A stretch of 64,000 nucleotides of DNA from an uncultured Chryseobacterium sp. (GTDB lineage Bacteria > Bacteroidota > Bacteroidia > Flavobacteriales > Weeksellaceae). Positions within the stretch are counted from its first letter, which is position 1, and each line of letters opens with the position of its first letter. Under the pieces are notes generated by a model. That model saw nothing but the letters and a program-made list of their open reading frames with translations. It had not been told where the DNA came from and did no database searches. The stretch is from the NCBI GenBank assembly GCA_913778275.1, contig CAJYWN010000009.1, positions 124,001-188,000 on the forward strand, in the 5' to 3' direction. The translations under genes were made by a program, and so were the position numbers. Positions 1 through 64,000 of this stretch are shown piece by piece.

Positions 1-450
1 TATTTTACCCCAGATATCGGCTTCCCAGGATAGGTTAAACGCTGCATTGTAATCTTCAACATGGCTTTGCCCTAAAAATAAATTGAGGCTTTGCCCGTTC
101 ATGCTGTTTTTCGAAGGTCTTGAAATCTGTGCAGCAACCCCGAAACCTACCTCAGGATATTGAAGATATTTTGCCTGTTTCAGCTTTTCCTGGGATGAAG
201 CAACCTGCTTTAAAGCAATCTGCAGATCATAGTTGTTTTTAATTCCTTTTTCAATCAGGCTCTGTAAAATAGGATCGCTGAAAAACTGTTTCCATTCTAA
301 GTTTGCAACGCTTGCTGTATCTGCTGTTGCGGTATATTTGAACGTTTCGGGAAGGTCCAGCTCAGGCTCCGTGTATGCCAGTTTGGACACACAGGAGACT
401 GAAGCTAAAGCCAGTCCGAAAGTGATGATGATATTTTTTACTTTTTTCAT
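1..450 (-). CDS. Outer-membrane efflux lipoprotein, TolC/OprM (NodT) type, C-terminus outside window
   Basis: Only the first 150 codons are present; the gene continues beyond base 1. The start ATG is at 450-448 on the minus strand. Residues 1-20 form a lipoprotein signal peptide with the lipobox Ser-Val-Ser-Cys and Cys20 as lipidation site, as in OprM-like factors. The mature part shows a typical beginning of these proteins, with WKQFFSDP and then a helical stretch matching the periplasmic tunnel of trimeric outer-membrane factors. It is the third structural gene of the RND efflux operon, 211 bp after the pump gene, and should form the outer-membrane exit duct of the complex. The family call is firm from the N-terminus plus context; substrate is unknown. 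Confidence 0.88.
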   Translation of the reverse strand, partial: MKKVKNIIITFGLALASVSCVSKLAYTEPELDLPETFKYTATADTASVANLEWKQFFSDPILQSLIEKGIKNNYDLQIALKQVASSQEKLKQAKYLQYPEVGFGVAAQISRPSKNSMNGQSLNLFLGQSHVEDYNAAFNLSWEADIWGKI

Positions 451-661
451 AATTTTTAATTTGAATGAATTACAAACTTTGAGAGTTTTTTGTGGATGCA
501 AAATTGTCTTTAGTAAGAGAAATGCTTTGCTTCTCTTTTTTGCTTTTTACCACAGATTTTAAGGTTTTCACAGATGATTGTTTTTATTTGTGAAAATATT
601 TGTGCTGTTTGTGATTTAAAATTTAAATCAAATCTCTCAAAGTCTGTTATTCATTTTTTTA

Positions 662-3600
662 TTAATGAGTTGTAGCTAAAAGTTCAGCTTCCAGTTTTTG
701 TCTTTGAAGTCTTTTCTTTTTTCTGCTCGGCATTTTTTCATGCAAGTACTGGAAGATCACAAACATTACCGGAATAATGAAAATCCCGAACACTACGCCT
801 GTCAACATTCCGCCAACCGTACTGAATCCGATGGAGTGATTCCCTTTTGCAGAAGCACCCTGCGTGAAAACAAGCGGCAACATCCCGACAATGAATGCAA
901 ATGAGGTCATTAAGATTGGTCTTAAACGTAATCTTGAAGCCTGAAGCGCTGCTTCCAGTAACGATCTTCCTGCATTTCTTCGTTGTACAGCGAACTCTAC
1001 AATAAGTATCGCGTTTTTCGCCAGTAATCCGACGAGCATGATCAAACCAACCTGAACATAAATGTTATTATCAATTCCAGCCAGTCCTGTAAAAGCAAAT
1101 ACCCCGAAAATCCCTGTTGGAATTGTTAAAATAACTGCGAAAGGAAGGATATAGCTTTCATATTGGGCTGCTAACAGGAAATACACAAACAAAATACTTA
1201 ACATAAAGATAAATGCCGTTTGTCCGCTGGTCTTAATTTCCTCACGGGTAATCCCGGTCCATTCATATCCGAATCCTCTCGGAAGAGATTTTTCTGCCAC
1301 TTCTTCAACGGCCTTGATCGCATCTCCGGTACTGTAGCCAGGTTTGGGCGTCCCGTTGATGGTTACTGCGTTGAACAGGTTGTTTCTTGTCACCGTTTCA
1401 GGTCCGAACGCTCTTTTTAACGTTACCAATGTTTTTACAGGAACCATTTCTCCTGATTTGTTTTTAACATAAATTCCTTCTAAGGAATTGGCATCCGTTC
1501 TGTAAGGAATATCTGCCTGAGCCATTACCCTGTAGTACTTTCCGAATCTGTTGAAATCTGAAACGAAGCTACTTCCATAATAGATCTGCATTGTCTGCAT
1601 TAATTCAGTAATAGAAACGCCAAGCTGATTGGCCTTATCATTATCCACCTCGATGGTAAATTGTGGGTTTCCTGCTGCATACGTTGTGAAAGCAAATGCA
1701 ATCTCAGGACGTTTCATCAATTCTCCGATGAAGGCTTGAGTGGTTGTTCCTAAATTTTCCAGTGAACCGTTGGTTTTATCCTGAAGCATGAATTCAAAAC
1801 CGGAAACGTTACCAAATCCCTGTACGGTAGGGAAGTTGAAGAAGAATGCACTCGCATCTTTCACCTGTGAAACTTTACCTGTTAATCCTGCTGCAATTTG
1901 ATCAGGATCGGTTACTTCACCACGCTGGTCGTGATCTTTTAATTTAATGAAACCGGCAGAATAAGGTGATGCATTGGCGTTGCTGATGAAGTTCAGTCCG
2001 TCTGCTACCCAAAGGTGGTTTTTCGCTTTTTCCCCGTTGATGATCTGGTCAATCTGCTCAGTGGCTCTGTGGGTTCTGTCTAATGAACTTCCCGGAGGAG
2101 TATTCACGGCATATAAAATGAACCCCTGGTCTTCGGTAGGAATAAATCCGGATGGCGCTTTTTTAATCAAGAAAATACTTGCTGCGGTAATCAGTACCAA
2201 TCCGCCAACGGCAACCCATTTATTTTTAATTAAAAATTTAAGACTGTAAATGTATTTTTTGGTTAAATTATTGAAGCTTACATTAAATGCGTTGAAGAAT
2301 CTTGCACCGAAACCTGTTTTTTTACCGTGTTCTCCATGCTCACCCTGAGGATCATTTAAGAACATCGCACATAAAGCAGGACTTAATGTTAATGCATTAA
2401 CCGCAGAAATCATAATTGCAATTGCCAATGTAAAGGCGAACTGTCTGTAGAAAACTCCCGCAGGACCCTGCATGAAACCTACCGGAATAAATACGGCACA
2501 CATTACCAGGGTAATGGAAATAATCGCGCCCGAAATTTCACTCATGGAACTCATTGTGGCCTGCTCAACAGGCATTCCCGTATGTTCCATTTTGGAATGG
2601 ACGGCTTCCACCACCACAATCGCATCATCCACTACAATACCGATCGCAAGTACCAAAGCGAATAAGGTCAACATGTTGATACTGAATCCAAATAGCTGCA
2701 GGAAGAAAAACGTACCGATAATTGCCACCGGAACGGCAATCGCCGGAATTAAGGTGGATCTGAAATCCTGAAGGAAAATATATACAACGATAAATACGAG
2801 GATAAATGCAATGACCAATGTCTCAACCACCTGATGAATGGAAGCATCCAAAAAGTCTTTGGAATTGTACATGATGATCGGCTCAACGCCTTTTGGAAGA
2901 GTAGTTTTAAACTGATCTACCTGTTTTTCAATTTCAGTTAAGATTTCATTGGCGTTGGATCCTGCGGTCTGCATAATTGCAAAACCTGAAACCGGTTTGC
3001 CATCCACTCTGTTGGCTGCGGTATAAGTATAGGAACCAAATTCTACTCTTGCCACGTCTTTCAGTCTCAGGAATGAACCGTCGCTGTTGGCTTTGATGGC
3101 AATATTTTCGTAGTCTTCGTTTTTGTTTAATTTACCTTTATACTTTAAGATATACTCGTATGTTTCCTTGCTTCCCTGTCCCAGACGTCCCGGAGCAGCC
3201 TCCAAGTTGTGATCTTTTACGGCATTCAGCACTTCCTGTGGAGAAAGTCCGTTGGCAGCTAATCTATCCGGCTTCAGCCAGAGTCTCATGGAATAATCTC
3301 TCGTTCCGAAAACCTGCGCCTGGGCAACACCCGGAATACGCTGGATCTGTGGAATGATGTTGATTTTTAAATAGTTTTGAAGGAAAAGTTCATCATATTG
3401 TTTAGGATCATTACTCGTTAATCCCATGAACATGATCATACTGTTCTGCACTTTCTGCGTGGAAATTCCCGCCTGTACCACTTCCTGCGGAAGCTGGCTC
3501 ATCGCTTTCGATACACGGTTCTGAACGTTTACTGCCGCATTGTCCGGATCGGACCCCTGCTTGAAAAATACGCTCAGTGTCATGGTACCGTCGTTACTGG

Positions 3601-3844
3601 AGTTGGAAGTCATGTAGGTCATGTTTTCAACACCGTTAACGGCTTCCTCAATCGGAGTCGCTACCGAACGAGCAACCACTTCCGCATTCGCACCCGGATA
3701 GAAAGCGGTTACCTGAACACTCGGCGGCGCAATATCCGGAAAGAGAGCAATAGGTAAATTAAAGAGCGACAAGGCACCCAATAATAAAAGTATGATGGAG
3801 ATGACCGTTGAAAGTACCGGTCTTTCTATAAATTGTTTTAACAT
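662..3844 (-). CDS. RND multidrug efflux pump, HAE1 (AcrB/MexB-like) inner-membrane transporter
   Basis: The protein has 1060 residues, the usual length of hydrophobe/amphiphile RND pumps. It starts with MLKQFIERPVLSTVISIILL, the standard first transmembrane helix. The proton-relay helix 4 is visible as GIVVDDAIVVVEA near residue 405, with the two adjacent aspartates needed for proton transfer. Two large periplasmic loops follow TM1 and TM7, and the second half repeats the fold, for example LAKNAILIVEFA near residue 965. It exports drugs or other amphiphiles from periplasm or inner membrane using the proton gradient, together with the adaptor encoded 132 bp upstream and the outer-membrane factor downstream. 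Expression is probably controlled by the TetR protein through the palindromes at 5211-5453. Substrate cannot be read from the sequence. Confidence 0.97.
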   Translation of the reverse strand: MLKQFIERPVLSTVISIILLLLGALSLFNLPIALFPDIAPPSVQVTAFYPGANAEVVARSVATPIEEAVNGVENMTYMTSNSSNDGTMTLSVFFKQGSDPDNAAVNVQNRVSKAMSQLPQEVVQAGISTQKVQNSMIMFMGLTSNDPKQYDELFLQNYLKINIIPQIQRIPGVAQAQVFGTRDYSMRLWLKPDRLAANGLSPQEVLNAVKDHNLEAAPGRLGQGSKETYEYILKYKGKLNKNEDYENIAIKANSDGSFLRLKDVARVEFGSYTYTAANRVDGKPVSGFAIMQTAGSNANEILTEIEKQVDQFKTTLPKGVEPIIMYNSKDFLDASIHQVVETLVIAFILVFIVVYIFLQDFRSTLIPAIAVPVAIIGTFFFLQLFGFSINMLTLFALVLAIGIVVDDAIVVVEAVHSKMEHTGMPVEQATMSSMSEISGAIISITLVMCAVFIPVGFMQGPAGVFYRQFAFTLAIAIMISAVNALTLSPALCAMFLNDPQGEHGEHGKKTGFGARFFNAFNVSFNNLTKKYIYSLKFLIKNKWVAVGGLVLITAASIFLIKKAPSGFIPTEDQGFILYAVNTPPGSSLDRTHRATEQIDQIINGEKAKNHLWVADGLNFISNANASPYSAGFIKLKDHDQRGEVTDPDQIAAGLTGKVSQVKDASAFFFNFPTVQGFGNVSGFEFMLQDKTNGSLENLGTTTQAFIGELMKRPEIAFAFTTYAAGNPQFTIEVDNDKANQLGVSITELMQTMQIYYGSSFVSDFNRFGKYYRVMAQADIPYRTDANSLEGIYVKNKSGEMVPVKTLVTLKRAFGPETVTRNNLFNAVTINGTPKPGYSTGDAIKAVEEVAEKSLPRGFGYEWTGITREEIKTSGQTAFIFMLSILFVYFLLAAQYESYILPFAVILTIPTGIFGVFAFTGLAGIDNNIYVQVGLIMLVGLLAKNAILIVEFAVQRRNAGRSLLEAALQASRLRLRPILMTSFAFIVGMLPLVFTQGASAKGNHSIGFSTVGGMLTGVVFGIFIIPVMFVIFQYLHEKMPSRKKKRLQRQKLEAELLATTH

Positions 3845-3976
3845 AAGAAGTTTAATTTTTAAGTGGCTTATAGCGATTAGCCTTTGGCAATTGGCTAAAA
3901 AAGATGCTCAGAAATAATTTTTTTTTAAATATTATATTGAAAGCAAAAAGCCAAAAGCTAGAAGCCAGATGCTTTT

Positions 3977-5137
3977 TTACAACGGTCTTGCTTTCAGTAA
4001 GCTATCAGAAGAAATAGCTTTCGGCTGTATGGCAGCACCATCTTTTAAGACTCCGATTCCGGTGAATACGATTTTGTCTCCTTTAGATAATCCTTCAGAA
4101 ATAAAATAGTAGCTGTCTGTTTTTCCGAATATGGTTACCGGTTTTCCTGTTACTTTTTTGTCTTTTCCTACTACATAAACATAGGTTTTATCCTGAATTT
4201 CATAAGTAGACTCCTGCGGAATTACCAACGTTTTATCAAACAACTGCGGCATGCGCACTCTACCGGTGTTTCCGGTTCTCAACACGCCGTTTGAGTTCGG
4301 GAATACGGCACGAACGCTGATGGCTCCGGTGGTTTTGTCGAACTGCCCGTCAACAATACTCATCCTTCCTTTTTCTGGGTAAATACTGTTATCGGCGATT
4401 ACCAAATCTACCATCGGCATATTTTTCAGTTTTTCATTTAAAGTAGCTCCAGGATATTTGTTCTGGAAAGCAATGAAATCGAGCTCGCTTAAAGAGAAGT
4501 AGGCATAAATTTCACTGATGTCTGATAATAAGGTCAATGGACTAGGATCTGTTCTTGAGATCAGGCTTCCTTTTTTGTAAGGAATTCTTCCGATATATCC
4601 GCTTACCGGTGCTGTAATGGTGGTAAATCCGACATTGATTTTTGCACTTCCTACAGAAGCTCTTGCCTGTGAAGCGGCTGCCACTGCGGCTGCGTAGTTG
4701 GCTTTGGCGGTTCTTAATTGTACTTCTGAAACTACTTTTGCGGCAACAAGAGGTTCCAGTCGGTCTACTTCCACTTTTGCTTTCTGAATATTGGCGTTGG
4801 CCACCTGTAAATTGGCTGTTGCCATGTTCATCTGTTCGCCGTAGCTTCTTGAATCTATTTTGAATAAGGGCTGTCCGGCTCTCACGTAGGCACCTTCTTC
4901 CACATAAATTCTATCTAAATATCCATCCACCTGAGATCTGATCTCCACATTGTTTTTTCCTTCCAAAGCGGTAGGGAATTCCTGATAAACTGTAGCAGGA
5001 GATGTGATAACGGTATACACCGGAAGTTCAGGAGCGGGCGGAGCTGCATTAGATCCTTCTGCTGCCTTGGTGCAATTTTGTAAAAGGATAATACTGGTGA
5101 TAAGTACGATGATCCTCGTTTTTCCAAATATTTTCAT
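3977..5137 (-). CDS. RND efflux periplasmic adaptor (membrane fusion protein, AcrA/MexA-like)
   Basis: This 386-residue lipoprotein has a signal peptide ending at Cys22, although Asn precedes the Cys, which is unusual outside Bacteroidota. A lipoyl-like hairpin follows: VDGYLDRIYVEEGAYVRAGQPLF before the helical hairpin and TAPVSGYIGRIPYKKGSLIS after it. The alpha-helical hairpin rich in Ala and Val lies around residues 100-165, followed by the beta-barrel and membrane-proximal domains. It bridges the RND pump and the outer-membrane channel in the periplasm. It is the first structural gene of the efflux operon; the 336-bp gap to the TetR gene carries three operator-like palindromes, consistent with a repressed promoter there. 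Confidence 0.95.
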   Translation of the reverse strand: MKIFGKTRIIVLITSIILLQNCTKAAEGSNAAPPAPELPVYTVITSPATVYQEFPTALEGKNNVEIRSQVDGYLDRIYVEEGAYVRAGQPLFKIDSRSYGEQMNMATANLQVANANIQKAKVEVDRLEPLVAAKVVSEVQLRTAKANYAAAVAAASQARASVGSAKINVGFTTITAPVSGYIGRIPYKKGSLISRTDPSPLTLLSDISEIYAYFSLSELDFIAFQNKYPGATLNEKLKNMPMVDLVIADNSIYPEKGRMSIVDGQFDKTTGAISVRAVFPNSNGVLRTGNTGRVRMPQLFDKTLVIPQESTYEIQDKTYVYVVGKDKKVTGKPVTIFGKTDSYYFISEGLSKGDKIVFTGIGVLKDGAAIQPKAISSDSLLKARPL

Positions 5138-5210
5138 TTTGAGTTTAAATTTTTTAATGAAGTGTTAAATAAAATAATGTTGTTGTTAATCTGAAATCTG
5201 TTATATTTCC

Positions 5211-5453
5211 TAACAGCGTTAATGATGTTTAAAAAAAATATACAGAATTTTTAATATGAGCTTTAAGCAGGCATTTTCATAATTATTGACTTTAGCTTAC
5301 ATAGAATTAAAGTGTGTTACTTTTACTAACAGTGTTAATTTAAGGTGAAAAAAAATTTACGATAATCTGAAATTTTACATGACGTTTTTAATTTTAATTG
5401 TTTTTGAATGAATAATTTACATTAATTCAGTGTTAATATTCCTAACGGTGTTA
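5211..5453. promoter_or_regulatory. Three TetR-type operator palindromes upstream of the efflux operon
   Basis: Three copies of an 11-bp inverted repeat occur in the 336-bp gap: TAACAGCGTTA at 5211-5221, TAACAGTGTTA at 5327-5337 and TAACGGTGTTA at 5443-5453. They are spaced 116 bp apart, centre to centre. A fourth copy stands before the TetR gene itself. Repeated palindromes bordering a divergent or adjacent TetR gene are the usual arrangement for its own operators. Binding is inferred, not shown. Otherwise the gap is AT-rich and has no gene. Confidence 0.65.
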
Positions 5454-5473
5454 ATATTTAATTCAAAAAAAAA

Positions 5474-6070
5474 TTACAAAGACTTAATGAAAGCAGAAAC
5501 GGTCTCATCTAAAGTCGTTTTATTCATCGTTGAAGGGATATCATCATTACGCATCATCATGATAGATATTAGCCCATGCACTGCCGAAAACAAGGCGTGA
5601 GACATATGACAGGCATTTTCCGTTTTTGATCCGTTTTTCTTAATAATTTCATACGTGCAGTCATACAGCATATCCTGAAAGGATGAGAATTCTTCTTTCA
5701 TCATTCCTTTTCCGCTGCACTGCATCCCCAGTCCGAACATCAATTGATAGTACTCTTTATTTTTAAATGCAAATTTCCAGTAAGCATCCACAATAGCTTT
5801 CAACTGATCTTCGGGATTGTCGTGTCCTCTCTGAGCTTTCAGCAATTCGATGTGTAAACAATGGAAGCCATTGAGTGAAATCTCGTATAGTATAGCTTCT
5901 TTGTTTTCAAAATGATCGTAAACTACCGGCGCACTGTATTCAATAGCATCGGCAATTTTTCTCATGGAAAGTGAAGCCCAGCCTTCGGTTTTAGCCAAAG
6001 AAAAAGCCGCATCCAGGATACTGGCACGTATATTTTCTTTTTCTCTTTGTCGGCGTTCATGTAACCCCAT
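5474..6070 (-). CDS. TetR/AcrR-family repressor of the efflux operon
   Basis: The 198-residue protein has the TetR layout: an N-terminal helix-turn-helix (about residues 10-60, with LSMRKIADAIEYSAPVVYDHFENKEAI, ending in the conserved YDHF-x-KE segment) and a helical C-terminal ligand domain of about 130 residues. It starts with ATG at 6070. It is transcribed in the same direction as the efflux genes but separated from them by 336 bp. The same palindrome is found before it and three times after it, so it probably represses both itself and the efflux genes until a pump substrate binds. The ligand is unknown. Confidence 0.93.
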   Translation of the reverse strand: MGLHERRQREKENIRASILDAAFSLAKTEGWASLSMRKIADAIEYSAPVVYDHFENKEAILYEISLNGFHCLHIELLKAQRGHDNPEDQLKAIVDAYWKFAFKNKEYYQLMFGLGMQCSGKGMMKEEFSSFQDMLYDCTYEIIKKNGSKTENACHMSHALFSAVHGLISIMMMRNDDIPSTMNKTTLDETVSAFIKSL

Positions 6071-6082
6071 GATTTTATATTA

Positions 6083-6095
6083 CTAACAGTGTTAG
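6083..6095. promoter_or_regulatory. Operator palindrome before the TetR gene
   Basis: CTAACAGTGTTAG is a perfect 13-bp palindrome around a central base, 13 bp upstream of the TetR start codon. It is the best match to the three sites downstream and suggests autoregulation. Confidence 0.65.
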
Positions 6096-6320
6096 CAAAA
6101 CTACAAACTTTTGAACATATCTTCCAAACAATTTTTAGATTTTAACTTTTAATTGCTCATTACATGTAATATATTACTGCTGAAAAGTGAGTGCTGAAAG
6201 CAATTGAGCAAGGTTTATTTAGTCATTGTAAAAATTAATGAAGTGTATAGTCCATTTCAATTAAAGAAATATTAAGCTTTTAACATCCTGCTTCACGCTT
6301 CGTTTACTCAGGAAAATCTT

Positions 6321-6328
6321 TATCTTTG
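6321..6328 (+). promoter_or_regulatory. Bacteroidota -7 box TATCTTTG
   Basis: The octamer TATCTTTG matches the Bacteroidota consensus TAnnTTTG and lies 18 bp before the ATG at 6347. It supports that ATG as start: the longer in-frame reading begins inside the promoter box. Confidence 0.7.
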
Positions 6329-6346
6329 TACCTTAAAATAAAAAGT

Positions 6347-6901
6347 ATGAATACTCCTTCTAATATGATTGAACTGGGAACTAAGGCCCCTTTTTTTGAG
6401 CTGCCGAATCCTTCAAAAAGCAACGAAATTCAGTCACTGGATGATCTGAAAGGCGAGAAAGGTACTTTGGTGATTTTTATGTGTAACCATTGTCCGTTTG
6501 TTCTTCATGTTATTGACAAGTTAAACGAATTGTATGAAGATTATAATGAAAGAGGGATTGAATTTATCGCCATCAACTCAAACGATGTAGAAAAATATCC
6601 CGCGGATTCTCCGGAAAAGATGATTGAATTCCAGATTGAACGAAACTTTGATTTTCCTTATTTATTTGATGAGAGCCAAGCCATTGCGAAGGCTTATGAT
6701 GCTGCCTGTACGCCGGATTTCTTTTTCTTTGATGAAAAGCTTGATCTGATCTACAGAGGACAAATGGATGATTCAAGACCTGGGAACCATAAAGAGGTAA
6801 CGGGTGAGGACCTGATTATTGCTTTTGAAAACCTTTTGGCGGGTGAGCCTCAGGAAGAAATTCAGAGACCAAGCATGGGCTGCAATATCAAATGGAGATA
6901 A
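6347..6901 (+). CDS. Thioredoxin-fold redoxin with a Cys-Asn-His-Cys site
   Basis: From ATG 6347 the protein has 184 residues and no signal peptide, so it is probably cytoplasmic. It has the AhpC/TSA-redoxin layout: APFFELPNP near residue 15, a beta strand, then FMCNHCPFV with redox cysteines 46 and 49 in a CxxC arrangement, and later the cis-proline region ACTPDFFFFD. This CNHCPF subfamily is common in Bacteroidota and cyanobacteria and is usually annotated only as thioredoxin family protein. The natural substrate is not known. The gene is monocistronic, flanked by a TATCTTTG promoter and a hairpin terminator at 6949. Confidence 0.9.
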   Translation: MNTPSNMIELGTKAPFFELPNPSKSNEIQSLDDLKGEKGTLVIFMCNHCPFVLHVIDKLNELYEDYNERGIEFIAINSNDVEKYPADSPEKMIEFQIERNFDFPYLFDESQAIAKAYDAACTPDFFFFDEKLDLIYRGQMDDSRPGNHKEVTGEDLIIAFENLLAGEPQEEIQRPSMGCNIKWR

Positions 6902-6948
6902 TTTCCGCTGACCTTCAAATTAAAATTGTTATAATTCAATAATGATAC

Positions 6949-6976
6949 AAGCTGTTCCTCTGAACGGCTTTTTTGT
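6949..6976 (+). terminator. Rho-independent terminator of the redoxin gene
   Basis: The stem AAGCTGTTC / GAACGGCTT (9 bp with one G-T pair) around the loop CTCT is followed by a run of T. It lies between convergent genes and may serve both. Confidence 0.75.
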
Positions 6977-6992
6977 TTTTAAAATAAACAAA

Positions 6993-7931
6993 TCAGATTT
7001 TTTGCCCTGTGGTAATTTTCTGTAATAATTTTTCTGCAGCTTTTAAACCCATCTTATGCGCATCATTTTTTACAAATTCATAGTGAGGGTTCAGGTATTT
7101 CGGGAAAACGCCTTCGCTTATTGCAATGATTCTGAAATCTTTTGCACTCCGGCCTTTACGTTTTAATGTATAATTCAGTCCGGCTAAGGTCTCGTCACTC
7201 ATGGCAAAAATACCGTCAAATTTTTCATGTTCCATGAGCGTATCTAGTTTCTCCTGTACCATTTCCGGAGAATCACAGAAGATTGACGTGAGCCTAATTT
7301 CGGGAAAGTTTTGGAGATAAGATTCAAAAGCATTCCTTCTTTTTTCCGTTATTTCCAGGTCACTGTTGCCAAAAATTCCCAAAATGTTTTTACAGTGATA
7401 GCCTGCCAGTTTTTCTGCACACGCCTCCGCATCTTTTTCGCTGTTAAAGACTACCTGTTCGTATCTTCCTGTGGCAAGACTTTTATCAAAAATGACGACG
7501 GGAATTCCTAAATCATCCAATTTTCTGAGATGATCGTAATTTTGCGTTTCGGAACTGAGGGAAATCAGAACCCCGTCTACACCGGAGTTGGCACAGATAT
7601 CTATGTTTTCTTTTTCTGTTTCCAGCGATTCTTCCGAAGAAAGTATAAAAAAACGGTAGCCGGTACTCCTGAGCTTTGCGGAGATGCCTTCAATAATAGA
7701 GGGTATAAAAAACATCGACATCTTAGGAATGATAAGTCCGATGACCTTGGTAGATTTTTTTCTGAAATTGATAGCGAAGTCGTTCGGAACATAATGCAGT
7801 GCTTCAGCAGCTTCTTTTACTTTTTTCTTAACCGCATCACTGATGTCCGGATGGTTATTCAGCGCCCGGGAAACCGTTGATACATTGATCTGAAGCAAAT
7901 CTGCAAGATCCTTTATGGTAATTCTTTTCAT
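6993..7931 (-). CDS. LacI-family transcriptional regulator of the glucoside locus
   Basis: The 312-residue protein opens with a LacI helix-turn-helix (residues 4-40: TIKDLADLLQINVSTVSRAL, then the hinge helix). A periplasmic-binding-like sugar sensor domain follows, with KVIGLIIPKMS at about residue 60. It lies 8 bp after the AraC-type gene and is co-transcribed with it. The tandem palindrome GCAAACGTTTGC at 11718-11740 has the CG-centred form expected for LacI operators, so this protein is the obvious candidate to bind there and control the GH65-SusCD genes. Effector sugar is inferred to be trehalose, maltose or a related glucoside. Confidence 0.93.
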   Translation of the reverse strand: MKRITIKDLADLLQINVSTVSRALNNHPDISDAVKKKVKEAAEALHYVPNDFAINFRKKSTKVIGLIIPKMSMFFIPSIIEGISAKLRSTGYRFFILSSEESLETEKENIDICANSGVDGVLISLSSETQNYDHLRKLDDLGIPVVIFDKSLATGRYEQVVFNSEKDAEACAEKLAGYHCKNILGIFGNSDLEITEKRRNAFESYLQNFPEIRLTSIFCDSPEMVQEKLDTLMEHEKFDGIFAMSDETLAGLNYTLKRKGRSAKDFRIIAISEGVFPKYLNPHYEFVKNDAHKMGLKAAEKLLQKITTGQKI

Positions 7932-7939
7932 AATACTGA

Positions 7940-8785
7940 TTATTGAAATATATTTTTGTATTCAGTTGGTGTTTTGCCGATATATTTTTTAAACATCCTG
8001 CTAAAATAGGACAAACTATTGAATCCTGAATCGTAGCAGCTTTCGGATATGTTTTTTCCCTGTGCGATAATCTGACAGGCTTTATTAATTCTGAACCGGT
8101 TTACAAATTCCGTAAAAGTAATGTGGGTGGTTTTCCTGAAAAAATTACAGAATGCAGGCAAAGTGAGGTTGGCTTCGCGGGCAATATCCGTCATAGATAT
8201 TTCTTCCTGATAATGGCGCTCTACATAAGTAAATATTTTTTGCAGCCTTTCGCTGTTTTTTGATATCAGCGTGTAAGGCATCACCTCATCATTAAGAAGT
8301 GTATAGTGCTCTTCTTCGGAAAGAAGATAAAGGATATGAAGCAGTATAAGATAACGGTTATAGCCTTCACTGGTTAAAATTTCCTTCAGGTATGGCATAA
8401 TCATATATTTTGTATCCTCACTGAAGCAGATCCCGAATTTAGCTTTTTCGATAAGTTTGATGATTTTATTGGCTTCAGCCATTTTTTCAAGATGGCTTAT
8501 AATTCCTGCTTTGAACTGTATCACTATTTCTTCATGAGGATCAACAGAATTCAATCCGAATCCTGAATGTGGAATGTTTGATCCGATAAGCACCAGATCA
8601 CCGTCTGTAAAATTACTTTTATGGTAGCCTACGTGCCTTGTTCCTGAACCCGAAACCACACAAACCAGCTCTATTTCGGGATGATAATGATATTCCCATT
8701 TCAGCTCGGAAGTAGGCAGGGTATTGTGAAGTACGCGAAATGAAGAGTTTTTATCCGGAGTGATTTTTTCGAAACTTACTTTCAT
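7940..8785 (-). CDS. AraC-family regulator with cupin sensor domain
   Basis: The 281-residue protein has an N-terminal cupin-like sensor (HYHPEIELVCVVSGSGTRHVG near residue 35, then GDLVLIGSNIPH) and a C-terminal AraC double helix-turn-helix (about residues 180-281, ending FSRMFKKYIGKTPTEYKN). This is the arrangement of sugar-responsive AraC regulators. It is divergent from the MFS/trehalase genes and upstream of lacI in one operon, so it probably controls the importer-trehalase side, while LacI controls the outer-membrane side. That division of labour is inference. Confidence 0.93.
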   Translation of the reverse strand: MKVSFEKITPDKNSSFRVLHNTLPTSELKWEYHYHPEIELVCVVSGSGTRHVGYHKSNFTDGDLVLIGSNIPHSGFGLNSVDPHEEIVIQFKAGIISHLEKMAEANKIIKLIEKAKFGICFSEDTKYMIMPYLKEILTSEGYNRYLILLHILYLLSEEEHYTLLNDEVMPYTLISKNSERLQKIFTYVERHYQEEISMTDIAREANLTLPAFCNFFRKTTHITFTEFVNRFRINKACQIIAQGKNISESCYDSGFNSLSYFSRMFKKYIGKTPTEYKNIFQ

Positions 8786-8909
8786 TATTTTAATACTTTA
8801 AAATGCATATAAATATATAATTAATTAATGAAGTGCAAACATTGGTTTATGGAGTTAAAAAAACAAGCAGGGCTTCATGATAATTTTGATTCAATGTTAA
8901 ACACAATCC

Positions 8910-10124
8910 ATGAAATATCTCAATATAAAAATCTCCTTATTTATCAACTATTTTGTTTTTGCAGCTTTACTGAACAGCGTGGGACTGCTTATTCAGAAAT
9001 CTCAAAACAGCTATGGTGTATCCGGAGTAAAAGCAAGCTTTCTGGAACCGGCGAAAGATTTAACAATAGCAATGGTGGCTTTTTTAGTAGGCTCCTTTCT
9101 TCCGAAATTAGGATTTAAGACGGGGATGCTTCTTGCGTATGCTGTTGTTTTTATAGGATGCCTGCAGATGTATTTTGGGAATTCATTTTCGAATGTGATG
9201 ATATTATTTGCCTGTACGGGATTTTCATTCGCAATTATTAAAGTATCCGTATTAACAATGCTTGGAATCATTACTAATACGGAAAGCAGGCACAAGGCAT
9301 TCATGGGTTATATTGAAAGTGTTTTTATGCTCGGTATTGTATGTGCCTATATTATATTTCCCCTGTTTTACAGTGACTCCAATCCCAATGCTTGGCTTAG
9401 GGTATATCTAATTTTAGCAGGATTAATAGCCATTGTATTTACATTTTTATTCTTCTCGGATTTTAATTTTCCTCCTGTTGAAAATACTTCATTAAAAGAA
9501 GATCTTGTCAATATGCTGAGAATTTTAGTACAACCGATCATGATGCTCTTTGCTGTATTTGCATTTATGTATGTCATGACGGAACAGGGAATTATGTCAT
9601 GGCTGCCGACTTTTAATCAGAATGTGCTTCATCTTAACGAAAGACTTGCCGCACAGATGGCGGTTGTTCTGATGCTGAGTATTGCATTCGGAAGGTTTAT
9701 ATCTGGCTTTATTGTAAAGAGGATTCATTGGCATATCTATCTTACCGTTTGCCTGCTTCTGGCTGCAGCCATTATCTTGATAGTGCTTCCGAGGGCTGAA
9801 GGACTCAATATTGCGGAAGTAAATTCCGTTACCGGCATTCCCGTCATCGGATTTGTATTTCCGCTGATAGGACTGTTTTTAGCGCCTGTTTATCCCATCA
9901 TCAATTCCACCATTCTCAGCGCTACCAAAAAAGAAGAGCACAGTGCGGTTGCAGGGATTCTCACTTTCTTTTCAGCTCTTGGCGGTACCAGCGGTTCTCT
10001 TATTCTGGGGTATTTATTTCAGGAACTGCAGAGCGGAAAAGCCTTTTACTTCTCCCTCATTCCACTCACCATACTTATGGCGATCATTTACCTGATAAGA
10101 AAACAAACAGAGCGTAAAGGCTGA
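8910..10124 (+). CDS. MFS transporter, probable trehalose or sugar importer
   Basis: The 404-residue protein has about twelve hydrophobic helices and resembles the TsgA/FucP branch of MFS permeases. The start MKYLNIKISLFINYF puts the first helix directly at the N-terminus. It is followed 29 bp later by a cytoplasmic trehalase, so import of the intact disaccharide followed by intracellular hydrolysis is the simplest model. Substrate is inferred from context only. It is divergent from the AraC-type regulator, with a 124-bp gap that should contain both promoters. Confidence 0.87.
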   Translation: MKYLNIKISLFINYFVFAALLNSVGLLIQKSQNSYGVSGVKASFLEPAKDLTIAMVAFLVGSFLPKLGFKTGMLLAYAVVFIGCLQMYFGNSFSNVMILFACTGFSFAIIKVSVLTMLGIITNTESRHKAFMGYIESVFMLGIVCAYIIFPLFYSDSNPNAWLRVYLILAGLIAIVFTFLFFSDFNFPPVENTSLKEDLVNMLRILVQPIMMLFAVFAFMYVMTEQGIMSWLPTFNQNVLHLNERLAAQMAVVLMLSIAFGRFISGFIVKRIHWHIYLTVCLLLAAAIILIVLPRAEGLNIAEVNSVTGIPVIGFVFPLIGLFLAPVYPIINSTILSATKKEEHSAVAGILTFFSALGGTSGSLILGYLFQELQSGKAFYFSLIPLTILMAIIYLIRKQTERKG

Positions 10125-10153
10125 ATATAGTTGTATCATTTAAACTGAAAACA

Positions 10154-11611
10154 ATGCTATTAGAATTAGAAGACATACAAGAACTTTTTGTACAGGTGCA
10201 GGAATCCGGTATTTTTTCCGACCAGAAGAAAATGGCGGATGCCATTCCCAATATTCCGGCACAGGAAATAATGCTAAAATATGATCAGGAAAAGAATCAG
10301 GAAACATTTAATCTGAAGGACTTTGTGTATGCACATTTTTCTTTTGCGGAATTTCCGGAATTCAATTCCCCTGATCGGCGTTTAGATATACAGGAACATA
10401 TAAAAAAATTGTGGAAACATCTTACCGTTTCAAATACCGAAGATAGCGGTACGTTGATCGGACTTCCAAAACCTTATATCGTTCCGGGGGGAAGATTTAG
10501 TGAGTTCTTCTATTGGGACAGCTATTTTGTAATGCTCGGACTGGAGGCTCATCATGAAACGGAATTGATGAAAAACATCGTAGAGAATGCTGCTTTCCTG
10601 ATAGAAAATTATGGAAAAATTCCCAATGGAAACCGTACTTATTTTCTGAGCAGATCCCAGCCTCCTTATTTTTTTCTGATGCTGGAGCTGCTGGCAGAAA
10701 CTACGGGAGAGTTTGATGTATTGCTCAGATATCTTCCGGTGGTAGAAAAGGAATATCAGTACTGGATGAATCCTGAAGAAGGAAAATTGTTACAGTTACA
10801 GGACGGAACCTTTCTCAACCGTTACTATGACCCAAAAAATGCTCCGAGAGAAGAAAGCTATTCGATCGATCTAGAAGATAAATCCAAGTCCAAAAACTCA
10901 AATTTTTATATCGACATACGAAGTGCCTGTGAATCGGGATGGGATTTTTCTTCCCGATGGTTTGAAGATCCTGTCGATATTGGTACCATCAGTACTACCC
11001 GGATTATTCCAGTAGATCTTAATTCCATGTTATTCCGATTGGAAGAGTTCTTGGGAAATACTTTTGAGTTATACGCTAAAAATTATGAAAAGGCAGAATT
11101 TTACCGTAATGCAGCAGATAAAAGAGCAGCAGCCATCAGCAAATATCTTTGGAACAGTACTGAAAACAGGTACGCAGACTATAATTTTTCAAAAGAGAAA
11201 AATACCGCCTCTATCAATGCAGGTTTGCTGTATCCTCTTTTTTTTAAGATTGCCGGTAAAGAACAGGCAGAATATATGGCAGAATTACTGCAAAACGAAC
11301 TTTTAAAGGATGGAGGAGTGCTCACCACCAACGTACATTCCGGACAGCAGTGGGATTCTCCCAATTGCTGGGCCCCATTGCAATGGATCTGTTACCAGTC
11401 AATGAAAAATTATGGATATGGTGAGCTTGCTCTGAAAATAAAAAACAGCTGGTGCAGAAATGTTGAAAACATGTATGAAAAAACAGGAAAAATGATGGAA
11501 AAATACAATGCGATAAACCCTGATAAAATTGCGGAAGGAGGAGAATATAAAAACCAGGATGGCTTTGGGTGGACTAACGGAGTCTATATAAAATTTGTAA
11601 CAATTGAATAA
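10154..11611 (+). CDS. treF: Cytoplasmic alpha,alpha-trehalase, GH37
   Basis: The 485-residue enzyme hydrolyses trehalose to two glucoses. Both GH37 signatures are present: PGGRFSEFFYWDSY at residues 111-124 and QWDSPNCWAP near residue 401. The motif ESGWDFSSRW carries the catalytic acid Asp, and MMEKYN near the C-terminus carries the catalytic base Glu. There is no signal peptide, so it acts in the cytoplasm like E. coli TreF (549 residues) rather than periplasmic TreA. It lies directly after the MFS importer gene. Confidence 0.95.
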   Translation: MLLELEDIQELFVQVQESGIFSDQKKMADAIPNIPAQEIMLKYDQEKNQETFNLKDFVYAHFSFAEFPEFNSPDRRLDIQEHIKKLWKHLTVSNTEDSGTLIGLPKPYIVPGGRFSEFFYWDSYFVMLGLEAHHETELMKNIVENAAFLIENYGKIPNGNRTYFLSRSQPPYFFLMLELLAETTGEFDVLLRYLPVVEKEYQYWMNPEEGKLLQLQDGTFLNRYYDPKNAPREESYSIDLEDKSKSKNSNFYIDIRSACESGWDFSSRWFEDPVDIGTISTTRIIPVDLNSMLFRLEEFLGNTFELYAKNYEKAEFYRNAADKRAAAISKYLWNSTENRYADYNFSKEKNTASINAGLLYPLFFKIAGKEQAEYMAELLQNELLKDGGVLTTNVHSGQQWDSPNCWAPLQWICYQSMKNYGYGELALKIKNSWCRNVENMYEKTGKMMEKYNAINPDKIAEGGEYKNQDGFGWTNGVYIKFVTIE

Positions 11612-11717
11612 TTACGATAAACACTATATGTTTTAGGGATTTGAATCATCTTATTTTATTTAATTAATCATTATAAAAATGTTAAGAAAAAGTTAAATTT
11701 TACAGTTTTTATCCACA

Positions 11718-11740
11718 GCAAACGTTTGCACAAACGTTTG
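11718..11740. promoter_or_regulatory. Tandem LacI-type operator
   Basis: GCAAACGTTTGC at 11718-11729 is a perfect 12-bp palindrome. A second core, CAAACGTTTG, lies at 11731-11740. Their centres are 12 bp apart. CG-centred palindromes of this kind are the classic LacI/GalR target. The site is about 150 bp before the GH65 start codon. A possible -7 box, TAGATTTA, lies downstream near 11798, so the operator may work from upstream of the promoter. Confidence 0.75.
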
Positions 11741-11887
11741 CAATTAACAAAAGTTTAACATTACTGATGTAAGCGCATTTTCAATCAATTTTTAAGATAG
11801 ATTTATCCCAATAACAAAGAACAATATAAACTCATACACTGGAAAGAATAATTTTATAATTACTCATAAGCAAAAACTGACAACTAT

Positions 11888-13894
11888 ATGAAACCTATAA
11901 TTTTTACCATTTGCATCAATCTTATTTCATGTGTTTGTTTTGCGCAAAAACATACTTCTGATGAATGGCACCTTACAGCCAGTTCCAGAGCAGACTATAA
12001 TGGGGTTTCTATGGCAAACGGGCAATTCGGAATTGTTACGGATGATACTCCTTTGCGTCATAAAGAAGTTATTTTGGGAGGAGTATATGAAGCAAGCCCT
12101 GAGAACGGAATAAGCAGAGTAGTACGGGGAATAGAATTTTTAAATTTAAAATTAACAATCAACCAGCAGGAAATAAACGGACAAAACATCAGCAATTGGA
12201 AACAGACCATTGATATGAAAAATGGTATTTCTACCACATCTTTTTCTTTTAGGGACCTTGCTGAGGTCGATTACAGCATTTTTGCCAACAGAGCCAATCC
12301 TTTTGCAGCAATGGCTATTGTGGAAATTACACCGGAAAAAGATATTGAAATATCGGCATTCAATTATATGCATATTCCGGATGAATTAAAAAATGCCAAA
12401 AAAAACTACCGTATCCTGAAAGATAATGAGTACCTCATGCCTGTTTTCGGTACAGTAGCCAATACGCTTAACGGCAAATACAAAATAGCGGCCTCCACTA
12501 CATTTTTATTTGACTCCCAGAAAGAGAATTTAATCTATGCAAACGAAGAGCTGGGATTTACTAAAAAGCTTTCTAAAGGTATAAAATACAGGTTTGCTGT
12601 TGCCGGCGGAATCTGCACATCAAAAGATGTAACCGATCCGTTGAACGAATCTGAAAGACAGCCCATTTTTGCCTTACAGGAAGGTATTGATAAAATGCTG
12701 GAAAGGCATAAAAATGCATGGGCTGAACTCTGGAGTTCCGGAGATATAGAAATTGAAGGAGATCTGGATGCACAGCAGAGGATACGTTTTGCACTTTATA
12801 ATCTGTATTCTTTTATCAGACCCGACTCAAGGCAAAGCATTGCTCCAATGGGCCTTTCTTCGCAGGGCTATAACGGACATATCTTCTGGGATACCGAACT
12901 TTGGATGTATCCTGTTTTTCTGGCGCTGCAGCCGGAGATGGCAAAATCATGTCTGGATTACAGGGCAGACAGACTTGCAAAAGCAAAGCAGAAAGCATCT
13001 ATCTATGGGTATAAAGGAGCAATGTTTCCATGGGAGTCAGACGACACCGGAGAGGAAGCGACACCAACATGGGCGTTAACGGGTATTTTTGAGCAACATA
13101 TTACTTCAGATGTAGCCATTGCATTCTGGAACTACTATACGGTAACACAAAATAAAAACTGGCTGAAGGAAAATTATGCTATTCTGCAGCAGACCGCAGA
13201 TTTCTGGGTAAGCCGGGTACACAAAAATGATGACGGAAGCTATTCTATTAAAAATGTAGTAGGTGCGGATGAATATGCCCAGCATGTGGATGATAATGCC
13301 TTCACCAACGGTTCCGCAATAGAAACCCTTAAAAACACCATTAAAGCAGCTGAAATTCTTGGTGAAAAGGCCAACCCAATGTGGAAAGAAGTTGCCGAAA
13401 AGCTTTTAATTCACAGGGAAAATGGAATCACCCAAAACTATAAAGGATACAAAGGGCAAATGATAAAACAGGCAGATGTCAATCTGCTGGCCTATCCGCT
13501 GCATATTATTACAGATAAAAATCAGATAGAAAACGATCTGGCTTATTATGCTGAGAAAATGGATAAGAATGACGGACCGGCTATGGGATCGGGAGTACTC
13601 GCCGTGATCTATGCCAGAATGGGGAATGCTGAAAAAGCCTATGAATATTTTGTAAAATCTTATCTGCCCAACGCAAGACCTCCTTTCGGCGTTTTTTCTG
13701 AATCTGCAAAAAGTAACAATCCGTATTTCGCCACAGGAGCAGGAGCCATGTTACAGAGCATTATCTATGGATTCGGAGGTGCGGAGCTTACAGATTCCGG
13801 AATCAAGTACAACAAAGGAATTCTTCCTAAAAAGTGGAAATCCCTCAAAATAAAAGGCATCGGGAATGATGAAAAAACAATACACATCCGATAA
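11888..13894 (+). CDS. Exported GH65 glycosidase (trehalase or kojibiose hydrolase type)
   Basis: The 668-residue protein has a signal peptide ending near residue 20 (CFAQ). The GH65 (alpha/alpha)6 barrel is recognised from GHIFWDTELWMYP, FPWESDDTGEE and GADEYAQHVDDNAFTNG, whose Glu is the catalytic acid of the family. GH65 includes phosphorylases and hydrolases acting on alpha-glucobioses such as trehalose, kojibiose, nigerose and maltose. Export to the periplasm, where free phosphate use is less likely, favours a hydrolase. A kojibiose-specific GH65 hydrolase is known in Flavobacterium johnsoniae, so kojibiose is a real alternative to trehalose. First gene of the LacI-controlled SusCD operon. 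Confidence 0.88.
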   Translation: MKPIIFTICINLISCVCFAQKHTSDEWHLTASSRADYNGVSMANGQFGIVTDDTPLRHKEVILGGVYEASPENGISRVVRGIEFLNLKLTINQQEINGQNISNWKQTIDMKNGISTTSFSFRDLAEVDYSIFANRANPFAAMAIVEITPEKDIEISAFNYMHIPDELKNAKKNYRILKDNEYLMPVFGTVANTLNGKYKIAASTTFLFDSQKENLIYANEELGFTKKLSKGIKYRFAVAGGICTSKDVTDPLNESERQPIFALQEGIDKMLERHKNAWAELWSSGDIEIEGDLDAQQRIRFALYNLYSFIRPDSRQSIAPMGLSSQGYNGHIFWDTELWMYPVFLALQPEMAKSCLDYRADRLAKAKQKASIYGYKGAMFPWESDDTGEEATPTWALTGIFEQHITSDVAIAFWNYYTVTQNKNWLKENYAILQQTADFWVSRVHKNDDGSYSIKNVVGADEYAQHVDDNAFTNGSAIETLKNTIKAAEILGEKANPMWKEVAEKLLIHRENGITQNYKGYKGQMIKQADVNLLAYPLHIITDKNQIENDLAYYAEKMDKNDGPAMGSGVLAVIYARMGNAEKAYEYFVKSYLPNARPPFGVFSESAKSNNPYFATGAGAMLQSIIYGFGGAELTDSGIKYNKGILPKKWKSLKIKGIGNDEKTIHIR

Positions 13895-13938
13895 CTTTTA
13901 AGAACAGCACAAATTAGAAATCTAAAATTTTTAAACAA

Positions 13939-16755
13939 ATGAAAAAACTCAAATTACCTTTGGTTCTTGCAGCCCTTATGGTCAGTGGAATTACTGTGGC
14001 ACAAAAGCAGGATTCAACCAGAGAAAAAAAAATTGACGAGGTCGTACTCATTGGTTACGGCTCGACGAAAAAAAAGGATGCAACAGGTGCATTGACATCA
14101 GTAAAAGCTGAAGATTTTAATAAAGGAACCAACACCTCTCCTGAACAATTATTACAGGGAAAAGCGGCTGGTGTACAAATCACTTCCGCAAGTGGTGATC
14201 CAAATGGTAAATCATCGGTCAGAATCAGAGGCTTCAGTTCTATCCGGTCCGGTACAGATCCTTTATATGTTATAGACGGTGTGCCAATATCTTCAGGAGA
14301 TAGTAGTTCCGGAAGAGCAGATATAGGTTTTGGTTCGGGCGGATCCAATAATCCTATGAATTTTATTAATCCCAGTGATATTGAAAGTATGGATGTGCTA
14401 AAAGATGCTTCTGCTACTGCAATATATGGTTCCAGAGGAGCAAACGGAGTTATTCTGATTACTACTAAAAAAGGAAAAAAAGGAATAGGACAACTATCAT
14501 TTGCTACAACAGCAGGTTTCAGTAATGTTTCTAAGAAGTATGATATTTTAACAGCTTCAGAATATGCAGCTAAAAATCCGAGTAAAAATTTCGGAAGCGA
14601 TGTAGATGCATTTAAGGAGATTACAAGAGGCGGTTCCAACCAGCAATATGATCTATCGTATGGAGGAGGAACAGATAATGGCAGTTACAGGATATCGTTA
14701 GGGTATCTTGATCAAAAGGGAGTTTTAAAAAATTCGGGTCAAAATAAAACAAATATATCATATAATTTAATACAAAATTTCTTTGATAAAAAGTTCCGGC
14801 TTGAATCATCCTTTTCTGCAAGCTTTATAAAATCATACTCTCCACCTTTAGCAGAGGCAGCTGGTGCAGAAGGAGATTTAATCATCAGTGCGTTAAGATG
14901 GAATCCTACTCGTGCATTATATGACGCCAATGATCCTTCAGGTTATACTATTGTAAGTGATAATCCCCGAAACCCGCTTAACTTATTAAATTACTATACA
15001 GACTACACCAAAACGTTCAGAACGGTCGGAAATATTACGGGTACATTACGATTAATTAAAGGACTGGAATACAAGGTTAATTTTGGTGTAGATTACTCTT
15101 CTTCTCAAAGAAGTATTGCTGCATCTTATTATATGAATAACAGAATTGTAAGTGATGCAAAAGGTGCCGCCGGTATTTCTAACATATATAAATATAATCA
15201 TTTAATTGAACATACATTAAATTATGAATCAAACATTACTAATGATTTAAAACTAAACGCCTTGGCAGGATATTCTTATCAGGAGTTTGATAACTACGGA
15301 CAAAACTTTGCCGCTACAAATTTTGTTTCTGCAGATGGTGTTCCTTTCCGTGATCAAAATTATTATCTAGATTATATATCAATCAGTAACACTCAAAATA
15401 CATCAGATACAGGATATTTCACTCAGGGCAGTTACCATGCACCTAATGATAAATTACAATCTATGTTTGGGCGGGCTATTGTAAGCTATAAAAATAAGTA
15501 TATCCTGAATGCCACTGTTAGAAGAGATGGTTCTTCAAAATTTGGGGATAATCACAAATATGGAACTTTTCCGGCAATCTCAGTTGCTTGGAATATTGAT
15601 AAAGAAGATTTTCTGCCAAAAGTATTCAACTCTTTGAAATTGAGAGGAGGTTGGGGAATCACTGGAAATCAGGACTTTAATTCAGGAAGGTCACAAGAGA
15701 ACTGGCAGGCATTTAACGGAACTTGGAGAGGAATCAATGTGAAAAACGAAGATTTGAAATGGGAAGAGACCATGCAATACAACGCCGGGGTAGACTTCGG
15801 AATTCTTCAGAATAAACTAACAGGTAGTTTAGATTTTTATAATAAAACAACCAAAGATTTATTATGGCCAAAATATGTAATTCTATATCCAAGTGATACT
15901 CCCTATCAATGGAGAAACTTGGACAATACGCGTATTAAATCTAAAGGAATTGAGTTCTCATTAAATTATAAATTAATTAGCAGCGACAATTTAAATATAG
16001 AAATTGGCGGTAATGGTTCTTACAATATTACTAAAGCAACAGGAGTAGCAGCAGACGGCTTTACAAATCCTTGGGGTATAGAAACGGGTGTTCTTAATGG
16101 ACAGGGACTTACTGATGAGTTCGTACAGGGCCATATAGATGGTGGAGAACTTTATACTTTCTACCTTAGACAATTTGTAGGGTTTGATTCAAACGGGCTT
16201 TCAATATACAAAACTGAAGACGGAGGAACAACAACTGATCTTGGAAAAGCCGCTAAAATGGCTTCTGGTTCAGCACTTCCAAAATATAATGTAGGGCTGT
16301 ATGTAAAAGGGAACTATAAAGATTTCGATTTTACGATTAATGGATATGGGCAATATGGAGGTAAAGTGTACGACAATACGGCTAATGCATTATTTTATAG
16401 GGATGCATTTACAGGCGGTACCAATGTGACGATGGAAGTAGCAAATAATAATGAAGCAAGCAAAGGAAACTCTAATGCTGCATCAACACGTTTTTTACAT
16501 TCTTCTGACTTCTTTAGACTGGCTAACATGAGCATCGGCTATACATTAAAAGGTGAGGGCGGAGTTTTTAATTATGTAAAATCAGTCAGAATTAACATCA
16601 CAGGACAAAATTTATTTGTGATTACAGGATATGATGGATTTGATCCTGAAGTTAATACCAATAAGGCAATTAATGGAGTACCTTCATATGGGGTTGATTA
16701 TGCTTCGTACCCTAAAGCAAGAATAATTTCTGCAGGAATTAATGTTAATTTTTAA
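13939..16755 (+). CDS. SusC/RagA-type TonB-dependent outer-membrane transporter
   Basis: The 938-residue protein has a signal peptide followed almost at once by the plug: IDEVVLIGYGSTKKKDATGA, DPLYVIDGVPI and ATAIYGSRGANGVILITTKKGK. The usual N-terminal carboxypeptidase-regulatory-like domain of about 80 residues is missing, so this is the short SusC form. A 22-strand barrel follows and ends in an aromatic-rich terminal strand (ARIISAGINVNF). With SusD it imports oligosaccharides across the outer membrane using TonB. It lies 44 bp after the GH65 gene and 18 bp before susD. Confidence 0.96.
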   Translation: MKKLKLPLVLAALMVSGITVAQKQDSTREKKIDEVVLIGYGSTKKKDATGALTSVKAEDFNKGTNTSPEQLLQGKAAGVQITSASGDPNGKSSVRIRGFSSIRSGTDPLYVIDGVPISSGDSSSGRADIGFGSGGSNNPMNFINPSDIESMDVLKDASATAIYGSRGANGVILITTKKGKKGIGQLSFATTAGFSNVSKKYDILTASEYAAKNPSKNFGSDVDAFKEITRGGSNQQYDLSYGGGTDNGSYRISLGYLDQKGVLKNSGQNKTNISYNLIQNFFDKKFRLESSFSASFIKSYSPPLAEAAGAEGDLIISALRWNPTRALYDANDPSGYTIVSDNPRNPLNLLNYYTDYTKTFRTVGNITGTLRLIKGLEYKVNFGVDYSSSQRSIAASYYMNNRIVSDAKGAAGISNIYKYNHLIEHTLNYESNITNDLKLNALAGYSYQEFDNYGQNFAATNFVSADGVPFRDQNYYLDYISISNTQNTSDTGYFTQGSYHAPNDKLQSMFGRAIVSYKNKYILNATVRRDGSSKFGDNHKYGTFPAISVAWNIDKEDFLPKVFNSLKLRGGWGITGNQDFNSGRSQENWQAFNGTWRGINVKNEDLKWEETMQYNAGVDFGILQNKLTGSLDFYNKTTKDLLWPKYVILYPSDTPYQWRNLDNTRIKSKGIEFSLNYKLISSDNLNIEIGGNGSYNITKATGVAADGFTNPWGIETGVLNGQGLTDEFVQGHIDGGELYTFYLRQFVGFDSNGLSIYKTEDGGTTTDLGKAAKMASGSALPKYNVGLYVKGNYKDFDFTINGYGQYGGKVYDNTANALFYRDAFTGGTNVTMEVANNNEASKGNSNAASTRFLHSSDFFRLANMSIGYTLKGEGGVFNYVKSVRINITGQNLFVITGYDGFDPEVNTNKAINGVPSYGVDYASYPKARIISAGINVNF

Positions 16756-16773
16756 TTTAAAAAATATAAAATA

Positions 16774-18348
16774 ATGAATAAAAAAATATTTGCCATTAGT
16801 GTTTTATTACTTGCACTAATGGGTTGTAATCTGGATGAAAATCTGAATGATACTTTAAGCGATAAAGATGCTGAAGCAGCAGGCGTTAATACTGCTTCCG
16901 GCGTATTAGGTTACTCTTACCAATTACTTGAAGCTGTTGGCAGCCCATGGTCAGTATGGACTTTAAATGAGGACTCTTCTGATGAGGAAGCTAAACCTAC
17001 AAGAGGGGGAGATTGGTATGATGGAGGGAAGTGGCAACAAATGCATTTGCATACGTGGACTACTGCAAACCCACAAATTGTCAATAGTTATAATGATATT
17101 ACCAAAGGTATTGCTTATTCTACACAGGTGATGGGTTTTGCAAATGCTACTGCACAACAAAAAGCAGAAGGTACTTTTTTACAGACATATTTCTTATGGT
17201 TGCTTACAGATCATTTTGGACAGACCATTTTAAGAGAGCCTCGTGAAACAACACCGGTACCTTCAATCTATTGGAAAAGAGATGAGGCTATTGATAAAGA
17301 AATTGCAAGATTAGAAGCTGTAATAAATGATTTGCCGGTTTATTCTACGAGTACCGCATATAGAGCAAGTAAAAATGCAGGATATGCTTTATTAGCAAAA
17401 ATGTATCTTAATAGAGCGGTTTATAAGGCTACGGATGCAGATGGCAAACCACAGATTGTTACACCATCTATGTTCCAGTCTGCTGATATGGATAAAGTAA
17501 TTGAATATGCAGATAAAGCCATGATGGGAACCAGCTTTACAAGTATTTCAGGAAATACGGCAGGGCAGAACTATTTTCAAAATTTTGCACCGGATAACGG
17601 AGAAAAATCTACTGAGATTATTTTTTCCAAACAAAATACAAATTCCATAGGCTCTGCAATGTTTCAGTTTGCTTATATGACTACCCATTATAACCAGGTT
17701 CCTTCAGGATATAATGGTCCGGTAACAACAACAGATTTGTATAATAGATTTATTAGCAAAGATCCTAATGATCCCAGATTATCAACAACGTTACCTTATC
17801 TCACTGTTAATTCAGGCTTAAAAGCAGGCATTTTGATTGGACAGCAATATGATCAGAATGGTACACCGCTTAAAACAAGAAATGGTGCACCGCTGGTTTT
17901 TACAACAGATTTTGATATGTTGTCTTCTTCAGAGGAAAAAGGAATGAGGGTAATAAAATATTTACCGGATTTTAAAGGTGTTGCCAATCCAAACACTACT
18001 GCGAATAACGATTTTGTTTTTCTAAGTCATTCAGAGTGCATGCTCATGAAAGCTGAAGCGTATGCCAGAAAAGGAAATTTCACAATGGCCAATACGTTAA
18101 TTAATAGTCTGAGAACAGCAAGAGGTGCTGCAAATGTAAACGTTTCTACATTGCAGGATATTAATGATGAATATTCCAGAGAGTTATATTGGCAGGGACA
18201 CAGAAGAACTGTGCAAATCCGTTTTGGGACTTTCCTTCAGCCGTGCCAAGGCAGACAAACTACATCTGACAGACATGTAATGGTTTTCCCAATTCCATTA
18301 TTAGCATTAGCAGCTACACCTACAATGCATCAGAATCCCGGATATTAA
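16774..18348 (+). CDS. SusD/RagB-type surface glycan-binding lipoprotein
   Basis: The 524-residue lipoprotein has the lipobox Leu-Met-Gly-Cys with Cys18. The TPR-like SusD fold is shown by QTYFLWLLTDHFGQTILREP and NAGYALLAKMYLNRAVY. The C-terminus has the family ending RELYWQGHRRT...FPIP...QNPGY. The stretch between RIRFG-like and FPIP (about residues 482-500) is unusually worded for the family, but no frameshift improves it. It forms the lid of the SusC channel and binds the substrate at the cell surface. Confidence 0.95.
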   Translation: MNKKIFAISVLLLALMGCNLDENLNDTLSDKDAEAAGVNTASGVLGYSYQLLEAVGSPWSVWTLNEDSSDEEAKPTRGGDWYDGGKWQQMHLHTWTTANPQIVNSYNDITKGIAYSTQVMGFANATAQQKAEGTFLQTYFLWLLTDHFGQTILREPRETTPVPSIYWKRDEAIDKEIARLEAVINDLPVYSTSTAYRASKNAGYALLAKMYLNRAVYKATDADGKPQIVTPSMFQSADMDKVIEYADKAMMGTSFTSISGNTAGQNYFQNFAPDNGEKSTEIIFSKQNTNSIGSAMFQFAYMTTHYNQVPSGYNGPVTTTDLYNRFISKDPNDPRLSTTLPYLTVNSGLKAGILIGQQYDQNGTPLKTRNGAPLVFTTDFDMLSSSEEKGMRVIKYLPDFKGVANPNTTANNDFVFLSHSECMLMKAEAYARKGNFTMANTLINSLRTARGAANVNVSTLQDINDEYSRELYWQGHRRTVQIRFGTFLQPCQGRQTTSDRHVMVFPIPLLALAATPTMHQNPGY

Positions 18349-18381
18349 TCTTATAAATTAATTTTCATATAGTTTCTCACG

Positions 18382-18409
18382 GAAGGGTAGAGTGTATGCT
18401 TTACCCTTC
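18382..18409 (+). terminator. Hairpin after susD
   Basis: GAAGGGTA and TACCCTTC form an 8-bp stem around an 11-nt loop. The following T-run is weak, so it may attenuate rather than stop transcription before the GH13 gene. Confidence 0.5.
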
Positions 18410-18528
18410 TTATGAAGAAACACGAATCCGCTCTTCTTAATAGCAGGCAATCAACAGATCAGGAATAATTTTTTTATATTTAAATAAACCTGAATCAACT
18501 TCAGAATGCACCAAACAAAATTATGCTT

Positions 18529-20265
18529 ATGAAAAAAGGTATTCTCCTATTATTGTTTTTACATTATGTATTATTTTTTTCACAGGAAAAAAGCATTCCC
18601 GAAAGCCAGCAGAAAAAATGGTGGAAAGAATCCATAGTGTATCAGATTTATCCCCGCAGTTTTAAAGATTCTGATGGTGACGGAATAGGTGATCTCAAGG
18701 GAATTATATCAAAATTAGATTATATCAAAAGCCTTGGTGTAACAGCGGTGTGGCTCAATCCCATTTATACCTCTCCTAATGATGATAACGGGTATGATGT
18801 AAGTGATTATAGGAACATTATGAAAGAGTTTGGTACCATGCAGGATTTTGAAGAATTGCTGAAAGGAATGCACCGGAGAGACATTAAACTGATCATGGAT
18901 ATGGTGGTAAATCATAGCAGTGATGAACACGAATGGTTTAAGCAGAGCCGCAGCTCCAGAAAAAATAAATACAGAAATTATTATCACTGGTGGCCAGCCG
19001 AAAAAGGCAAGCCTCCATACCGATACAGCCTTTTTGATGTCAACCATGATGCCTGGATGTATGATCAACCTACTAATTCCTATTACCTGCACTACTTTTC
19101 CAGGAAACAGCCGGACCTGAATTGGGAAAATCCCGAAGTCCGAAAAGAAGTGTACAGTATTATGAAATTCTGGGCAGAGAAGGGAGTCGACGGATTCCGC
19201 TTAGATGCATTTCAGTTTGCTGCAAAAGATCCGGCATACCCTGAGTTCCCGAAGGGATGGGAAAAAAACTTTATTCAGTATTACGCAATGCAGGAACCCA
19301 TACACGATTACCTGAAGGAAATGAATGAGCATGTATTCAGTAAATACAATGTCATGAGTGTTGCGGAAGGTGCCGGTAGAAATTTTAAAGATGCTCACGA
19401 CCTGGTAGATGCAGACAGGAAAGAACTGAATATGGCCTATGCTTTCGATGCGGTGGAAATCGGCAAAAAAAGTGGATACAGCCTTTTGGATTTAAAAAAG
19501 ACATTTACAAAATGGGACAGTGTATTTGCGGAAAAAGGATGGCTTTCCATATTTCTTGCCAATCATGATAATGCAAGGCTGGTAAGCCGGTACGGCAATG
19601 ATGATCCCGCTTTCAGGGCTGTATCTTCCAAAATGATCAGCACCCTGATTATGACGCTGCGCGGTACTCCCTATTATTATAACGGAGATGAAATAGGAAT
19701 GACAAACGGAGATTTTACAAAAAAAGAAGATTTCAATGATGTAGCTGCAGTAAACGAATTTAAAAACGCAGAAAATAATGGCGGAGACCTAAAGAAATTA
19801 TTGGCCTATATGATAGACAACAATAGAGATAATGCCAGAACGCCAATGCAGTGGGACAGTACCCGAAATGCAGGATTTACTTCAGGTGATCCATGGCTGA
19901 AGGTCACTGCCAATTACCCTGTCATCAATGTTTCTGCCGAAGAACAGGACGCTAACAGCTGCCTGAATTACTTTAGGAAATTGACGGGGCTTAGAAATGA
20001 CAATAAAGAGATCTGGGTATATGGAACCTATACTCTTCTGGATGAAAAAAACCCGGATGTTTTTGTCTATATCCGCGAAAATAACGGCAAAAAAATGCTT
20101 GTTTTACTCAACTTTTCCAGAGAAAGCAAAACGGCAAACTTAAAAATGAAAAATACAATTAAGGAAACTATCCTTAGTAATTACGAAACCACTCCTAAAG
20201 ACAATATAACAGACAATACAATAAGTCTCAGGCCGTACGAATCCCTTATTTACAGCCTTAAATAG
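18529..20265 (+). CDS. Exported GH13 alpha-glucosidase (oligo-1,6-glucosidase-like)
   Basis: About 578 residues from the second ATG; another in-frame ATG lies 6 bp upstream. A signal peptide (ending near FFSQ) indicates the periplasm. The GH13 regions are clear: GDLKGIISKLDYIKSLGVTAVWLNPIY, DMVVNHSS, GFRLDAFQF (nucleophile Asp about 228 from the upstream ATG), SVAEG (acid Glu about 282) and ANHDNARLVSRYG (third Asp). The closest well-known group is GH13 subfamilies of oligo-1,6-glucosidase, alpha-glucosidase and trehalose-6-phosphate hydrolase. Export excludes the last. It probably splits maltose, isomaltose or sucrose-like sugars taken up by SusCD. Confidence 0.92.
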   Translation: MKKGILLLLFLHYVLFFSQEKSIPESQQKKWWKESIVYQIYPRSFKDSDGDGIGDLKGIISKLDYIKSLGVTAVWLNPIYTSPNDDNGYDVSDYRNIMKEFGTMQDFEELLKGMHRRDIKLIMDMVVNHSSDEHEWFKQSRSSRKNKYRNYYHWWPAEKGKPPYRYSLFDVNHDAWMYDQPTNSYYLHYFSRKQPDLNWENPEVRKEVYSIMKFWAEKGVDGFRLDAFQFAAKDPAYPEFPKGWEKNFIQYYAMQEPIHDYLKEMNEHVFSKYNVMSVAEGAGRNFKDAHDLVDADRKELNMAYAFDAVEIGKKSGYSLLDLKKTFTKWDSVFAEKGWLSIFLANHDNARLVSRYGNDDPAFRAVSSKMISTLIMTLRGTPYYYNGDEIGMTNGDFTKKEDFNDVAAVNEFKNAENNGGDLKKLLAYMIDNNRDNARTPMQWDSTRNAGFTSGDPWLKVTANYPVINVSAEEQDANSCLNYFRKLTGLRNDNKEIWVYGTYTLLDEKNPDVFVYIRENNGKKMLVLLNFSRESKTANLKMKNTIKETILSNYETTPKDNITDNTISLRPYESLIYSLK

Positions 20266-20344
20266 GAAGAATCAACGGAAATCGAATTTAGTACTTTAAA
20301 TGTGGAACAGTCCTATTTGTTCCGCAGTAACTTAAAATGATAAT

Positions 20345-21475
20345 ATGTTTAGACAGAAAGCCATTGAAATTATCAGAAAAGCCATTACAGAAGAGGGGAT
20401 TCTGGCATCTGCACAGCAAAAAGATAATTATGCAAGAGTTTGGGCAAGAGATGCTATGATGGCGGGATATGCCGGAATTTTGATCAATGATGACAAAATT
20501 ATTGCAGGACTGGAAAAATCGATTCATACACTGGCTGCACATCAGGCCGAGAACGGGCAGATCCCTTCCAATGTGGCAAATCATAAGGCAAGCTACGGAA
20601 CGCTCGTCGGAAGAACAGATGCGACAACGTGGTGGATTGTTGTAACATGTGAATACATAAAAAAAACACAAAATGATGAGCTTAAAGATGCCCTTAAACA
20701 CAAAATCTATAAAGCGCTTTCATGCCTTAAAACATGGGAGTATAATCAAAGGGGACTGGTGTACAGCCCGCTGGGCGGGAACTGGGCAGATGAATATGTA
20801 ACTTCCGGATATACGCTATATGATAATATTCTAAGATACTGGGCTTTAAAAAATGTTTCGGAAACTTATGATGATATGGAACTCATCGATAATGCAGAAA
20901 ATATAAAAAAGTTGATTCTCGTCAATTTTTATAAAGGCGATGCTCATTCAGCTAAATATCATGAAACAGCATACAAAAAAGCATCGGGAAAACCTTATCT
21001 CTATGCTTCCCTGAACGCCAATGGCTATGACGAACGTTTTGATCTTGCCGGAAATGCGCTGGCTCTTCTGTTGGATTTTAATCCTGATATAGACGCCTTT
21101 TCAGGATTTTTGCATTCCGTGCATAAAGAGTATAAACACTGGATGCTGCCGGCTTTTTACCCGGTAATCTTTCCGGGAGATGAAGATTGGCGCCTGCTGG
21201 AAAACAATTACAGCTACAGCTTTAAAAATAAGCCTTTTCATTTTCACAACGGCGGATCATGGCCAATATTCTTAGGATGGCTCTGCCTTGCGCTTAAACA
21301 AAAAGGACAGCAGGATATACCGAAAAAAATTCTTACTCAATATGAAACACTGATGAACGAAAAAGGAGAACATTTCAGAGAATATTATTCTACAGATCAG
21401 CTTTTGCCTCTGGGTACGGAAAAGCTTTGTTTCTCTGCAGCCGGATATCTTTTGATGACATTTAATAATTTTTAA
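20345..21475 (+). CDS. Cytoplasmic (alpha/alpha)6-barrel glycosidase, debranching-enzyme/GH100-like
   Basis: The 376-residue protein has no signal peptide. Its motifs ARVWARDAMMAGYAG, GRTDATTWWIV, GNWADEYVTSGYTLYDN and HFHNGGSWPIFLGW match the fold used by amylo-alpha-1,6-glucosidases and by neutral invertases (GH100). The conserved Asp in WARDAM and the DE pair in WADEY are candidate catalytic residues. I cannot decide between a glycogen-debranching-like and an invertase-like activity. It sits between the exported GH13 gene and a kinase plus importer, so it probably acts on a disaccharide imported into the cytoplasm. Confidence 0.7.
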   Translation: MFRQKAIEIIRKAITEEGILASAQQKDNYARVWARDAMMAGYAGILINDDKIIAGLEKSIHTLAAHQAENGQIPSNVANHKASYGTLVGRTDATTWWIVVTCEYIKKTQNDELKDALKHKIYKALSCLKTWEYNQRGLVYSPLGGNWADEYVTSGYTLYDNILRYWALKNVSETYDDMELIDNAENIKKLILVNFYKGDAHSAKYHETAYKKASGKPYLYASLNANGYDERFDLAGNALALLLDFNPDIDAFSGFLHSVHKEYKHWMLPAFYPVIFPGDEDWRLLENNYSYSFKNKPFHFHNGGSWPIFLGWLCLALKQKGQQDIPKKILTQYETLMNEKGEHFREYYSTDQLLPLGTEKLCFSAAGYLLMTFNNF

Positions 21476-21499
21476 TAATCTTTCTCAAAAAAAATAAAA

Positions 21500-22150
21500 A
21501 TGGTTGGTGATATTATAGAATTGCAGGAACAACATCTGGCAACCGCTCAGCAAATAACCGCTCTTTTAAAGAAACATTTTTCACTGGATGGTAAACGTAA
21601 GATGGCAATAGGAATTGCAGGAGAAAGTGGCAGCGGAAAATCGGTAACCGCATTTGCAATACAAAAAATGCTGGAACGGGAATATTGTAAAAGTCTTGTG
21701 CTGCAGATGGACGATTACTTCAGGCTTTCCCCGAAAACCAATCACGAGAACCGTGTGAAATCTCTGGAAAATGTAGGAATGCATGAAGTGGATCTGGATA
21801 TGCTTTCGCAAAATATAAAAGCATTTAAAAACGGTGTCGCTGAAATAGAAAAACCTTTGGTGACCTATAATGAAAATACAATAAGCAGGGAGAAAATTAA
21901 TGTTGCCGATTGCGGAATCATCATTGTGGAGGGTACTTATATTCTTGCAATAAAAGAATTTGATTTTACGATTTTTATAGACCGGGATTATAAAGATACC
22001 TATGAAAACCGGATAAAAAGAAACCGCGATGTGCAGGGAGGCTTTATAGAAAAAGTCCTGGAAATAGAACATCATATTATCAGAGATTTTAAAAACAAGG
22101 CAGATCTTATTCTCGGTAAAAACTATGAACTTATAAACACAAATGTATGA
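21500..22150 (+). CDS. P-loop kinase of the uridine kinase/phosphoribulokinase family
   Basis: The 216-residue protein has a Walker A motif GESGSGKS at residues 41-48, MDDYFRLSP after the second strand and IIVEGTYILA at the third, the pattern of uridine kinases and their relatives. In this context, within a glucoside operon, a sugar or sugar-derivative substrate is plausible but unproven. Its stop overlaps the next start (ATGA at 22147-22150), so kinase and transporter are translationally coupled. Confidence 0.82.
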   Translation: MVGDIIELQEQHLATAQQITALLKKHFSLDGKRKMAIGIAGESGSGKSVTAFAIQKMLEREYCKSLVLQMDDYFRLSPKTNHENRVKSLENVGMHEVDLDMLSQNIKAFKNGVAEIEKPLVTYNENTISREKINVADCGIIIVEGTYILAIKEFDFTIFIDRDYKDTYENRIKRNRDVQGGFIEKVLEIEHHIIRDFKNKADLILGKNYELINTNV

Positions 22151-23556
22151 ATATTAAAAAAGTCGTTCCGCGCCTCAGTTTCTGGCAGATCTGGAATATG
22201 AACGTGGGATTTTTCGGAATCCAGTATAGTTTTGGACTTCAGCAGACAGCGGTAAATCCTATTTATTCTTTTTTGGGAGCACATGCGGAACAGCTTCCGA
22301 TTCTCAATCTTGCCGGACCCATTACAGGATTACTGATTCAGCCTTTGATAGGAGCCATCAGTGATAAAACATGGAGCCCGAAATGGGGACGCAGAAAACC
22401 TTTTTTTTTGTTGGGTGCCTTATTCTGCAGCATTGCTTTGTTTCTCTTCCCTTTCAGTTCCTCAATATGGATGGCTGCAGGATTATTATGGATTCTTGAT
22501 GCAGCCAATAATACAGCGATGGAACCCTACCGCGCATTTATCGGGGATAAACTCCCTGAAGATCAGCAGACTTTCGGCTTCCAGATGCAGAGCCTCTTTG
22601 TGGGTGCAGGTATTACCTTTGCCAATATTTCATTGTTTATTTTTCAAAAATACCTTGGAGGAAATGCCTCAGAGGGAGGAATCCCCGTCTGGGTGTATTA
22701 TTCTTTCTTCCTGGGCTCTTTCTGTTCCATAGCTTCCGTTGCCTGGTCGGTCTACAAAACACCCGAAATACCACCTTCGGAAGAAGAAATTGCAGTATTG
22801 AAAATTGAAAAAGAAAAAAGTACTTTCTTTACACCCTTTATGGAAATCATTTCGGCCATTAAAGAAATGCCGAAAATACTCTGGCAGCTGTCGCTGGTAT
22901 ATCTTTTTCAGTGGTACGCACTTTTTGTCTACTGGCAGTTTATTACCCCGATGCTCAAATGGTCACTGTATGAAATTTCTGAAGCGGACGAATTAAAAGC
23001 TGATACATTTCTGAAAAATGCCGCGAACGGTATTTCCGTTGCTGCATCCGATCTTTCCTGGGCAAAAAGTGTCATGCATCAGGTAGAGGTTGCAGTGGGA
23101 CAAACCGGGTTAATGAATGGTTCCTATAATATAGTCACAATGGTTTCTGCATTACTTCTTGTTCCATTTGCAAGGAAATTCAGCGCTAAAAATACGTATA
23201 TCATTTGCCTGTTCATTACCGGTTTAGGATTAATGGTGCTGCCCTTTATCAAAGACGAGTATCTTATCCTGCTTCCAATGGTTGCATTGGGAATTGGCTG
23301 GGCATCAATAATGGGACTTCCTTATTCTATGGTGTCTCCGTACATTCCGCCTCGAAAAAGAGGAGTATACATGGGCGTAATCAATATGATGATCGTCATT
23401 CCAATGCTTATTCAGACTTTGTCTTTCGGGTATGTTTTTAAAAGTATTTTAGGAAGCAATCCGTCACGGGCAATTATCCTTGCAGGTATTTTATTTGTGA
23501 TGGCAGGTATTTGTGTGATCCCTATGAAAAAGAAACAATATTACGGTCATGATTAA
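22147..23556 (+). CDS. MFS/GPH-type sugar symporter (SLC45-like)
   Basis: The 469-residue protein has twelve predicted helices and the glycoside-proton symporter features GPITGLLIQPLIGAISDKTW and SPKWGRRKPFFL near residues 55-90, which match SLC45/SUT-type maltose and sucrose symporters. An insertion near residues 275-310 between helices is seen in Bacteroidota members. It is the last gene of the locus and is coupled to the kinase by a 4-bp overlap. It probably moves maltose-, trehalose- or sucrose-type sugars from periplasm to cytoplasm. Confidence 0.88.
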   Translation: MNIKKVVPRLSFWQIWNMNVGFFGIQYSFGLQQTAVNPIYSFLGAHAEQLPILNLAGPITGLLIQPLIGAISDKTWSPKWGRRKPFFLLGALFCSIALFLFPFSSSIWMAAGLLWILDAANNTAMEPYRAFIGDKLPEDQQTFGFQMQSLFVGAGITFANISLFIFQKYLGGNASEGGIPVWVYYSFFLGSFCSIASVAWSVYKTPEIPPSEEEIAVLKIEKEKSTFFTPFMEIISAIKEMPKILWQLSLVYLFQWYALFVYWQFITPMLKWSLYEISEADELKADTFLKNAANGISVAASDLSWAKSVMHQVEVAVGQTGLMNGSYNIVTMVSALLLVPFARKFSAKNTYIICLFITGLGLMVLPFIKDEYLILLPMVALGIGWASIMGLPYSMVSPYIPPRKRGVYMGVINMMIVIPMLIQTLSFGYVFKSILGSNPSRAIILAGILFVMAGICVIPMKKKQYYGHD

Positions 23557-23604
23557 TGATGTGCAAAAGAATATAACACATCATAACTTTTAACATATTT
23601 AAGA

Positions 23605-24234
23605 TCAATCTATTGAAAATTTTCTGCTTATTTCTAAAATATCGATCAGATTGCTGGTTCCCAATTTTTGGAAAATCCGTCTTTTATAAGTGCTGATTGT
23701 TGCGGCATGTATTTTCAGTTCATTGGCAATTTCGAGATTCCCATATCCCTTTATCAGAAAATCGTAAACCGTTTTTTCCCGTTTTGACAGGTTTTCAAGC
23801 GGGTTGCTTTCTTTATCCGCAATGGAGTGCCGAATCAGCATATCCGTAAGTTCCTTCGGATAATAGGTCCCTTTATTCAAAACTTCCACAACAGCCTGGA
23901 TAATGTCTTTTTCATGAGACAGTTTATTAAGGAAACCATCTGCACCCTCACTTATATGCCTTATGGCCTCAAGCGACTGGTGTGCGGAAAATACCAGTAT
24001 CTTTAAATGAGGAAATTGAGCTTTAATCTCGGAAATCATCTCTTTTTTACTTCCCTGGATATTGACGTCTACAATAAGAAGTTCATAATCCCCATTTTGA
24101 TGCAGCTTTTCTACTATTTCACGGTAACTTTCGGCATATGCTATATCGATTTTTTTAAAATAATTTTTAAGGATCATTTTTACACCTGTTATAATGACAA
24201 AATAATTATCGGCAATAAGTATTTTTTTATTCAT
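23605..24234 (-). CDS. Orphan LuxR/NarL-type response regulator
   Basis: The 209-residue protein has a receiver domain (residues 1-120, phospho-acceptor Asp56 in LLIVDVNIQG, conserved FSA strand and a Lys near residue 105) and a LuxR helix-turn-helix (about residues 145-205, with LSKREKTVYDFLIKGYGNLEIANELKI). No histidine kinase lies nearby. It is divergent from the surface-protein island, whose first promoter has two tandem inverted repeats about 330 bp away, so it is the prime candidate regulator of that island. That link is inference. Confidence 0.93.
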   Translation of the reverse strand: MNKKILIADNYFVIITGVKMILKNYFKKIDIAYAESYREIVEKLHQNGDYELLIVDVNIQGSKKEMISEIKAQFPHLKILVFSAHQSLEAIRHISEGADGFLNKLSHEKDIIQAVVEVLNKGTYYPKELTDMLIRHSIADKESNPLENLSKREKTVYDFLIKGYGNLEIANELKIHAATISTYKRRIFQKLGTSNLIDILEISRKFSID

Positions 24235-24564
24235 ATCATTTGTATTTGTAAAGCCGAACAGGCCGGTATCAGTTTAGCTTTAGGTTATTTGTGTTTTTAA
24301 TGTACATTTGTGTTTCTCATTTCATTATGCAATACAGGAATTTCCGGAATTTGCAGCTCTGCTTTTCATTCTTTCTGGTATTTTCCGATACCATCCTGTG
24401 CGTCGTGGCTAAATTAAAAAATAAAACTAATAAGAATAAAATATTTTAATTTTTTTTGCCTTTTACTTTCTTGCATCGTGCCACAAGAAGCGTTCAGTAC
24501 GATTCTTATGATTCTGGCATAGCCCAAAATTACAAGAAATACTCTGTTTAAAAATGTATTTTTT

Positions 24565-24604
24565 TGTAATTAAAATATTACAAATATATAATTATTTTAT
24601 TACA
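24565..24604. promoter_or_regulatory. Tandem TGTAAT-N6-ATTACA inverted repeats, copy 1
   Basis: The 18-bp repeat TGTAATTAAAATATTACA lies at 24565-24582. A second, one-mismatch copy (TATAAT-N6-ATTACA) is at 24587-24604. The starts are 22 bp apart, two helical turns. The pair ends 10 bp before the -33 TTG of the promoter. The same arrangement recurs at 28336-28375, which argues for a functional activator site. Confidence 0.65.
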
Positions 24605-24613
24605 GCAATACTA

Positions 24614-24643
24614 TTGTTAATCAATATATTGAACGTAAATTTG
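24614..24643 (+). promoter_or_regulatory. Promoter of surface-protein gene A (TTG-N19-TAAATTTG)
   Basis: TTG at 24614-24616 and TAAATTTG at 24636-24643 are separated by 19 bp, the Bacteroidota primary-sigma spacing. Start of transcription should fall near 24650, leaving a 5' leader of about 250 nt before the gene at 24903. Confidence 0.7.
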
Positions 24644-24836
24644 TAGAAACAAAATAAACGGTTTTTTTAGAGTTATTTTGTTAAATAATAGCATCGCCTT
24701 ATAATAAGTATGAATAAATCAAAAAAATGAAATTTGAATAAAATAAGCAAGAGCCTTTTACACTCTAAGGTGAGTTAAGGTATTTGTGAATTAAAATTTC
24801 AGATAATGCAATTCAGTTTATAAGTGTATTGTAATA

Positions 24837-24899
24837 ATGCAAAAAACACAAATATTGGATATATTGGAAATAATTCCACTATTTGCTGATAAAATATAA
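24837..24899 (+). CDS. 20-codon upstream ORF (leader peptide candidate), copy 1
   Basis: The ORF MQKTQILDILEIIPLFADKI runs to a TAA that directly abuts the GTG-ATG start region of the next gene. The second copy of the island has the same ORF at 28608 with one residue changed. Between the copies, DNA identity jumps from about 70% just upstream to almost 100% at this ATG. A translated leader or an RNA element overlapping the start is the likely reason. Confidence 0.45.
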   Translation: MQKTQILDILEIIPLFADKI

Positions 24900-24902
24900 G
24901 TG

Positions 24903-25547
24903 ATGAAAATACAAATGATGAAATCCGGTACCGTACAGGTCTTTCGTTTTCTCGGAAGGCTGTCTTGTATTTTTCTCATGATCACTTCAACTCTTCACTT
25001 TGGGCAGTCGTTCTCTGCAGAAAATGCGGCGATACATATTCAGGAGGAAACGGTAATAGCTGCTTCGTATCTGCCGTCAGTAGGCAAGCCGGAAACCGAT
25101 AACGGAAACATTCCTGAAGCAGCGGTAATCACCGGAAAAGAACACCTTTATATTGTAAGCGGTGCGGTAGTTTATGTCGAGAGCAAGAGCAGCGGGAGTC
25201 CTGTTAAAAAGGCAAAAAGACAACGTTCCGTTTCCGCACCGCAAAAGGCTATTTCCAAAAAGAAGGAGCGCAAAGATACCCACAGAAATTATCCTGCAGC
25301 CCAGACCCGTTTTTGTACTGCGTTTCCGGAAGGCAGCAATGTGCAGCATGTTTCATTGTCAGGCCAGATAGCATGTACCGGACCGGGCAGCTATGACCGG
25401 AATTTCATATTCCTTCAGGAAATAAGATATCTTTCAACAGCACAGTATGACGAATATATTCGCCAGAATTATACCTTTCATTTTTCTTTATTTTCGGCTA
25501 ATAATATAAACGGCGGAGGAATACGTCCGCCCCCTTTTCATTGTTAA
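24903..25547 (+). CDS. Exported protein of unknown function, family A copy 1
   Basis: I do not recognise the family. From ATG 24903 it has 214 residues; a GTG lies one codon upstream and an ATG-ATG pair at 24915-24920 is also possible. An N-terminal hydrophobic segment (FRFLGRLSCIFLMITSTLHFGQS) acts as a signal peptide. A Lys/Arg-rich central part contains KKKERKDTHRNYPAAQ, followed by a conserved Cys-containing region and the ending GGGIRPPPFHC. The paralogue at 28674 agrees at both ends and differs mostly at residues 45-95. It always stands 5' of a surface-protein gene here. Confidence 0.65.
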   Translation: MKIQMMKSGTVQVFRFLGRLSCIFLMITSTLHFGQSFSAENAAIHIQEETVIAASYLPSVGKPETDNGNIPEAAVITGKEHLYIVSGAVVYVESKSSGSPVKKAKRQRSVSAPQKAISKKKERKDTHRNYPAAQTRFCTAFPEGSNVQHVSLSGQIACTGPGSYDRNFIFLQEIRYLSTAQYDEYIRQNYTFHFSLFSANNINGGGIRPPPFHC

Positions 25548-25565
25548 AAGAACTTTTACCGGAAT

Positions 25566-26035
25566 TCATAACATAATGGATTTATCGTATCATGAAAACA
25601 ATTAGTATTATTTAAGCAGAAGCTCTTGCTGTTCCTTCATAAGCAGCTTTTGAAAGACGATACTGAATTAGTCAGATCAGGATAGTCTTCATGATAAATT
25701 TTTTTAACACATAAATACAAACAAAATGAAAAATATTATTACCCTGGCTGTTTCCTTACTCAGCCTCACATTGTATGCGCAGGTGGGCATTAATAACAAT
25801 GCTCCAAAAGCAACGCTCGACATTACAGCCAAAACGACAGACGGCAGCAAACCGGAAGGGCTCATTGCGCCAAGATTAACCGGAGACCAGATCCAGGCAG
25901 GCGACGCCCAGTACGGGACTGCACAAAAAGGCTCCATTGTTTATGCAACAGCTGCAGCAACAGCACCGAGCACCAAAACGGCCAATATTACAGCAGAAGG
26001 CTATTACTTTTTTGATGGAAGCGCATGGCAGAAAA
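25566..26035 (+). repeat. Segmental duplication, module B copy 1 (5' region and N-terminal cassette)
   Basis: The region from ATAATGGATTTAT through about codon 105 of gene B is repeated at 27058-27525. The coding part is nearly identical. The two genes then become unrelated. Confidence 0.85.
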
Positions 26036-26793
26036 TAACCGGAGCTTCGGCGGGGGATACTACCAATGATGCATGGATCAATGATACAACCAATGCAATG
26101 GTGAAACTGGGAACTAATGCGGATGGAACGCCCAGAACGGCAGGAACCGATTTTGTAGTCCGGGACAATGGACAGGTGGGAATAGGAACATCTTCTCCGA
26201 GTGCAAAATTAGAAATAAATTCCTCCTCATCAGGTGTTTTGAAATTAGTTGATGGCACACAAGGGGCCAATAAAGTACTAATGTCTGACGCTAATGGTCT
26301 CGCAACATGGCAGGATTTTAATCAATCTCAAAATATCGGACAAGTTATAACCGGCAGTTTTATTATTCCTAATTATGGAGTTAGTGATCCGTTACAGGTT
26401 GTAAATACTGCAAATGCCTGGAAAGCTATTGCATCCGTAAATTTACCCAGTGCAGGAACGTATATTGTTTCATCTCAGTATGAAATCTTTCTTCCGACAG
26501 GAGCTTATTTTGCTCACCAATTGTCTGATAAAAATCTGAATTATTTAACTACCGGCGGTACTTCCAGTGATGTAATTCCAGGAACTTATAATTACAGAAG
26601 AAATGGAACAGGAATTACTGTTCCCACTTATGTAAATGCAAATAACTTAATTACGATTACTGGTCCAAAAACAATTTATATAGTATATAAATCAGATGCT
26701 ACCTCTGCGAATATGGTATCGTATGATGGAGATCCTTGGGATGGCTTACCTCTCTACAAGAATTCATTCTATGCTTACAAAATAAGTAACTGA
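25726..26793 (+). CDS. Surface/fibre-like protein, family B, with phage-tail-like repeat and variable C-terminus
   Basis: The 355-residue protein has a signal peptide (ending LYAQ). Then comes a constant cassette, VGINNNAPKATLDI through GYYFFDG (residues 20-105), which is widespread in flavobacterial surface proteins. Residues 105-200 contain VGIGTSSPSAKLEINSSS, a trimeric-fibre type element. Residues 205-355 form a beta-rich, probably C1q/TNF-like or fibre-head domain that I cannot name with certainty. It likely forms a cell-surface fibre or adhesin. The paralogue at 27220 keeps the cassette but carries a lectin-like head. Confidence 0.7.
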   Translation: MKNIITLAVSLLSLTLYAQVGINNNAPKATLDITAKTTDGSKPEGLIAPRLTGDQIQAGDAQYGTAQKGSIVYATAAATAPSTKTANITAEGYYFFDGSAWQKITGASAGDTTNDAWINDTTNAMVKLGTNADGTPRTAGTDFVVRDNGQVGIGTSSPSAKLEINSSSSGVLKLVDGTQGANKVLMSDANGLATWQDFNQSQNIGQVITGSFIIPNYGVSDPLQVVNTANAWKAIASVNLPSAGTYIVSSQYEIFLPTGAYFAHQLSDKNLNYLTTGGTSSDVIPGTYNYRRNGTGITVPTYVNANNLITITGPKTIYIVYKSDATSANMVSYDGDPWDGLPLYKNSFYAYKISN

Positions 26794-27219
26794 AGATTGT
26801 CAGCCATTTGAAAAGCAGTGTCATATTATTTAACTCATGATAGACTTACAGCATGCGATGTATGATGAGGAATCCTGACTGCTGAAATTGTACTAATGAT
26901 AGTTAAATACTTGAGCTTCCGACCTGCCACTGATAAGAAGGATCATACCTCTCATATATTTTAATTTGATATCGAATATAAAAGCAGCAGTATTTCTATA
27001 AATCCGAATTTGATTAATATTAAATTCATTATTAAAAGCCTTTTATCATAATTCATTAAATAATGGATTTATTGTATCATGAAAATAATTAGTATTATTT
27101 CGGCAGAAACTCTTACTGCTCCCTCAGGCATTAGCAGATTTTTAAAAGACTATGCTGAATCAGTCAGAACAGGATGGTTTTCATGATAAAATTTTTTTTA
27201 ACACATAAATACAAACAAA
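26794..27219. other. Spacer between the two family B genes
   Basis: The first 260 bp hold no gene or clear signal. The last 160 bp are the repeated 5' region of module B, ending in AACACATAAATACAAACAAA before the ATG in both copies. Confidence 0.6.
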
Positions 27220-27525
27220 ATGAAAAATAGTATTACCCTGGCTGTTTCCTTACTTAGCCTCACATTGTATGCGCAGGTGGGCATTAATAACAATGCTCCA
27301 AAAGCAACGCTCGACATCACAGCCAAAACGACAGACGGCAGCAAACCGGAAGGGCTCATTGCGCCCAGATTAACCGGAGACCAGATCCAGGCAGGCGACG
27401 CCCAGTACGGGGCTGCACAAAAAGGCTCCATTGTTTATGCAACGGCGGCAGCAACATCACCGAGCACCAAAACCGCCAATATTACGACACAAGGCTATTA
27501 TTTCTTTGATGGTACGGTTTGGAAT
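27058..27525 (+). repeat. Segmental duplication, module B copy 2
   Basis: This is the partner of 25566-26035. The similarity ends where the C-type-lectin-like region begins. Confidence 0.85.
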
Positions 27526-28125
27526 CCATTTACGAGTAGCATTACTAATACAATAAGTGGTGGTTTTAATACATCCATCTTAGGTTATACTCCTGTGCCA
27601 TATGCCCAAAAGGTAACTGTTACAACGGCACCAGGAGGTGCAACGGTAACAGAATTGGGCTGTAAAACAAATCCGGCAAACGGACATGTATATTGTGCTT
27701 ATCAGCTCTCTGCTGAAATTAATTATGCGAATGCTTATGCGTTGGCAAAGCAAATAGGCGGTTATCTGGTAACGATGACCAGTAATGCTGAGCGGATATG
27801 GGTAAATACAAATTTGGTCAATAGCGGTACGGGGTATAATTTGGCTAATAGTATTTGGATTGGATATGCCAAAATAGCAACTCCCGGTAATAATTTTGAA
27901 TTTAAATGGATTACAGGGGAGGAATTTACCGTGAATTGGGGAATAAACCCTACTCTTGCAACAGTTGAAAATTGGTTTAACTCCGGCGAACCTAATAATA
28001 GTGGTGGAAGTGAAGGTTATTGCCATATTATTAGTCAGGTATTCGATCCACAAAGAAGATGGAATGATCGTCCGGGAGATATTACGACTGGTATTAATCA
28101 GCTGATCATAGAGTTTAATGAATAA
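27220..28125 (+). CDS. Surface protein, family B, with C-type-lectin-like domain
   Basis: The 301-residue protein has the same signal peptide and N-terminal cassette as the gene at 25726 (nearly identical for about 100 residues). From about residue 125 it has a C-type-lectin fold: YALAKQIGGYLVTMTSNAER, SIWIGY, FKWITGE, NWFNSGEPNN, EGYCHI and RWND, with two Cys likely to form the long-loop disulphide. EPN and WND are the usual calcium/sugar-binding motifs. It probably binds glycans at the cell surface. The abrupt change after the cassette indicates module exchange. Confidence 0.8.
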   Translation: MKNSITLAVSLLSLTLYAQVGINNNAPKATLDITAKTTDGSKPEGLIAPRLTGDQIQAGDAQYGAAQKGSIVYATAAATSPSTKTANITTQGYYFFDGTVWNPFTSSITNTISGGFNTSILGYTPVPYAQKVTVTTAPGGATVTELGCKTNPANGHVYCAYQLSAEINYANAYALAKQIGGYLVTMTSNAERIWVNTNLVNSGTGYNLANSIWIGYAKIATPGNNFEFKWITGEEFTVNWGINPTLATVENWFNSGEPNNSGGSEGYCHIISQVFDPQRRWNDRPGDITTGINQLIIEFNE

Positions 28126-28167
28126 ACAAATAAATGACGTTCATGTTGTAAAATAAGTATAATCCGT

Positions 28168-28204
28168 AAAGGTTGCTGCTCAATCATTGTGGCAGCCTTT
28201 TTTT
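28168..28204 (+). terminator. Terminator after the lectin-domain gene
   Basis: AAAGGTTGC and GCAGCCTTT pair over 9 bp around a 15-nt loop, followed by seven T. Confidence 0.75.
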
Positions 28205-28335
28205 AGTATCTTTTTGCTGATCTTATGGGAACTAATTCCTAAAAAATCATCATCAGGTTTTATTCTGGGTATTTTCTTCTCTTTTTCAATTTTATTTTCG
28301 AAATAAGCTGGCCAGGTTATGCTTACAATTGATTT

Positions 28336-28375
28336 TGTAATTAAAATATTACAGAATTGTAATTATTTTATTACA
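28336..28375. promoter_or_regulatory. Tandem TGTAAT-N6-ATTACA inverted repeats, copy 2
   Basis: Two perfect copies are present, at 28336-28353 and 28358-28375, with starts 22 bp apart and 9 bp before the -33 TTG. The geometry is the same as at 24565. The gap from 28205 to 28335 shows nothing else. Confidence 0.65.
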
Positions 28376-28384
28376 TGAAAAATA

Positions 28385-28414
28385 TTGTTAATCAGTATCC
28401 TGAACGTAGATTTG
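28385..28414 (+). promoter_or_regulatory. Promoter of family A copy 2 (TTG-N19-TAGATTTG)
   Basis: TTG is at 28385-28387 and TAGATTTG at 28407-28414, with the same 19-bp spacing as copy 1. Confidence 0.7.
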
Positions 28415-28607
28415 TAAAAACAAAATAAACGTATTTTTTAGAGTTATTTCGTTAAATTATGACCTTGCTTCACAATAAGTATGAATAAGTCAAAAAAATG
28501 AAATTTGAGAAAAATAAGCAAGATCCTTTTCCACTCTAAGGTGAATTAAGGTTAGTGTGAATTAAAATTTCAGATGATACAACTCAGGTTGTAAGGATGT
28601 TGTAGTT

Positions 28608-28670
28608 ATGCAAAAAACACAAATATTGGATATATTGGAAATAATTCCACTATTTGCTGATAAAAAATAA
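28608..28670 (+). CDS. 20-codon upstream ORF (leader peptide candidate), copy 2
   Basis: The peptide is identical to copy 1 except for the last residue (Lys for Ile). TAA abuts the GTG-ATG of the next gene. Confidence 0.45.
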   Translation: MQKTQILDILEIIPLFADKK

Positions 28671-28673
28671 GTG

Positions 28674-29312
28674 ATGAAAATACAAATGATGAAATCCGGT
28701 ACCGTGCAGGTCTTTCGTTTTCTCGGAAGGCTGTTTTGTATTTTTCTCATGATCACTTCAACTATTCACTTCGGGCAGTCGTTCTCTCCAGAAAATGCGG
28801 CGATACATATTCAGGAGGAACCGGAAATAGCTGCATCTCATCAGTTGTCAGTAAGCAGGCCTGAAACGGATAAGGAAAACATTCCGGAAGCAGCGGTAAT
28901 CGCCGGAAAAGAACACCTCTATATTGCCAACGGTACGATCGTTTACGGATGGAGCATCGGAAGCCCGATCAAAGCCGCAAAAAGACAACGTTCCGTTTCC
29001 GCACCACATAAACCCATTGCCAAAAAGAAAGAGCGCAAAGATACCCACAGAAATTATCCTGCAGCCCAGGCCCGTTTCTGTACTGCGTTTCCGGAGGGCA
29101 GTAATGTGCAGCATGTTTCATTGCCGGGCCAGATAGCATGTACCGCACCGGGCAGCTATGACCGGAATTTTATATTCCTTCAGGAAATAAGATATCTTTC
29201 AACAGCACAGTATGACGAATATATCCGTCAGAATTATACCTTTTACTTTTTTTTACATTCAAATAATAATACAAACGGCGGCGGAATACGCCCGCCCCCT
29301 TTTCATTGTTAA
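28674..29312 (+). CDS. Exported protein of unknown function, family A copy 2
   Basis: The 212-residue paralogue of the gene at 24903 has the same signal peptide, KKKERKDTHRNYPAAQ and GGGIRPPPFHC ending. The variable part is residues 45-95 (for example WSIGSPIKAAKRQRS). It precedes the giant surface-protein gene, as copy 1 precedes gene B. Conservation at both ends with a variable middle suggests an accessory or handling role for the following surface protein. That is speculation from position. Confidence 0.65.
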   Translation: MKIQMMKSGTVQVFRFLGRLFCIFLMITSTIHFGQSFSPENAAIHIQEEPEIAASHQLSVSRPETDKENIPEAAVIAGKEHLYIANGTIVYGWSIGSPIKAAKRQRSVSAPHKPIAKKKERKDTHRNYPAAQARFCTAFPEGSNVQHVSLPGQIACTAPGSYDRNFIFLQEIRYLSTAQYDEYIRQNYTFYFFLHSNNNTNGGGIRPPPFHC

Positions 29313-29491
29313 AGCCTTTATCTTAATTCGACTGATGGTCTCTTTCTGCTTTTAACATGATGAAACTTACGTATTGTATGTTTTGCAGATTTTGCTCTTC
29401 CGTTGGTCTCGTATAGTTTCGTTATGAGATGCTCTCTCATTCCCCGATAAAGGTATTGTAAAAGAAAATTCTTACTATATACACAAAAACA

Positions 29492-32400
29492 ATGAAAAAA
29501 TATATTTATTTAATTGTAATGCTTTTGCTTTGTGTAAAAGCATTAGCGCAAGGACATATTCCGGGCACGGTCTTACCGGCTGTACCTACTACAGCGCCCT
29601 GGAATGTCTATACTGCGGCACCGGATCAAAGGCAGAATGCAGCTGTAACCAATGCACAGTCCCTTGCCCTTGTTCCCACAGGAACAAATGGAACCGATAT
29701 CTTTGTTACCTACAACGTAAATACCACAGGTTATAACTTCTATTTAGTCTATACCACAAATGGATCTGTTCCTACCAAGACCAATGGAACGGTTGTCAAT
29801 ATGTCATTTGCAGTATTCAGTGCTTCCAACAGAATCTGGGCGGGAAAAATACCGCAGCAGCCTGCAGGTACCGTAGTTAATTATGTAATTTATGTAAATA
29901 CCACAGGCGGTACATTGGCTGCCGCCAACAATCGTGTTTCTTCTGCTGTTTTCGGGATAGAAAGCTCTTGGACCGAAGGAAACAGATATTATACATTTAT
30001 TGCCTCGGGAGGAGTACCGGGACCTAGCCTTTGGCTGAAAGCCGATGCAGGAACCAATACAACTATAAACGGAAATGCCGTCACCACCTGGAATGACCAG
30101 AGTGGTAATTTACGAAATGTTTCCAGCTCATCACCGGGCAACGGCGTGGTGAATTACAATACTGCCTCAGGTAATTCTGAATTTAATTTTAACCCTTCGA
30201 TTAATTTTGATAATACTAATGATGCTTTAGGAACTTCTACTGCATTATTCCCACCTGTCGGTGGACCCAATGCAACTTTTTTTGGGGTTTCCAATAAAGA
30301 TGGCGCAGCCCTTCTTCAGGTTAATATATCAGGATCCGGAGGAAGCGGTGCACAGTCTTATGACTGGCCGCAGTTTGATTCCAATGGTATTTTTGCGAGG
30401 TATGACACCTTTAATGGCTGGTCAGCAGGTTATAGCAGTACAGGTACTCGGGTGGCAAACGGCTATATTAATGCCGGAACCGGTGCCGGAGTGGGAAGAG
30501 GATTTTCGAGCAATGGGGGAAGCTTTGTCACTGACGGCAATTGGTGCTTCCTCGGTGAATTAGGGTTTGTAATCGGTTCAGACCAAGTATCGGGGGATAA
30601 TGCTACTGCAGTAAATAATACATCGGAGGTGATCGCATATCAGAGACAGTTGTCAGCTTTAGAGAAACGAAGAATAGACAGCTACCTGGCCATAAAGTAT
30701 GGTGTTACACTTAGCCAGACTACCCCTCAAAATTATCTAAGCAGTGCTGGAAGCACGATATGGGATGCTACTACTGTACCCAATCCTTCTTACAGTAATA
30801 ATATTGCCGGTATAGCAAGAGATGACGCATCAGGATTAAACCAGTATCAATCTCAAAGTATGAATGCAGGCATTCAGCCGGTAATAGCGCTTGGAAATAT
30901 CTTTGCAACCAACCAGGCGAATACAAACACATTCTCTACAGACCTTTCTGCTTTAGTTTGGGGTTCCGATACGGGAAGCACTTCATTTGCAACATCTTTT
31001 GCTTTCGGAGGATTGAATAACCGTATGGTAAGAATTTGGAAAGTACAGGAAACAGGAACGGTAGGAACGGTAAAAGTAGCGTTGCGTGCTTCTGATATAT
31101 CTTCAAATATAACTTTACCTTCTTTAGTGGTGAGTTCAGATGCAACATTTGACGGATCAGATGCAAAAACTTCCATGACGTTGGAAACCTTAGGGGGTGT
31201 ATCATACTACACAGCTACAGTAGACTTTACTACAGGTCAGTTCTTTACCTTTGCAGCTTTAGTAACCGCTCCGGGAGGGGTTTTGGGAACTACTTTATGG
31301 CTTAAAGCGGATGCCGGAACCAGCACTATAACAAATGGGGCAGGAGTAGCACAGTGGAACGATCAAAGTGCTAATGGTAACAATATGGTTCAGGCTACTG
31401 GTGCCAGCCAGCCTAGATTTGCTGATACGCCTGTGAGTAATATCAACTTCAATCCATCAGTAGACTTTAATGGTACTAACCAAAATATGGTAGACAGTAA
31501 TGGTATTTTCGGCACAGGAACTTATTCTAACTCAGCTTCTTTCGCTATTGCGAATACAGATGCTGTACAAAATGGTGTTTTATATGTAGAATCTTTGGGA
31601 GTAGGCAGTTGGTTTGCACAAAATATACCTTGGGGTGATGGTAATTTTTATTGGCAAGGGCCTCAAAGTGCGGCCCTATCCGCATCATGGGGAGGTACGA
31701 TCGGTGTTCCTTATTTATGGACAGGATGGAATAATAACAGCCTTTCACCAAGAAATGTACTTCGCCGAAACGGATTAACATTAGGAAGCAATAATACGGC
31801 TGTGAGTTACACGGGTAATAACTCCCAATTTGTACTCGGAAGTAATAATGGTAACATTAATTATTTTGATGGGCGACTTGGAGAACTTATTATATATACA
31901 AATCCGTTTACTGCAGTTGATAGGCAAAAAGTAGAATCTTATTTGGCTGTAAAGTATGGCGTTACGCTAAATCAGACCAGCGCCCAGAATTATGTAAACA
32001 GTTCTGGTAGTACAATTTGGGACGCTACTACTTTACCTAACCCTTCCTATAGCAACAATATTGCCGGTATTGCAAGAGATGATGCTTCTGCATTAAACCA
32101 GAAACAGTCTTCCTCCGTAAACACAGGTTTACAGCCGGTGATAGCACTCGGGAATATTTTTGCAACCAACCAGGCGAATACAAACACATTTGCAGCAGAC
32201 CTTTCTGCTTTGGTTTGGGGTTCCGATACGGGAAGCACCTCTTTTGCTACTCCTTTTGCTTTCGGAGGATTGAATAACCGAATGGCAAGAATCTGGAGAG
32301 TGCAGGAAACCGGAACGGTAGGAACGGTTAAAGTAGCCTTGCGTGTTTCTGATCTTCCTCTCAATGTAACTATACCTGCCTTAGTAGTGAGTTCAGATGC

Positions 32401-35400
32401 AACATTTGACGGAACAGATTCCAGAACCGCCATGACGTTGGAAACCTTAGGCGGGGTACAGTATTATACGGCAACGGTAGACTTTACCACAGGACAGTTC
32501 TTTACTTTCGCGGCTTTGGTAACCGCTCCGGGAGGGGTGTCTGCGGGGTTGACGATATGGCATAAAGCGGATGCGGGTGTTACGGCTTCTTCCAACCTTG
32601 TAACTGCATGGACCAATCTGCCGAATGGACGTCAGGTGATCAATACAGGTGGCTCACAGAGTCCTACCTTAACGAATGGAACAACAGGAGCTTTGTTTAA
32701 CTTTAATCCGTACCTAAATTTTACGGCAACTCCAAATGCCTTGTATGATTCTGGTGCAACTCCTTTCACACAGGGTGGCAGCGGTACATTCTTTTTTACT
32801 GCAAACAACCTGTCTTCAGGAGGCCAAATGTTCGGTGTAAATGCTACCGGCGGTACAGGTGTAAATATTTATGACAATCCGGTTTTTGAAACGGATAGGA
32901 TGTTTACCAGCCCCAGCAGTTTTGCTTATTCTCCTTCAACCAGTTTGCTTCCAACCAGTATTCAGCGGTTAACCTTTACACCGTCAAATGTTACGGGTCA
33001 GTTAAACATGAGTGGAACCAACTTCTTAAATGTTGCCCCTACGAGTGTACTTGGTGGTGGCGGGTATATTTTTGGAGCTGATAATTCTGGTTTAGGAGGT
33101 GATGATAACGGTTTTACGGGGCTGATATCTGAAACAGTAGCCTACAATACAACGCTTTCAGCGACAGATATTAATAAGGTTAATTCTTATTTAGCAATTA
33201 AATATGGTGTGACATTAGGGACAAGTTCTAGTGTTGTTAATTATCTTGCCTCAAACGGTGCAAGCATCTGGACCGGTGATACTACCTACCAGAATAATAT
33301 TGCCGGTATTATGAGAGATGATGCATCAGGATTAAACCAGGATCAATCCCAAAGTGCAAACAGCGGCATTCAGCCAGTAATAGCGCTTGGTAATATCTTT
33401 GCAACCAACCAGGCGAATACAAACACATTTGCAGCAGACCTTTCTGCTTTGGTTTGGGGTTCCGATGCGGGAAGCACTTCTTTTGCTACTCCTTTCGTAT
33501 TCGGAGGATCAACAGTCAGAATGGCAAGAATCTGGAAAGTACAGGAAACGGGAACAGTAGGAACTGTGAAAGTAGCCTTACGTGCTTCAGATATTTCGGG
33601 TGGTGCAAGTGCTCCTGCTTTACTAGTAAGTTCTGATGCTGTTTTTGACGGAACAGATTCCAGAACCGCCATGACGTTGGAAACCTTAGGCGGGGTACAG
33701 TATTACACCGCAACGGTAGACTTTACCACAGGACAGTTCTTTACTTTCGCGGCTTTGGTAACCGCTCCGGGAGGGGTATCAGGAGCATCGCTTTGGGTGA
33801 AAGCTGATGCGGGAGTAGGCAACACAACTTACTTTAATGTTCCTTCCGGTAACAGAACGGCAAGCAGCAGTTTTTCAGGGCTGGGTCCTGCAAATTCAAC
33901 TTTAAGTTCTGGAACTTCATGGTCAGCTGCTACAGCAACAACAGGTGACTTCCTGACACTGGATTTGGGGTCTTCTCAAACCGTACGGGGAGTGGTTACT
34001 AAAGGTAGAGGAGATTCTTTTGCGCAATGGGTAACGAGCTATATAGTAGGTTATTCAACAGATAATGTAAATTATGTTTCTTTAGGAAGTTTTAATGGAA
34101 ATGTGGACCAGGTTACTGAAGTTGTTAGTTTATTCCCATCTGCAGTTACTGCCCGCTATATTCGATTTACAGTAGCCGGTTATTCAGGTTTCCCTTCGAT
34201 GCGTGCCGATGTTGTTTCAACATTAACTAATGCAACTGCTGATAACACGGCTATCAATTTTTGGAATGATCAGAGTGGCAATGGTAGAAACTTCGTTAAT
34301 GTTACAGCCAATCCGGTTTTATACCAGACTACTGCATCTAATAGCAGTTTCAATTTTAATCCTTCATTAAATTTTGGAGCTACTACTGCTGCGTTAGGTT
34401 CTGGAAGTACATTGTTTCCTGCTTCACCGGTATCGAGTGCTACATTCTTTGGAGTAACTAATGTTGGAGGCTTTTTATTTTTGGGTGTCAATAATAACTT
34501 GGAAACCGTCAATACAGCAAAATACGATTATCCTCTTTTTGGAAATGGTTACGTATATGCTCGAATTAACTCCGGCGCAGCTGTAAACCCAACTGTAACA
34601 CCCGCTAGCGGTACAAGTATATCTACAGGTTATCTATCCAATGGAACATCTGCAGGTATCGCTTCAAATGGAGGAAATTTCTCTGTTTTATCGGGTTCTT
34701 ATGGTACCTATACCGGTGCAATGAGTATTGGCTCAAACCAATGGGCCAATGGTGATAATGCGAACCCTGCAGTTGGAAATATTCCGGAATTAATTGCTTT
34801 TAACCAACAGCTCACGGCGCCACAGCGTCTGCAGGTTGAAAGTTATCTGGCCACTAAATATGGTATTACACTCAACCAAACCACGGCCCAAAACTATCTG
34901 GCTTCAGACGGCAGTACAATAACTTGGAATGCAACTGCCAACAGCAGCTATAAGAACAATATCGCAGGGATAGGAAGAGATGATCTGACGGCATTATATC
35001 AGAAGCAGTCTCAGAGTATAAACAGCGGTTCTCAGGTGGTTATGGCTTTAGGAACTGTTGCAGCAAGCAACCAGGCCAATGCCAATACCATTCCAGTAAA
35101 TAATCAATTCTTTATCTGGGGAGATGACAATGGCTCGCTAAGCACCTTTGTTTCAACAGGTAATATTACTTATCCAAGCCGATTTACAAGGATCTGGAAA
35201 ACACAGAACACAGGAGGCTTTGCCCAAAATATGACTGTGTATTATCCGGTAAGTGCATTTGGAACCAGCGTAGCTTCCTCTGTTGGCATTCTGTATGGTA
35301 ATACTGCTGCATCGCTAAGTGATGGATCGGCATCAATAATCCTGCAAAGTGGCACAACAACAATTAACGGAGTAAGCCATTACGCCTTCACCGTTCCGGC

Positions 35401-35770
35401 TGCGCAGGTTGCCAATATGCAGTTCTTCTCATTCAGCGGTAGCATCGTATGTTACAAGCCGGCGGTTACCGTAGGGACAACGCTGGATACGAAACATGGA
35501 ATCACGGCATTGGGCAGAGCGGGATCAGGAGATCCGGATAACTGGCCTATGGTGCGTAAAGGAGCATGGACTGTCCTGGAAGCCAAAACAAAAGGATTTG
35601 TCATCAACAGGCTTACCGCCGCGCAAATTGCTGCGATACCTCCTGCCAACCTTGTAGAAGGAATGATGATCTATGATACTACGAACAATTGTATGAAAGT
35701 GTACACCAGTACAGACGGAGGCACCACATTCAATTGGCAGTGCATCAGCACACAAACATGTCCGGACTAA
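29492..35770 (+). CDS. Giant repeat-containing surface protein with lectin-like and F5/8-type-C domains
   Basis: The 2092-residue protein has a signal peptide (ending ALAQ) and an Fn3-like N-terminal region to about residue 175. Four tandem units of about 415 residues begin with LWLKADAG or WHKADAG (near residues 179, 601, 1021 and 1432). Each has a concanavalin/LamG-like part, a VESYLAIKYGVTL linker, NNIAGIARDDASGLNQ and a second beta domain ending QFFTFAALVTAPGG. The fourth unit is split by an inserted F5/8 type C (discoidin) domain at about 1440-1570 (FLTLDLGSSQTVRGV, ARYIRFTVAGY). The C-terminus (GMMIYDTTNNCMKVYTS) resembles fibre-like surface proteins. No standard type A T9SS signal is evident. 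Probably a cell-surface adhesin. Confidence 0.82.
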   Translation: MKKYIYLIVMLLLCVKALAQGHIPGTVLPAVPTTAPWNVYTAAPDQRQNAAVTNAQSLALVPTGTNGTDIFVTYNVNTTGYNFYLVYTTNGSVPTKTNGTVVNMSFAVFSASNRIWAGKIPQQPAGTVVNYVIYVNTTGGTLAAANNRVSSAVFGIESSWTEGNRYYTFIASGGVPGPSLWLKADAGTNTTINGNAVTTWNDQSGNLRNVSSSSPGNGVVNYNTASGNSEFNFNPSINFDNTNDALGTSTALFPPVGGPNATFFGVSNKDGAALLQVNISGSGGSGAQSYDWPQFDSNGIFARYDTFNGWSAGYSSTGTRVANGYINAGTGAGVGRGFSSNGGSFVTDGNWCFLGELGFVIGSDQVSGDNATAVNNTSEVIAYQRQLSALEKRRIDSYLAIKYGVTLSQTTPQNYLSSAGSTIWDATTVPNPSYSNNIAGIARDDASGLNQYQSQSMNAGIQPVIALGNIFATNQANTNTFSTDLSALVWGSDTGSTSFATSFAFGGLNNRMVRIWKVQETGTVGTVKVALRASDISSNITLPSLVVSSDATFDGSDAKTSMTLETLGGVSYYTATVDFTTGQFFTFAALVTAPGGVLGTTLWLKADAGTSTITNGAGVAQWNDQSANGNNMVQATGASQPRFADTPVSNINFNPSVDFNGTNQNMVDSNGIFGTGTYSNSASFAIANTDAVQNGVLYVESLGVGSWFAQNIPWGDGNFYWQGPQSAALSASWGGTIGVPYLWTGWNNNSLSPRNVLRRNGLTLGSNNTAVSYTGNNSQFVLGSNNGNINYFDGRLGELIIYTNPFTAVDRQKVESYLAVKYGVTLNQTSAQNYVNSSGSTIWDATTLPNPSYSNNIAGIARDDASALNQKQSSSVNTGLQPVIALGNIFATNQANTNTFAADLSALVWGSDTGSTSFATPFAFGGLNNRMARIWRVQETGTVGTVKVALRVSDLPLNVTIPALVVSSDATFDGTDSRTAMTLETLGGVQYYTATVDFTTGQFFTFAALVTAPGGVSAGLTIWHKADAGVTASSNLVTAWTNLPNGRQVINTGGSQSPTLTNGTTGALFNFNPYLNFTATPNALYDSGATPFTQGGSGTFFFTANNLSSGGQMFGVNATGGTGVNIYDNPVFETDRMFTSPSSFAYSPSTSLLPTSIQRLTFTPSNVTGQLNMSGTNFLNVAPTSVLGGGGYIFGADNSGLGGDDNGFTGLISETVAYNTTLSATDINKVNSYLAIKYGVTLGTSSSVVNYLASNGASIWTGDTTYQNNIAGIMRDDASGLNQDQSQSANSGIQPVIALGNIFATNQANTNTFAADLSALVWGSDAGSTSFATPFVFGGSTVRMARIWKVQETGTVGTVKVALRASDISGGASAPALLVSSDAVFDGTDSRTAMTLETLGGVQYYTATVDFTTGQFFTFAALVTAPGGVSGASLWVKADAGVGNTTYFNVPSGNRTASSSFSGLGPANSTLSSGTSWSAATATTGDFLTLDLGSSQTVRGVVTKGRGDSFAQWVTSYIVGYSTDNVNYVSLGSFNGNVDQVTEVVSLFPSAVTARYIRFTVAGYSGFPSMRADVVSTLTNATADNTAINFWNDQSGNGRNFVNVTANPVLYQTTASNSSFNFNPSLNFGATTAALGSGSTLFPASPVSSATFFGVTNVGGFLFLGVNNNLETVNTAKYDYPLFGNGYVYARINSGAAVNPTVTPASGTSISTGYLSNGTSAGIASNGGNFSVLSGSYGTYTGAMSIGSNQWANGDNANPAVGNIPELIAFNQQLTAPQRLQVESYLATKYGITLNQTTAQNYLASDGSTITWNATANSSYKNNIAGIGRDDLTALYQKQSQSINSGSQVVMALGTVAASNQANANTIPVNNQFFIWGDDNGSLSTFVSTGNITYPSRFTRIWKTQNTGGFAQNMTVYYPVSAFGTSVASSVGILYGNTAASLSDGSASIILQSGTTTINGVSHYAFTVPAAQVANMQFFSFSGSIVCYKPAVTVGTTLDTKHGITALGRAGSGDPDNWPMVRKGAWTVLEAKTKGFVINRLTAAQIAAIPPANLVEGMMIYDTTNNCMKVYTSTDGGTTFNWQCISTQTCPD

Positions 35771-35848
35771 ATTAATGTTAATTGTTAACTGAACTAAGGG
35801 AGCTGATAGTAAAGCTCCCACAGTTCAGATACTATCAAAAATTTTATT

Positions 35849-36367
35849 ATGAAAAAGTTGATAATACTTTATTCTTTGATTACCACAGCGCTGATCCCGG
35901 CGCAGGTAGCAATAGGGAAGACCTCCGTCTCCAATTCTTCCGTCTCCCTGGAGTTCGGAAATGACAACAGGGGAATTGTTCTCCCGTGGGTTACTTCTGC
36001 AGCGGCCGTTACCGGTGCTGTAAACGGAACTTTCATTTACGACATTTCAGATAAAAAAGTGAAATTCAGAAATAACGGTACTTGGGTAGACCTGAGTGTT
36101 GATACAACGGGAGTGGTAGATACATCGTTACAAAATACCAAAACGGAGCAATCCGGTGCAAAGGTAGTGATCGGTGCCAATGCGGCAACGGATACTACAC
36201 CCGGTATTCTTGTGCTTACGGACACCGATAAAGTGTTTGTGCTGCCCAAAGTGGCAAGTCCGCACCTTAATATTGTTAATCCTGCAGCAGGAATGATGGC
36301 TTATGATACGGTAAAAAAACAAATTGCCGTTTTTAACGGTACGGTCTGGTCATTCTGGAAACCTTAA
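35849..36367 (+). CDS. Small fibre-like surface protein
   Basis: The 172-residue protein has a signal peptide (ending IPAQ). Two short beta modules follow: GIVLPWVTSAAAVTGAVNGTFIYDISDKKVKFRNNGTWVDL and GMMAYDTVKKQIAVFNGTVWSFW. The same building block ends the giant protein 79 bp upstream, so the two may be co-expressed parts of one surface structure. No enzyme motif is seen. Confidence 0.65.
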   Translation: MKKLIILYSLITTALIPAQVAIGKTSVSNSSVSLEFGNDNRGIVLPWVTSAAAVTGAVNGTFIYDISDKKVKFRNNGTWVDLSVDTTGVVDTSLQNTKTEQSGAKVVIGANAATDTTPGILVLTDTDKVFVLPKVASPHLNIVNPAAGMMAYDTVKKQIAVFNGTVWSFWKP

Positions 36368-36385
36368 ACTGATATTTATTTATAT

Positions 36386-36420
36386 TTTGCCACGGCTTCT
36401 CTGAGAAGTCGTGGCAAATT
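36386..36420 (+). terminator. Strong terminator closing the surface-protein island
   Basis: TTTGCCACGGCTTCTC pairs with GAGAAGTCGTGGCAAA over 16 positions, with one G-T pair and a tiny loop, followed by T-rich sequence. Confidence 0.85.
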
Positions 36421-36872
36421 TTAATGATTTTCCACATATTAAAAATATATCTTATAAAAAAAATTATGGACGGTATGTTACAAAAGCATATTTGTTATAC
36501 AGTTTGAGCCAAAGCTCAGCGTAATGTATTACATAAATTATTGAAGGATATCGGACTTTAGAGTTTATACGCTAAGATCACGGGGCTAATATTACTATCT
36601 GAATAGTAATTTGTTATAAAATGATTTAAAAAAGATCGCGTAATTCTTTTTTTACTATTTTTAAGCCAAATAATATAAAGTTCGAATCGATAAAAATTTT
36701 AATAATATTTAAAACATGAAAAAAACGCACAGGTTGTGATAGGAATATTTTTTACAAAATGTTATGAAACAGTATAATTATCAGCAAAATTGAATTAAAA
36801 CTTAAAAAATAAATTTTAGTTAATCTATAAATAAATATAATTATTATAATAAACCTTAAAAATTCATCAATA
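36421..36872. other. AT-rich gene-free stretch
   Basis: The region has no convincing ORF or hairpin. A promoter for the following barrel gene should lie here, but no clear TAnnTTTG box was found. Confidence 0.5.
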
Positions 36873-37559
36873 ATGAAAAAAAAATTATTTTTAATAGTAT
36901 TATGTGCAGTATGTATTAATTTTAATGCTCAAATACGAACTTTTGGCATAAAGTCTGGTTTGAATATTTCTTCAATTTCAAAAGAAGGTTATGATAAAGT
37001 AAATGCAAAGGCAGGATTTTCCGGTGGTTTCTTTATGAATTCAAAATTGAACGAAAATCTAAATTTACAGACTGAGATTATCTACAATCAAACAGGTGCT
37101 AAAGTATCGAAGAGTACTTACTACATTACAAATAATACCACAACAATCCAAAGACTTTCAGATCTGAGGTTAAATTATCTTTCATTACCTTTACTATTAC
37201 AGTATAATGTGACACCAAAATTCTTTGCTGAAGCTGGTCCTGAGGTTGGCTTCCTGCTAAATGCAAGAGCGGCAGGATCCACAGATAAAATCATACTTCT
37301 TACAGACGGTGTAACAACCTATCAAACTAATTACAGTTCCTCCAATGTGAAAAAATATTTTTGCAACGTCAACGTCAGTATTGATTTAGGACTGGGCTAC
37401 TTTATTACAGATAAGCTCAGTGTAAACGCGCGATATGTTGCAGGAATTTCCAACATTAATAAAAAAAATAATGGTACGGCAGAGCAGGATTTTGTGGACA
37501 ACTATAAAAATAAAAATAGAAATAATACTGCTCAGGTTGGGATCGCTTATAAATTTTAA
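36873..37559 (+). CDS. PorT-like outer-membrane beta-barrel protein
   Basis: The 228-residue protein has a signal peptide (ending NFNAQ) and alternating hydrophobic strands typical of an 8-10-strand barrel: FGIKSGLNIS, FSGGFFMN, LNLQTEIIYNQTG, FFAEAGPEVGFLLN and AQVGIAYKF at the very end. This is the common Bacteroidota outer-membrane barrel family (PorT/OMP_b-brl_2). The specific function is unknown. Confidence 0.8.
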   Translation: MKKKLFLIVLCAVCINFNAQIRTFGIKSGLNISSISKEGYDKVNAKAGFSGGFFMNSKLNENLNLQTEIIYNQTGAKVSKSTYYITNNTTTIQRLSDLRLNYLSLPLLLQYNVTPKFFAEAGPEVGFLLNARAAGSTDKIILLTDGVTTYQTNYSSSNVKKYFCNVNVSIDLGLGYFITDKLSVNARYVAGISNINKKNNGTAEQDFVDNYKNKNRNNTAQVGIAYKF

Positions 37560-37715
37560 TATTTATAAATTACTATTAGATTTAATTGCCTGAAACCAAT
37601 TGAAACAGAAGGGAATTTATTGAGTACATGAGAATTTTTATAAATCTCAAGGCTGAAAGCGGCCTGACCATTTAGTCATTAATAAAAACAATTAATAACA
37701 TTTAAATCATTAGCT

Positions 37716-38432
37716 ATGAAAAACTTAGTCTGTTCTATTTTCATTTTATTTTCAATTGCGATCAACGCACAAGTTGGGAAAGAGAAAAATGATCTGTTTC
37801 GAAATAATGTCTCGATAGATCCATTTGGATTATTTTTTGGCAGCATTCAGGGTACGTATGAGAGGAGCATTAACTCCTCAATGAGTGTTGGGTTAAACGT
37901 AGGCTATAAATACAATTCCGGTATTTTCAGTGTCGATGGTATTGATATAGACAAAATTTCCACCAAAAAGTTTGAGTTTTCCGGTATTAAGATTATACCG
38001 GAATTTAGATGGTATCTCGAAAAAGGAGGAATGACAGGCTTCTATATCGGTGGATATCTGAAATATCAAAACTACAAAACTCCAATCGAGGGTATTTATA
38101 CGGATAATAACAATCAAACAAGTTCGATAGACCTTTTGGCACGGGTAGAAACTACAGCTGTTGGATTGCAGGTAGGCTATAAACTTGTTATTAAGAAAAG
38201 GTTTTTTGCCGATTTTTTAATTGCAGGACCGGGCTTTGGCTCAAATACTTTCGAGATAAAAGAAAACAAGCCTGTACCGCAGGGTTTTTATAACGATTTT
38301 AATGATGCTTTGGAAGTATACAATTTGTATGATAACTATAAGCTGGATATAAAGCTTGATGCCAATCAAAAAAGTGATAAAGTTAACCTGCCAGCCTTCA
38401 GATACGGAATAAAAGTGGGTTACATGTTTTAG
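37716..38432 (+). CDS. Outer-membrane beta-barrel protein (DUF3575-like)
   Basis: The 238-residue protein has a signal peptide (ending AINAQ). Strand motifs include NVSIDPFGLFFGSIQGTYER, MSVGLNVGYKYNSG, FYIGGYLKYQNY and the terminal YGIKVGYMF. The opening DPFGL...YER resembles DUF3575 barrels. It stands 156 bp after the other barrel gene and is not obviously its paralogue. Confidence 0.7.
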   Translation: MKNLVCSIFILFSIAINAQVGKEKNDLFRNNVSIDPFGLFFGSIQGTYERSINSSMSVGLNVGYKYNSGIFSVDGIDIDKISTKKFEFSGIKIIPEFRWYLEKGGMTGFYIGGYLKYQNYKTPIEGIYTDNNNQTSSIDLLARVETTAVGLQVGYKLVIKKRFFADFLIAGPGFGSNTFEIKENKPVPQGFYNDFNDALEVYNLYDNYKLDIKLDANQKSDKVNLPAFRYGIKVGYMF

Positions 38433-38598
38433 CAGATTCTCCTTTTGTTTTAGAAACAAAAATATCAGGATACTAATAATTAATTCATGTCAATCACATG
38501 CAATTCATTAAAAATGAATACTGTAAATAAATAAGTAATTTTTTAAACCAGGTATGTGAATTGAAAACGCATAACAACAAAAAAAATATTTTTACACT

Positions 38599-40320
38599 AT
38601 GATTAAAAATCAATTATTAAGCCTTTTAGCATCAATAATGCTGCTGGTAGGATGTACGGGAAAAAAATCAGCGGACTTAGTGCTGATCAACGGAAACATA
38701 TATACCGAAGACGAAAAACATCCGCATGCGGAGGCAATAGCAGTTAAAGATGGTAAAATTGTATTTATCGGAAACAGTAAAGATGCTAATGATTATGTAG
38801 GAGATAAAACCGAAGTAACAGATTTGCAGGGCAAAACAGTAATGCCTTCTTTCATTGATAGCCATACACATCCGGGATTAATAGCCTTTTCCGAGCCGCC
38901 TTCAGGAAAGATGCCGGCAATGGAGCTTCCACTTGGCTCAAAAGAAGAGATGTTTGTTTATTTAAGAAATATCGCTCAAAAGTATCCCGAACTGCCGTTC
39001 CTTATGATTGGTGACTGGAATGAAACGTGGTATGTTCCGAAGGGGCCTCACAAAAAAGATCTCGATAAAATCTTTCCGAAAACTCCTGTGATTCTTTTAG
39101 GGAGGAGCGGACACAGTTTCTGGCTAAATACGGCAGCCATGAATATGCTGGGGATTACAGAAAATACACCGGATCTCAAGAAAGATCTGTCGTTTTTTGA
39201 AAGAGATGAAAATGGAAAGATGACAGGGTGGGTAAAGGAATTTGCATTATTTCCGTATTTGGATAAATTCGTAAAAAAAGATAACATCTATCTGGAAAAA
39301 GGTCTTACTAAATATCTTAATTATGTGGCCTCAACAGGAGTTACCACCGTTTTGGATGCAGGTAATTTTCAGTTTGAAGAAATGGTTTATAAAGTAGTGC
39401 AGAAAATGGAAAAGGAAGGAAAATTACCATTGAGATATGAAGCTACACATCATATATACAGGCCCGACCAGCTAAAAAATGCGGTTCAGGTGGTTTTGGA
39501 ATTGCGCAAGAAATATCAAGGTGATTTATTGAAGATCAATACAATTAAAATACACCTTGATGGGGTAAATGAAATTAATACGGCCGGTGTTCTTGAAGAC
39601 TTTTCAAACGAAAAGGGAAATAAGGGCGGCGTTTTGTTCAATGAAGATGAACTAAAAACACTGCTGTTTGATTGCGCAAAAAATAAAGTTCATCTCCATC
39701 TCCATACAAACAGTGACCGGAGCATTAGGATCAGTTTAAACGCATTGGAAAAAGCAAAAAAGGAATACGGAGGACAATTGCCGATACAGCTAACCCTGAG
39801 TCATCTGGAAGTAGTTCATCCAGATGATATGAAAAGATTTAAGCAACCGGGAGTATATGCCAATTTTACCCCACAGTGGGTTTCAGGTGCATTGAGTGAT
39901 GGAGGTTTGGTGGCATTAGGTAAAGAGCGCTATGCCCATAGCTGGCCGATTAACAGCTTAATAAAAGCGGGAGCAACGGTTACCATCTCAAGCGACGTCA
40001 TTAATTCCAGAACATACACTCGTTCCAATCCTTTCTTCGGAATTCAGGTTGGCGCTACTCGCCAGGAACCGGAATTAGGAAGTAAGACCCCTGTGTTCGG
40101 GCAGGAAGAAGACCGCGCTCCTGTAAAAGATCTCATAAAAGGATATACTATTAATAATGCTAAACAAATGGGAATTGCAGATGAAACAGGTTCGCTGGAG
40201 ATTGGCAAATCTGCCGATTTTATCATTTTGCCGTCAGATATTTTCAGGATGAATAGATATGAGATTTCTAAAATAATTCCTACAGCAGTTTATTTTAAAG
40301 GAAATAAAATTAAAAAATAA
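38599..40320 (+). CDS. Lipoprotein amidohydrolase, YtcJ-like
   Basis: The 573-residue protein has lipobox Leu-Val-Gly-Cys (Cys19). The amidohydrolase fold is evident: DLQGKTVMPSFIDSHTHPG (metal-binding HxH), later HLHLHTNSDRS, LSHLEVVHPDD, ISSDVINSR, and the composite beta domain closing with GSLEIGKSADFIILPSDI. YtcJ-like members are poorly characterised metal-dependent hydrolases. As a lipoprotein it acts at the periplasmic face of a membrane. The substrate is unknown. The serine hydrolase gene follows after 37 bp, probably in the same operon. Confidence 0.88.
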   Translation: MIKNQLLSLLASIMLLVGCTGKKSADLVLINGNIYTEDEKHPHAEAIAVKDGKIVFIGNSKDANDYVGDKTEVTDLQGKTVMPSFIDSHTHPGLIAFSEPPSGKMPAMELPLGSKEEMFVYLRNIAQKYPELPFLMIGDWNETWYVPKGPHKKDLDKIFPKTPVILLGRSGHSFWLNTAAMNMLGITENTPDLKKDLSFFERDENGKMTGWVKEFALFPYLDKFVKKDNIYLEKGLTKYLNYVASTGVTTVLDAGNFQFEEMVYKVVQKMEKEGKLPLRYEATHHIYRPDQLKNAVQVVLELRKKYQGDLLKINTIKIHLDGVNEINTAGVLEDFSNEKGNKGGVLFNEDELKTLLFDCAKNKVHLHLHTNSDRSIRISLNALEKAKKEYGGQLPIQLTLSHLEVVHPDDMKRFKQPGVYANFTPQWVSGALSDGGLVALGKERYAHSWPINSLIKAGATVTISSDVINSRTYTRSNPFFGIQVGATRQEPELGSKTPVFGQEEDRAPVKDLIKGYTINNAKQMGIADETGSLEIGKSADFIILPSDIFRMNRYEISKIIPTAVYFKGNKIKK

Positions 40321-40357
40321 TACAAAAGAAATATATAGAATTAACATAAATAGTTGA

Positions 40358-41581
40358 ATGAAAAAGAAAATACTTTTAATATTAATTGCAGTAATAGGAT
40401 CTTTAGCGTTTATTTTTAGAAAAAAAATAAAAAATATTTATGCATTATACAATTATAATAAAATATTTGAGCCGGAATCAATAGCAGAAAACTTTAGAAC
40501 CATGCATCTGAAATATCCTTCAATAGGTATCCCTCGGGGAGATAATGCATACCAAATTCCTTTATCCTTTAAAGAAAATATTTTACCAAACGATTTTATT
40601 TTTGAGGGTGCCAAATATAACATTGATAAAGAAATTAAAAAAAGAAATTTAACTTCATTATTAATTATTAAAGATGGCAGTTTAGTATATGAAAAATACT
40701 ATCATGGTAACACACAACATACGCCTGTTATCATTTTTTCATGTACCAAATCTATAATGGGCTTACTTACAGGGATAGCATATGAAAAAGGCTTTATCCA
40801 AAATTTATCTGATCCTGTTGACAAGTATGTTCCGGCATTAAAGGGCACCGCTTATGAAGGCGTGACTATCCAGAATGCCTTAAATATGTCTTCAGGAGTA
40901 AAATGGGCTGAAGAATATGATAACCTTGATTCAGAAATTGTACAGTCATTTTTAGCATCTGTTAATGGATCTCTTAATGAATACACAAAGGAAATGAAAC
41001 GCAAAAGGCCTCAAGGAATCTTTAATCAGTATACAAGTATGGATACTCAGGTATTGGGAATGGTGATCAGCGGGGCAACGAAGATGCCACTTAATCAATT
41101 CTTCACTCAAAATCTCTGGAACAAAATATATCCGGAAAACAAAGCTTATTTTCTTACTGATGCGAATGGTTTTCCTTTAGCTTATGGGGGTCTCATTGTA
41201 ACTCCCCGTGATTTAGCTAAAATAGGCTTACTGATGCTTAACAAAGGTAAAAATAATAAAGGTGAAAAGGTAATTTCAGAAAAGTGGATTGAAACGTCAA
41301 TAACTCCTACTGAATCTCATCTAATGCCAGGGAAAAGAGCAAATGCTGATGCTCGAGAGGGATACAAAAACCAATGGTGGTTTCCGATGGAGCGTGATGG
41401 AAAGGACTTTTCTGCCATTGGTATTTATGGACAAACACTTTATATAAACCCTGACAAGAATATCATCATAGCATCAAATTCTGCTTACTCTGATTATACA
41501 AATGATGAAATGGGGGATACAAGAAGGCTAAAAATGTTTCAAAGTATCGCTAAATACATTTCAGAGTCTAATAAGCATTAA
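40358..41581 (+). CDS. Serine hydrolase of the class C beta-lactamase family
   Basis: The 407-residue protein has an N-terminal membrane anchor (residues 4-20). It contains the SxxK motif in FSCTKSIMG near residue 129, a Tyr motif region FNQYTSMDTQVLG, and the third motif region GIYGQTLYINPD. Such proteins include esterases, D-aminopeptidases and beta-lactamase relatives. True beta-lactamase activity is not implied. Base composition is more AT-rich than its neighbours. It probably acts in the periplasm. Confidence 0.85.
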   Translation: MKKKILLILIAVIGSLAFIFRKKIKNIYALYNYNKIFEPESIAENFRTMHLKYPSIGIPRGDNAYQIPLSFKENILPNDFIFEGAKYNIDKEIKKRNLTSLLIIKDGSLVYEKYYHGNTQHTPVIIFSCTKSIMGLLTGIAYEKGFIQNLSDPVDKYVPALKGTAYEGVTIQNALNMSSGVKWAEEYDNLDSEIVQSFLASVNGSLNEYTKEMKRKRPQGIFNQYTSMDTQVLGMVISGATKMPLNQFFTQNLWNKIYPENKAYFLTDANGFPLAYGGLIVTPRDLAKIGLLMLNKGKNNKGEKVISEKWIETSITPTESHLMPGKRANADAREGYKNQWWFPMERDGKDFSAIGIYGQTLYINPDKNIIIASNSAYSDYTNDEMGDTRRLKMFQSIAKYISESNKH

Positions 41582-41748
41582 AACATATTATTTTATATCG
41601 ATCCCAGAATTTAATTAGAGAAATACTTTCTTTAATATAACATTGTTATTTATAAATATTTGGAAGTTATAACTATATAATAAAAACAAAGGGAGAATTG
41701 TCCCTTGTTAAATTATAATATATAATTCCATAGCATATTGATTTACTA

Positions 41749-42129
41749 ATGAGTAAAAAAATAATAGAAAATACATTATGGGGAGAAAAGACCGAAATAA
41801 CTCCTGAGCTTTTGGAGTATTACAGGCATAATCCCAAGGAGCTTGATTTAATTGTAGATAAGGAATATTTTTACGGAAGATTCATAAGATTCTTTTTTAT
41901 TATAGGAATAATCATCACTGTGGCAAGTCGCATATTGATGCTTCTCTTTCAGGATACAGATGCAGACTTCATCAATGATCTCATTCTGGATATTTTTTCA
42001 GAATTGGGGATTGCTATTTTTGGCGGTGCAATAGCTGCTTATATTTTAGAAAAAATGAAGTTAAAACAATATGAAGATAACATAACTCTGAGAAATGAAA
42101 TCATCGAAAAACTAAATGAAAAAAAATAA
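41749..42129 (+). CDS. Small membrane protein of unknown function
   Basis: The 126-residue protein has two hydrophobic helices (about residues 45-65 and 80-100). The C-terminal tail is charged. It overlaps the next gene by 14 bp, so the two are co-translated. Not recognised. Confidence 0.6.
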   Translation: MSKKIIENTLWGEKTEITPELLEYYRHNPKELDLIVDKEYFYGRFIRFFFIIGIIITVASRILMLLFQDTDADFINDLILDIFSELGIAIFGGAIAAYILEKMKLKQYEDNITLRNEIIEKLNEKK

Positions 42130-42877
42130 CTGTTTAAATTGCGAACATGCATTCGAAGGAAATTACTGTCCAAATTGCGGGCAAAATGTGAAGACAGGAC
42201 GGGTTAGTTGGAGTTGTATAAAACACGACATACAATACTTTTTTCATTTTGAAGAAACCCTTAACTTCACTATGGCACAACTGCTGGTTCGGCCGCAAAA
42301 AGTTATTCATGAGTTTTTAGCCGGGAAACATCAAAAGTACTTCGGTCCCTTTTCTACCGCACTTTCAGCTGCTGGATTATATGTTCTTATTTATCAGATA
42401 ACGAAAATTGATTCTCTTAGTATCCTAAACCAAATGATTTATTTTTTGGACAGTGTGATATACAGCGGGAAACTCACTTTTCCTGATTGGATAACAGATT
42501 ATTACGCATTTACAGAGCTTATTATATTTATTCCCATTTTCTCAATAGCAAGTTTCATCGCGTTTAAAAATGCATCATTAACTTTTACTGAGCATATTGC
42601 TGCTAATGCATTTTTCTCCGCACAGAGAATATTAGTGGGAATTCTGACTTTTCCGTTTCTGCTACTTGTTCAGCAAGAGGTATTAGCTGGTTTTATCAAT
42701 ATTATAATCGGATTTTTAGAAGGTGGGATTACTATATGGGCTTATGTGATGTTTTTCAGAAAATATAATCTGATTCAATGTTTTCTGCGTATATCACTAA
42801 TGCTGATTTTGGTGTTTTTGCAATTGGCAGGTGTGGTATCATTTTATAATTTTACGATCCATCATATTGCCAGGTAA
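42116..42877 (+). CDS. DUF3667 membrane protein with zinc ribbon
   Basis: The 253-residue protein starts with a four-Cys zinc ribbon (CLNCEHAFEGNYCPNCGQ) followed by VSW...HDIQYFFHFEETLNFT, characteristic of DUF3667. About four to five membrane helices follow. The family is Bacteroidota-specific and has no known function. Confidence 0.85.
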   Translation: MKKNNCLNCEHAFEGNYCPNCGQNVKTGRVSWSCIKHDIQYFFHFEETLNFTMAQLLVRPQKVIHEFLAGKHQKYFGPFSTALSAAGLYVLIYQITKIDSLSILNQMIYFLDSVIYSGKLTFPDWITDYYAFTELIIFIPIFSIASFIAFKNASLTFTEHIAANAFFSAQRILVGILTFPFLLLVQQEVLAGFINIIIGFLEGGITIWAYVMFFRKYNLIQCFLRISLMLILVFLQLAGVVSFYNFTIHHIAR

Positions 42878-43523
42878 AAGTTTTTATAGTCAAAATTCAA
42901 TAATATAAGGATACTAACAAAATTTTATATTTTTTATCTTCCTTGTGTAAGCAGTTTGCTATGATGGTTCTATTAAAAACTCCCCTTATGAAAGGAGAGC
43001 TCTCAAAATAAAATAAGTTGCAAAAAGTGAATGATACTTCAAAGGTAAATACTGCTGCTTTTTTGTTTTATGATATCACTCATAATTTTTTGATTAATTT
43101 ATTATAAAAAGATATGATAGATAATTTTATCATTTATCAGCCGTAGATTTGGCGGATAAAATTCTGTTCTAAGAACAAATAGTAAAGATGAAGTTTCAAG
43201 CGATTTAAAGTTTAAACGCCAATGCCTTTTTCGTCTTTGTTGATATAGTAATTAGAAGCAACAAGCTTCATAATTTAGAATTACTTTCCTGCCTTTTTTA
43301 TTTTGTAAAATACTGCAACATTCAGAATTATATGCAGGTACTGCTAACCGTAATTATTAAAATATCAGCCTGAACACAATAAATTAAAGGTGAAAATGTT
43401 ACTATAATGAATCAATGTGTAATGAAGAAGTTTGAGTTGAAGCGCCTGCAGCATTGCGGCGCTTTTATTTTGAACTAAACATTTTTATTCTCTTAAAAAA
43501 GATTTGTAGATTCGCAGCATTGA
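42878..43523. other. Gene-free stretch with possible gene remnants
   Basis: There is no supported ORF in 646 bp. On the minus strand near 43215-43275 an 18-codon reading (MKLVASNYYINKDEKGIGV-like) reads like a fragment of a protein, but nothing extends it. A terminator-like hairpin is at 43439-43468. Confidence 0.5.
43439..43468 (+). terminator. Hairpin before the phosphatase-like gene
   Basis: AAGCGCC and GGCGCTT pair, with additional GCA/TGC pairing inside, followed by TTTT. No gene immediately precedes it, so it may belong to a small RNA or a lost gene. Confidence 0.55.
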
Positions 43524-43538
43524 ATGTTTTTCAAAATT

Positions 43539-44138
43539 ATGAAGCTCAATTTTAAAAATAATATCGTCAAAAGAATGGTAATTTCGTTGGTTGTTATCGC
43601 CGCATTGATCCTTGCATTTATATTTTATCAAAAAAAAGTACGTTATAATCTGGTAACGATTTCAGAAAATAAAGTCTATAATTCAGGGGCTGTTCCTCCG
43701 GAAAAGCTGGCAGATTTCGTAAGTGACCATAAAATAAAAACCATCGTCGATTTACGTGACGGGTTGGTTCGGACGGCCTTAAACCCGGAAACAAAAAAAC
43801 AGGTAAATGCTGAAGAATTTGCCGCCGATAAAATTGCAGGTCTTCATTATTTTAATTTGCCAACCGACCAGATTCCTCAGGATAGCACGGTGCAGAAATT
43901 TTTGAAAATTATGGATGATCCCAAAAATTATCCTGTTCTTATCCATTGTCACCACGGTGTCGGACGTTCCCGCTTGTTCAGTTCCATTTACAGGATTGAA
44001 TACGAAAACTTTACCAACGAAAAAGCCAGGGAAAATGCCCGACTGTTCTGGGAATTCGGGACCAATTTTTCAAAAAATTCAGAGAAAGGAATTTATCTTA
44101 ACAATTATAAGAAAAGAGAAGTACAAAATCATCAATAA
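43539..44138 (+). CDS. Membrane-anchored protein tyrosine/dual-specificity phosphatase-like protein
   Basis: About 199 residues from ATG 43539; another in-frame ATG is 15 bp upstream. A TAGATTCG box at 43508 makes the later start more likely. One membrane helix (about residues 12-30) is followed by a phosphatase domain with the active-site loop HCHHGVGRSR (HC-x5-R) and an upstream TIVDLRDGL strand with the general acid region LPTDQIPQD. It probably removes phosphate from protein or lipid at the membrane. The substrate is unknown. Confidence 0.8.
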   Translation: MKLNFKNNIVKRMVISLVVIAALILAFIFYQKKVRYNLVTISENKVYNSGAVPPEKLADFVSDHKIKTIVDLRDGLVRTALNPETKKQVNAEEFAADKIAGLHYFNLPTDQIPQDSTVQKFLKIMDDPKNYPVLIHCHHGVGRSRLFSSIYRIEYENFTNEKARENARLFWEFGTNFSKNSEKGIYLNNYKKREVQNHQ

Positions 44139-44201
44139 GAATGAGCTTTTCCAAAGTATCATTCTGAATAAAGTCAAATAATTGTTATAAGGGAGTAAGC
44201 A

Positions 44202-44651
44202 TTATTTTTTTGTCCAGTATTTTCTTTTTAAATGTTCTGTTTTTAAAATGTCACAACCTAAAACAAATACTCTGTAAACCGGTCTCTCGATTCCGTAGTA
44301 AGGTATTTTGTCTTCAAAATATTCAACACTCATCTTGTCTAATGTGTTTTTCAGATCAGTCATTTTATTAAGATCAGCCGAAAAACCGATACAATGCGTC
44401 TTTGCCCATTTATCAGATTTAATCTGATTGAAAGCGTGGGCTGTGATTTCCGCTTCTGTATTGAAAGTCTCTAAAATCTGCTTTTGCCCGCGTTCCGTAT
44501 AATACCAGATAAAACGACCGTCTGATTGGTCAATTCCCAACCCTTCATAAATAGGGTTTCCGTTGATGGAATAACTGTTGAAATTGAAACAATGTTGTTT
44601 CATCCATTGTTCAAGTTCAGGGATGGTCTTTGGTAAGTCGAAGGTATCCAT
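44202..44651 (-). CDS. Hypothetical cytoplasmic protein
   Basis: The 149-residue protein has no signal peptide or membrane segment. Readable parts include FNFNSYSINGNPIYEGLGID, IWYYTERGQK and FSADLNKMTDLKNTLDKM. The layout of two short alpha/beta units resembles small immunity-type proteins, but I do not recognise a family. Confidence 0.65.
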   Translation of the reverse strand: MDTFDLPKTIPELEQWMKQHCFNFNSYSINGNPIYEGLGIDQSDGRFIWYYTERGQKQILETFNTEAEITAHAFNQIKSDKWAKTHCIGFSADLNKMTDLKNTLDKMSVEYFEDKIPYYGIERPVYRVFVLGCDILKTEHLKRKYWTKK

Positions 44652-44737
44652 TGTCTGTTTTTTTAATATACATCGCGCTGCTGCGAGTGATGCAAATATA
44701 ATAGTTAGGTTATCAATTTTATAAAGCTAAGAAAACA

Positions 44738-44871
44738 AACCACCCCGTCAAAAAATTCTTTCGAATTTTCGCCATCCCTCTAAGGGGGAATGTCTTGCAC
44801 GTGAACGTAAGGGAATTCCCCTCCTCTGGAGGGGTGGATTAATTTTCAGGGAAAATTAAGACGGGGTGGTT
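44738..44871. mobile_element. MITE-like palindromic element, 134 bp
   Basis: Perfect 12-bp terminal inverted repeats AACCACCCCGTC (44738-44749) and GACGGGGTGGTT (44860-44871) enclose a sequence with nested inverted parts (CCATCCCTC... and ...GAGGGGTGG; AAAATT...AATTTT). It has no coding capacity. Short elements of this form are scattered in Chryseobacterium and Flavobacterium genomes. No target-site duplication is obvious. Confidence 0.7.
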
Positions 44872-44917
44872 AGCTGGAACCATCAAATATTTCAGCCTAA
44901 AATCAATCACGGATTTG

Positions 44918-44925
44918 TATCTTTG
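44918..44925 (+). promoter_or_regulatory. Bacteroidota -7 box TATCTTTG
   Basis: It lies 19 bp before the deoD ATG at 44945 and rules out the longer in-frame start, which begins inside the box. Confidence 0.75.
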
Positions 44926-44944
44926 CTTCATTGAAAATAAAAGT

Positions 44945-45655
44945 ATGAGTATTCACATCAGTGCCAAAAAAGGACAAATAGCCAAAGTTGTATTGCAGCC
45001 GGGAGATCCGCTCCGTGCACAGTTTATTGCCGAAAAATACCTTGAAAATGCAGAATTGGTAAGCAAAACAAGAGGCATATTTTATTATACAGGTTTATAC
45101 AAAGGAAAAGAAATCACCGTTGGAGCCAGTGGAATGGGATTTCCGAGCATAGGGATCTATTCTTTTGAACTATTCACGGAATATGAAGTAGATACCATTA
45201 TCCGAATTGGAACCTGTGGTGCATACAGCACCGATCTTCAGCTTTTTGATATTTTAAATGTGGATAATGCGGCAAGTGAAAGTACCTACGCCAAATACGC
45301 CTGGGAAATAGAAGATGAAATTCTTCCGCATCAGGGTACGATTTACAATACCATTAATCAGACGGCAGAAGCACTTTCCCTCAAAACAAAATCCATCAAC
45401 GTACACAGCAGCGATATTTTTTACAGAAAAGATCCTGCGGTACCTGCAATTGCTACGAAATACAACTGTCCAGCCGTGGAAATGGAAGCATTCGGTTTAT
45501 TTGCCAACGCCAGATATTTAGGAAAAAATGCAGCAACCATTCTTACGGTGACAGACATCATTCCGACCCACGAACAAATTTCTGCCGACGAAAGAGAAAG
45601 AGCACTGAAACCCATGATGGAACTCGCTTTGGAATCTGCATTGAAGAGCTTGTAA
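44945..45655 (+). CDS. deoD: Purine nucleoside phosphorylase, DeoD type
   Basis: The 236-residue enzyme matches E. coli DeoD (239 residues) along its length: VLQPGDPLRAQFIAEKYLE near the N-terminus, GMGFPSIGIYSFEL, IIRIGTCGAYS, the purine/ribose pocket VEMEAFGLFANA and LTVTD. It splits purine (deoxy)ribonucleosides with phosphate in the cytoplasm for salvage. The residue after TVTD is Ile where DeoD has the Asp used for 6-aminopurines (D204 in E. coli lies in SDH), so substrate preference may be shifted. The gene is monocistronic. Confidence 0.9.
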   Translation: MSIHISAKKGQIAKVVLQPGDPLRAQFIAEKYLENAELVSKTRGIFYYTGLYKGKEITVGASGMGFPSIGIYSFELFTEYEVDTIIRIGTCGAYSTDLQLFDILNVDNAASESTYAKYAWEIEDEILPHQGTIYNTINQTAEALSLKTKSINVHSSDIFYRKDPAVPAIATKYNCPAVEMEAFGLFANARYLGKNAATILTVTDIIPTHEQISADERERALKPMMELALESALKSL

Positions 45656-45729
45656 AAAAGGGGAGCAGACAATATTCTGATAAATGCTTAGAATTATGGA
45701 AGCTGTCCCAAGAGTTAAAAAAAATTGAA

Positions 45730-45803
45730 TTTTGTCATTCTGAGGAACGAAGAATCTTTAAACTCATTTTTGATATTCTTCATTTTGTTCAGAATGACAT
45801 TTT
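45730..45803. repeat. Intergenic inverted repeat (GTCATTCTGA type)
   Basis: GTCATTCTGA (45734-45743) and TCAGAATGAC (45789-45798) bracket GAAGAATC and GATATTCTTC. This is a common Bacteroidota intergenic palindrome and sits between convergent genes, where it may act as a terminator. Confidence 0.7.
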
Positions 45804-45807
45804 TACG

Positions 45808-46527
45808 TTAAAGAAAGCTGATGATATTGGCATCAAGAGCTTCGTTGTCAATCAAAAATCGGATCATGTTAAACCATTTTTTGCAGTGATCAAGAATCCA
45901 CGCATCGGAAGAGATAATAATTTCACCATGTTCAGCTAAAAACTGATCGGGGTTGAACTCCAATGAGGTTTCCCATGCTAGCTGTCGTTCCTGTGCAAAT
46001 TCAGCAATAAACTGACTGATTCGCCCGCTGTTGGAAACCGGCCTGTCAAAAATCCAGCAAAGTTTACCTATACTGCAATTTTGGAAGAAAGAAGCAGCCA
46101 GCTCTAAAGAAGGCAAAGTTTGATTTACTCTTTTATACGTCCCGTGAACACCGGAAAGATCCCGAAAACATCCATCCAGCCCTTCAAAAATATAAGCACC
46201 CGAAAGCAGGCTTTCCAATAGGATCAGTACATTGAAGCCATCGATGTAAATGGTTTGGCCTTTTAAAATTTCTACTCCGGTTTCTTTAGATTTTCTGTTC
46301 TGGATCTGATTGTGTGATGCAGAAGCAGCTCTGATGGTCTGAATCTGTCTTGTTTTCAGTCTGTATCGGTTTCCCGCCAGTTCAGCCGAGGCTTTTTCCG
46401 GATACTCCCGCGAAAGCAAATAATGCATATCCTGAACAGCCATTTTAAGCCTGCCAACCTGTTTTTCCGATCCGAATAAACTGTCGTCGGAAGTGTTTTT
46501 CCCTCGGTTTCTGTTGTTCATATTCAA
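45808..46527 (-). CDS. DUF434 domain protein
   Basis: The 239-residue protein matches the DUF434/DUF5616 layout: MAVQDMHYLLSREYPEKASAEL and GNRYRLKTRQ near the N-terminus, then IYIDGFNVLILLES, CFRDLSGVHGTYKRV and IISSDAWILD. The DGFN and acidic positions recall PIN/NYN-type nuclease folds, so a nuclease role is possible but unproven. It is divergent from the MoxR system with a 188-bp gap. Confidence 0.78.
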   Translation of the reverse strand: MNMNNRNRGKNTSDDSLFGSEKQVGRLKMAVQDMHYLLSREYPEKASAELAGNRYRLKTRQIQTIRAASASHNQIQNRKSKETGVEILKGQTIYIDGFNVLILLESLLSGAYIFEGLDGCFRDLSGVHGTYKRVNQTLPSLELAASFFQNCSIGKLCWIFDRPVSNSGRISQFIAEFAQERQLAWETSLEFNPDQFLAEHGEIIISSDAWILDHCKKWFNMIRFLIDNEALDANIISFL

Positions 46528-46715
46528 ATGTAATATAAAAAGCCTGGATTTCCTTTCAGATCAACATAATTTGATTAAATTTACGTTAATAAGACACTGT
46601 TGAACTTTGATTTTTTCCAATCGTACGAATGGATGTAAGCAACTTTTGGCGGATCAGAAAAATGCTTCGGGGAATAAACTTCAATCTTTTTCTCGAAATT
46701 GTTAAAATTATTTAG

Positions 46716-47357
46716 ATGATAGCATCCAAATCCTCTTTTTTAGATACTTTGTTCCTTCTTCGGAAAGATGAATGCATAACGATTTTTACCGATATTCCTG
46801 AAATATCTGCAAAAGAAATCGAGGATACAGCAGATTATTTAGAATCTGAATTCGAAAAAGAAAGGCTTGAATTCTTATCCTTGGACATACATTTCGACAA
46901 AGAAGCTTCGGTGTGGGCTGCCAAAGTTTTGTATCACAGTGCACAATTATACCTTATCAGGAAAGACACTTCCAAAGATCTCTACAAGCTGATCCCCGAA
47001 TATAAAGGTAGAAGAGACATTTCTTCCCTATTATCTGCCGATTTATCCTTGCGGTTTTTACCCCAGATTGTTTCGGCATTACAGAACGCAGATCCGGAAG
47101 ATTTATTGATTAAAATCCTGGAAAATATCCTCCGGCAGTTTCATTACTCAGCGGTAGGATCAGATACAACGTTAGGAAATATCAATTGGGAAGAAGAACT
47201 GAAAGACAAAACATACCGAAAATTATATCTTGAAAGAATTGTAGAAAAAAGAGCGTATCAGCTTGCAGAAATTCCTTACATTAATCAATTGCTGATTGCC
47301 GAATTTGGCATTTATAAAGATATTTATTGGAAAGAATTAAAAATAATAGAAAACTAA
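46716..47357 (+). CDS. Helical accessory protein of the MoxR-vWA-propeller system
   Basis: The 213-residue all-alpha protein has no signal peptide or motif of known enzymes. It heads the six-gene cluster and probably is one of the small bpX-type accessory components reported for MoxR-vWA-beta-propeller ternary systems; I cannot assign which. The 189-bp gap to the ATPase gene suggests a separate promoter for the rest. Confidence 0.65.
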   Translation: MIASKSSFLDTLFLLRKDECITIFTDIPEISAKEIEDTADYLESEFEKERLEFLSLDIHFDKEASVWAAKVLYHSAQLYLIRKDTSKDLYKLIPEYKGRRDISSLLSADLSLRFLPQIVSALQNADPEDLLIKILENILRQFHYSAVGSDTTLGNINWEEELKDKTYRKLYLERIVEKRAYQLAEIPYINQLLIAEFGIYKDIYWKELKIIEN

Positions 47358-47546
47358 CTTCTGTATTGTTTTACCAGGTACAACACCTTTGCTTCACTTT
47401 ATAATTGATTCATCGGAATCGGCGAAACTTTGTTTTGCAAACTTAAAAAAAGGTAGTAGTTAAAATAAACTTTGCAGGCTTTGCGTTAAAAAAAGCAGTT
47501 TAAAAAATATTAATTTTCATCAAAAAGAAAAATAACACAAAAACAA

Positions 47547-48680
47547 ATGACCCAAAACATAGAAAAATTAAACCATATTCTTAGTTACGTAAAAAATACA
47601 TTTGTAGGAAAAGATGACGTCGTAGATTTGTTGGGAATTTGCTTACTCGCAAAAGAGAATGCCTTTTTATACGGACCTCCCGGAACAGCCAAGTCTGCCA
47701 TTGTAAGAACGATGGCCCAGACCGTAAAAGACGGGAAGAATTTCGAATACCTCTTAACCCGTTTTACCGAACCAAACGAAATTTTCGGACCCTTTGATAT
47801 CAGAAAATTAAAAGAAGGAGAATTATTAACCAACACCGAAGGCATGATGCCTGAAGCATCTATGGTTTTTCTGGATGAAATTTTCAATGCCAATTCCGCC
47901 ATCCTGAACTCGCTCCTGATGGCTCTTAATGAAAAAATCTTTAAAAGAGGAAAGGAAACAAAACATCTTCCTGCACTCATGTTTGTTGGCGCAAGTAATG
48001 TGCTTCCCGAAGATGAAGCGCTAAATGCATTGTTTGACCGTTTCCTGATCCGGATTAATGTAGATTACGTAAATCCGGACCTTCTTCATCAGGTACTTTT
48101 AGCCGGAAGAAAACTGGAAAATAATATGGAAACGGAATCGCCTGAAATTCTTTCCCACGAAATAAAAGAACTTCAGGATCTATGTAAAAAAGTTGATTTA
48201 AAACCCATCTACGAAGTATACCTCAACACCATCATCAGCCTCAGAAATACAGGAATTGCCATATCGGACCGAAGAGCCGTGAAGATGCAGAATCTTATTG
48301 CTGCAAGCGCTCTTATCTGCGGAAGAAACGAAGCCATTCTTTCAGACCTTTGGATATTGAAACACATCTGGGATACCGAAGAACAGATCGAAATTCTGGA
48401 AGGTATTATCAACAGGACCATCGAAAAAGATGAAAACCCCAAATCTCATCCGCAGGCCCTTCAAAACAAAACACCGGATCCGGAAGAAGTGATGAAAGAT
48501 GTAAACATCCTGATTGAAAAATGGAACAGCGGTACCCTGAGCTTTGAAGAACAGAATGTGGTTAAAGATAAGCTGAGATACCTTCAGAGCCGTTGCGACT
48601 GGATCAGAAATCCGGAACAGAAACAGTATATCCAACAGGAAATTGAAAGTCTATGGCAAAAGATCCTTCAGAGTATATAA
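47547..48680 (+). CDS. MoxR-family AAA+ ATPase of the ternary system
   Basis: The 377-residue protein has Walker A GPPGTAKS at residues 43-50, Walker B MVFLDEIFNAN near 106, an NSLLMALNE helix, sensor 1 FVGASNVLPED near 148 and Arg-finger region ALFDRFLIRI. The order matches MoxR/RavA. These ATPases act as chaperone-like remodellers that load or activate vWA partners. A C-terminal extension (residues 290-377) with NKT and helical pieces follows the lid domain. The gene overlaps the next by 28 bp. Confidence 0.95.
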   Translation: MTQNIEKLNHILSYVKNTFVGKDDVVDLLGICLLAKENAFLYGPPGTAKSAIVRTMAQTVKDGKNFEYLLTRFTEPNEIFGPFDIRKLKEGELLTNTEGMMPEASMVFLDEIFNANSAILNSLLMALNEKIFKRGKETKHLPALMFVGASNVLPEDEALNALFDRFLIRINVDYVNPDLLHQVLLAGRKLENNMETESPEILSHEIKELQDLCKKVDLKPIYEVYLNTIISLRNTGIAISDRRAVKMQNLIAASALICGRNEAILSDLWILKHIWDTEEQIEILEGIINRTIEKDENPKSHPQALQNKTPDPEEVMKDVNILIEKWNSGTLSFEEQNVVKDKLRYLQSRCDWIRNPEQKQYIQQEIESLWQKILQSI

Positions 48681-49396
48681 TAGAATTCTGGGCAGAAATT
48701 CCAAGAAGGGATGAAGAATATTTAGGCTCCATCCGCGATTGGAAAAATGTTCTGGTAGCATTGGAAGAAGATGTTATCTGGCTGAAAGGATTCACCGGAG
48801 AGCAGGCTGTTTCGGCAGAAATACAGCAGTTGCCGAATTTTGTGCTGTATGAATTGAGGGACGGACTTTTGTTCAGTAAAGATGCACTGGTTCCGAGTAA
48901 AAAAGTAAGAACAGCCCTGCTTTGGACACCTATTCATAAAGCATTACGATTAACATTTCCTCCTTCCAACAATAATTTCTTCGGAATCGATGAAAAAATT
49001 GATATTAAACTAAAAGCCTGTGAGCAAGAACATCATGTGATTGCTTTATTAGCTCCTATTGCGCAGATTAGTAAATCCATTATCGTCCAGCCGAAATTCA
49101 GGCTTGAAAAAATAAGCTGGACAGTTATTGATGATAAAGCATTATTCTTAGGAAATCCATTATTAAGCTTTCCCGGGAAAACGTTTTGGGAAAAAGACGG
49201 ACATCTGTTACCGGCCGGTTTTGATTTTGAATTTAAAAACATGAGCGTTTTATTGCAGAAAAAATACAATACAGAATTGGGTCAATGGCTTCTGTGGAAT
49301 GAAGATGGAAGCGTTTTACCAATTAATAAAAGTGATTTCCGGAAAATGTCCGTAAGCTCATTTCGTCTGACTGAAAAAGCAAAAGAATGGAACTGA
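48653..49396 (+). CDS. bpX-type component of the MoxR-vWA-propeller system
   Basis: The 247-residue soluble protein has no catalytic motif I recognise. Readable parts include IIEFWAEIPRRDEEYLGSI and ALLWTPIHKALRLTFPPSNNNFFGI. It starts inside the ATPase gene (28-bp overlap) and its stop overlaps the vWA gene by 10 bp, so the three are translated together. It is best placed as one of the bpX adaptor families. Confidence 0.72.
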   Translation: MAKDPSEYIIEFWAEIPRRDEEYLGSIRDWKNVLVALEEDVIWLKGFTGEQAVSAEIQQLPNFVLYELRDGLLFSKDALVPSKKVRTALLWTPIHKALRLTFPPSNNNFFGIDEKIDIKLKACEQEHHVIALLAPIAQISKSIIVQPKFRLEKISWTVIDDKALFLGNPLLSFPGKTFWEKDGHLLPAGFDFEFKNMSVLLQKKYNTELGQWLLWNEDGSVLPINKSDFRKMSVSSFRLTEKAKEWN

Positions 49397-51774
49397 ACGA
49401 ATACTTCCAGTCATACGAAAACTATTTCTGGGAATGGGCTACCGATGAAGACGTACCGGATCCGTCAGGCTATGATGAATATAACCTTATTTCCATCCCG
49501 AATGTAGGTGCAATCGCTTACAGACCTTACGTTATTGAAGTCCTGAAGGAACTGCAGCCGTACGGTTTTCCGCCTTTCGGATCACTGCTTCTGGTGCTGT
49601 ATGCTTCTCAGGACAGTTATCTGAATTTAAACGGTATTTCGTATTATTTAAAAAAGATAGAAAAAAATTCACTGCTCAGAAATACAGATCAGATTGTGGA
49701 GCTTTTAGAAAACATCAACAGGCTACCGCGAATTTACAAAACAGGCCAGAACAAAATCAATCTTCTTCAGACACTTTTTAAAAACTCCCATAACCGAACT
49801 TCTTCCGGAAGTGCAGAACTTATATTAAAAAGATTCGCCAAAAGACCCTATAAAATTGCGGAATGTGCCCAAAAAATATCTTTTCGCTCAATGCTTTTTG
49901 CAGCGGATGATATCGGCAACTTACTAAATGTGAAAGGAAAGTTTCCAACCACAGCGTCCATTATTCATGCAATGAAAGGTATAGCGGAAATTCCGGATCT
50001 GGAGGATGAAGTGGTAGAAGAAGAAACGACCGCAGAAAGCGGAAAAGATTTTATTCAGGAATTAATTGATGAGCCGAAGACCTTTCAGGTTGGAAGTTTA
50101 ATTAAAAGAATCTGGAGCGGACTGAAAATTCCGATGCGCCACCTTTCTCCCGGTGAACAGCCCATTGGAGGGATTTCGGATATGAGCAATAAAGGTGATT
50201 TTAACAGAATGCTTCTATCCGAATTTGCCAACGAAGATGAGGTGTTTATGAATCGTGTGGCTAATAATGAAGCTCTTTATATTCAGCGTGAAATTCCGCC
50301 TGAAGAAAATGTTTTTGAAAGAATCATTCTCATTGATACTTCCCTGAAAAATTGGGGAACTCCTAAAGTGCTGGCTTTTGCATCTGCCATTGCCATCATC
50401 AAACATCCTAAAGCACATTCGGAATGTAAGGTTTTGACATTGGGACATATCGGTCAGGAAATTTCCCTTAATAAAGCAGAACATGTTATCGAAAACCTCA
50501 ACCAGGTAAGTCCGGTGCTGGAGGTTTCCCAGGCATTGCAAAAATTTTTTGAAGAGGATCACAGGGAAAAAGATCTTGAAGTTTTTTTCATTACCCACCA
50601 GGAAAATGCGGCAGATCAGAAATTGCAGAAAGTCATTCATGAAAACAGGGATCGCCTGAAATTTCTCGTGACCACTTCAGCCGCCGGAGAACTGAACTTC
50701 TACAAGCATCATAAAGGAACAAGAAAGCATATACAGAAGATCATACTTCCGCTGCACGAATTGTGGGCAAATCCTCCGAAGGGAAAAAGAAACGGAGAAA
50801 ATAATTTCTCATCAAACGGAAAAAAGGCTGCTGTTCCGTTAAATTATCCGATTCTGTTTCCTACACCGGTCCATAAGATTGCAACCTTTCTGTATGAAGG
50901 AGAGTTCTATATATTAAGCAACAAAAAGCAGCTGTTAAGAACTTATCTGTCTGATAATTATTATAATAAAAGCCATTATGATTACTATAAAATCCAGCAC
51001 GGATCTGAAGTTCTGATTGAAGATATTTCCGTAAAACCGAAAGGCCAGTTTGCTTTAGCAAAAAATAAACAGCAGGAATTTATTTTATGCCAGTACCAGC
51101 CGGATAAAAGACTGATTTCTAAATTAAATTTAAATACAAAAGAGTATTCCGAGCTGAATATCACCGGAAAAATAGTTCCACCGGATTTTAATCTCATTTA
51201 TTTTAATAAAAACTTTTACCTGCATCATGAAAAGCCGGTATGGATCTATCAGATAAATCTTGAAGGAAATATCTCAATTGAACAGGTAAAGAACGATACG
51301 GAAATTGCTAAAAACTATGCAAAAGCGGAAGCTGAGGTATCTAAGCTTGCCAATAGGGGAATTAAGATCTTCAACAATTTCAGTAAAATAGGAATAAATA
51401 CAGATGAAGAATTGGTGATCTCAAAATATATAATGACAAGTCACGGCGACAGCCTTTATGCCTTTGCAAAAAACAGCACCGATATCAAAGTAATGGCCAC
51501 TCAGAATAAAAATGTATTCAGCTTTGAAGACGGAAGTGAAATTATTACAGATTCCCGCGGAATGCTCACTTTCAAAAGCAGCAATAAAAATATACCTGTT
51601 TTTTATATGCCTTCCGCCGAATATGGATATCTGGCATTAGGAACGGAAAATTATTTTGGCGGATCAGAATATTACCTTCCGAAAGAAAATAAATTGAAAA
51701 TAAAGGAAATGGACGAAATGTACGATCAATACATGGACGCTTTTATTAAACATGTTTTGAAATATGGAACTTAG
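49387..51774 (+). CDS. vWA-like protein with C-terminal beta-propeller
   Basis: The 795-residue protein has an N-terminal helical region (1-240), a vWA-like domain at about 300-470 and a C-terminal part (about 485-795) of repeated beta blades such as HKIATFLYEGEFYILSNKK and NFNLIYFNKNFYLHHEKP, fitting a beta-propeller. The metal-binding DxSxS of vWA is altered to Asp-Thr-Ser-Leu-Lys near residue 316, and the later Asp strand reads VFFITHQEN, so metal binding may be lost. It is the expected client of the MoxR ATPase; the propeller probably recognises a target. It overlaps the next gene by 11 bp. Confidence 0.85.
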   Translation: MELNEYFQSYENYFWEWATDEDVPDPSGYDEYNLISIPNVGAIAYRPYVIEVLKELQPYGFPPFGSLLLVLYASQDSYLNLNGISYYLKKIEKNSLLRNTDQIVELLENINRLPRIYKTGQNKINLLQTLFKNSHNRTSSGSAELILKRFAKRPYKIAECAQKISFRSMLFAADDIGNLLNVKGKFPTTASIIHAMKGIAEIPDLEDEVVEEETTAESGKDFIQELIDEPKTFQVGSLIKRIWSGLKIPMRHLSPGEQPIGGISDMSNKGDFNRMLLSEFANEDEVFMNRVANNEALYIQREIPPEENVFERIILIDTSLKNWGTPKVLAFASAIAIIKHPKAHSECKVLTLGHIGQEISLNKAEHVIENLNQVSPVLEVSQALQKFFEEDHREKDLEVFFITHQENAADQKLQKVIHENRDRLKFLVTTSAAGELNFYKHHKGTRKHIQKIILPLHELWANPPKGKRNGENNFSSNGKKAAVPLNYPILFPTPVHKIATFLYEGEFYILSNKKQLLRTYLSDNYYNKSHYDYYKIQHGSEVLIEDISVKPKGQFALAKNKQQEFILCQYQPDKRLISKLNLNTKEYSELNITGKIVPPDFNLIYFNKNFYLHHEKPVWIYQINLEGNISIEQVKNDTEIAKNYAKAEAEVSKLANRGIKIFNNFSKIGINTDEELVISKYIMTSHGDSLYAFAKNSTDIKVMATQNKNVFSFEDGSEIITDSRGMLTFKSSNKNIPVFYMPSAEYGYLALGTENYFGGSEYYLPKENKLKIKEMDEMYDQYMDAFIKHVLKYGT

Positions 51775-53464
51775 AATAAAACCTTTTCCGAAAAATAATC
51801 ATCCTAAAAAAGGGCTTCTCATTAAAGGTTCTTCACCAAGGACATGGCTGTATGAAATGGAGATGTTAGGGATTGACTTAAATGAGGTCCGGTCTTTTCC
51901 CATTCCTGCCGATGAACCGAATGTACTGTACGGATGTTTTTTGATTTTTCAGCATACTGCTCCGGTTGAAATTGGCAGAAATTCCTATTTCCAATGTGTT
52001 GATCGTAAACTTTTCATTCCTGAAAATACAGACTTTTATCCCAAAATAATTTCCGAAGACTTGCAGAATACCGATGCGGAATTTCTGATCATGCATCCCG
52101 AATTCGGTCTGGTAAAACTGAATGAAGAAATCGACTGGATCTCGATCATCAAAACTCCAAAACCATCCTCCTACAAAATACGTAAGCCATCGAGTGGGGT
52201 GAAAATCCCGCAGAAGATTGAGAGTTATACCGTGGAAATGGATGATGAACAAATTCTCAAATCCCTTCAGAAGCCGCAAACCGAAGAAGCATGGATGAAA
52301 GAGCTGCCTTTCGATCTTCAGAAGGTAATGAAAGGGAATAAAAAAGAAGTTGAAAAATATTTAAAATATATTGAAAAATATCCTGACAGAGCAGTAGATC
52401 TCGGTGTTCCGCTGGATGTTATGGGAACTTCCAGAGGTGATGGTTTTGCAAAATTTAAATTTGGAAATTCCTGGCTTGGAAAGTTGTTTGGCGGTGGAAA
52501 TTCTGCATATTCTCAAAATTACCGCTGGGTATTTTGGGTTGTCCTTATTATAATGGGTCTGGTAAGGCTTTTTGTGCATCTTAATAAGAAAGAATCTGCA
52601 GAAAACCATTCTACGATATCCTCAGGAAAAATTTCTGAGGTGAATAAAGATTTAATGAAGCCTATGGTAGCCTATCAGTCCGGTGTAACGGATATTGATA
52701 TGAAAATTGATTCCATGTATGGTAAAGAAAGGCGTAAACTGATGGATGAGCATATGAAGGCGATGCTTAGTTATAATGATCCAAAAAACAAAAACAGCTA
52801 CAAAGAATATCTGAAAAATGGCGGAAAACCGATTAATGAAATTTATAAGGAGATTACAGATCATCAAAACAAGGTTAAAACTTCGGAAGATTCCCTGAAA
52901 AAGGTGTACAGCAAAAAAATTGTAAAATATTTAGCCCAAAACGAAGAAAAATATAAAAATAAAATTAGGGACTCGTTGAAAAAAATCACTTCAGGAAAGC
53001 CCGCAGAACAGGGAATTATAAAAAAAATCTGGAAAAAGAAACAGATACTGATTGAAGATTCACTGGGCAGATTGTACGGAACAAAAGACTATCCTGAACC
53101 GCCTGCAATTCAGGATGCAGGTCAAAAAGCTACAGCTTATGAAAAGGAAGAACCTTACGTGAAAAATGACACCTCTTTTTCAGAAATTATCTGGCTGATC
53201 ATCTTTATGACCGGTGTTGTAGGACTGTATAATTTTATAGTTAAAAAAAGATCCTTAAATGCAGGAGGGCAAAATGTTCCCGGTAGTATTAAAATTTTTC
53301 TCATCATTGTGCTGGTCGGTATGTTGGCCTATATTTTCTACCCGTTAATTGAAATGTTCGGCTACAACTGGTTTGTGTGGATTCTCATTGTAGGTGTCGT
53401 ATTATTGCTTTACAGGCTGTTCAGTGAAGATAAAACCATTTTAAAATCAGACAAAGATGAATAG
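51764..53464 (+). CDS. Membrane component of the MoxR-vWA-propeller system
   Basis: The 566-residue protein has a cytoplasmic N-terminal domain (1-245), one helix near 253-275, a charged coiled-coil-rich loop (280-470), and three helices near 475-493, 510-530 and 536-553. It is not an enzyme by motif. It probably anchors the complex at the inner membrane. It overlaps both neighbours (11 and 8 bp). Confidence 0.72.
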   Translation: MELRIKPFPKNNHPKKGLLIKGSSPRTWLYEMEMLGIDLNEVRSFPIPADEPNVLYGCFLIFQHTAPVEIGRNSYFQCVDRKLFIPENTDFYPKIISEDLQNTDAEFLIMHPEFGLVKLNEEIDWISIIKTPKPSSYKIRKPSSGVKIPQKIESYTVEMDDEQILKSLQKPQTEEAWMKELPFDLQKVMKGNKKEVEKYLKYIEKYPDRAVDLGVPLDVMGTSRGDGFAKFKFGNSWLGKLFGGGNSAYSQNYRWVFWVVLIIMGLVRLFVHLNKKESAENHSTISSGKISEVNKDLMKPMVAYQSGVTDIDMKIDSMYGKERRKLMDEHMKAMLSYNDPKNKNSYKEYLKNGGKPINEIYKEITDHQNKVKTSEDSLKKVYSKKIVKYLAQNEEKYKNKIRDSLKKITSGKPAEQGIIKKIWKKKQILIEDSLGRLYGTKDYPEPPAIQDAGQKATAYEKEEPYVKNDTSFSEIIWLIIFMTGVVGLYNFIVKKRSLNAGGQNVPGSIKIFLIIVLVGMLAYIFYPLIEMFGYNWFVWILIVGVVLLLYRLFSEDKTILKSDKDE

Positions 53465-54473
53465 GCAGAAGTTTATAGACAAATTCAGCGCAGCCTTTTT
53501 TATTTTGGTGATCATTAAGGTCATCGCTCTGTTAGCACAGTTGTTTCATCAGAGTTTTTGGAGCGTTGTAGGAACCCTTGTGATTTTTATTATTGTTGCT
53601 TTTATTATTTTTATTGTCATTACCCGTCTGGAAGACAAGGAAAAAGACATACAGGGAAGAAGAGGTGCTGCTTCCGGTGGAAATTTTTATGTGGAAAGTT
53701 CTCTTTTTGATAAAATCAGGAATAAATACGAGGAACTTGCTAAAAGTTATATCCGTGAAAAGGATTATAAAAAAGCAGCCAAAGTGTATATCAATCTTCT
53801 TCAGGATCATTACCGCGGAGCCAAAACACTGGAGGAAGGAGGGTTTTACAATGAGGCAGCAGTGATTTACCTGAAAAAACTGAAAAATAAATCTGAAGCT
53901 GCGAATTGTTATGAAAAAGCAAAGCAATACCGGAAAGCAATAGAACTGTATAAAGATCTTGAACAGAAAGAAAAGGTGGGTGATTTGTATAAAGAAATCA
54001 ATGATTATAAAAATGCCAATATCTATTATCAAATGGTGGTTGACGATTACGTAAATTATAATCAGATGGTAAAAGGTTCATTGGTTTATCGTAAAAAAAT
54101 GGAGATGCCTGAAGAGGCCCAGAAAATTTTGCTGATAGGATGGGAAGAAGATAAAGATGCCTTCAACTGCCTGAATAATTATTTTGTCAATATCTTTGAT
54201 GCTAAAAACCTCGAACACGAAATCGGGGAACTATATCAAAAAACACCTTCTGAAAAAAAGATCATCTTTCTCGAAGCAATGAAACATGAATTTAAAAGAG
54301 ATCTTTCACTTCATACCATAATCAGGAATATCGCCTATGAAATTATCGCAGAAAAAGTGATTACTCATTCGGAAATTGTTAATGAATTAAAATATTTCAA
54401 TCCGGATGATGAGGTTATTTTAAAAGATATTTCGAGATATAAAACGGGCCGGAATAAAATGTTCAGGAGCTAA
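53457..54473 (+). CDS. TPR-repeat membrane protein of the MoxR-vWA-propeller system
   Basis: The 338-residue protein has two N-terminal helices (about 12-58), then TPR-like repeats between 85 and 215: KSYIREKDYKKAAKVYINLLQ, NEAAVIYLKKLKNKSEAANCY, KAIELYKDLEQKEKVGDLYKE. The family is a predicted scaffold. It is the last gene of the cluster, ending 18 bp before a new promoter. Confidence 0.75.
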   Translation: MNRQKFIDKFSAAFFILVIIKVIALLAQLFHQSFWSVVGTLVIFIIVAFIIFIVITRLEDKEKDIQGRRGAASGGNFYVESSLFDKIRNKYEELAKSYIREKDYKKAAKVYINLLQDHYRGAKTLEEGGFYNEAAVIYLKKLKNKSEAANCYEKAKQYRKAIELYKDLEQKEKVGDLYKEINDYKNANIYYQMVVDDYVNYNQMVKGSLVYRKKMEMPEEAQKILLIGWEEDKDAFNCLNNYFVNIFDAKNLEHEIGELYQKTPSEKKIIFLEAMKHEFKRDLSLHTIIRNIAYEIIAEKVITHSEIVNELKYFNPDDEVILKDISRYKTGRNKMFRS

Positions 54474-54490
54474 ACTTTTCAAAAAACAAT

Positions 54491-54498
54491 TATCTTTG
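54491..54498 (+). promoter_or_regulatory. Promoter box TATCTTTG for small ORF 1
   Basis: This perfect TAnnTTTG match lies 14 bp before the ATG at 54512. Confidence 0.7.
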
Positions 54499-54511
54499 CA
54501 CCAATAAAATT

Positions 54512-54640
54512 ATGACAATACAAAGAGCACATATCAGTTTAAATCTATGCGATCGCCCTATGCTAAAGGGATCGTTTGGATATGAATGGATGATATTGAA
54601 TGAGGCAGAATGTGCTTGCTTTGAAAATAATTTACTGTAA
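54512..54640 (+). CDS. 42-codon small ORF 1
   Basis: The peptide has three Cys and an acidic C-terminus (NEAECACFENNLL). It is framed by the promoter box at 54491 and a perfect terminator at 54672, so it looks like a single-gene transcript. I do not recognise it. Inside it, GATC-G-CCCT and AGGGATC (54550-54575) can form a hairpin, so the transcript may instead be a structured RNA. Confidence 0.4.
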   Translation: MTIQRAHISLNLCDRPMLKGSFGYEWMILNEAECACFENNLL

Positions 54641-54671
54641 ACCCGTAAAAATTTTATCAAAATAGTGCAGA

Positions 54672-54698
54672 AACGCCTCGATTTTCGAGGCGTTTTTT
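54672..54698 (+). terminator. Terminator after small ORF 1
   Basis: AACGCCTCG and CGAGGCGTT form a perfect 9-bp stem with loop ATTTT, followed by TTTT. Confidence 0.9.
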
Positions 54699-55016
54699 GT
54701 GTTTTTAAGAGAGAAATTATTTAGAATGAAAAAAAATAACTATAAAAGTGAAAATTTTTTAATCAGCAATGAACAATTAATAAGAAAATAAAGCGTGATC
54801 AATAACCCGATGAGAGACAGTCATTTAGGTAAGGATAAATCTGCAATCCGTTGCGGACAGGAATTTCTTATCTTAAAATTAAAGATTAAATATCTGATAA
54901 TCAGTTTTTTATAGTAAAAATAAATTTGCAGGTTAAAAAAAATCATATTTACTTTGCAACCGAAAATTGAAAGCAACAGGTTTTCAGCTTTTCAAAATGT
55001 TAAACAAAAATAAAAA
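54699..55016. other. Gap between the two small ORFs
   Basis: There is no gene here. TTTACTTTG near 54948-54955, with an upstream TTTG near 54923, is a possible promoter for the second ORF. Confidence 0.4.
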
Positions 55017-55154
55017 ATGAAACAATTACATAACATATCAGATTTACATTCAGGACAACGCGGTGCAGAACCGATGGGGCAGCAATATGCTTGTATAAAT
55101 CTGCTTGATAGTGAATTTGTGGGAAAATGGTGCTTATATATATGGGTCAGCTAA
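55017..55154 (+). CDS. 45-codon small ORF 2
   Basis: MKQLHNISDLHSGQ... to ...KWCLYIWVS, with two Cys and an aromatic C-terminus. A possible promoter lies 60 bp upstream, and a perfect terminator follows 22 bp after the stop. The arrangement repeats that of small ORF 1, though the peptides are not clearly related. Not recognised. Confidence 0.4.
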   Translation: MKQLHNISDLHSGQRGAEPMGQQYACINLLDSEFVGKWCLYIWVS

Positions 55155-55176
55155 TGAACTGACACGTCCAAAATAT

Positions 55177-55206
55177 AAAGCGCCTCCCGAAAAGAGGCGC
55201 TTTTTT
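55177..55206 (+). terminator. Terminator after small ORF 2
   Basis: AAAGCGCCTC and GAGGCGCTTT pair around the loop CCGAAA, followed by T6. Confidence 0.9.
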
Positions 55207-55215
55207 ATGATGTAT

Positions 55216-55290
55216 GGTTTCTCTAGCTTATTTGGTAAAGCACCGGTTTGTGGCACCGGAGAATAGGGTTCGATCCCCGGAGATACCCCA
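55216..55290 (+). tRNA. tRNA-like His (GTG)
   Basis: The acceptor GGTTTCT pairs with AGATACC except for one T-T. The D arm is GCTT/AAGC, and the anticodon stem is CCGGT/ACCGG with loop TTGTGGC (anticodon GTG at 55250-55252). The T arm TAGGG/CCCGG has an A-G mismatch. The usual G-1 of tRNA-His is absent and the D arm is shifted by one base. The gene ends in C-C-A only because the discriminator is C. It is degenerate and probably not a normal decoding tRNA. Confidence 0.6.
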
Positions 55291-55379
55291 AAATGTGAAT
55301 GGTCAATAGTGAATTTACTTCATAATTGAATTAAAATTGATAGCAGAGCGAATTTGCAATTCACAATTCACCCGAAAAA

Positions 55380-55452
55380 GGTCTATTGAGGTAATGGTAA
55401 CCTTCCCGACTGTCTCTCGGGTACTGCGAGTTCGATTCTCGCATAGACCGCA
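55380..55452 (+). tRNA. tRNA-like Asp (GTC)
   Basis: All stems pair: acceptor GGTCTAT/ATAGACC, D arm AGGT/ACCT, anticodon arm CCCGA/TCGGG with loop CTGTCTC (anticodon at 55412-55414), and T arm GCGAG/CTCGC. The variable region has four nt. The 3' end reads G-C-A, so one C of CCA is absent. It is 71 nt to the discriminator, shorter than a usual tRNA because of small D and variable loops. Confidence 0.7.
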
Positions 55453-55668
55453 AAATGAGAAAGGAAAAGTTTGTCGAGCGCAGACGATCTTTAAGCCAAA
55501 AGCACATAACCTATAGACATGCTTTTTCTTAACTCAACTAAAACTAGTGAAATAAAGTCTGTCAAAGCGCAGAAGTTCTTACATCAAACTAAAAATTAAG
55601 ACAGGTTTTATTTTCTTCAAATAATAAGCTGCTGGTGAATTACTCATTACCGGTTGCTTATAAAAGCC

Positions 55669-55744
55669 GCGGGAGTGGTGGAAATGGCAGACACACTTGA
55701 TTTAGGCTCAGGATTTTGGGGGTTCGAATCCCTCTTCCCGTACA
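55669..55744 (+). tRNA. tRNA-like Leu (TAG) lacking the long variable arm
   Basis: The acceptor GCGGGAG/TTCCCGT pairs with G-T at both ends. The anticodon arm is CTTGA/TCAGG with loop TTTAGGC (TAG at 55703-55705), and the T arm is GGGGG/CCCTC. Only five nt (ATTTT) separate the anticodon and T arms, whereas bacterial tRNA-Leu has a long variable arm. The 3' end is A-C-A. Confidence 0.65.
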
Positions 55745-55852
55745 AAATATGAGTGATGAAATATGAATGATAATTGATAAATCATCAATAATAAATGAAT
55801 AATCCGGAAATAGAATCAATTATCAATCATCACTTATCAATACTAATTAAAC
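55745..55852. repeat. Inverted repeat between tRNA-like genes
   Basis: TGATAATTGAT (55768-55778) and ATCAATTATCA (55815-55825) are perfect partners inside a longer imperfect palindrome. The spacer at 55291-55379 has a related GTGAATT/AATTCAC arrangement. The 55453-55668 spacer has two similar direct pieces, GTTTGTCGAGCGCAGACGATC and GTCTGTCAAAGCGCAGAAG. Confidence 0.6.
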
Positions 55853-55926
55853 TGATTCATGGTGTAATTGGCAGCACACAAGACTTTGACTCTTGTTGTT
55901 CAGGTTCAAACCCTGATGAATCAACA
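55853..55926 (+). tRNA. tRNA-like Gln (TTG)
   Basis: The acceptor TGATTCA/TGAATCA is perfect. The D arm is GTGT/GCAC, the anticodon arm CAAGA/TCTTG with loop CTTTGAC (TTG at 55886-55888), and the T arm TCAGG/CCTGA. The 3' end is A-C-A. Confidence 0.7.
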
Positions 55927-55932
55927 AAAACT

Positions 55933-56005
55933 ACTCCGATGATGTAATGGCAGCATCTCAGTCTCCAAAACTGACGGTACTGGTTCGAATCCGGTTCGGA
56001 GTGCA
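55933..56005 (+). tRNA. tRNA-like Trp (CCA)
   Basis: The acceptor ACTCCGA/TCGGAGT is perfect. The D arm is ATGT/GCAT, the anticodon arm TCAGT/ACTGA with loop CTCCAAA (CCA at 55965-55967), and the T arm ACTGG/CCGGT. The variable region has four nt. The 3' end is G-C-A. It starts six bases after the Gln-like gene. Confidence 0.7.
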
Positions 56006-56132
56006 AGAATGTTAATGATCAATGCTGAATTTGCTTCGCAAGTGAATTTGAAATTGACAATACAATGGATTAACGATTTACAATTGATGACATAATTATT
56101 AAAATTTAAACAAAAAAAAATATGTAGAAAAA

Positions 56133-56618
56133 ATGGAAACGCAACAACAAACATGGCAAAACATGACCGGAAAAATCTTTCGGAACTCTATCACAGAGCT
56201 GGTAGAAGAAGCCGTCATCCGCGAACAGGCTAATGGACACCGACTGAAAGTATGTGTGGGATCAGATTCCCATGTGTATGGGGATGCCATTAATTATGCT
56301 ACGGCAGTAGTCTTTATTCGGGAGGGAAAAGGAGCGTTTACCTTTATCAGAAAAGAAAGGGAAATACAGACAATCAGTATCAAAGAGCGAATGCTGAATG
56401 AGGTAAACAAATCCGTAGAAATCGCCTATGCCATCTGTGCTGTTCTGGATGCTTACGGAGTAGAAATGGAAGTACACGCAGACATTAATACCGACCCGGA
56501 TTTCAAATCCAACGCAGCATTAAAAGATGCAATGGGATACATTCTCGGAATGGGCTATGTATTTAAAGCAAAGCCTTATGCGTTCGCAAGCTCCAATTGT
56601 GCGGATATGATGGTATAA
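56133..56618 (+). CDS. RNase-H-fold DUF458/YkuK-like protein
   Basis: The 161-residue protein has the DUF458 (YkuK) pattern: GKIFRNSITELVEEAV, the first acidic strand VCVGSDSHVYG, YATAVVFIREGKGAF, and a second acidic strand EVHADINTDPDFKSN. The fold belongs to the RNase H superfamily. It has no signal peptide. Lying directly after the tRNA-like array, it is a plausible nuclease or RNA-binding partner of these RNAs. The activity of the family has not been established to my knowledge. Confidence 0.88.
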   Translation: METQQQTWQNMTGKIFRNSITELVEEAVIREQANGHRLKVCVGSDSHVYGDAINYATAVVFIREGKGAFTFIRKEREIQTISIKERMLNEVNKSVEIAYAICAVLDAYGVEMEVHADINTDPDFKSNAALKDAMGYILGMGYVFKAKPYAFASSNCADMMV

Positions 56619-56674
56619 TAAACTAAAAGCAGCGCAAATACTATTATAAATTTAAACTTCCGTTTTAGAACGAA

Positions 56675-56707
56675 AACCTCACAGGTTTTTAAAAACTGTG
56701 AGGTTTA
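56675..56707. repeat. Palindrome AAACCTCACAGG type, copy 1
   Basis: AAACCTCACAGGTTTT pairs with AAAACTGTGAGGTTT. The same palindrome occurs at 57681-57711; both follow a stop codon and may stop transcription. Confidence 0.75.
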
Positions 56708-56731
56708 AATAAAAGAATAAAATTTAAAAAA

Positions 56732-57103
56732 ATGGAATTGACAAAAAGATTATTGTTTCTGGACGATATACGATATCCTATTGAAGTTTATCATTATGCA
56801 AAACAGGATATTTTCCTGAGAAGCGATTGGTTTATCGTTCGGAATTACAAGCAGTTTATCGATAGAATTTTGGAAAACGGCTTACCGGAAATGATTTCTT
56901 TTGACCACGATCTTGCAGACGAACATTATTTAAAAGCAGATTCTCAGCAATTTGTCGAAAGAACAGGGTATGACTGCGCGAAGTGGCTTGTAGAATACTG
57001 CATGGATAATGGTGCCGATTTACCGGAATTTTACTGTCATTCCATGAATCCTGTAGGAAAGGAAAATATTGAAAGCCTTTTAAAAAACTTTAAAAAATTA
57101 TAA
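56732..57103 (+). CDS. Cyclic-phosphate-processing receiver-domain (cREC) protein
   Basis: The 123-residue protein shows the cREC pattern: LLFLDDIRYP at the N-terminus, ISFDHDLADEHY in the centre, TGYDCAKWLVEYC, and FYCHSMNPVGKENIESLL at the end. The family is a receiver-like fold with conserved Asp and His residues, predicted from gene neighbourhoods to process 2',3'-cyclic phosphate RNA ends in RNA-repair systems. Its stop codon overlaps the next start by one base. Confidence 0.85.
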   Translation: MELTKRLLFLDDIRYPIEVYHYAKQDIFLRSDWFIVRNYKQFIDRILENGLPEMISFDHDLADEHYLKADSQQFVERTGYDCAKWLVEYCMDNGADLPEFYCHSMNPVGKENIESLLKNFKKL

Positions 57104-57660
57104 TGGACATATTTAGATGTATACAATTTATACAAACGCATTTGAAACTCACTTTTGATCAGGTTGACCGATGGTTTGGAAAAGATAATAAAACGTTGAA
57201 TTATCAGCCTGCGAACGGTGGCTGGACAGTTCAGCAGATTTTAGAACATATTTATCTCACGAACTTTTATCTGTTGATACTTATTGAAAAAGGATCAAAA
57301 AAAGCAATGCGGAATTATCTGAATCTTGATTTGAATCTGGAGATAAAAAATTACAGTTTCAATCAGGAAAAGTTCGAAAAAGTAGGAGAATATGGCGCTT
57401 TTGAGTGGATAAGACCGGAACACATGGATCCGAAAGAAAACTTAAATTCAGATGAAATCAGACGATTAATTGCTCAGCAATATCAGCAATGTTTACATTA
57501 TTTGGATTTAATGGAAAATGGTGAAGGTCTTCTCTGCAAAACAACAATGACAGTGAATGAATTGGGAAAGATTAATGTGTACGAATATATTTACTTCCTT
57601 TCACTTCATGCTCAGAGACATCTTACTCAGATGAAAAATAATGAATTACAAATAATTTAA
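57103..57660 (+). CDS. DinB-like four-helix protein
   Basis: The 185-residue protein matches the DinB/YfiT superfamily: NGGWTVQQILEHIYLTNFYLL near residue 38 with the first metal His, and a late LHAQRHLTQMK with the HxxxH pair. Members bind a divalent metal and include thiol transferases; many have no known role. It is coupled to the cREC gene by a one-base overlap, so it probably works in the same process. Confidence 0.85.
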   Translation: MDIFRCIQFIQTHLKLTFDQVDRWFGKDNKTLNYQPANGGWTVQQILEHIYLTNFYLLILIEKGSKKAMRNYLNLDLNLEIKNYSFNQEKFEKVGEYGAFEWIRPEHMDPKENLNSDEIRRLIAQQYQQCLHYLDLMENGEGLLCKTTMTVNELGKINVYEYIYFLSLHAQRHLTQMKNNELQII

Positions 57661-57680
57661 TCCCTTCATGTAGGTAAGGA

Positions 57681-57711
57681 AACCTCACAGGTTTTCAAAA
57701 CCTGTGAGGTT
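57681..57711. repeat. Palindrome AACCTCACAGG type, copy 2
   Basis: AACCTCACAGGTTTT and AAAACCTGTGAGGTT form a perfect stem around one C. Confidence 0.75.
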
Positions 57712-57739
57712 AAATAAAAACAATTAAAAATTTAAAACA

Positions 57740-58303
57740 ATGAAACAAAATATATTTTTTACGGCAGACCATCATTTCGGTCATGCCAATATTATAAAAT
57801 TCTCCGAAAGGCCTTTCGAGTCGTTGGAGCATATGAATGAAGAACTTATTAAACGGTGGAACGAGAAAATAGGTAAAGAGGATACTGTTTACCATTTAGG
57901 AGACTTAAGTTTAGGCAAACCGGATTTTACGAAAGAAACTCTGGACCGATTAAACGGAACCATCCATCTGATAAAAGGAAATCACGAGGGTGCGGCGTTA
58001 ACGTATCCCAAACGATTTGCATCCATCAGGGATTACCATGAGTTAAGAATTGATGAGGCCGAAAACAGTAACGGCAAACAAAAAATCATTCTTTTTCATT
58101 ACTCCCTTCGAACATGGAACGGCTCCCATCGCGGAACCTGGCAGTTATACGGCCATTCGCACGGAACATTGCCGGATGATGAAATGGCATTAAGTTTCGA
58201 TGTAGGGGTGGACTGTCATGATTTCTATCCTGTTTCCTACGAAGAAGTAAAGGAACTTATGAAGAAGAAAAAATGGACACCGCCTTTTGCGCCAAGGAAT
58301 TAA
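57740..58303 (+). CDS. Calcineurin-like metallophosphoesterase
   Basis: The 187-residue protein has all five metal motifs: FTADHHFGH, HLGDLSLG, LIKGNHEGA, LFHYSLRTW and LYGHSHGTLP. It is a small cytoplasmic member. In RNA-repair loci such enzymes are candidates for opening 2',3'-cyclic phosphates or removing terminal phosphates. The substrate here is inferred from neighbours only. Confidence 0.9.
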   Translation: MKQNIFFTADHHFGHANIIKFSERPFESLEHMNEELIKRWNEKIGKEDTVYHLGDLSLGKPDFTKETLDRLNGTIHLIKGNHEGAALTYPKRFASIRDYHELRIDEAENSNGKQKIILFHYSLRTWNGSHRGTWQLYGHSHGTLPDDEMALSFDVGVDCHDFYPVSYEEVKELMKKKKWTPPFAPRN

Positions 58304-58609
58304 AGGGATGGAAAAGGATGGTGAAAACGTGAAGTAAGACCTGTCTTAAAGCTTTTCTTCCTTAAGTTTTAAAAATAATTTTTTTCTGCGCAAAAACACT
58401 GCGCAATCAGTATTTTATTTTGCTTCATCAAAATGGCAACAACTAAATTGTGAAAAACAGATTTTAGTCAAAATATCAGGCGGGTCTAGTTGGGTGTTTC
58501 GGTATATCACCATTGCAGAATGATTTGTTGAGAAACATGATTTTGTTCTGTTCAGCTTGACCTGAAGGTTTCAGGAGTTTCCAAAAACTTCCGGACATTT
58601 TCTATGTAT
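58304..58609. other. Leader of the permuted tRNA-like RNA
   Basis: No gene. Hairpins are possible at 58387-58405 (TGCGCA/TGCGCA), a D-arm-like GGTG/CACC with an internal GG at 58493-58511, and CCTGAA/TTCAGG at 58561-58575. Part of this stretch may belong to the RNA that follows. Confidence 0.45.
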
Positions 58610-58785
58610 GGAGGTTCGAGTCCTCCCTGTGATCGACACAGTAGCTAAATGGTATAGCAATGGAATCTTAGGATCGCGTGGGTTCGAATCCCACTCTCGT
58701 TTTCACGGGATAGCTCAGTCTGGTCAGAGCACTACATTACGGTTGTAGGTTAATATCAAAAATAGACTCAAAATCTATTTTTTTT
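58610..58785 (+). ncRNA. Structured RNA of tRNA arms in permuted order
   Basis: Unit 1 runs T arm GGAGG-TTCGAGT-CCTCC (58610-58626), closed acceptor-like hairpin CTGTG-ATCGA-CACAG (58627-58641), TA, D arm GCTA/TAGC with GG in the loop (58644-58658), then a degenerate anticodon region. Unit 2 runs T arm GTGGG-TTCGAAT-CCCAC (58678-58694), hairpin TCTCGT-TTTC-ACGGGA (58695-58710), TA, D arm GCTC/GAGC (58713-58730), and anticodon arm CTACA/TGTAG with loop TTACGGT, anticodon ACG (Arg). A terminator, AAAATAGA/TCTATTTT plus T run, closes it at 58759-58785. Read as ordinary tandem tRNAs, the acceptor strands do not pair. Confidence 0.65.
58759..58785 (+). terminator. Terminator of the permuted tRNA-like RNA
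   Basis: AAAATAGA and TCTATTTT pair over 8 bp around CTCAAAA, followed by a T run. Confidence 0.8.
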
Positions 58786-58896
58786 CGCGAGTTTCCGGGT
58801 ATTCTCAACAAAAATATCCGCACTGGAAAATCCGGGATGTTTTCGGTTGTTGAATCAACACTCTGAAAAAGCCTGCAAGAAAAGAGGTTTTCTAAA

Positions 58897-59064
58897 ATGA
58901 AACGGTATGGAAGAGCTTATTATCTTCAGACAAATGCTGAAAAGACGGTTTTCCGCGTGAGCGATGGAAACGGATATCCTTTTTTGCTTGCAAAAAAGAT
59001 AGAAGTGAACGTAGCGACCCGGGCTGCAGGCAATGCGGCAGCGAGGGACACGCCCAAGATCTGA
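58897..59064 (+). CDS. 55-codon ORF of doubtful status
   Basis: MKRYGRAYYLQTNAEK through SDGNGYPFLLAKKI reads like protein. The last 20 codons, however, come from GC-rich sequence (GTAGCGACCCGGGCTGCAGG) that looks like an intergenic repeat. It may be a remnant. Confidence 0.25.
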   Translation: MKRYGRAYYLQTNAEKTVFRVSDGNGYPFLLAKKIEVNVATRAAGNAAARDTPKI

Positions 59065-59196
59065 AATTCAGGATAAATCTGAAAACTGAGTGTAAACATC
59101 AGTGAATTTTTTGTAAAACACTTTACTTCCGCATTTTTCGGAAGAAGAGATCACGGATTTCCTTTTATAAATAATAACGGTTAAAAAATAAAAATC

Positions 59197-60294
59197 ATGA
59201 TAAAAAATGTACATATTAAAGCATATGAGAGAGGTCTTGTTTTCAAAAATGGAAACCTGGTCGATATCCTGAAAGAAGGAAGCTTCTGGGTTTTTGGGAA
59301 TAAATCTGTAGAGATCTACGATATGAAATATTCTTTTAAAAGCAATACTGAACTTACTCTTTTGCTGAAGAATGAGAGGCTGAAAACCATGCTGGATGTG
59401 GTTGAAGTGAAAGACGGTGAAATCGTTCTTGTTTACGAAAACGGGATTTTCAAAGAAGTATTGAATGTAGGGCAGTACGCTTTCTGGAAAGGTGTTTTTA
59501 ACAGAGAATTTCAAAAAATCGATGTCACAAAAGTAGAGATTACCGAAAATATTTCCAGGAATATTATGGAAAATGCAAAGCTTAAAAGTTTTGTAAGAAA
59601 ATTTACCATCACCAACCAGTATAAAGGTCTTTTGCTGGTTGACGGAAAGCTGGACCGCGTTTTAGATGCCGGAACATACTATTTCTGGAACAATGAAACT
59701 TCTATAGAGGTGAAAGCCATTGATACCAGAATGCAGCAAATGGAAATTGCAGGGCAGGAATTGCTTACAAAGGATAAAGCAATGCTCAGAATTAATTTTT
59801 ATGTCCGTTTCCAGGTGGAAAATATCGTGAAAGCGCTTATGGAGAATAAAGAATATGACAAGCAATTGTACATTCTGATGCATCTGGCGTTGAGAGAATT
59901 CGTAGGCGCTTTAACCCTTGATGAACTGCTGGTGAAAAAAGATTCCGTAGGAAAAGAAATCCTGGAGAATCTGGGAAATAAGGCTGAAGATTTAGGTCTG
60001 AAAGCTGCTGATGCAGGAATTCGGGATGTCATTTTAACAGGCGAAATGAAAGAAATCATGAACCAGGTTCTCATTGCCGAAAAGAAAGCCCAGGCCAACA
60101 CCATCATGAGACGTGAAGAAACGGCTTCCACAAGAAGTTTGTTGAACACTGCGAAACTCATGGAAGAAAACGAAGTGCTCTGGAAGCTGAAAGAAATGGA
60201 ATACATGGAGAAAATTGCCGATAAGATCGGAGATATTACCGTGTCCGGGAACCATAATATTGTTGCTCAGCTGAAAGAGATCTTTACCAAATAA
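59197..60294 (+). CDS. Slipin-like SPFH/Band-7 protein with triple N-terminal repeat
   Basis: The 365-residue protein has three copies of a short unit ending in an aromatic pair: GLVFKNGNLVDILKEGSFWVF (near 14), GEIVLVYENGIFKEVLNVGQYAFW (near 75) and YKGLLLVDGKLDRVLDAGTYYFW (near 142). The SPFH core follows, with AIDTRMQQMEIAGQELLTKDKAMLRINFYVRFQV and the slipin end RDVILTGEMKEIMNQVLIAEKKAQA. The membrane hairpin of ordinary slipins is missing, so it is probably soluble. SPFH proteins of this kind have been proposed as scaffolds in RNA-repair systems together with a tRNA-like RNA, which fits the RNAs found here. Confidence 0.9.
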   Translation: MIKNVHIKAYERGLVFKNGNLVDILKEGSFWVFGNKSVEIYDMKYSFKSNTELTLLLKNERLKTMLDVVEVKDGEIVLVYENGIFKEVLNVGQYAFWKGVFNREFQKIDVTKVEITENISRNIMENAKLKSFVRKFTITNQYKGLLLVDGKLDRVLDAGTYYFWNNETSIEVKAIDTRMQQMEIAGQELLTKDKAMLRINFYVRFQVENIVKALMENKEYDKQLYILMHLALREFVGALTLDELLVKKDSVGKEILENLGNKAEDLGLKAADAGIRDVILTGEMKEIMNQVLIAEKKAQANTIMRREETASTRSLLNTAKLMEENEVLWKLKEMEYMEKIADKIGDITVSGNHNIVAQLKEIFTK

Positions 60295-60313
60295 ACTAAT
60301 ACCTGTCTTCATA

Positions 60314-60345
60314 GATTCCGGCTTTGCGAAAGCAAAGCCGGAATC
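60314..60345. terminator. Bidirectional terminator
   Basis: GATTCCGGCTTTGC and GCAAAGCCGGAATC form a perfect 14-bp stem with a GAAA tetraloop between convergent genes. Confidence 0.9.
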
Positions 60346-60351
60346 GTTTTG

Positions 60352-60801
60352 TCACGAAGTCTTCTCCAGCCATTCTTCATAAGAAAGAATTCCCAGCTCT
60401 GGTTTCCCTTCACCTTCCAGAATGCAGATCAGCTCCAGCTGATTTCCGTCGGGATCGTTAAAATAAACTGCCAAAGCCGGCATCCAGGCAAAAACCATCG
60501 GTTTTTCATTTCCGTTTCTAAGGAAATTATAGGGAAGTAAATCTCAATTCTTCAAAAACTCAACAGACTTATTCAGAATGTCGTCTTTATCAGCCGTGAA
60601 AGCAAAATGACGGGTTTGAAGGTTTTCTTTTTGTTCCCAAAGGCCCAACATGAATTCTTTATCCTTTCCCACCCATAAAAAAGCAATCCGGCGGTTTTCA
60701 TCCTGATGTGCCAGCTTCAACCCCAATATTTCCGTATAAAATGTGACGGAATTTTCCAGATTGCTTACCTGGACATGGGTTTCATATAATCCTTTAATCA
60801 T
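60352..60801 (-). pseudogene. VOC-family (glyoxalase-like) gene interrupted by an in-frame TGA
   Basis: The reading frame starts at ATG 60801 (MIKGLYETHVQVSNLENSV...) and meets TGA at 60546-60544 after FLKN. The same frame then continues as DLLPYNFLRNGNEKPMVFAW...VYFNDPDGNQLELICILEG...EKTS to a stop at 60352-60354. Both halves are normal parts of a VOC dioxygenase/glyoxalase-fold protein of about 149 residues, the second half carrying the metal Glu of NQLELI. A single base change would restore a sense codon. It is either a recent nonsense mutation or a sequencing error. Confidence 0.82.
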
Positions 60802-60924
60802 GATTTAATTTGCTGGAGCAAAGCTATGAAACAAAGGTCCGAACTTATAAGATTATTCATTTCTAAAACAAAAACTGCTGATAGATAAAATTTAATGCTT
60901 GTCCAAATCAGCGATAGCACAATA

Positions 60925-60955
60925 TTGGATAATGACTTTCTTGTGTATACCTTTG
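60925..60955 (+). promoter_or_regulatory. Promoter of the SulP gene (TTG-N20-TACCTTTG)
   Basis: TTG is at 60925-60927 and TACCTTTG at 60948-60955. The ATG at 60962 is only 6 bp after the box, so the mRNA is nearly leaderless and upstream start codons are excluded. Confidence 0.75.
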
Positions 60956-60961
60956 CTGCAG

Positions 60962-62500
60962 ATGAAAACAACAACCGCTTTATTCGATTTCTCAAAAAAA
61001 ATAAATTATAAAAACGAATTGCTCGCCGGCTTTACGGTCGCCATGACCATGATTCCCGAGTCTCTTTCTTTTGCGATTCTTGCAGGACTTTCGCCACTTA
61101 CAGGCCTCTATGCCGCATTTATGATGGGGCTGGTTACCGCTGTTTTCGGCGGCCGTCCGGGAATGGTTTCCGGGGGAGCTGGTGCTACCATTGTTGTCCT
61201 TATTGCTTTAATAAAAACTCATGGTGTAGAATATCTTTTTGCTACCGTAATTCTGGCGGGGATATTTCAGATGCTGGTGGGAATTTTCAAATTGGGGAAA
61301 TTTGTAAGGCTGATTCCGCAACCCGTAATGTACGGCTTTTTAAATGGTCTCGCTGTTATCATTTTTATGGCTCAGGTAGAGCAGTTTAAAATTGTAAGTG
61401 AAAACGGAGCAACCAGCTGGCTTCAGGGAACAGCATTATACGTCATGTTGGGTCTTACCTTACTTACCATCGCAATTGTTTATTTTTTTCCGAAAATTAC
61501 AAAAGTGGTACCGGCTTCTCTTGTAGCAATCCTCGTTGTTTTCGGAATTGTGGCGGGTTTGGGAATTCATACAAAAACTGTTGCCGATATCGCAAGTATC
61601 AGCGGAACTCTGCCTGCTTTTCATATTCCGGATCTTCCTTTTTCAATGGAAACCTTACAGATTATTTTCCCTTACGCTCTTGTCATGGCGGGAGTAGGAT
61701 TGATCGAATCTCTTCTTACCTTATCCATGGTAGATGAAATTACCAATACAAAAGGAAATACAAATAAAGAATCGGTTGCACAGGGAATGGCTAATATGAC
61801 TAACGGATTTTTCGGAGGGATGGGTGGCTGTGCCATGGTTGCCCAGACTTTGGTCAACCTAAATGCAGGTTCCCGGGCAAGGCTTTCAGGAATTATAGCA
61901 TCAATCACTATTTTAATTATCATTCTTGTGGGTGCCCCGTTTATCGAAAAAATTCCGATGGCCGCTTTGGTGGGAGTCATGATGATGGTGGCTATCAGTA
62001 CTTTTCAGTGGGTTTCCATACGAATTGTCAACAAAATGCCGAAATCCGATATTTTTGTCGGGATTACAGTCGCTTTAATTACCATTATATTACACAACCT
62101 GGCTTTGGCTGTTCTTGTCGGGGTAATCATTTCAGCATTGGTTTTTGCGTGGGACAATGCCAGAAGAATCCGTGCCAGAAAATATACGGATGAAAACGGA
62201 GTGAAATATTATCAGATTTCCGGACCGCTGTTTTTCGGATCGGTTACTACTTTTACTGATAAATTCGATCCTGTTAATGATCCCAATCAGGTGGTGATTG
62301 ATTTCAGAGAAAGCAGAATTGTGGATATGAGCGCCATTGATGCTTTAGACAAATTATCTAAAAAATACGCACAGCAAAATAAAAAGCTGCACTTAAAACA
62401 CCTAAGCGAAGACTGCCGTAAAATGTTGAAGAATGCTGAAGCAGTGATCGAGGTAAACGTTCAGGATGATCCTACGTACAAGGTGATGCCGGAGAAATAG
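60962..62500 (+). CDS. SulP-family anion transporter with STAS domain
   Basis: From ATG 60962 it has 512 residues. The SulP core (about residues 1-390) shows NELLAGFTVAMTMIPESLSFAILAGLSPLTGLYAAF and the SLC26 signature region GVGLIESLLTL...NGFFGGMGGCAMVAQTLVN. A C-terminal STAS domain (about 405-505) contains VVIDFRESRIVDMSAIDALDKL. It imports or exchanges anions such as sulfate or bicarbonate in the inner membrane; which anion cannot be told. The gene is monocistronic. Confidence 0.93.
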   Translation: MKTTTALFDFSKKINYKNELLAGFTVAMTMIPESLSFAILAGLSPLTGLYAAFMMGLVTAVFGGRPGMVSGGAGATIVVLIALIKTHGVEYLFATVILAGIFQMLVGIFKLGKFVRLIPQPVMYGFLNGLAVIIFMAQVEQFKIVSENGATSWLQGTALYVMLGLTLLTIAIVYFFPKITKVVPASLVAILVVFGIVAGLGIHTKTVADIASISGTLPAFHIPDLPFSMETLQIIFPYALVMAGVGLIESLLTLSMVDEITNTKGNTNKESVAQGMANMTNGFFGGMGGCAMVAQTLVNLNAGSRARLSGIIASITILIIILVGAPFIEKIPMAALVGVMMMVAISTFQWVSIRIVNKMPKSDIFVGITVALITIILHNLALAVLVGVIISALVFAWDNARRIRARKYTDENGVKYYQISGPLFFGSVTTFTDKFDPVNDPNQVVIDFRESRIVDMSAIDALDKLSKKYAQQNKKLHLKHLSEDCRKMLKNAEAVIEVNVQDDPTYKVMPEK

Positions 62501-62896
62501 GAGGATTTTTGAGTTTTGGAGCTTTAAAGTTATAAATTGAGTGTTTGAGAAGATTGTGTGGCGGGAAGTTGGAAGATGGAAATTGGAAGAGCAATGATGA
62601 AAGTTTATAAATACTCCGCAAAAATCTGAGAAATCATTGGGAAAGTAAGTCTGATAAAAATCCGTGCAATCTGTGGTAAATAAAAACATTTGATATTATT
62701 AAGAATTTTTAAAAATTAACCCTTATTATAAATCATAAAAATTTCTTAAAACACCGCTCAACATTTATCCATTAATTTAAAAATTTTATCTTTGGGTTAA
62801 ATTGACATCAGAAGAAGCATTGATGATAAGAATTATTGAAACTTACTGAACATCTTTTTCAAGAAAATAAGCTAAATAACTTTTAACTAAACCGTT
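62501..62896. other. Intergenic repeats and promoter region
   Basis: The stretch holds low-complexity GGGAAGTTGGAAGATGGAAA-type sequence and the phrase CAATCTGTGGTAAATAAAAA, whose relative occurs inverted near 547-580. These look like dispersed intergenic repeats. A promoter box, TATCTTTG, is at 62787-62794. Confidence 0.6.
62787..62794 (+). promoter_or_regulatory. Bacteroidota -7 box TATCTTTG
   Basis: This perfect TAnnTTTG match lies about 100 bp before the HAD gene. Confidence 0.6.
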
Positions 62897-63571
62897 TTGA
62901 AAACAGATATTGACATCCATAATCATTCACATTTTTCCTTTGATCTGTGGCTTACCCTAATAAAATCTCACCCCGAATTTAAAGCTAAAAGAGTTGAGCT
63001 GTTCTCTTCATTTTTTGAAGTTAACAAGCGGGTTGATGAAGTGGCAAAAATTGTAAAATATTACGATGACCTGTGCAATTCCATCAATGAAATAATTGGC
63101 GGAAATGTAGATACATTTGAAATTTACTTACTGATCCTGCATGCTTTGGAAGTTGATCTGAAACAAATCAATAAAGATCAGCTGAATGAATTCTATCAAA
63201 AAAGTGAAGACTTGTTTCTGGAATATAAGCCTGTTGTGATTTTCGAAAACCTTCATGAATTTTTTGATGAAATTAAAAATCAGGGAAAGACGATTAATAT
63301 TCTCAGCAACACTGGTTTTATCAAAGGAAAGACCATGCGGAAATTTCTGATTAATGAAAACCTTGATCAGTATATTGATTTCCATATTTATTCTGACGAA
63401 ACCAATTGCTCAAAGCCAGATCCGAAAATATTTCAGGAAGTGAAAAACCTGCTTAAAAATCAGGATCTGAATCACTCACAGATATTACACATCGGAGACA
63501 ATCCTATTGCAGACTACAAGGGCGCAAAGGATTTCGGTTTTAGTGCACACTTACTCACACACAAAATATAA
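62897..63571 (+). CDS. HAD-family hydrolase, probable Ter-module component
   Basis: 224 residues from a TTG start; no ATG occurs in frame before the helical cap, and the HAD motif I lies only 15 residues in, so an alternative start is required. Motif I reads FDLWLTLI, with Trp instead of the usual second Asp, which may change phosphatase chemistry. Motif II is INILSNTG, motif III includes Lys in NCSKPDP, and motif IV is HIGDNPIADYKGA. The phosphoribosyltransferase gene follows after 3 bp. This pair occurs in the biosynthetic part of Ter stress-response clusters. Confidence 0.8.
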   Translation: MKTDIDIHNHSHFSFDLWLTLIKSHPEFKAKRVELFSSFFEVNKRVDEVAKIVKYYDDLCNSINEIIGGNVDTFEIYLLILHALEVDLKQINKDQLNEFYQKSEDLFLEYKPVVIFENLHEFFDEIKNQGKTINILSNTGFIKGKTMRKFLINENLDQYIDFHIYSDETNCSKPDPKIFQEVKNLLKNQDLNHSQILHIGDNPIADYKGAKDFGFSAHLLTHKI

Positions 63572-63574
63572 ATT

Positions 63575-64000
63575 ATGAACAAACGATACAGCTTACACCA
63601 TATCCGTTCTGCAGACGAGTTCACTTTTTCACCCGCGGAATACAGCTATTTCAAGTATGGAGACAAATCGTATGCTGCAAAATTTGCCAGAGAATTATTC
63701 GAAGGATTTATTTCTGCACACGAAAATATTCTTGATACAGATAAAGACATTGTGGTTCTGCCGAGTCCATATATGGCAATTCCTACGGCTTCCAATTTTT
63801 TATGTTTTTACTTTAAAAAACATCTGGATTTTTATTTGTTTCAGAAAGGAAAAAAATCAAGTATTCTTTCAAAAATCAACAGAAATCACACATACACGAC
63901 GGATTACGGGAATTTAAGCTTTGAAGACCGTAAAAATCTGATTGCCAACGATACTTATTATCTTGATAAAGATTTTCTTAGAGGAAAACTTTGTATTTTT
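63575..64000 (+). CDS. Phosphoribosyltransferase-like protein, truncated by window end
   Basis: The first 142 codons are present and remain open to the last base. MNKRYSLHHIRSADEFTFS opens the protein, with VVLPSPYMAIPTASN near residue 65 and RGKLCIF at the window edge, where the PRTase ribose-phosphate-binding DD motif would be expected next. It is probably the PRTase that accompanies HAD proteins in Ter-type clusters. Function is inferred. Confidence 0.7.
   Translation, partial: MNKRYSLHHIRSADEFTFSPAEYSYFKYGDKSYAAKFARELFEGFISAHENILDTDKDIVVLPSPYMAIPTASNFLCFYFKKHLDFYLFQKGKKSSILSKINRNHTYTTDYGNLSFEDRKNLIANDTYYLDKDFLRGKLCIF

Follow-up and report, generated by a model that had tools for sequence, protein, structure and literature searches.

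The 64,000-nucleotide stretch of uncultured Chryseobacterium sp. DNA analysed here (the window) carries a locus that is probably an RNA-damage response, with a spare tRNA set and repair genes placed behind two tandem transcription attenuators. The diverged tRNA set heads a run of RNA-processing genes, and the attenuators would keep both silent. During normal translation, a ribosome at the leader stop codon would mask the antiterminator arm and the terminator would form. If any of many tRNAs were cut, the presumed natural trigger, or exhausted, the ribosome would stall earlier in the leader, the antiterminator arm would pair with the 5' half of the terminator, and RNA polymerase would read into the array. 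The spare tRNAs would then restore decoding, and the repair enzymes, presumably co-transcribed, would be made alongside. A parallel, operator-controlled regulon for broken RNA would comprise the tandem YrlA-like RNA, one RtcB paralogue and, where present, Ro60. As to the wider proposition, that a universal codon-sampling sensor couples loss of almost any tRNA to a dormant, nuclease-divergent tRNA set and RNA-repair enzymes, letting cells recover from tRNA-cleaving toxins and the nucleases of phage defence, we hold it evenly poised between right and wrong. The features are as follows, with family counts referring to 81 loci compared.

54491..54500, +, putative promoter-like -7 box TATCTTTGCA ahead of leader 1, read from the sequence and presumed to be such from the consensus
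54512..54640, +, leader ORF 1, 42 codons, 19 amino-acid kinds, no valine
54674..54698, +, terminator 1, 8-bp stem and T run
55017..55154, +, leader ORF 2, 45 codons, 19 amino-acid kinds, no threonine
55129..55139, +, putative antiterminator 5' arm GGTGCTTATAT in the final codons of leader 2, predicted partner 55173-55184
55180..55206, +, terminator 2, 7-bp stem and T run, tRNA-His 9 nt downstream
55216..55289, +, array tRNA-His (GTG), ARAGORN and Rfam
55380..55451, +, array tRNA-Asp (GTC), ARAGORN and Rfam
55669..55743, +, array tRNA-Leu (TAG), 75 nt, ARAGORN and Rfam
55853..55925, +, array tRNA-Gln (TTG), ARAGORN and Rfam
55933..56004, +, array tRNA-Trp (CCA), ARAGORN and Rfam
56133..56618, +, RNaseH_like (DUF458) protein, Pfam, family in 41 of 81 loci
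56732..57103, +, cREC_REC protein, Pfam, 35 of 81 loci
57103..57660, +, DinB_2-like protein, Pfam, 22 of 81 loci
57740..58303, +, calcineurin-like phosphoesterase (Metallophos_2), Pfam, 35 of 81 loci
58387..58426, +, operator-like inverted repeat with a promoter-like box; the pattern to which it corresponds in relatives is shared with rtcB and TROVE promoters
58470..58786 (ends approximate), +, tandem YrlA-like (permuted-tRNA) noncoding RNA with a conserved 5' domain and a terminator-like last stem
59197..60294, +, slipin-like SPFH/Band_7 protein, Pfam, also used as search query

The original prediction had described a one-strand locus with a tRNA array, DUF458, cREC, DinB-like and phosphoesterase proteins, a second tRNA-arm RNA and a slipin, and ARAGORN, Rfam and Pfam agree with it. 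Two leader-ORF/terminator units (54512-54698 and 55017-55206) lie within the same span and had been overlooked.

Among related loci, trp-type attenuators precede the array, mostly as a tandem pair. Leader 2 and its terminator stand ahead of the array in 39 loci, and leader 1 is found in 33 of the 38 loci having enough upstream sequence, a count that leaves out a dropped 34th match. Leader ORFs run to 34-50 codons and use 17-20 amino-acid kinds each; alternative frames are open in 0/33 leaders 1 and 1/39 leaders 2. Over 54599-54700, the Rfam Phe_leader model gives a weak match (31.8 bits, gathering 55, E 0.006). Terminator 2 is paired in 182/182 cells, and 7 of 26 sequences show a G-C/A-U exchange; in Chryseobacterium-type loci its T run stops 0-9 nt upstream of tRNA-His. 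The arrangement varies. In six marine array loci the leader sits 5' of a TPR gene that itself precedes the array, and an insertion and a deletion of one base lie close to the leader end in L025 and L046. No clear leader was seen in the marine array L052, where the candidate ORF has 16 kinds, or in L217, also with 16. As for the opposite-strand arrays, L050 has no leader candidate and L053 has one of 16 kinds, with no ORF of at least 17 kinds within 2.6 kb in either.

Breadth of amino-acid use is the distinguishing property of the leaders. At least 18 kinds are used by 66 of 72 leaders versus 21 of 103 other ORF-plus-terminator instances from the same loci, and 11 of those 21 are further leaders. 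In new array loci, 8 of 9 have a leader of 19-20 kinds. Combining composition by Fisher over 13 family medians, the families not being fully independent, gave P 1e-9 (8e-8 with the worst members). Family by family, the median P lies between 0.0016 and 0.31, and the poorest individual leader has 0.45; any one leader alone is weak evidence. Inspection by eye revealed no codon runs for the amino acid of a regulated pathway in these leaders of 17-20 kinds. Because the leader peptides use nearly every amino acid, the switch would respond to a ribosome lacking practically any one tRNA. Relative to proteins, V, A and G are the most depleted amino acids in the leaders, and they are also the ones whose tRNAs turned up in none of 26 Chryseobacterium-type arrays. 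Leader composition follows array content in Chryseobacterium-type loci (Spearman 0.60, P 0.005 for leader 2; 0.53, P 0.016 for both leaders). The corresponding correlations over all groups are not significant (0.43, P 0.06; 0.39, P 0.09), nor is that with mere tRNA presence (0.28, P 0.23).

As in a trp-type attenuator, the end of the leader ORF is predicted to pair with the terminator arm. Full-length equilibrium folding was mostly negative: most leaders fold as terminators, with the arm taken up by the ORF end in just 6/39, so that a working switch would need to act kinetically. In truncated folds, run afterwards to imitate transcription with the terminator 3' half not yet made, the ORF end holds the 5' arm in 37 of 39 leaders 2 (shuffles 0.36) and 24 of 34 leaders 1 (shuffles 0.22). 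The ORF-end/arm duplex is better than shuffles at P<0.05 in 17/39 only, and the antiterminator pairing displayed no two-sided change.

The link to RNA repair put forward originally is borne out by the 81-locus neighbourhoods, in which families were named by Pfam on one member per family. An Rnl2-type ligase occurs in 30 loci, an RLIG1-like ligase in 8, RtcB positioned after slipin in 12, a 3'-5' exonuclease in 38 and TROVE/Ro60 in 21. In the window itself, Pfam also identifies bpX0/bpX1, bpX3 and TPR genes upstream. PADLOC found no defence system on ten proteins, returning two weak DndC/DndD matches and one weak PDC match; the exonuclease matched DEDDh.

The second structured RNA of the original prediction is also real. 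YrlA (RF02553) matches 58609-58658 at 33 bits, below the gathering score of 69 (E 3.7e-5 for that stretch), and scores 36.7 and 32 bits in the relative L020, likewise below gathering. The RNA is built of two tandem permuted-tRNA modules, each with a T-arm, an acceptor-like hairpin and a D-arm, and its covariation is strong, two-sided changes occurring at 24 of 43 pairs across 31 loci. A slipin can occur apart from any detected array, an eventuality named at the outset as contrary to the proposed locus: in 15 slipin loci, an upstream flank of 9 kb or more contains fewer than 3 tRNAs, in several of them possibly because the array lies outside the fetched flank, but the twin T-arms are retained in 75 of 77 loci. 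So, by this comparison, the slipin and the tandem YrlA-like RNA are the constant core and the array is a frequent partner. TROVE is encoded in 4 of 10 genomes, and twin T-arms are present also in the six lacking it.

One operator-promoter pattern was found at 12 sites in 8 genomes, ahead of the slipin-linked RNA (5), rtcB (5) and TROVE (2); the window site (58387..58426) lies outside the pattern scan and departs from the pattern at two letters. A single rtcB paralogue has the pattern in common with the slipin-linked RNA. An array-type leader ahead of rtcB was also considered and rejected, being present at 0/5 of the rtcB genes read in the correct orientation (L132, L135, L137, L142, L143; of 16 loci). 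No RNA ligase was found within the window interval, as first noted, and the genome search for rtcB then proposed, run on relatives, located RtcB in 7 of 8 genomes. Given this and the paralogue's shared pattern, the window's lack of a ligase looks like local loss, with RtcB probably acting in trans.

The five array genes, first called tRNA-like, are present but are full canonical tRNAs. ARAGORN places His GTG, Asp GTC, Leu TAG, Gln TTG and Trp CCA at 55216-56004 on the + strand, and all five exceed the Rfam gathering score (45.9-63.1 bits). Array size reaches 17 tRNAs in the relative L042. Supernumerary tRNA arrays, or L-arrays, are normally silent and induced by translational stress. Having tRNA genes beyond the housekeeping set, part of the L-array definition, applies to L020, the sole genome compared: 16 array tRNAs stand there on top of, and separate from, a housekeeping complement covering all 20 amino acids, so that they are not the ordinary housekeeping tRNAs that the original prediction had named as a contrary outcome. 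Leu TAG is 75 nt in the window array versus 83 nt in the L020 housekeeping copy. Some array genes are odd, including Thr-type genes with odd loops and long-arm Cys and short-arm Leu genes with odd bodies, features that could hinder charging. In L020 the Ile, Arg(ACG) and Lys array tRNAs have acceptor stems that are near-identical by eye, with anticodons kept.

Such an array might instead serve general translation stress, caused by antibiotics or starvation, as in the Anabaena trn operon, the attenuator reporting slow ribosomes and tRNA cleavage having no particular part in it. The 26 tRNA genes of that operon are described as silent in standard culture and activated by translation-targeting antibiotics, and the genes with higher levels in the repressor mutant include rtcB and one for a slipin (PMC10272220). 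An attenuator would respond to any stall. Nevertheless, the repair genes in the neighbourhood and the promoter pattern joining the slipin-linked RNA, rtcB and TROVE point elsewhere, and Ala, Gly and Val tRNAs are found in 0/26 Chryseobacterium-type arrays, whereas a general booster need not omit them. We consider this account unlikely.

The original prediction took the array RNAs for decoys, guides or sensors. As decoys or sponges they would absorb anticodon nucleases and need not work in translation, and the odd Cys and Leu bodies and the near-identical L020 acceptor stems with kept anticodons would suit that role. However, the cognate discriminator base is retained in 247 of 263 diverged array tRNAs, and in 92 of 94 where the housekeeping discriminator is not A, even though, compared over the whole sequence, only 59 of 135 sampled have their cognate as the closest housekeeping tRNA. 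Moreover, loop positions flanking the anticodon are unlike those of L020 housekeeping tRNAs in most array isoacceptors, which would make them poor mimics. None of the three roles is supported as the main one, decoys being rejected as such for the retained cognate discriminator, and the decoy account as a whole is improbable. The array is probably a second, sequence-diverged and chargeable tRNA set, and with attenuators in front of it, the leader ORFs rather than the array tRNAs look like the sensor. Overall, the original interpretation is partly supported.

Leader ORFs could also be small functional proteins that have ordinary terminators and no connection to the array. Leader 1 starts resemble each other across genera (MT..R.HI, by eye), and single-change codons in leader 1 comprise 690 synonymous and 1459 nonsynonymous cases, a mild synonymous excess over the expected ~1:3. 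Against this, variability is flat along codon positions and leader 2 peptides show no evident kinship between genera by eye, observations for which an arrest peptide or conserved microprotein was dropped; the closeness of terminator 2 to tRNA-His and the pairing of ORF end and arm above shuffles also argue for attenuation. The small-protein account is thus highly improbable. Least probable of all is supply of aminoacyl-tRNAs to a reaction off the ribosome, such as one by the R2K-type (13/81 loci) or RimK-like (10/81) ATP-grasp enzymes encoded upstream of slipin in relatives, since no member of either family turned up in the window interval and decoding failure better suits attenuator logic.

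To our knowledge, known leader-peptide attenuators read one or few amino acids, and we found no earlier description, among the open-licence papers listed, of an all-amino-acid-sampling leader, of tRNA arrays behind trp-type attenuators or of tRNA arrays in slipin/Rnl2 loci. If the proposed RNA-damage response is correct, a near-all-amino-acid leader would be a general decoding-failure detector of about 45 codons. Its link to spare tRNAs and RNA-repair genes would directly answer what bacterial extra tRNA arrays are for, and the tie of array to repair would provide a testable account of surviving tRNA cleavage. Slipins would gain a concrete, testable partner in the tandem Y-like RNA, which has a promoter pattern in common with rtcB and Ro60.

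Attenuators of the trp, phe and his type consist of a leader ORF, an antiterminator arm at the ORF end, a terminator and the regulated genes, and their leaders repeat one or a few codons. The window resembles them in its leader ORF, predicted ORF-end antiterminator arm, terminator and weak Phe_leader match, and differs in that leaders of its type use 17-20 amino-acid kinds, are often tandem and precede tRNAs. SPFH/Band-7 RNA-repair systems with cREC, phosphoesterase, ligases and a tRNA-like RNA were reportedly described by Burroughs and Aravind in 2016; the SPFH protein, cREC, phosphoesterase and tRNA-like RNA recur here, with ligases in relatives' loci. The Salmonella rsr-yrlBA-rtcBA operon, described as induced by damaged tRNA through RtcR sensing of tRNA halves, likewise combines a Ro60-type protein, a Y RNA with a tRNA-like domain and RtcB (PMC7790460), whereas here the tandem YrlA-like RNA adjoins slipin and RtcB is mostly elsewhere in the genome. 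A long extra-tRNA array, there silent in normal growth, is shared with the Anabaena PCC 7120 trn operon and L-arrays, as is the involvement of rtcB and slipin, reported as derepressed together with the array in the trcR mutant (PMC10272220). That array is described as plasmid-borne and under the TrcR repressor protein, in contrast to the arrays here, which lie close to RNA-repair genes and behind leader-peptide attenuators. Finally, phage tRNAs, extra tRNAs with altered anticodon loops, are reported to resist anticodon nucleases (PMC10264068); changed loops in extra tRNAs are common to both, but here the tRNAs are cellular and lie behind attenuators.

The window's slipin shares 90% identity with its C. 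taichungense counterpart, indicating a Chryseobacterium-type bacterium. Its locus has the one-strand order originally predicted: five tRNA genes, borne out by ARAGORN and Rfam, are followed on the plus strand by genes for DUF458, cREC, DinB_2 and calcineurin-like phosphoesterase proteins, a structured RNA and slipin. The elements considered here are as follows.

49387-54473, MoxR-vWA-beta-propeller ternary-system genes bpX0, bpX1 and bpX3 and a TPR gene (Pfam), directly upstream of the leaders
54512..54640 (+), leader 1, an ORF with terminator 1
55017..55154 (+), leader 2, an ORF with terminator 2 (55180..55206)
55216-56004 (+), array of tRNA genes: His, Asp, Leu, Gln, Trp
~58430-58790 (+), second RNA, noncoding: conserved 5' part, two tandem T-arm/acceptor-like hairpin/D-arm modules, anticodon-like arm, terminator-like last stem
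59197..60294 (+), slipin

Ternary-system and TPR genes also lie directly 5' of the leaders in several Chryseobacterium loci, a putative functional link; in the eLife 2020 paper on ternary systems, tRNA appears a single time, among the references (PMC7159879).

Gene neighborhoods were compared across 81 slipin loci, comprising the window and the best 80 of 121 candidate loci from relatives (L handles). At least three ARAGORN tRNAs on one strand were present within 10 kb upstream of slipin in 58 loci. Such a cluster was absent from 15 loci with at least 9 kb of upstream sequence, in several of which the array may sit past the fetched flank, and the remaining 8 had short upstream sequence. A survey of the kind proposed with the original prediction found tRNA clusters at most slipin loci, with none detected at some. 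Proteins of the 81 loci were clustered, and Pfam was run on one member per family.

Protein families neighboring slipin (loci of 81)
DUF458, 41
RNase_T exonuclease, 38
cREC, 35
Phosphoesterase, 35
T4 Rnl2-type RNA ligase, 30
DinB, 22
TROVE/Ro60, 21
Metallo-beta-lactamase fold, 20
R2K ATP-grasp, 13
RtcB, 12
RimK-like ATP-grasp, 10
RLIG1-like ligase, 8

By median position, Rnl2 and the exonuclease usually lie upstream of slipin, and TROVE and RtcB downstream. The genome search for rtcB suggested earlier, run on relatives, recovered RtcB in 7 of 8 genomes. With ligase, exonuclease, TROVE and RtcB families beside slipin in relatives, the RNA-repair label first given to the locus is well supported, and the window locus is a trimmed copy of this neighborhood. 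One further family, present in 10 of 81 loci, none from Chryseobacterium, includes a candidate regulator with WYL and WCX domains (Pfam on the L050 member; L050:7116-9050, minus strand, upstream of slipin).

Across an alignment of the second RNA from 31 loci, 43 pairs were kept in 97.8% of cells. Two-sided changes occurred in 24 pairs versus 14.1 in shuffles, with 0 of 500 shuffles reaching 24 and slid structures reaching at most 9; this alignment also served to predict the structure. YrlA matches of this tandem YrlA-like RNA fell under the gathering score. At least two T-arm hairpins were found within 900 nt upstream of slipin in 75 of the 77 loci with enough sequence. A slipin search over 149 genomes of one family gave 15 with a match, one already known, and in all 14 new loci two or more T-arm hairpins, read by eye, lay within about 1.1 kb upstream of slipin. 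These frequencies make the second RNA the constant partner of slipin. The possibility raised at the outset, that slipin, cREC and DUF458 normally stand without nearby tRNA-like sequence, would apply at most to the array, undetected in 15 loci, and hardly to the T-arm RNA. Between the second RNA and slipin lies a sub-gathering Rfam match to Flavo-1 RNA (58947-59023; 34.7 bits, gathering 42, E 1.8e-5).

An operator-like inverted repeat and promoter-like box precede the second RNA and one rtcB paralogue. A pattern scan of 8 genomes returned 12 sites (5 before rtcB, 2 before TROVE and 5 before the slipin-linked RNA) and none for the pattern reversed. Because the pattern was drawn from promoters already seen, those of the second RNA and two of rtcB, the independent hits are the 2 before TROVE and 3 of those before rtcB (relatives' genomes G005, G011 and G013). 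Being strict, the pattern misses the second RNA's own promoter in G001, G004 and G005.

Besides a housekeeping tRNA complement covering all 20 amino acids, the C. formosense genome (L020) encodes 16 array tRNAs that differ from it in sequence. With this one species as reference, we compared 265 array tRNAs from 26 Chryseobacterium-type loci, leaving 263 after omission of two without a normal amino-acid assignment. The discriminator base equaled that of the cognate housekeeping tRNA in 247 of 263, and in 92 of 94 where the housekeeping base is not A. By isoacceptor the match was 20 of 21, equaled in 0 of 20,000 permutations. Over the full sequence, the closest housekeeping tRNA was the cognate in only 59 of 135 sampled (at most 8 per isoacceptor), and mean identity to the best cognate was 0.55-0.74. 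Among the commonest forms, the only ones compared, D-loops retain GG and T-loops retain TTCRA, except for Cys (TTTGA in 13 of 20). The 7-base anticodon loop is unlike its housekeeping counterpart in every array Asp, Glu, Gln, Pro, Phe, Arg, Ile, Ser, Leu, His and Thr tRNA, in 18 of 20 Cys and in 14 of 15 Tyr, the anticodon itself being unchanged in all; it is identical in Lys, Asn, Trp and 5 of 6 Met. The variable arm is long in array Cys and short in array Leu, the reverse of the housekeeping state. The original prediction had these RNAs as decoys, guides or sensors for anticodon nucleases. Taken as a whole, these data agree better with putatively chargeable, diverged tRNAs than with simple decoys.

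By scan, 39 loci have a leader ORF with a terminator behind it ahead of the first array tRNA, a count leaving out an overlapping second ORF in L020; L078 (Kordia) was added on later inspection. The T run stops 0-9 nt short of tRNA-His in Chryseobacterium-type loci. A second such unit, leader 1, lies ~440-570 nt farther upstream, with 34 matches in 38 loci with enough sequence (L039 was too short) and none found in L036, L040, L042 or L080. The L079 match, by eye the end of an exonuclease gene, was dropped, leaving 33. Between the leaders, at 54700-54930, a 20-21-codon ORF (MKKNNYKSENFLISNEQLIRK in the window), conserved by eye, and an element, GAGAGACAGTCATTTAGGTA, followed by a hairpin, also judged by eye, recur in relatives; L078 has a similar form of the element.

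Leaders span 34-50 codons and hold 17-20 amino-acid kinds. Compared with length-matched random windows of proteins, and with the L019, L022 and L076 leaders trimmed to a later ATG, family medians gave P 0.0016 to 0.31 (worst single leader, 0.45). Fisher's combination over 13 family medians, from families not fully independent, was 1e-9, or 8e-8 with the worst member of each. At least 18 kinds occurred in 66 of 72 leaders versus 21 of 103 other ORF-plus-terminator instances from the same loci. Reclassifying 11 of those 21 as further leaders, after they had been seen, leaves a background of 10/92. Of the 11, L005 and L078 contribute two each and L007 one; the other six come from six marine loci, one per locus, each upstream of a TPR gene that stands ahead of the array. 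L005 (two units, 7728-8366) and L007 (leader 2, 7964-8089) keep leaders with a phosphoesterase gene next; no array tRNA was found in either.

Relative to their frequency in proteins, V, A and G are the scarcest amino acids in leaders, and none of the 26 Chryseobacterium-type arrays yielded a tRNA for them. Over 20 amino acids in this group, leader composition and array content gave a rank correlation of 0.60 for leader 2 (P 0.005) and 0.53 for both leaders (P 0.016). Over all groups the values were 0.43 (P 0.06) and 0.39 (P 0.09), respectively, and array content against mere presence in the leader gave 0.28 (P 0.23).

Nine of the 14 new loci had a cluster of at least two tRNAs, and in 8 of these a leader with 19-20 kinds lay within 2.5 kb upstream; the candidate in the ninth, L217, had 16. 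No leader candidate was found in L214, outside the count with two tRNAs 7 kb apart. The chance of 8/9 ranges from 1.6e-7 (background 10/92) to 4e-4 (background 0.3), rough figures because the scan (28-60 codons) was wider than the background scan, the L221 leader is 58 codons long and several are recognizable relatives of leaders found earlier.

All 182 terminator 2 cells across 26 loci were paired, and 7 of the sequences carried A-U in place of G-C. Pairing of the antiterminator, whose 5' arm GGTGCTTATAT is nearly invariant, held in 95% of cells, and no two-sided changes were seen. In truncated folds that stop after the 5' half of the terminator, the ORF end holds that half in 37 of the 39 leaders 2 (0.36 in shuffles) and in 24 of the 34 leaders 1, the dropped L079 included (0.22 in shuffles). 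In full-length equilibrium folds it does so in only 6 of 39, and the terminator forms in 38 of 39 once the ORF is masked to imitate a ribosome sitting at the stop codon. A simple duplex of ORF end and arm was stronger than in shuffles for 17 of 39 leaders (P<0.05). These folds suggest that the switch, if it works, would be kinetic, of the trp type. Apart from one +1 (L025), alignment gaps in leader 2 ahead of the antiterminator arm come in multiples of three; L046 has a one-base gap within the last leader codons, and gaps of 1-2 fall between the arm and the terminator. An open alternative frame occurs in 1 of 39 leaders 2 and in 0 of 33 leaders 1, variability is about equal across codon positions, and leader 1 has a mild synonymous excess (690 to 1459). 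This suggests that leaders conserve composition more than peptide sequence.

Collectively, the sequence comparisons make an attenuator with near-complete sampling of the amino acids quite probable. The array tRNAs may well serve as replacements, and we infer that cleaved tRNA is the natural trigger. In the open-licence literature searched, the closest systems are the Anabaena trn operon, where a repressor mutation releases rtcB and a slipin gene together with the array (PMC10272220), and the Salmonella rsr-yrlBA-rtcBA operon (PMC7790460).
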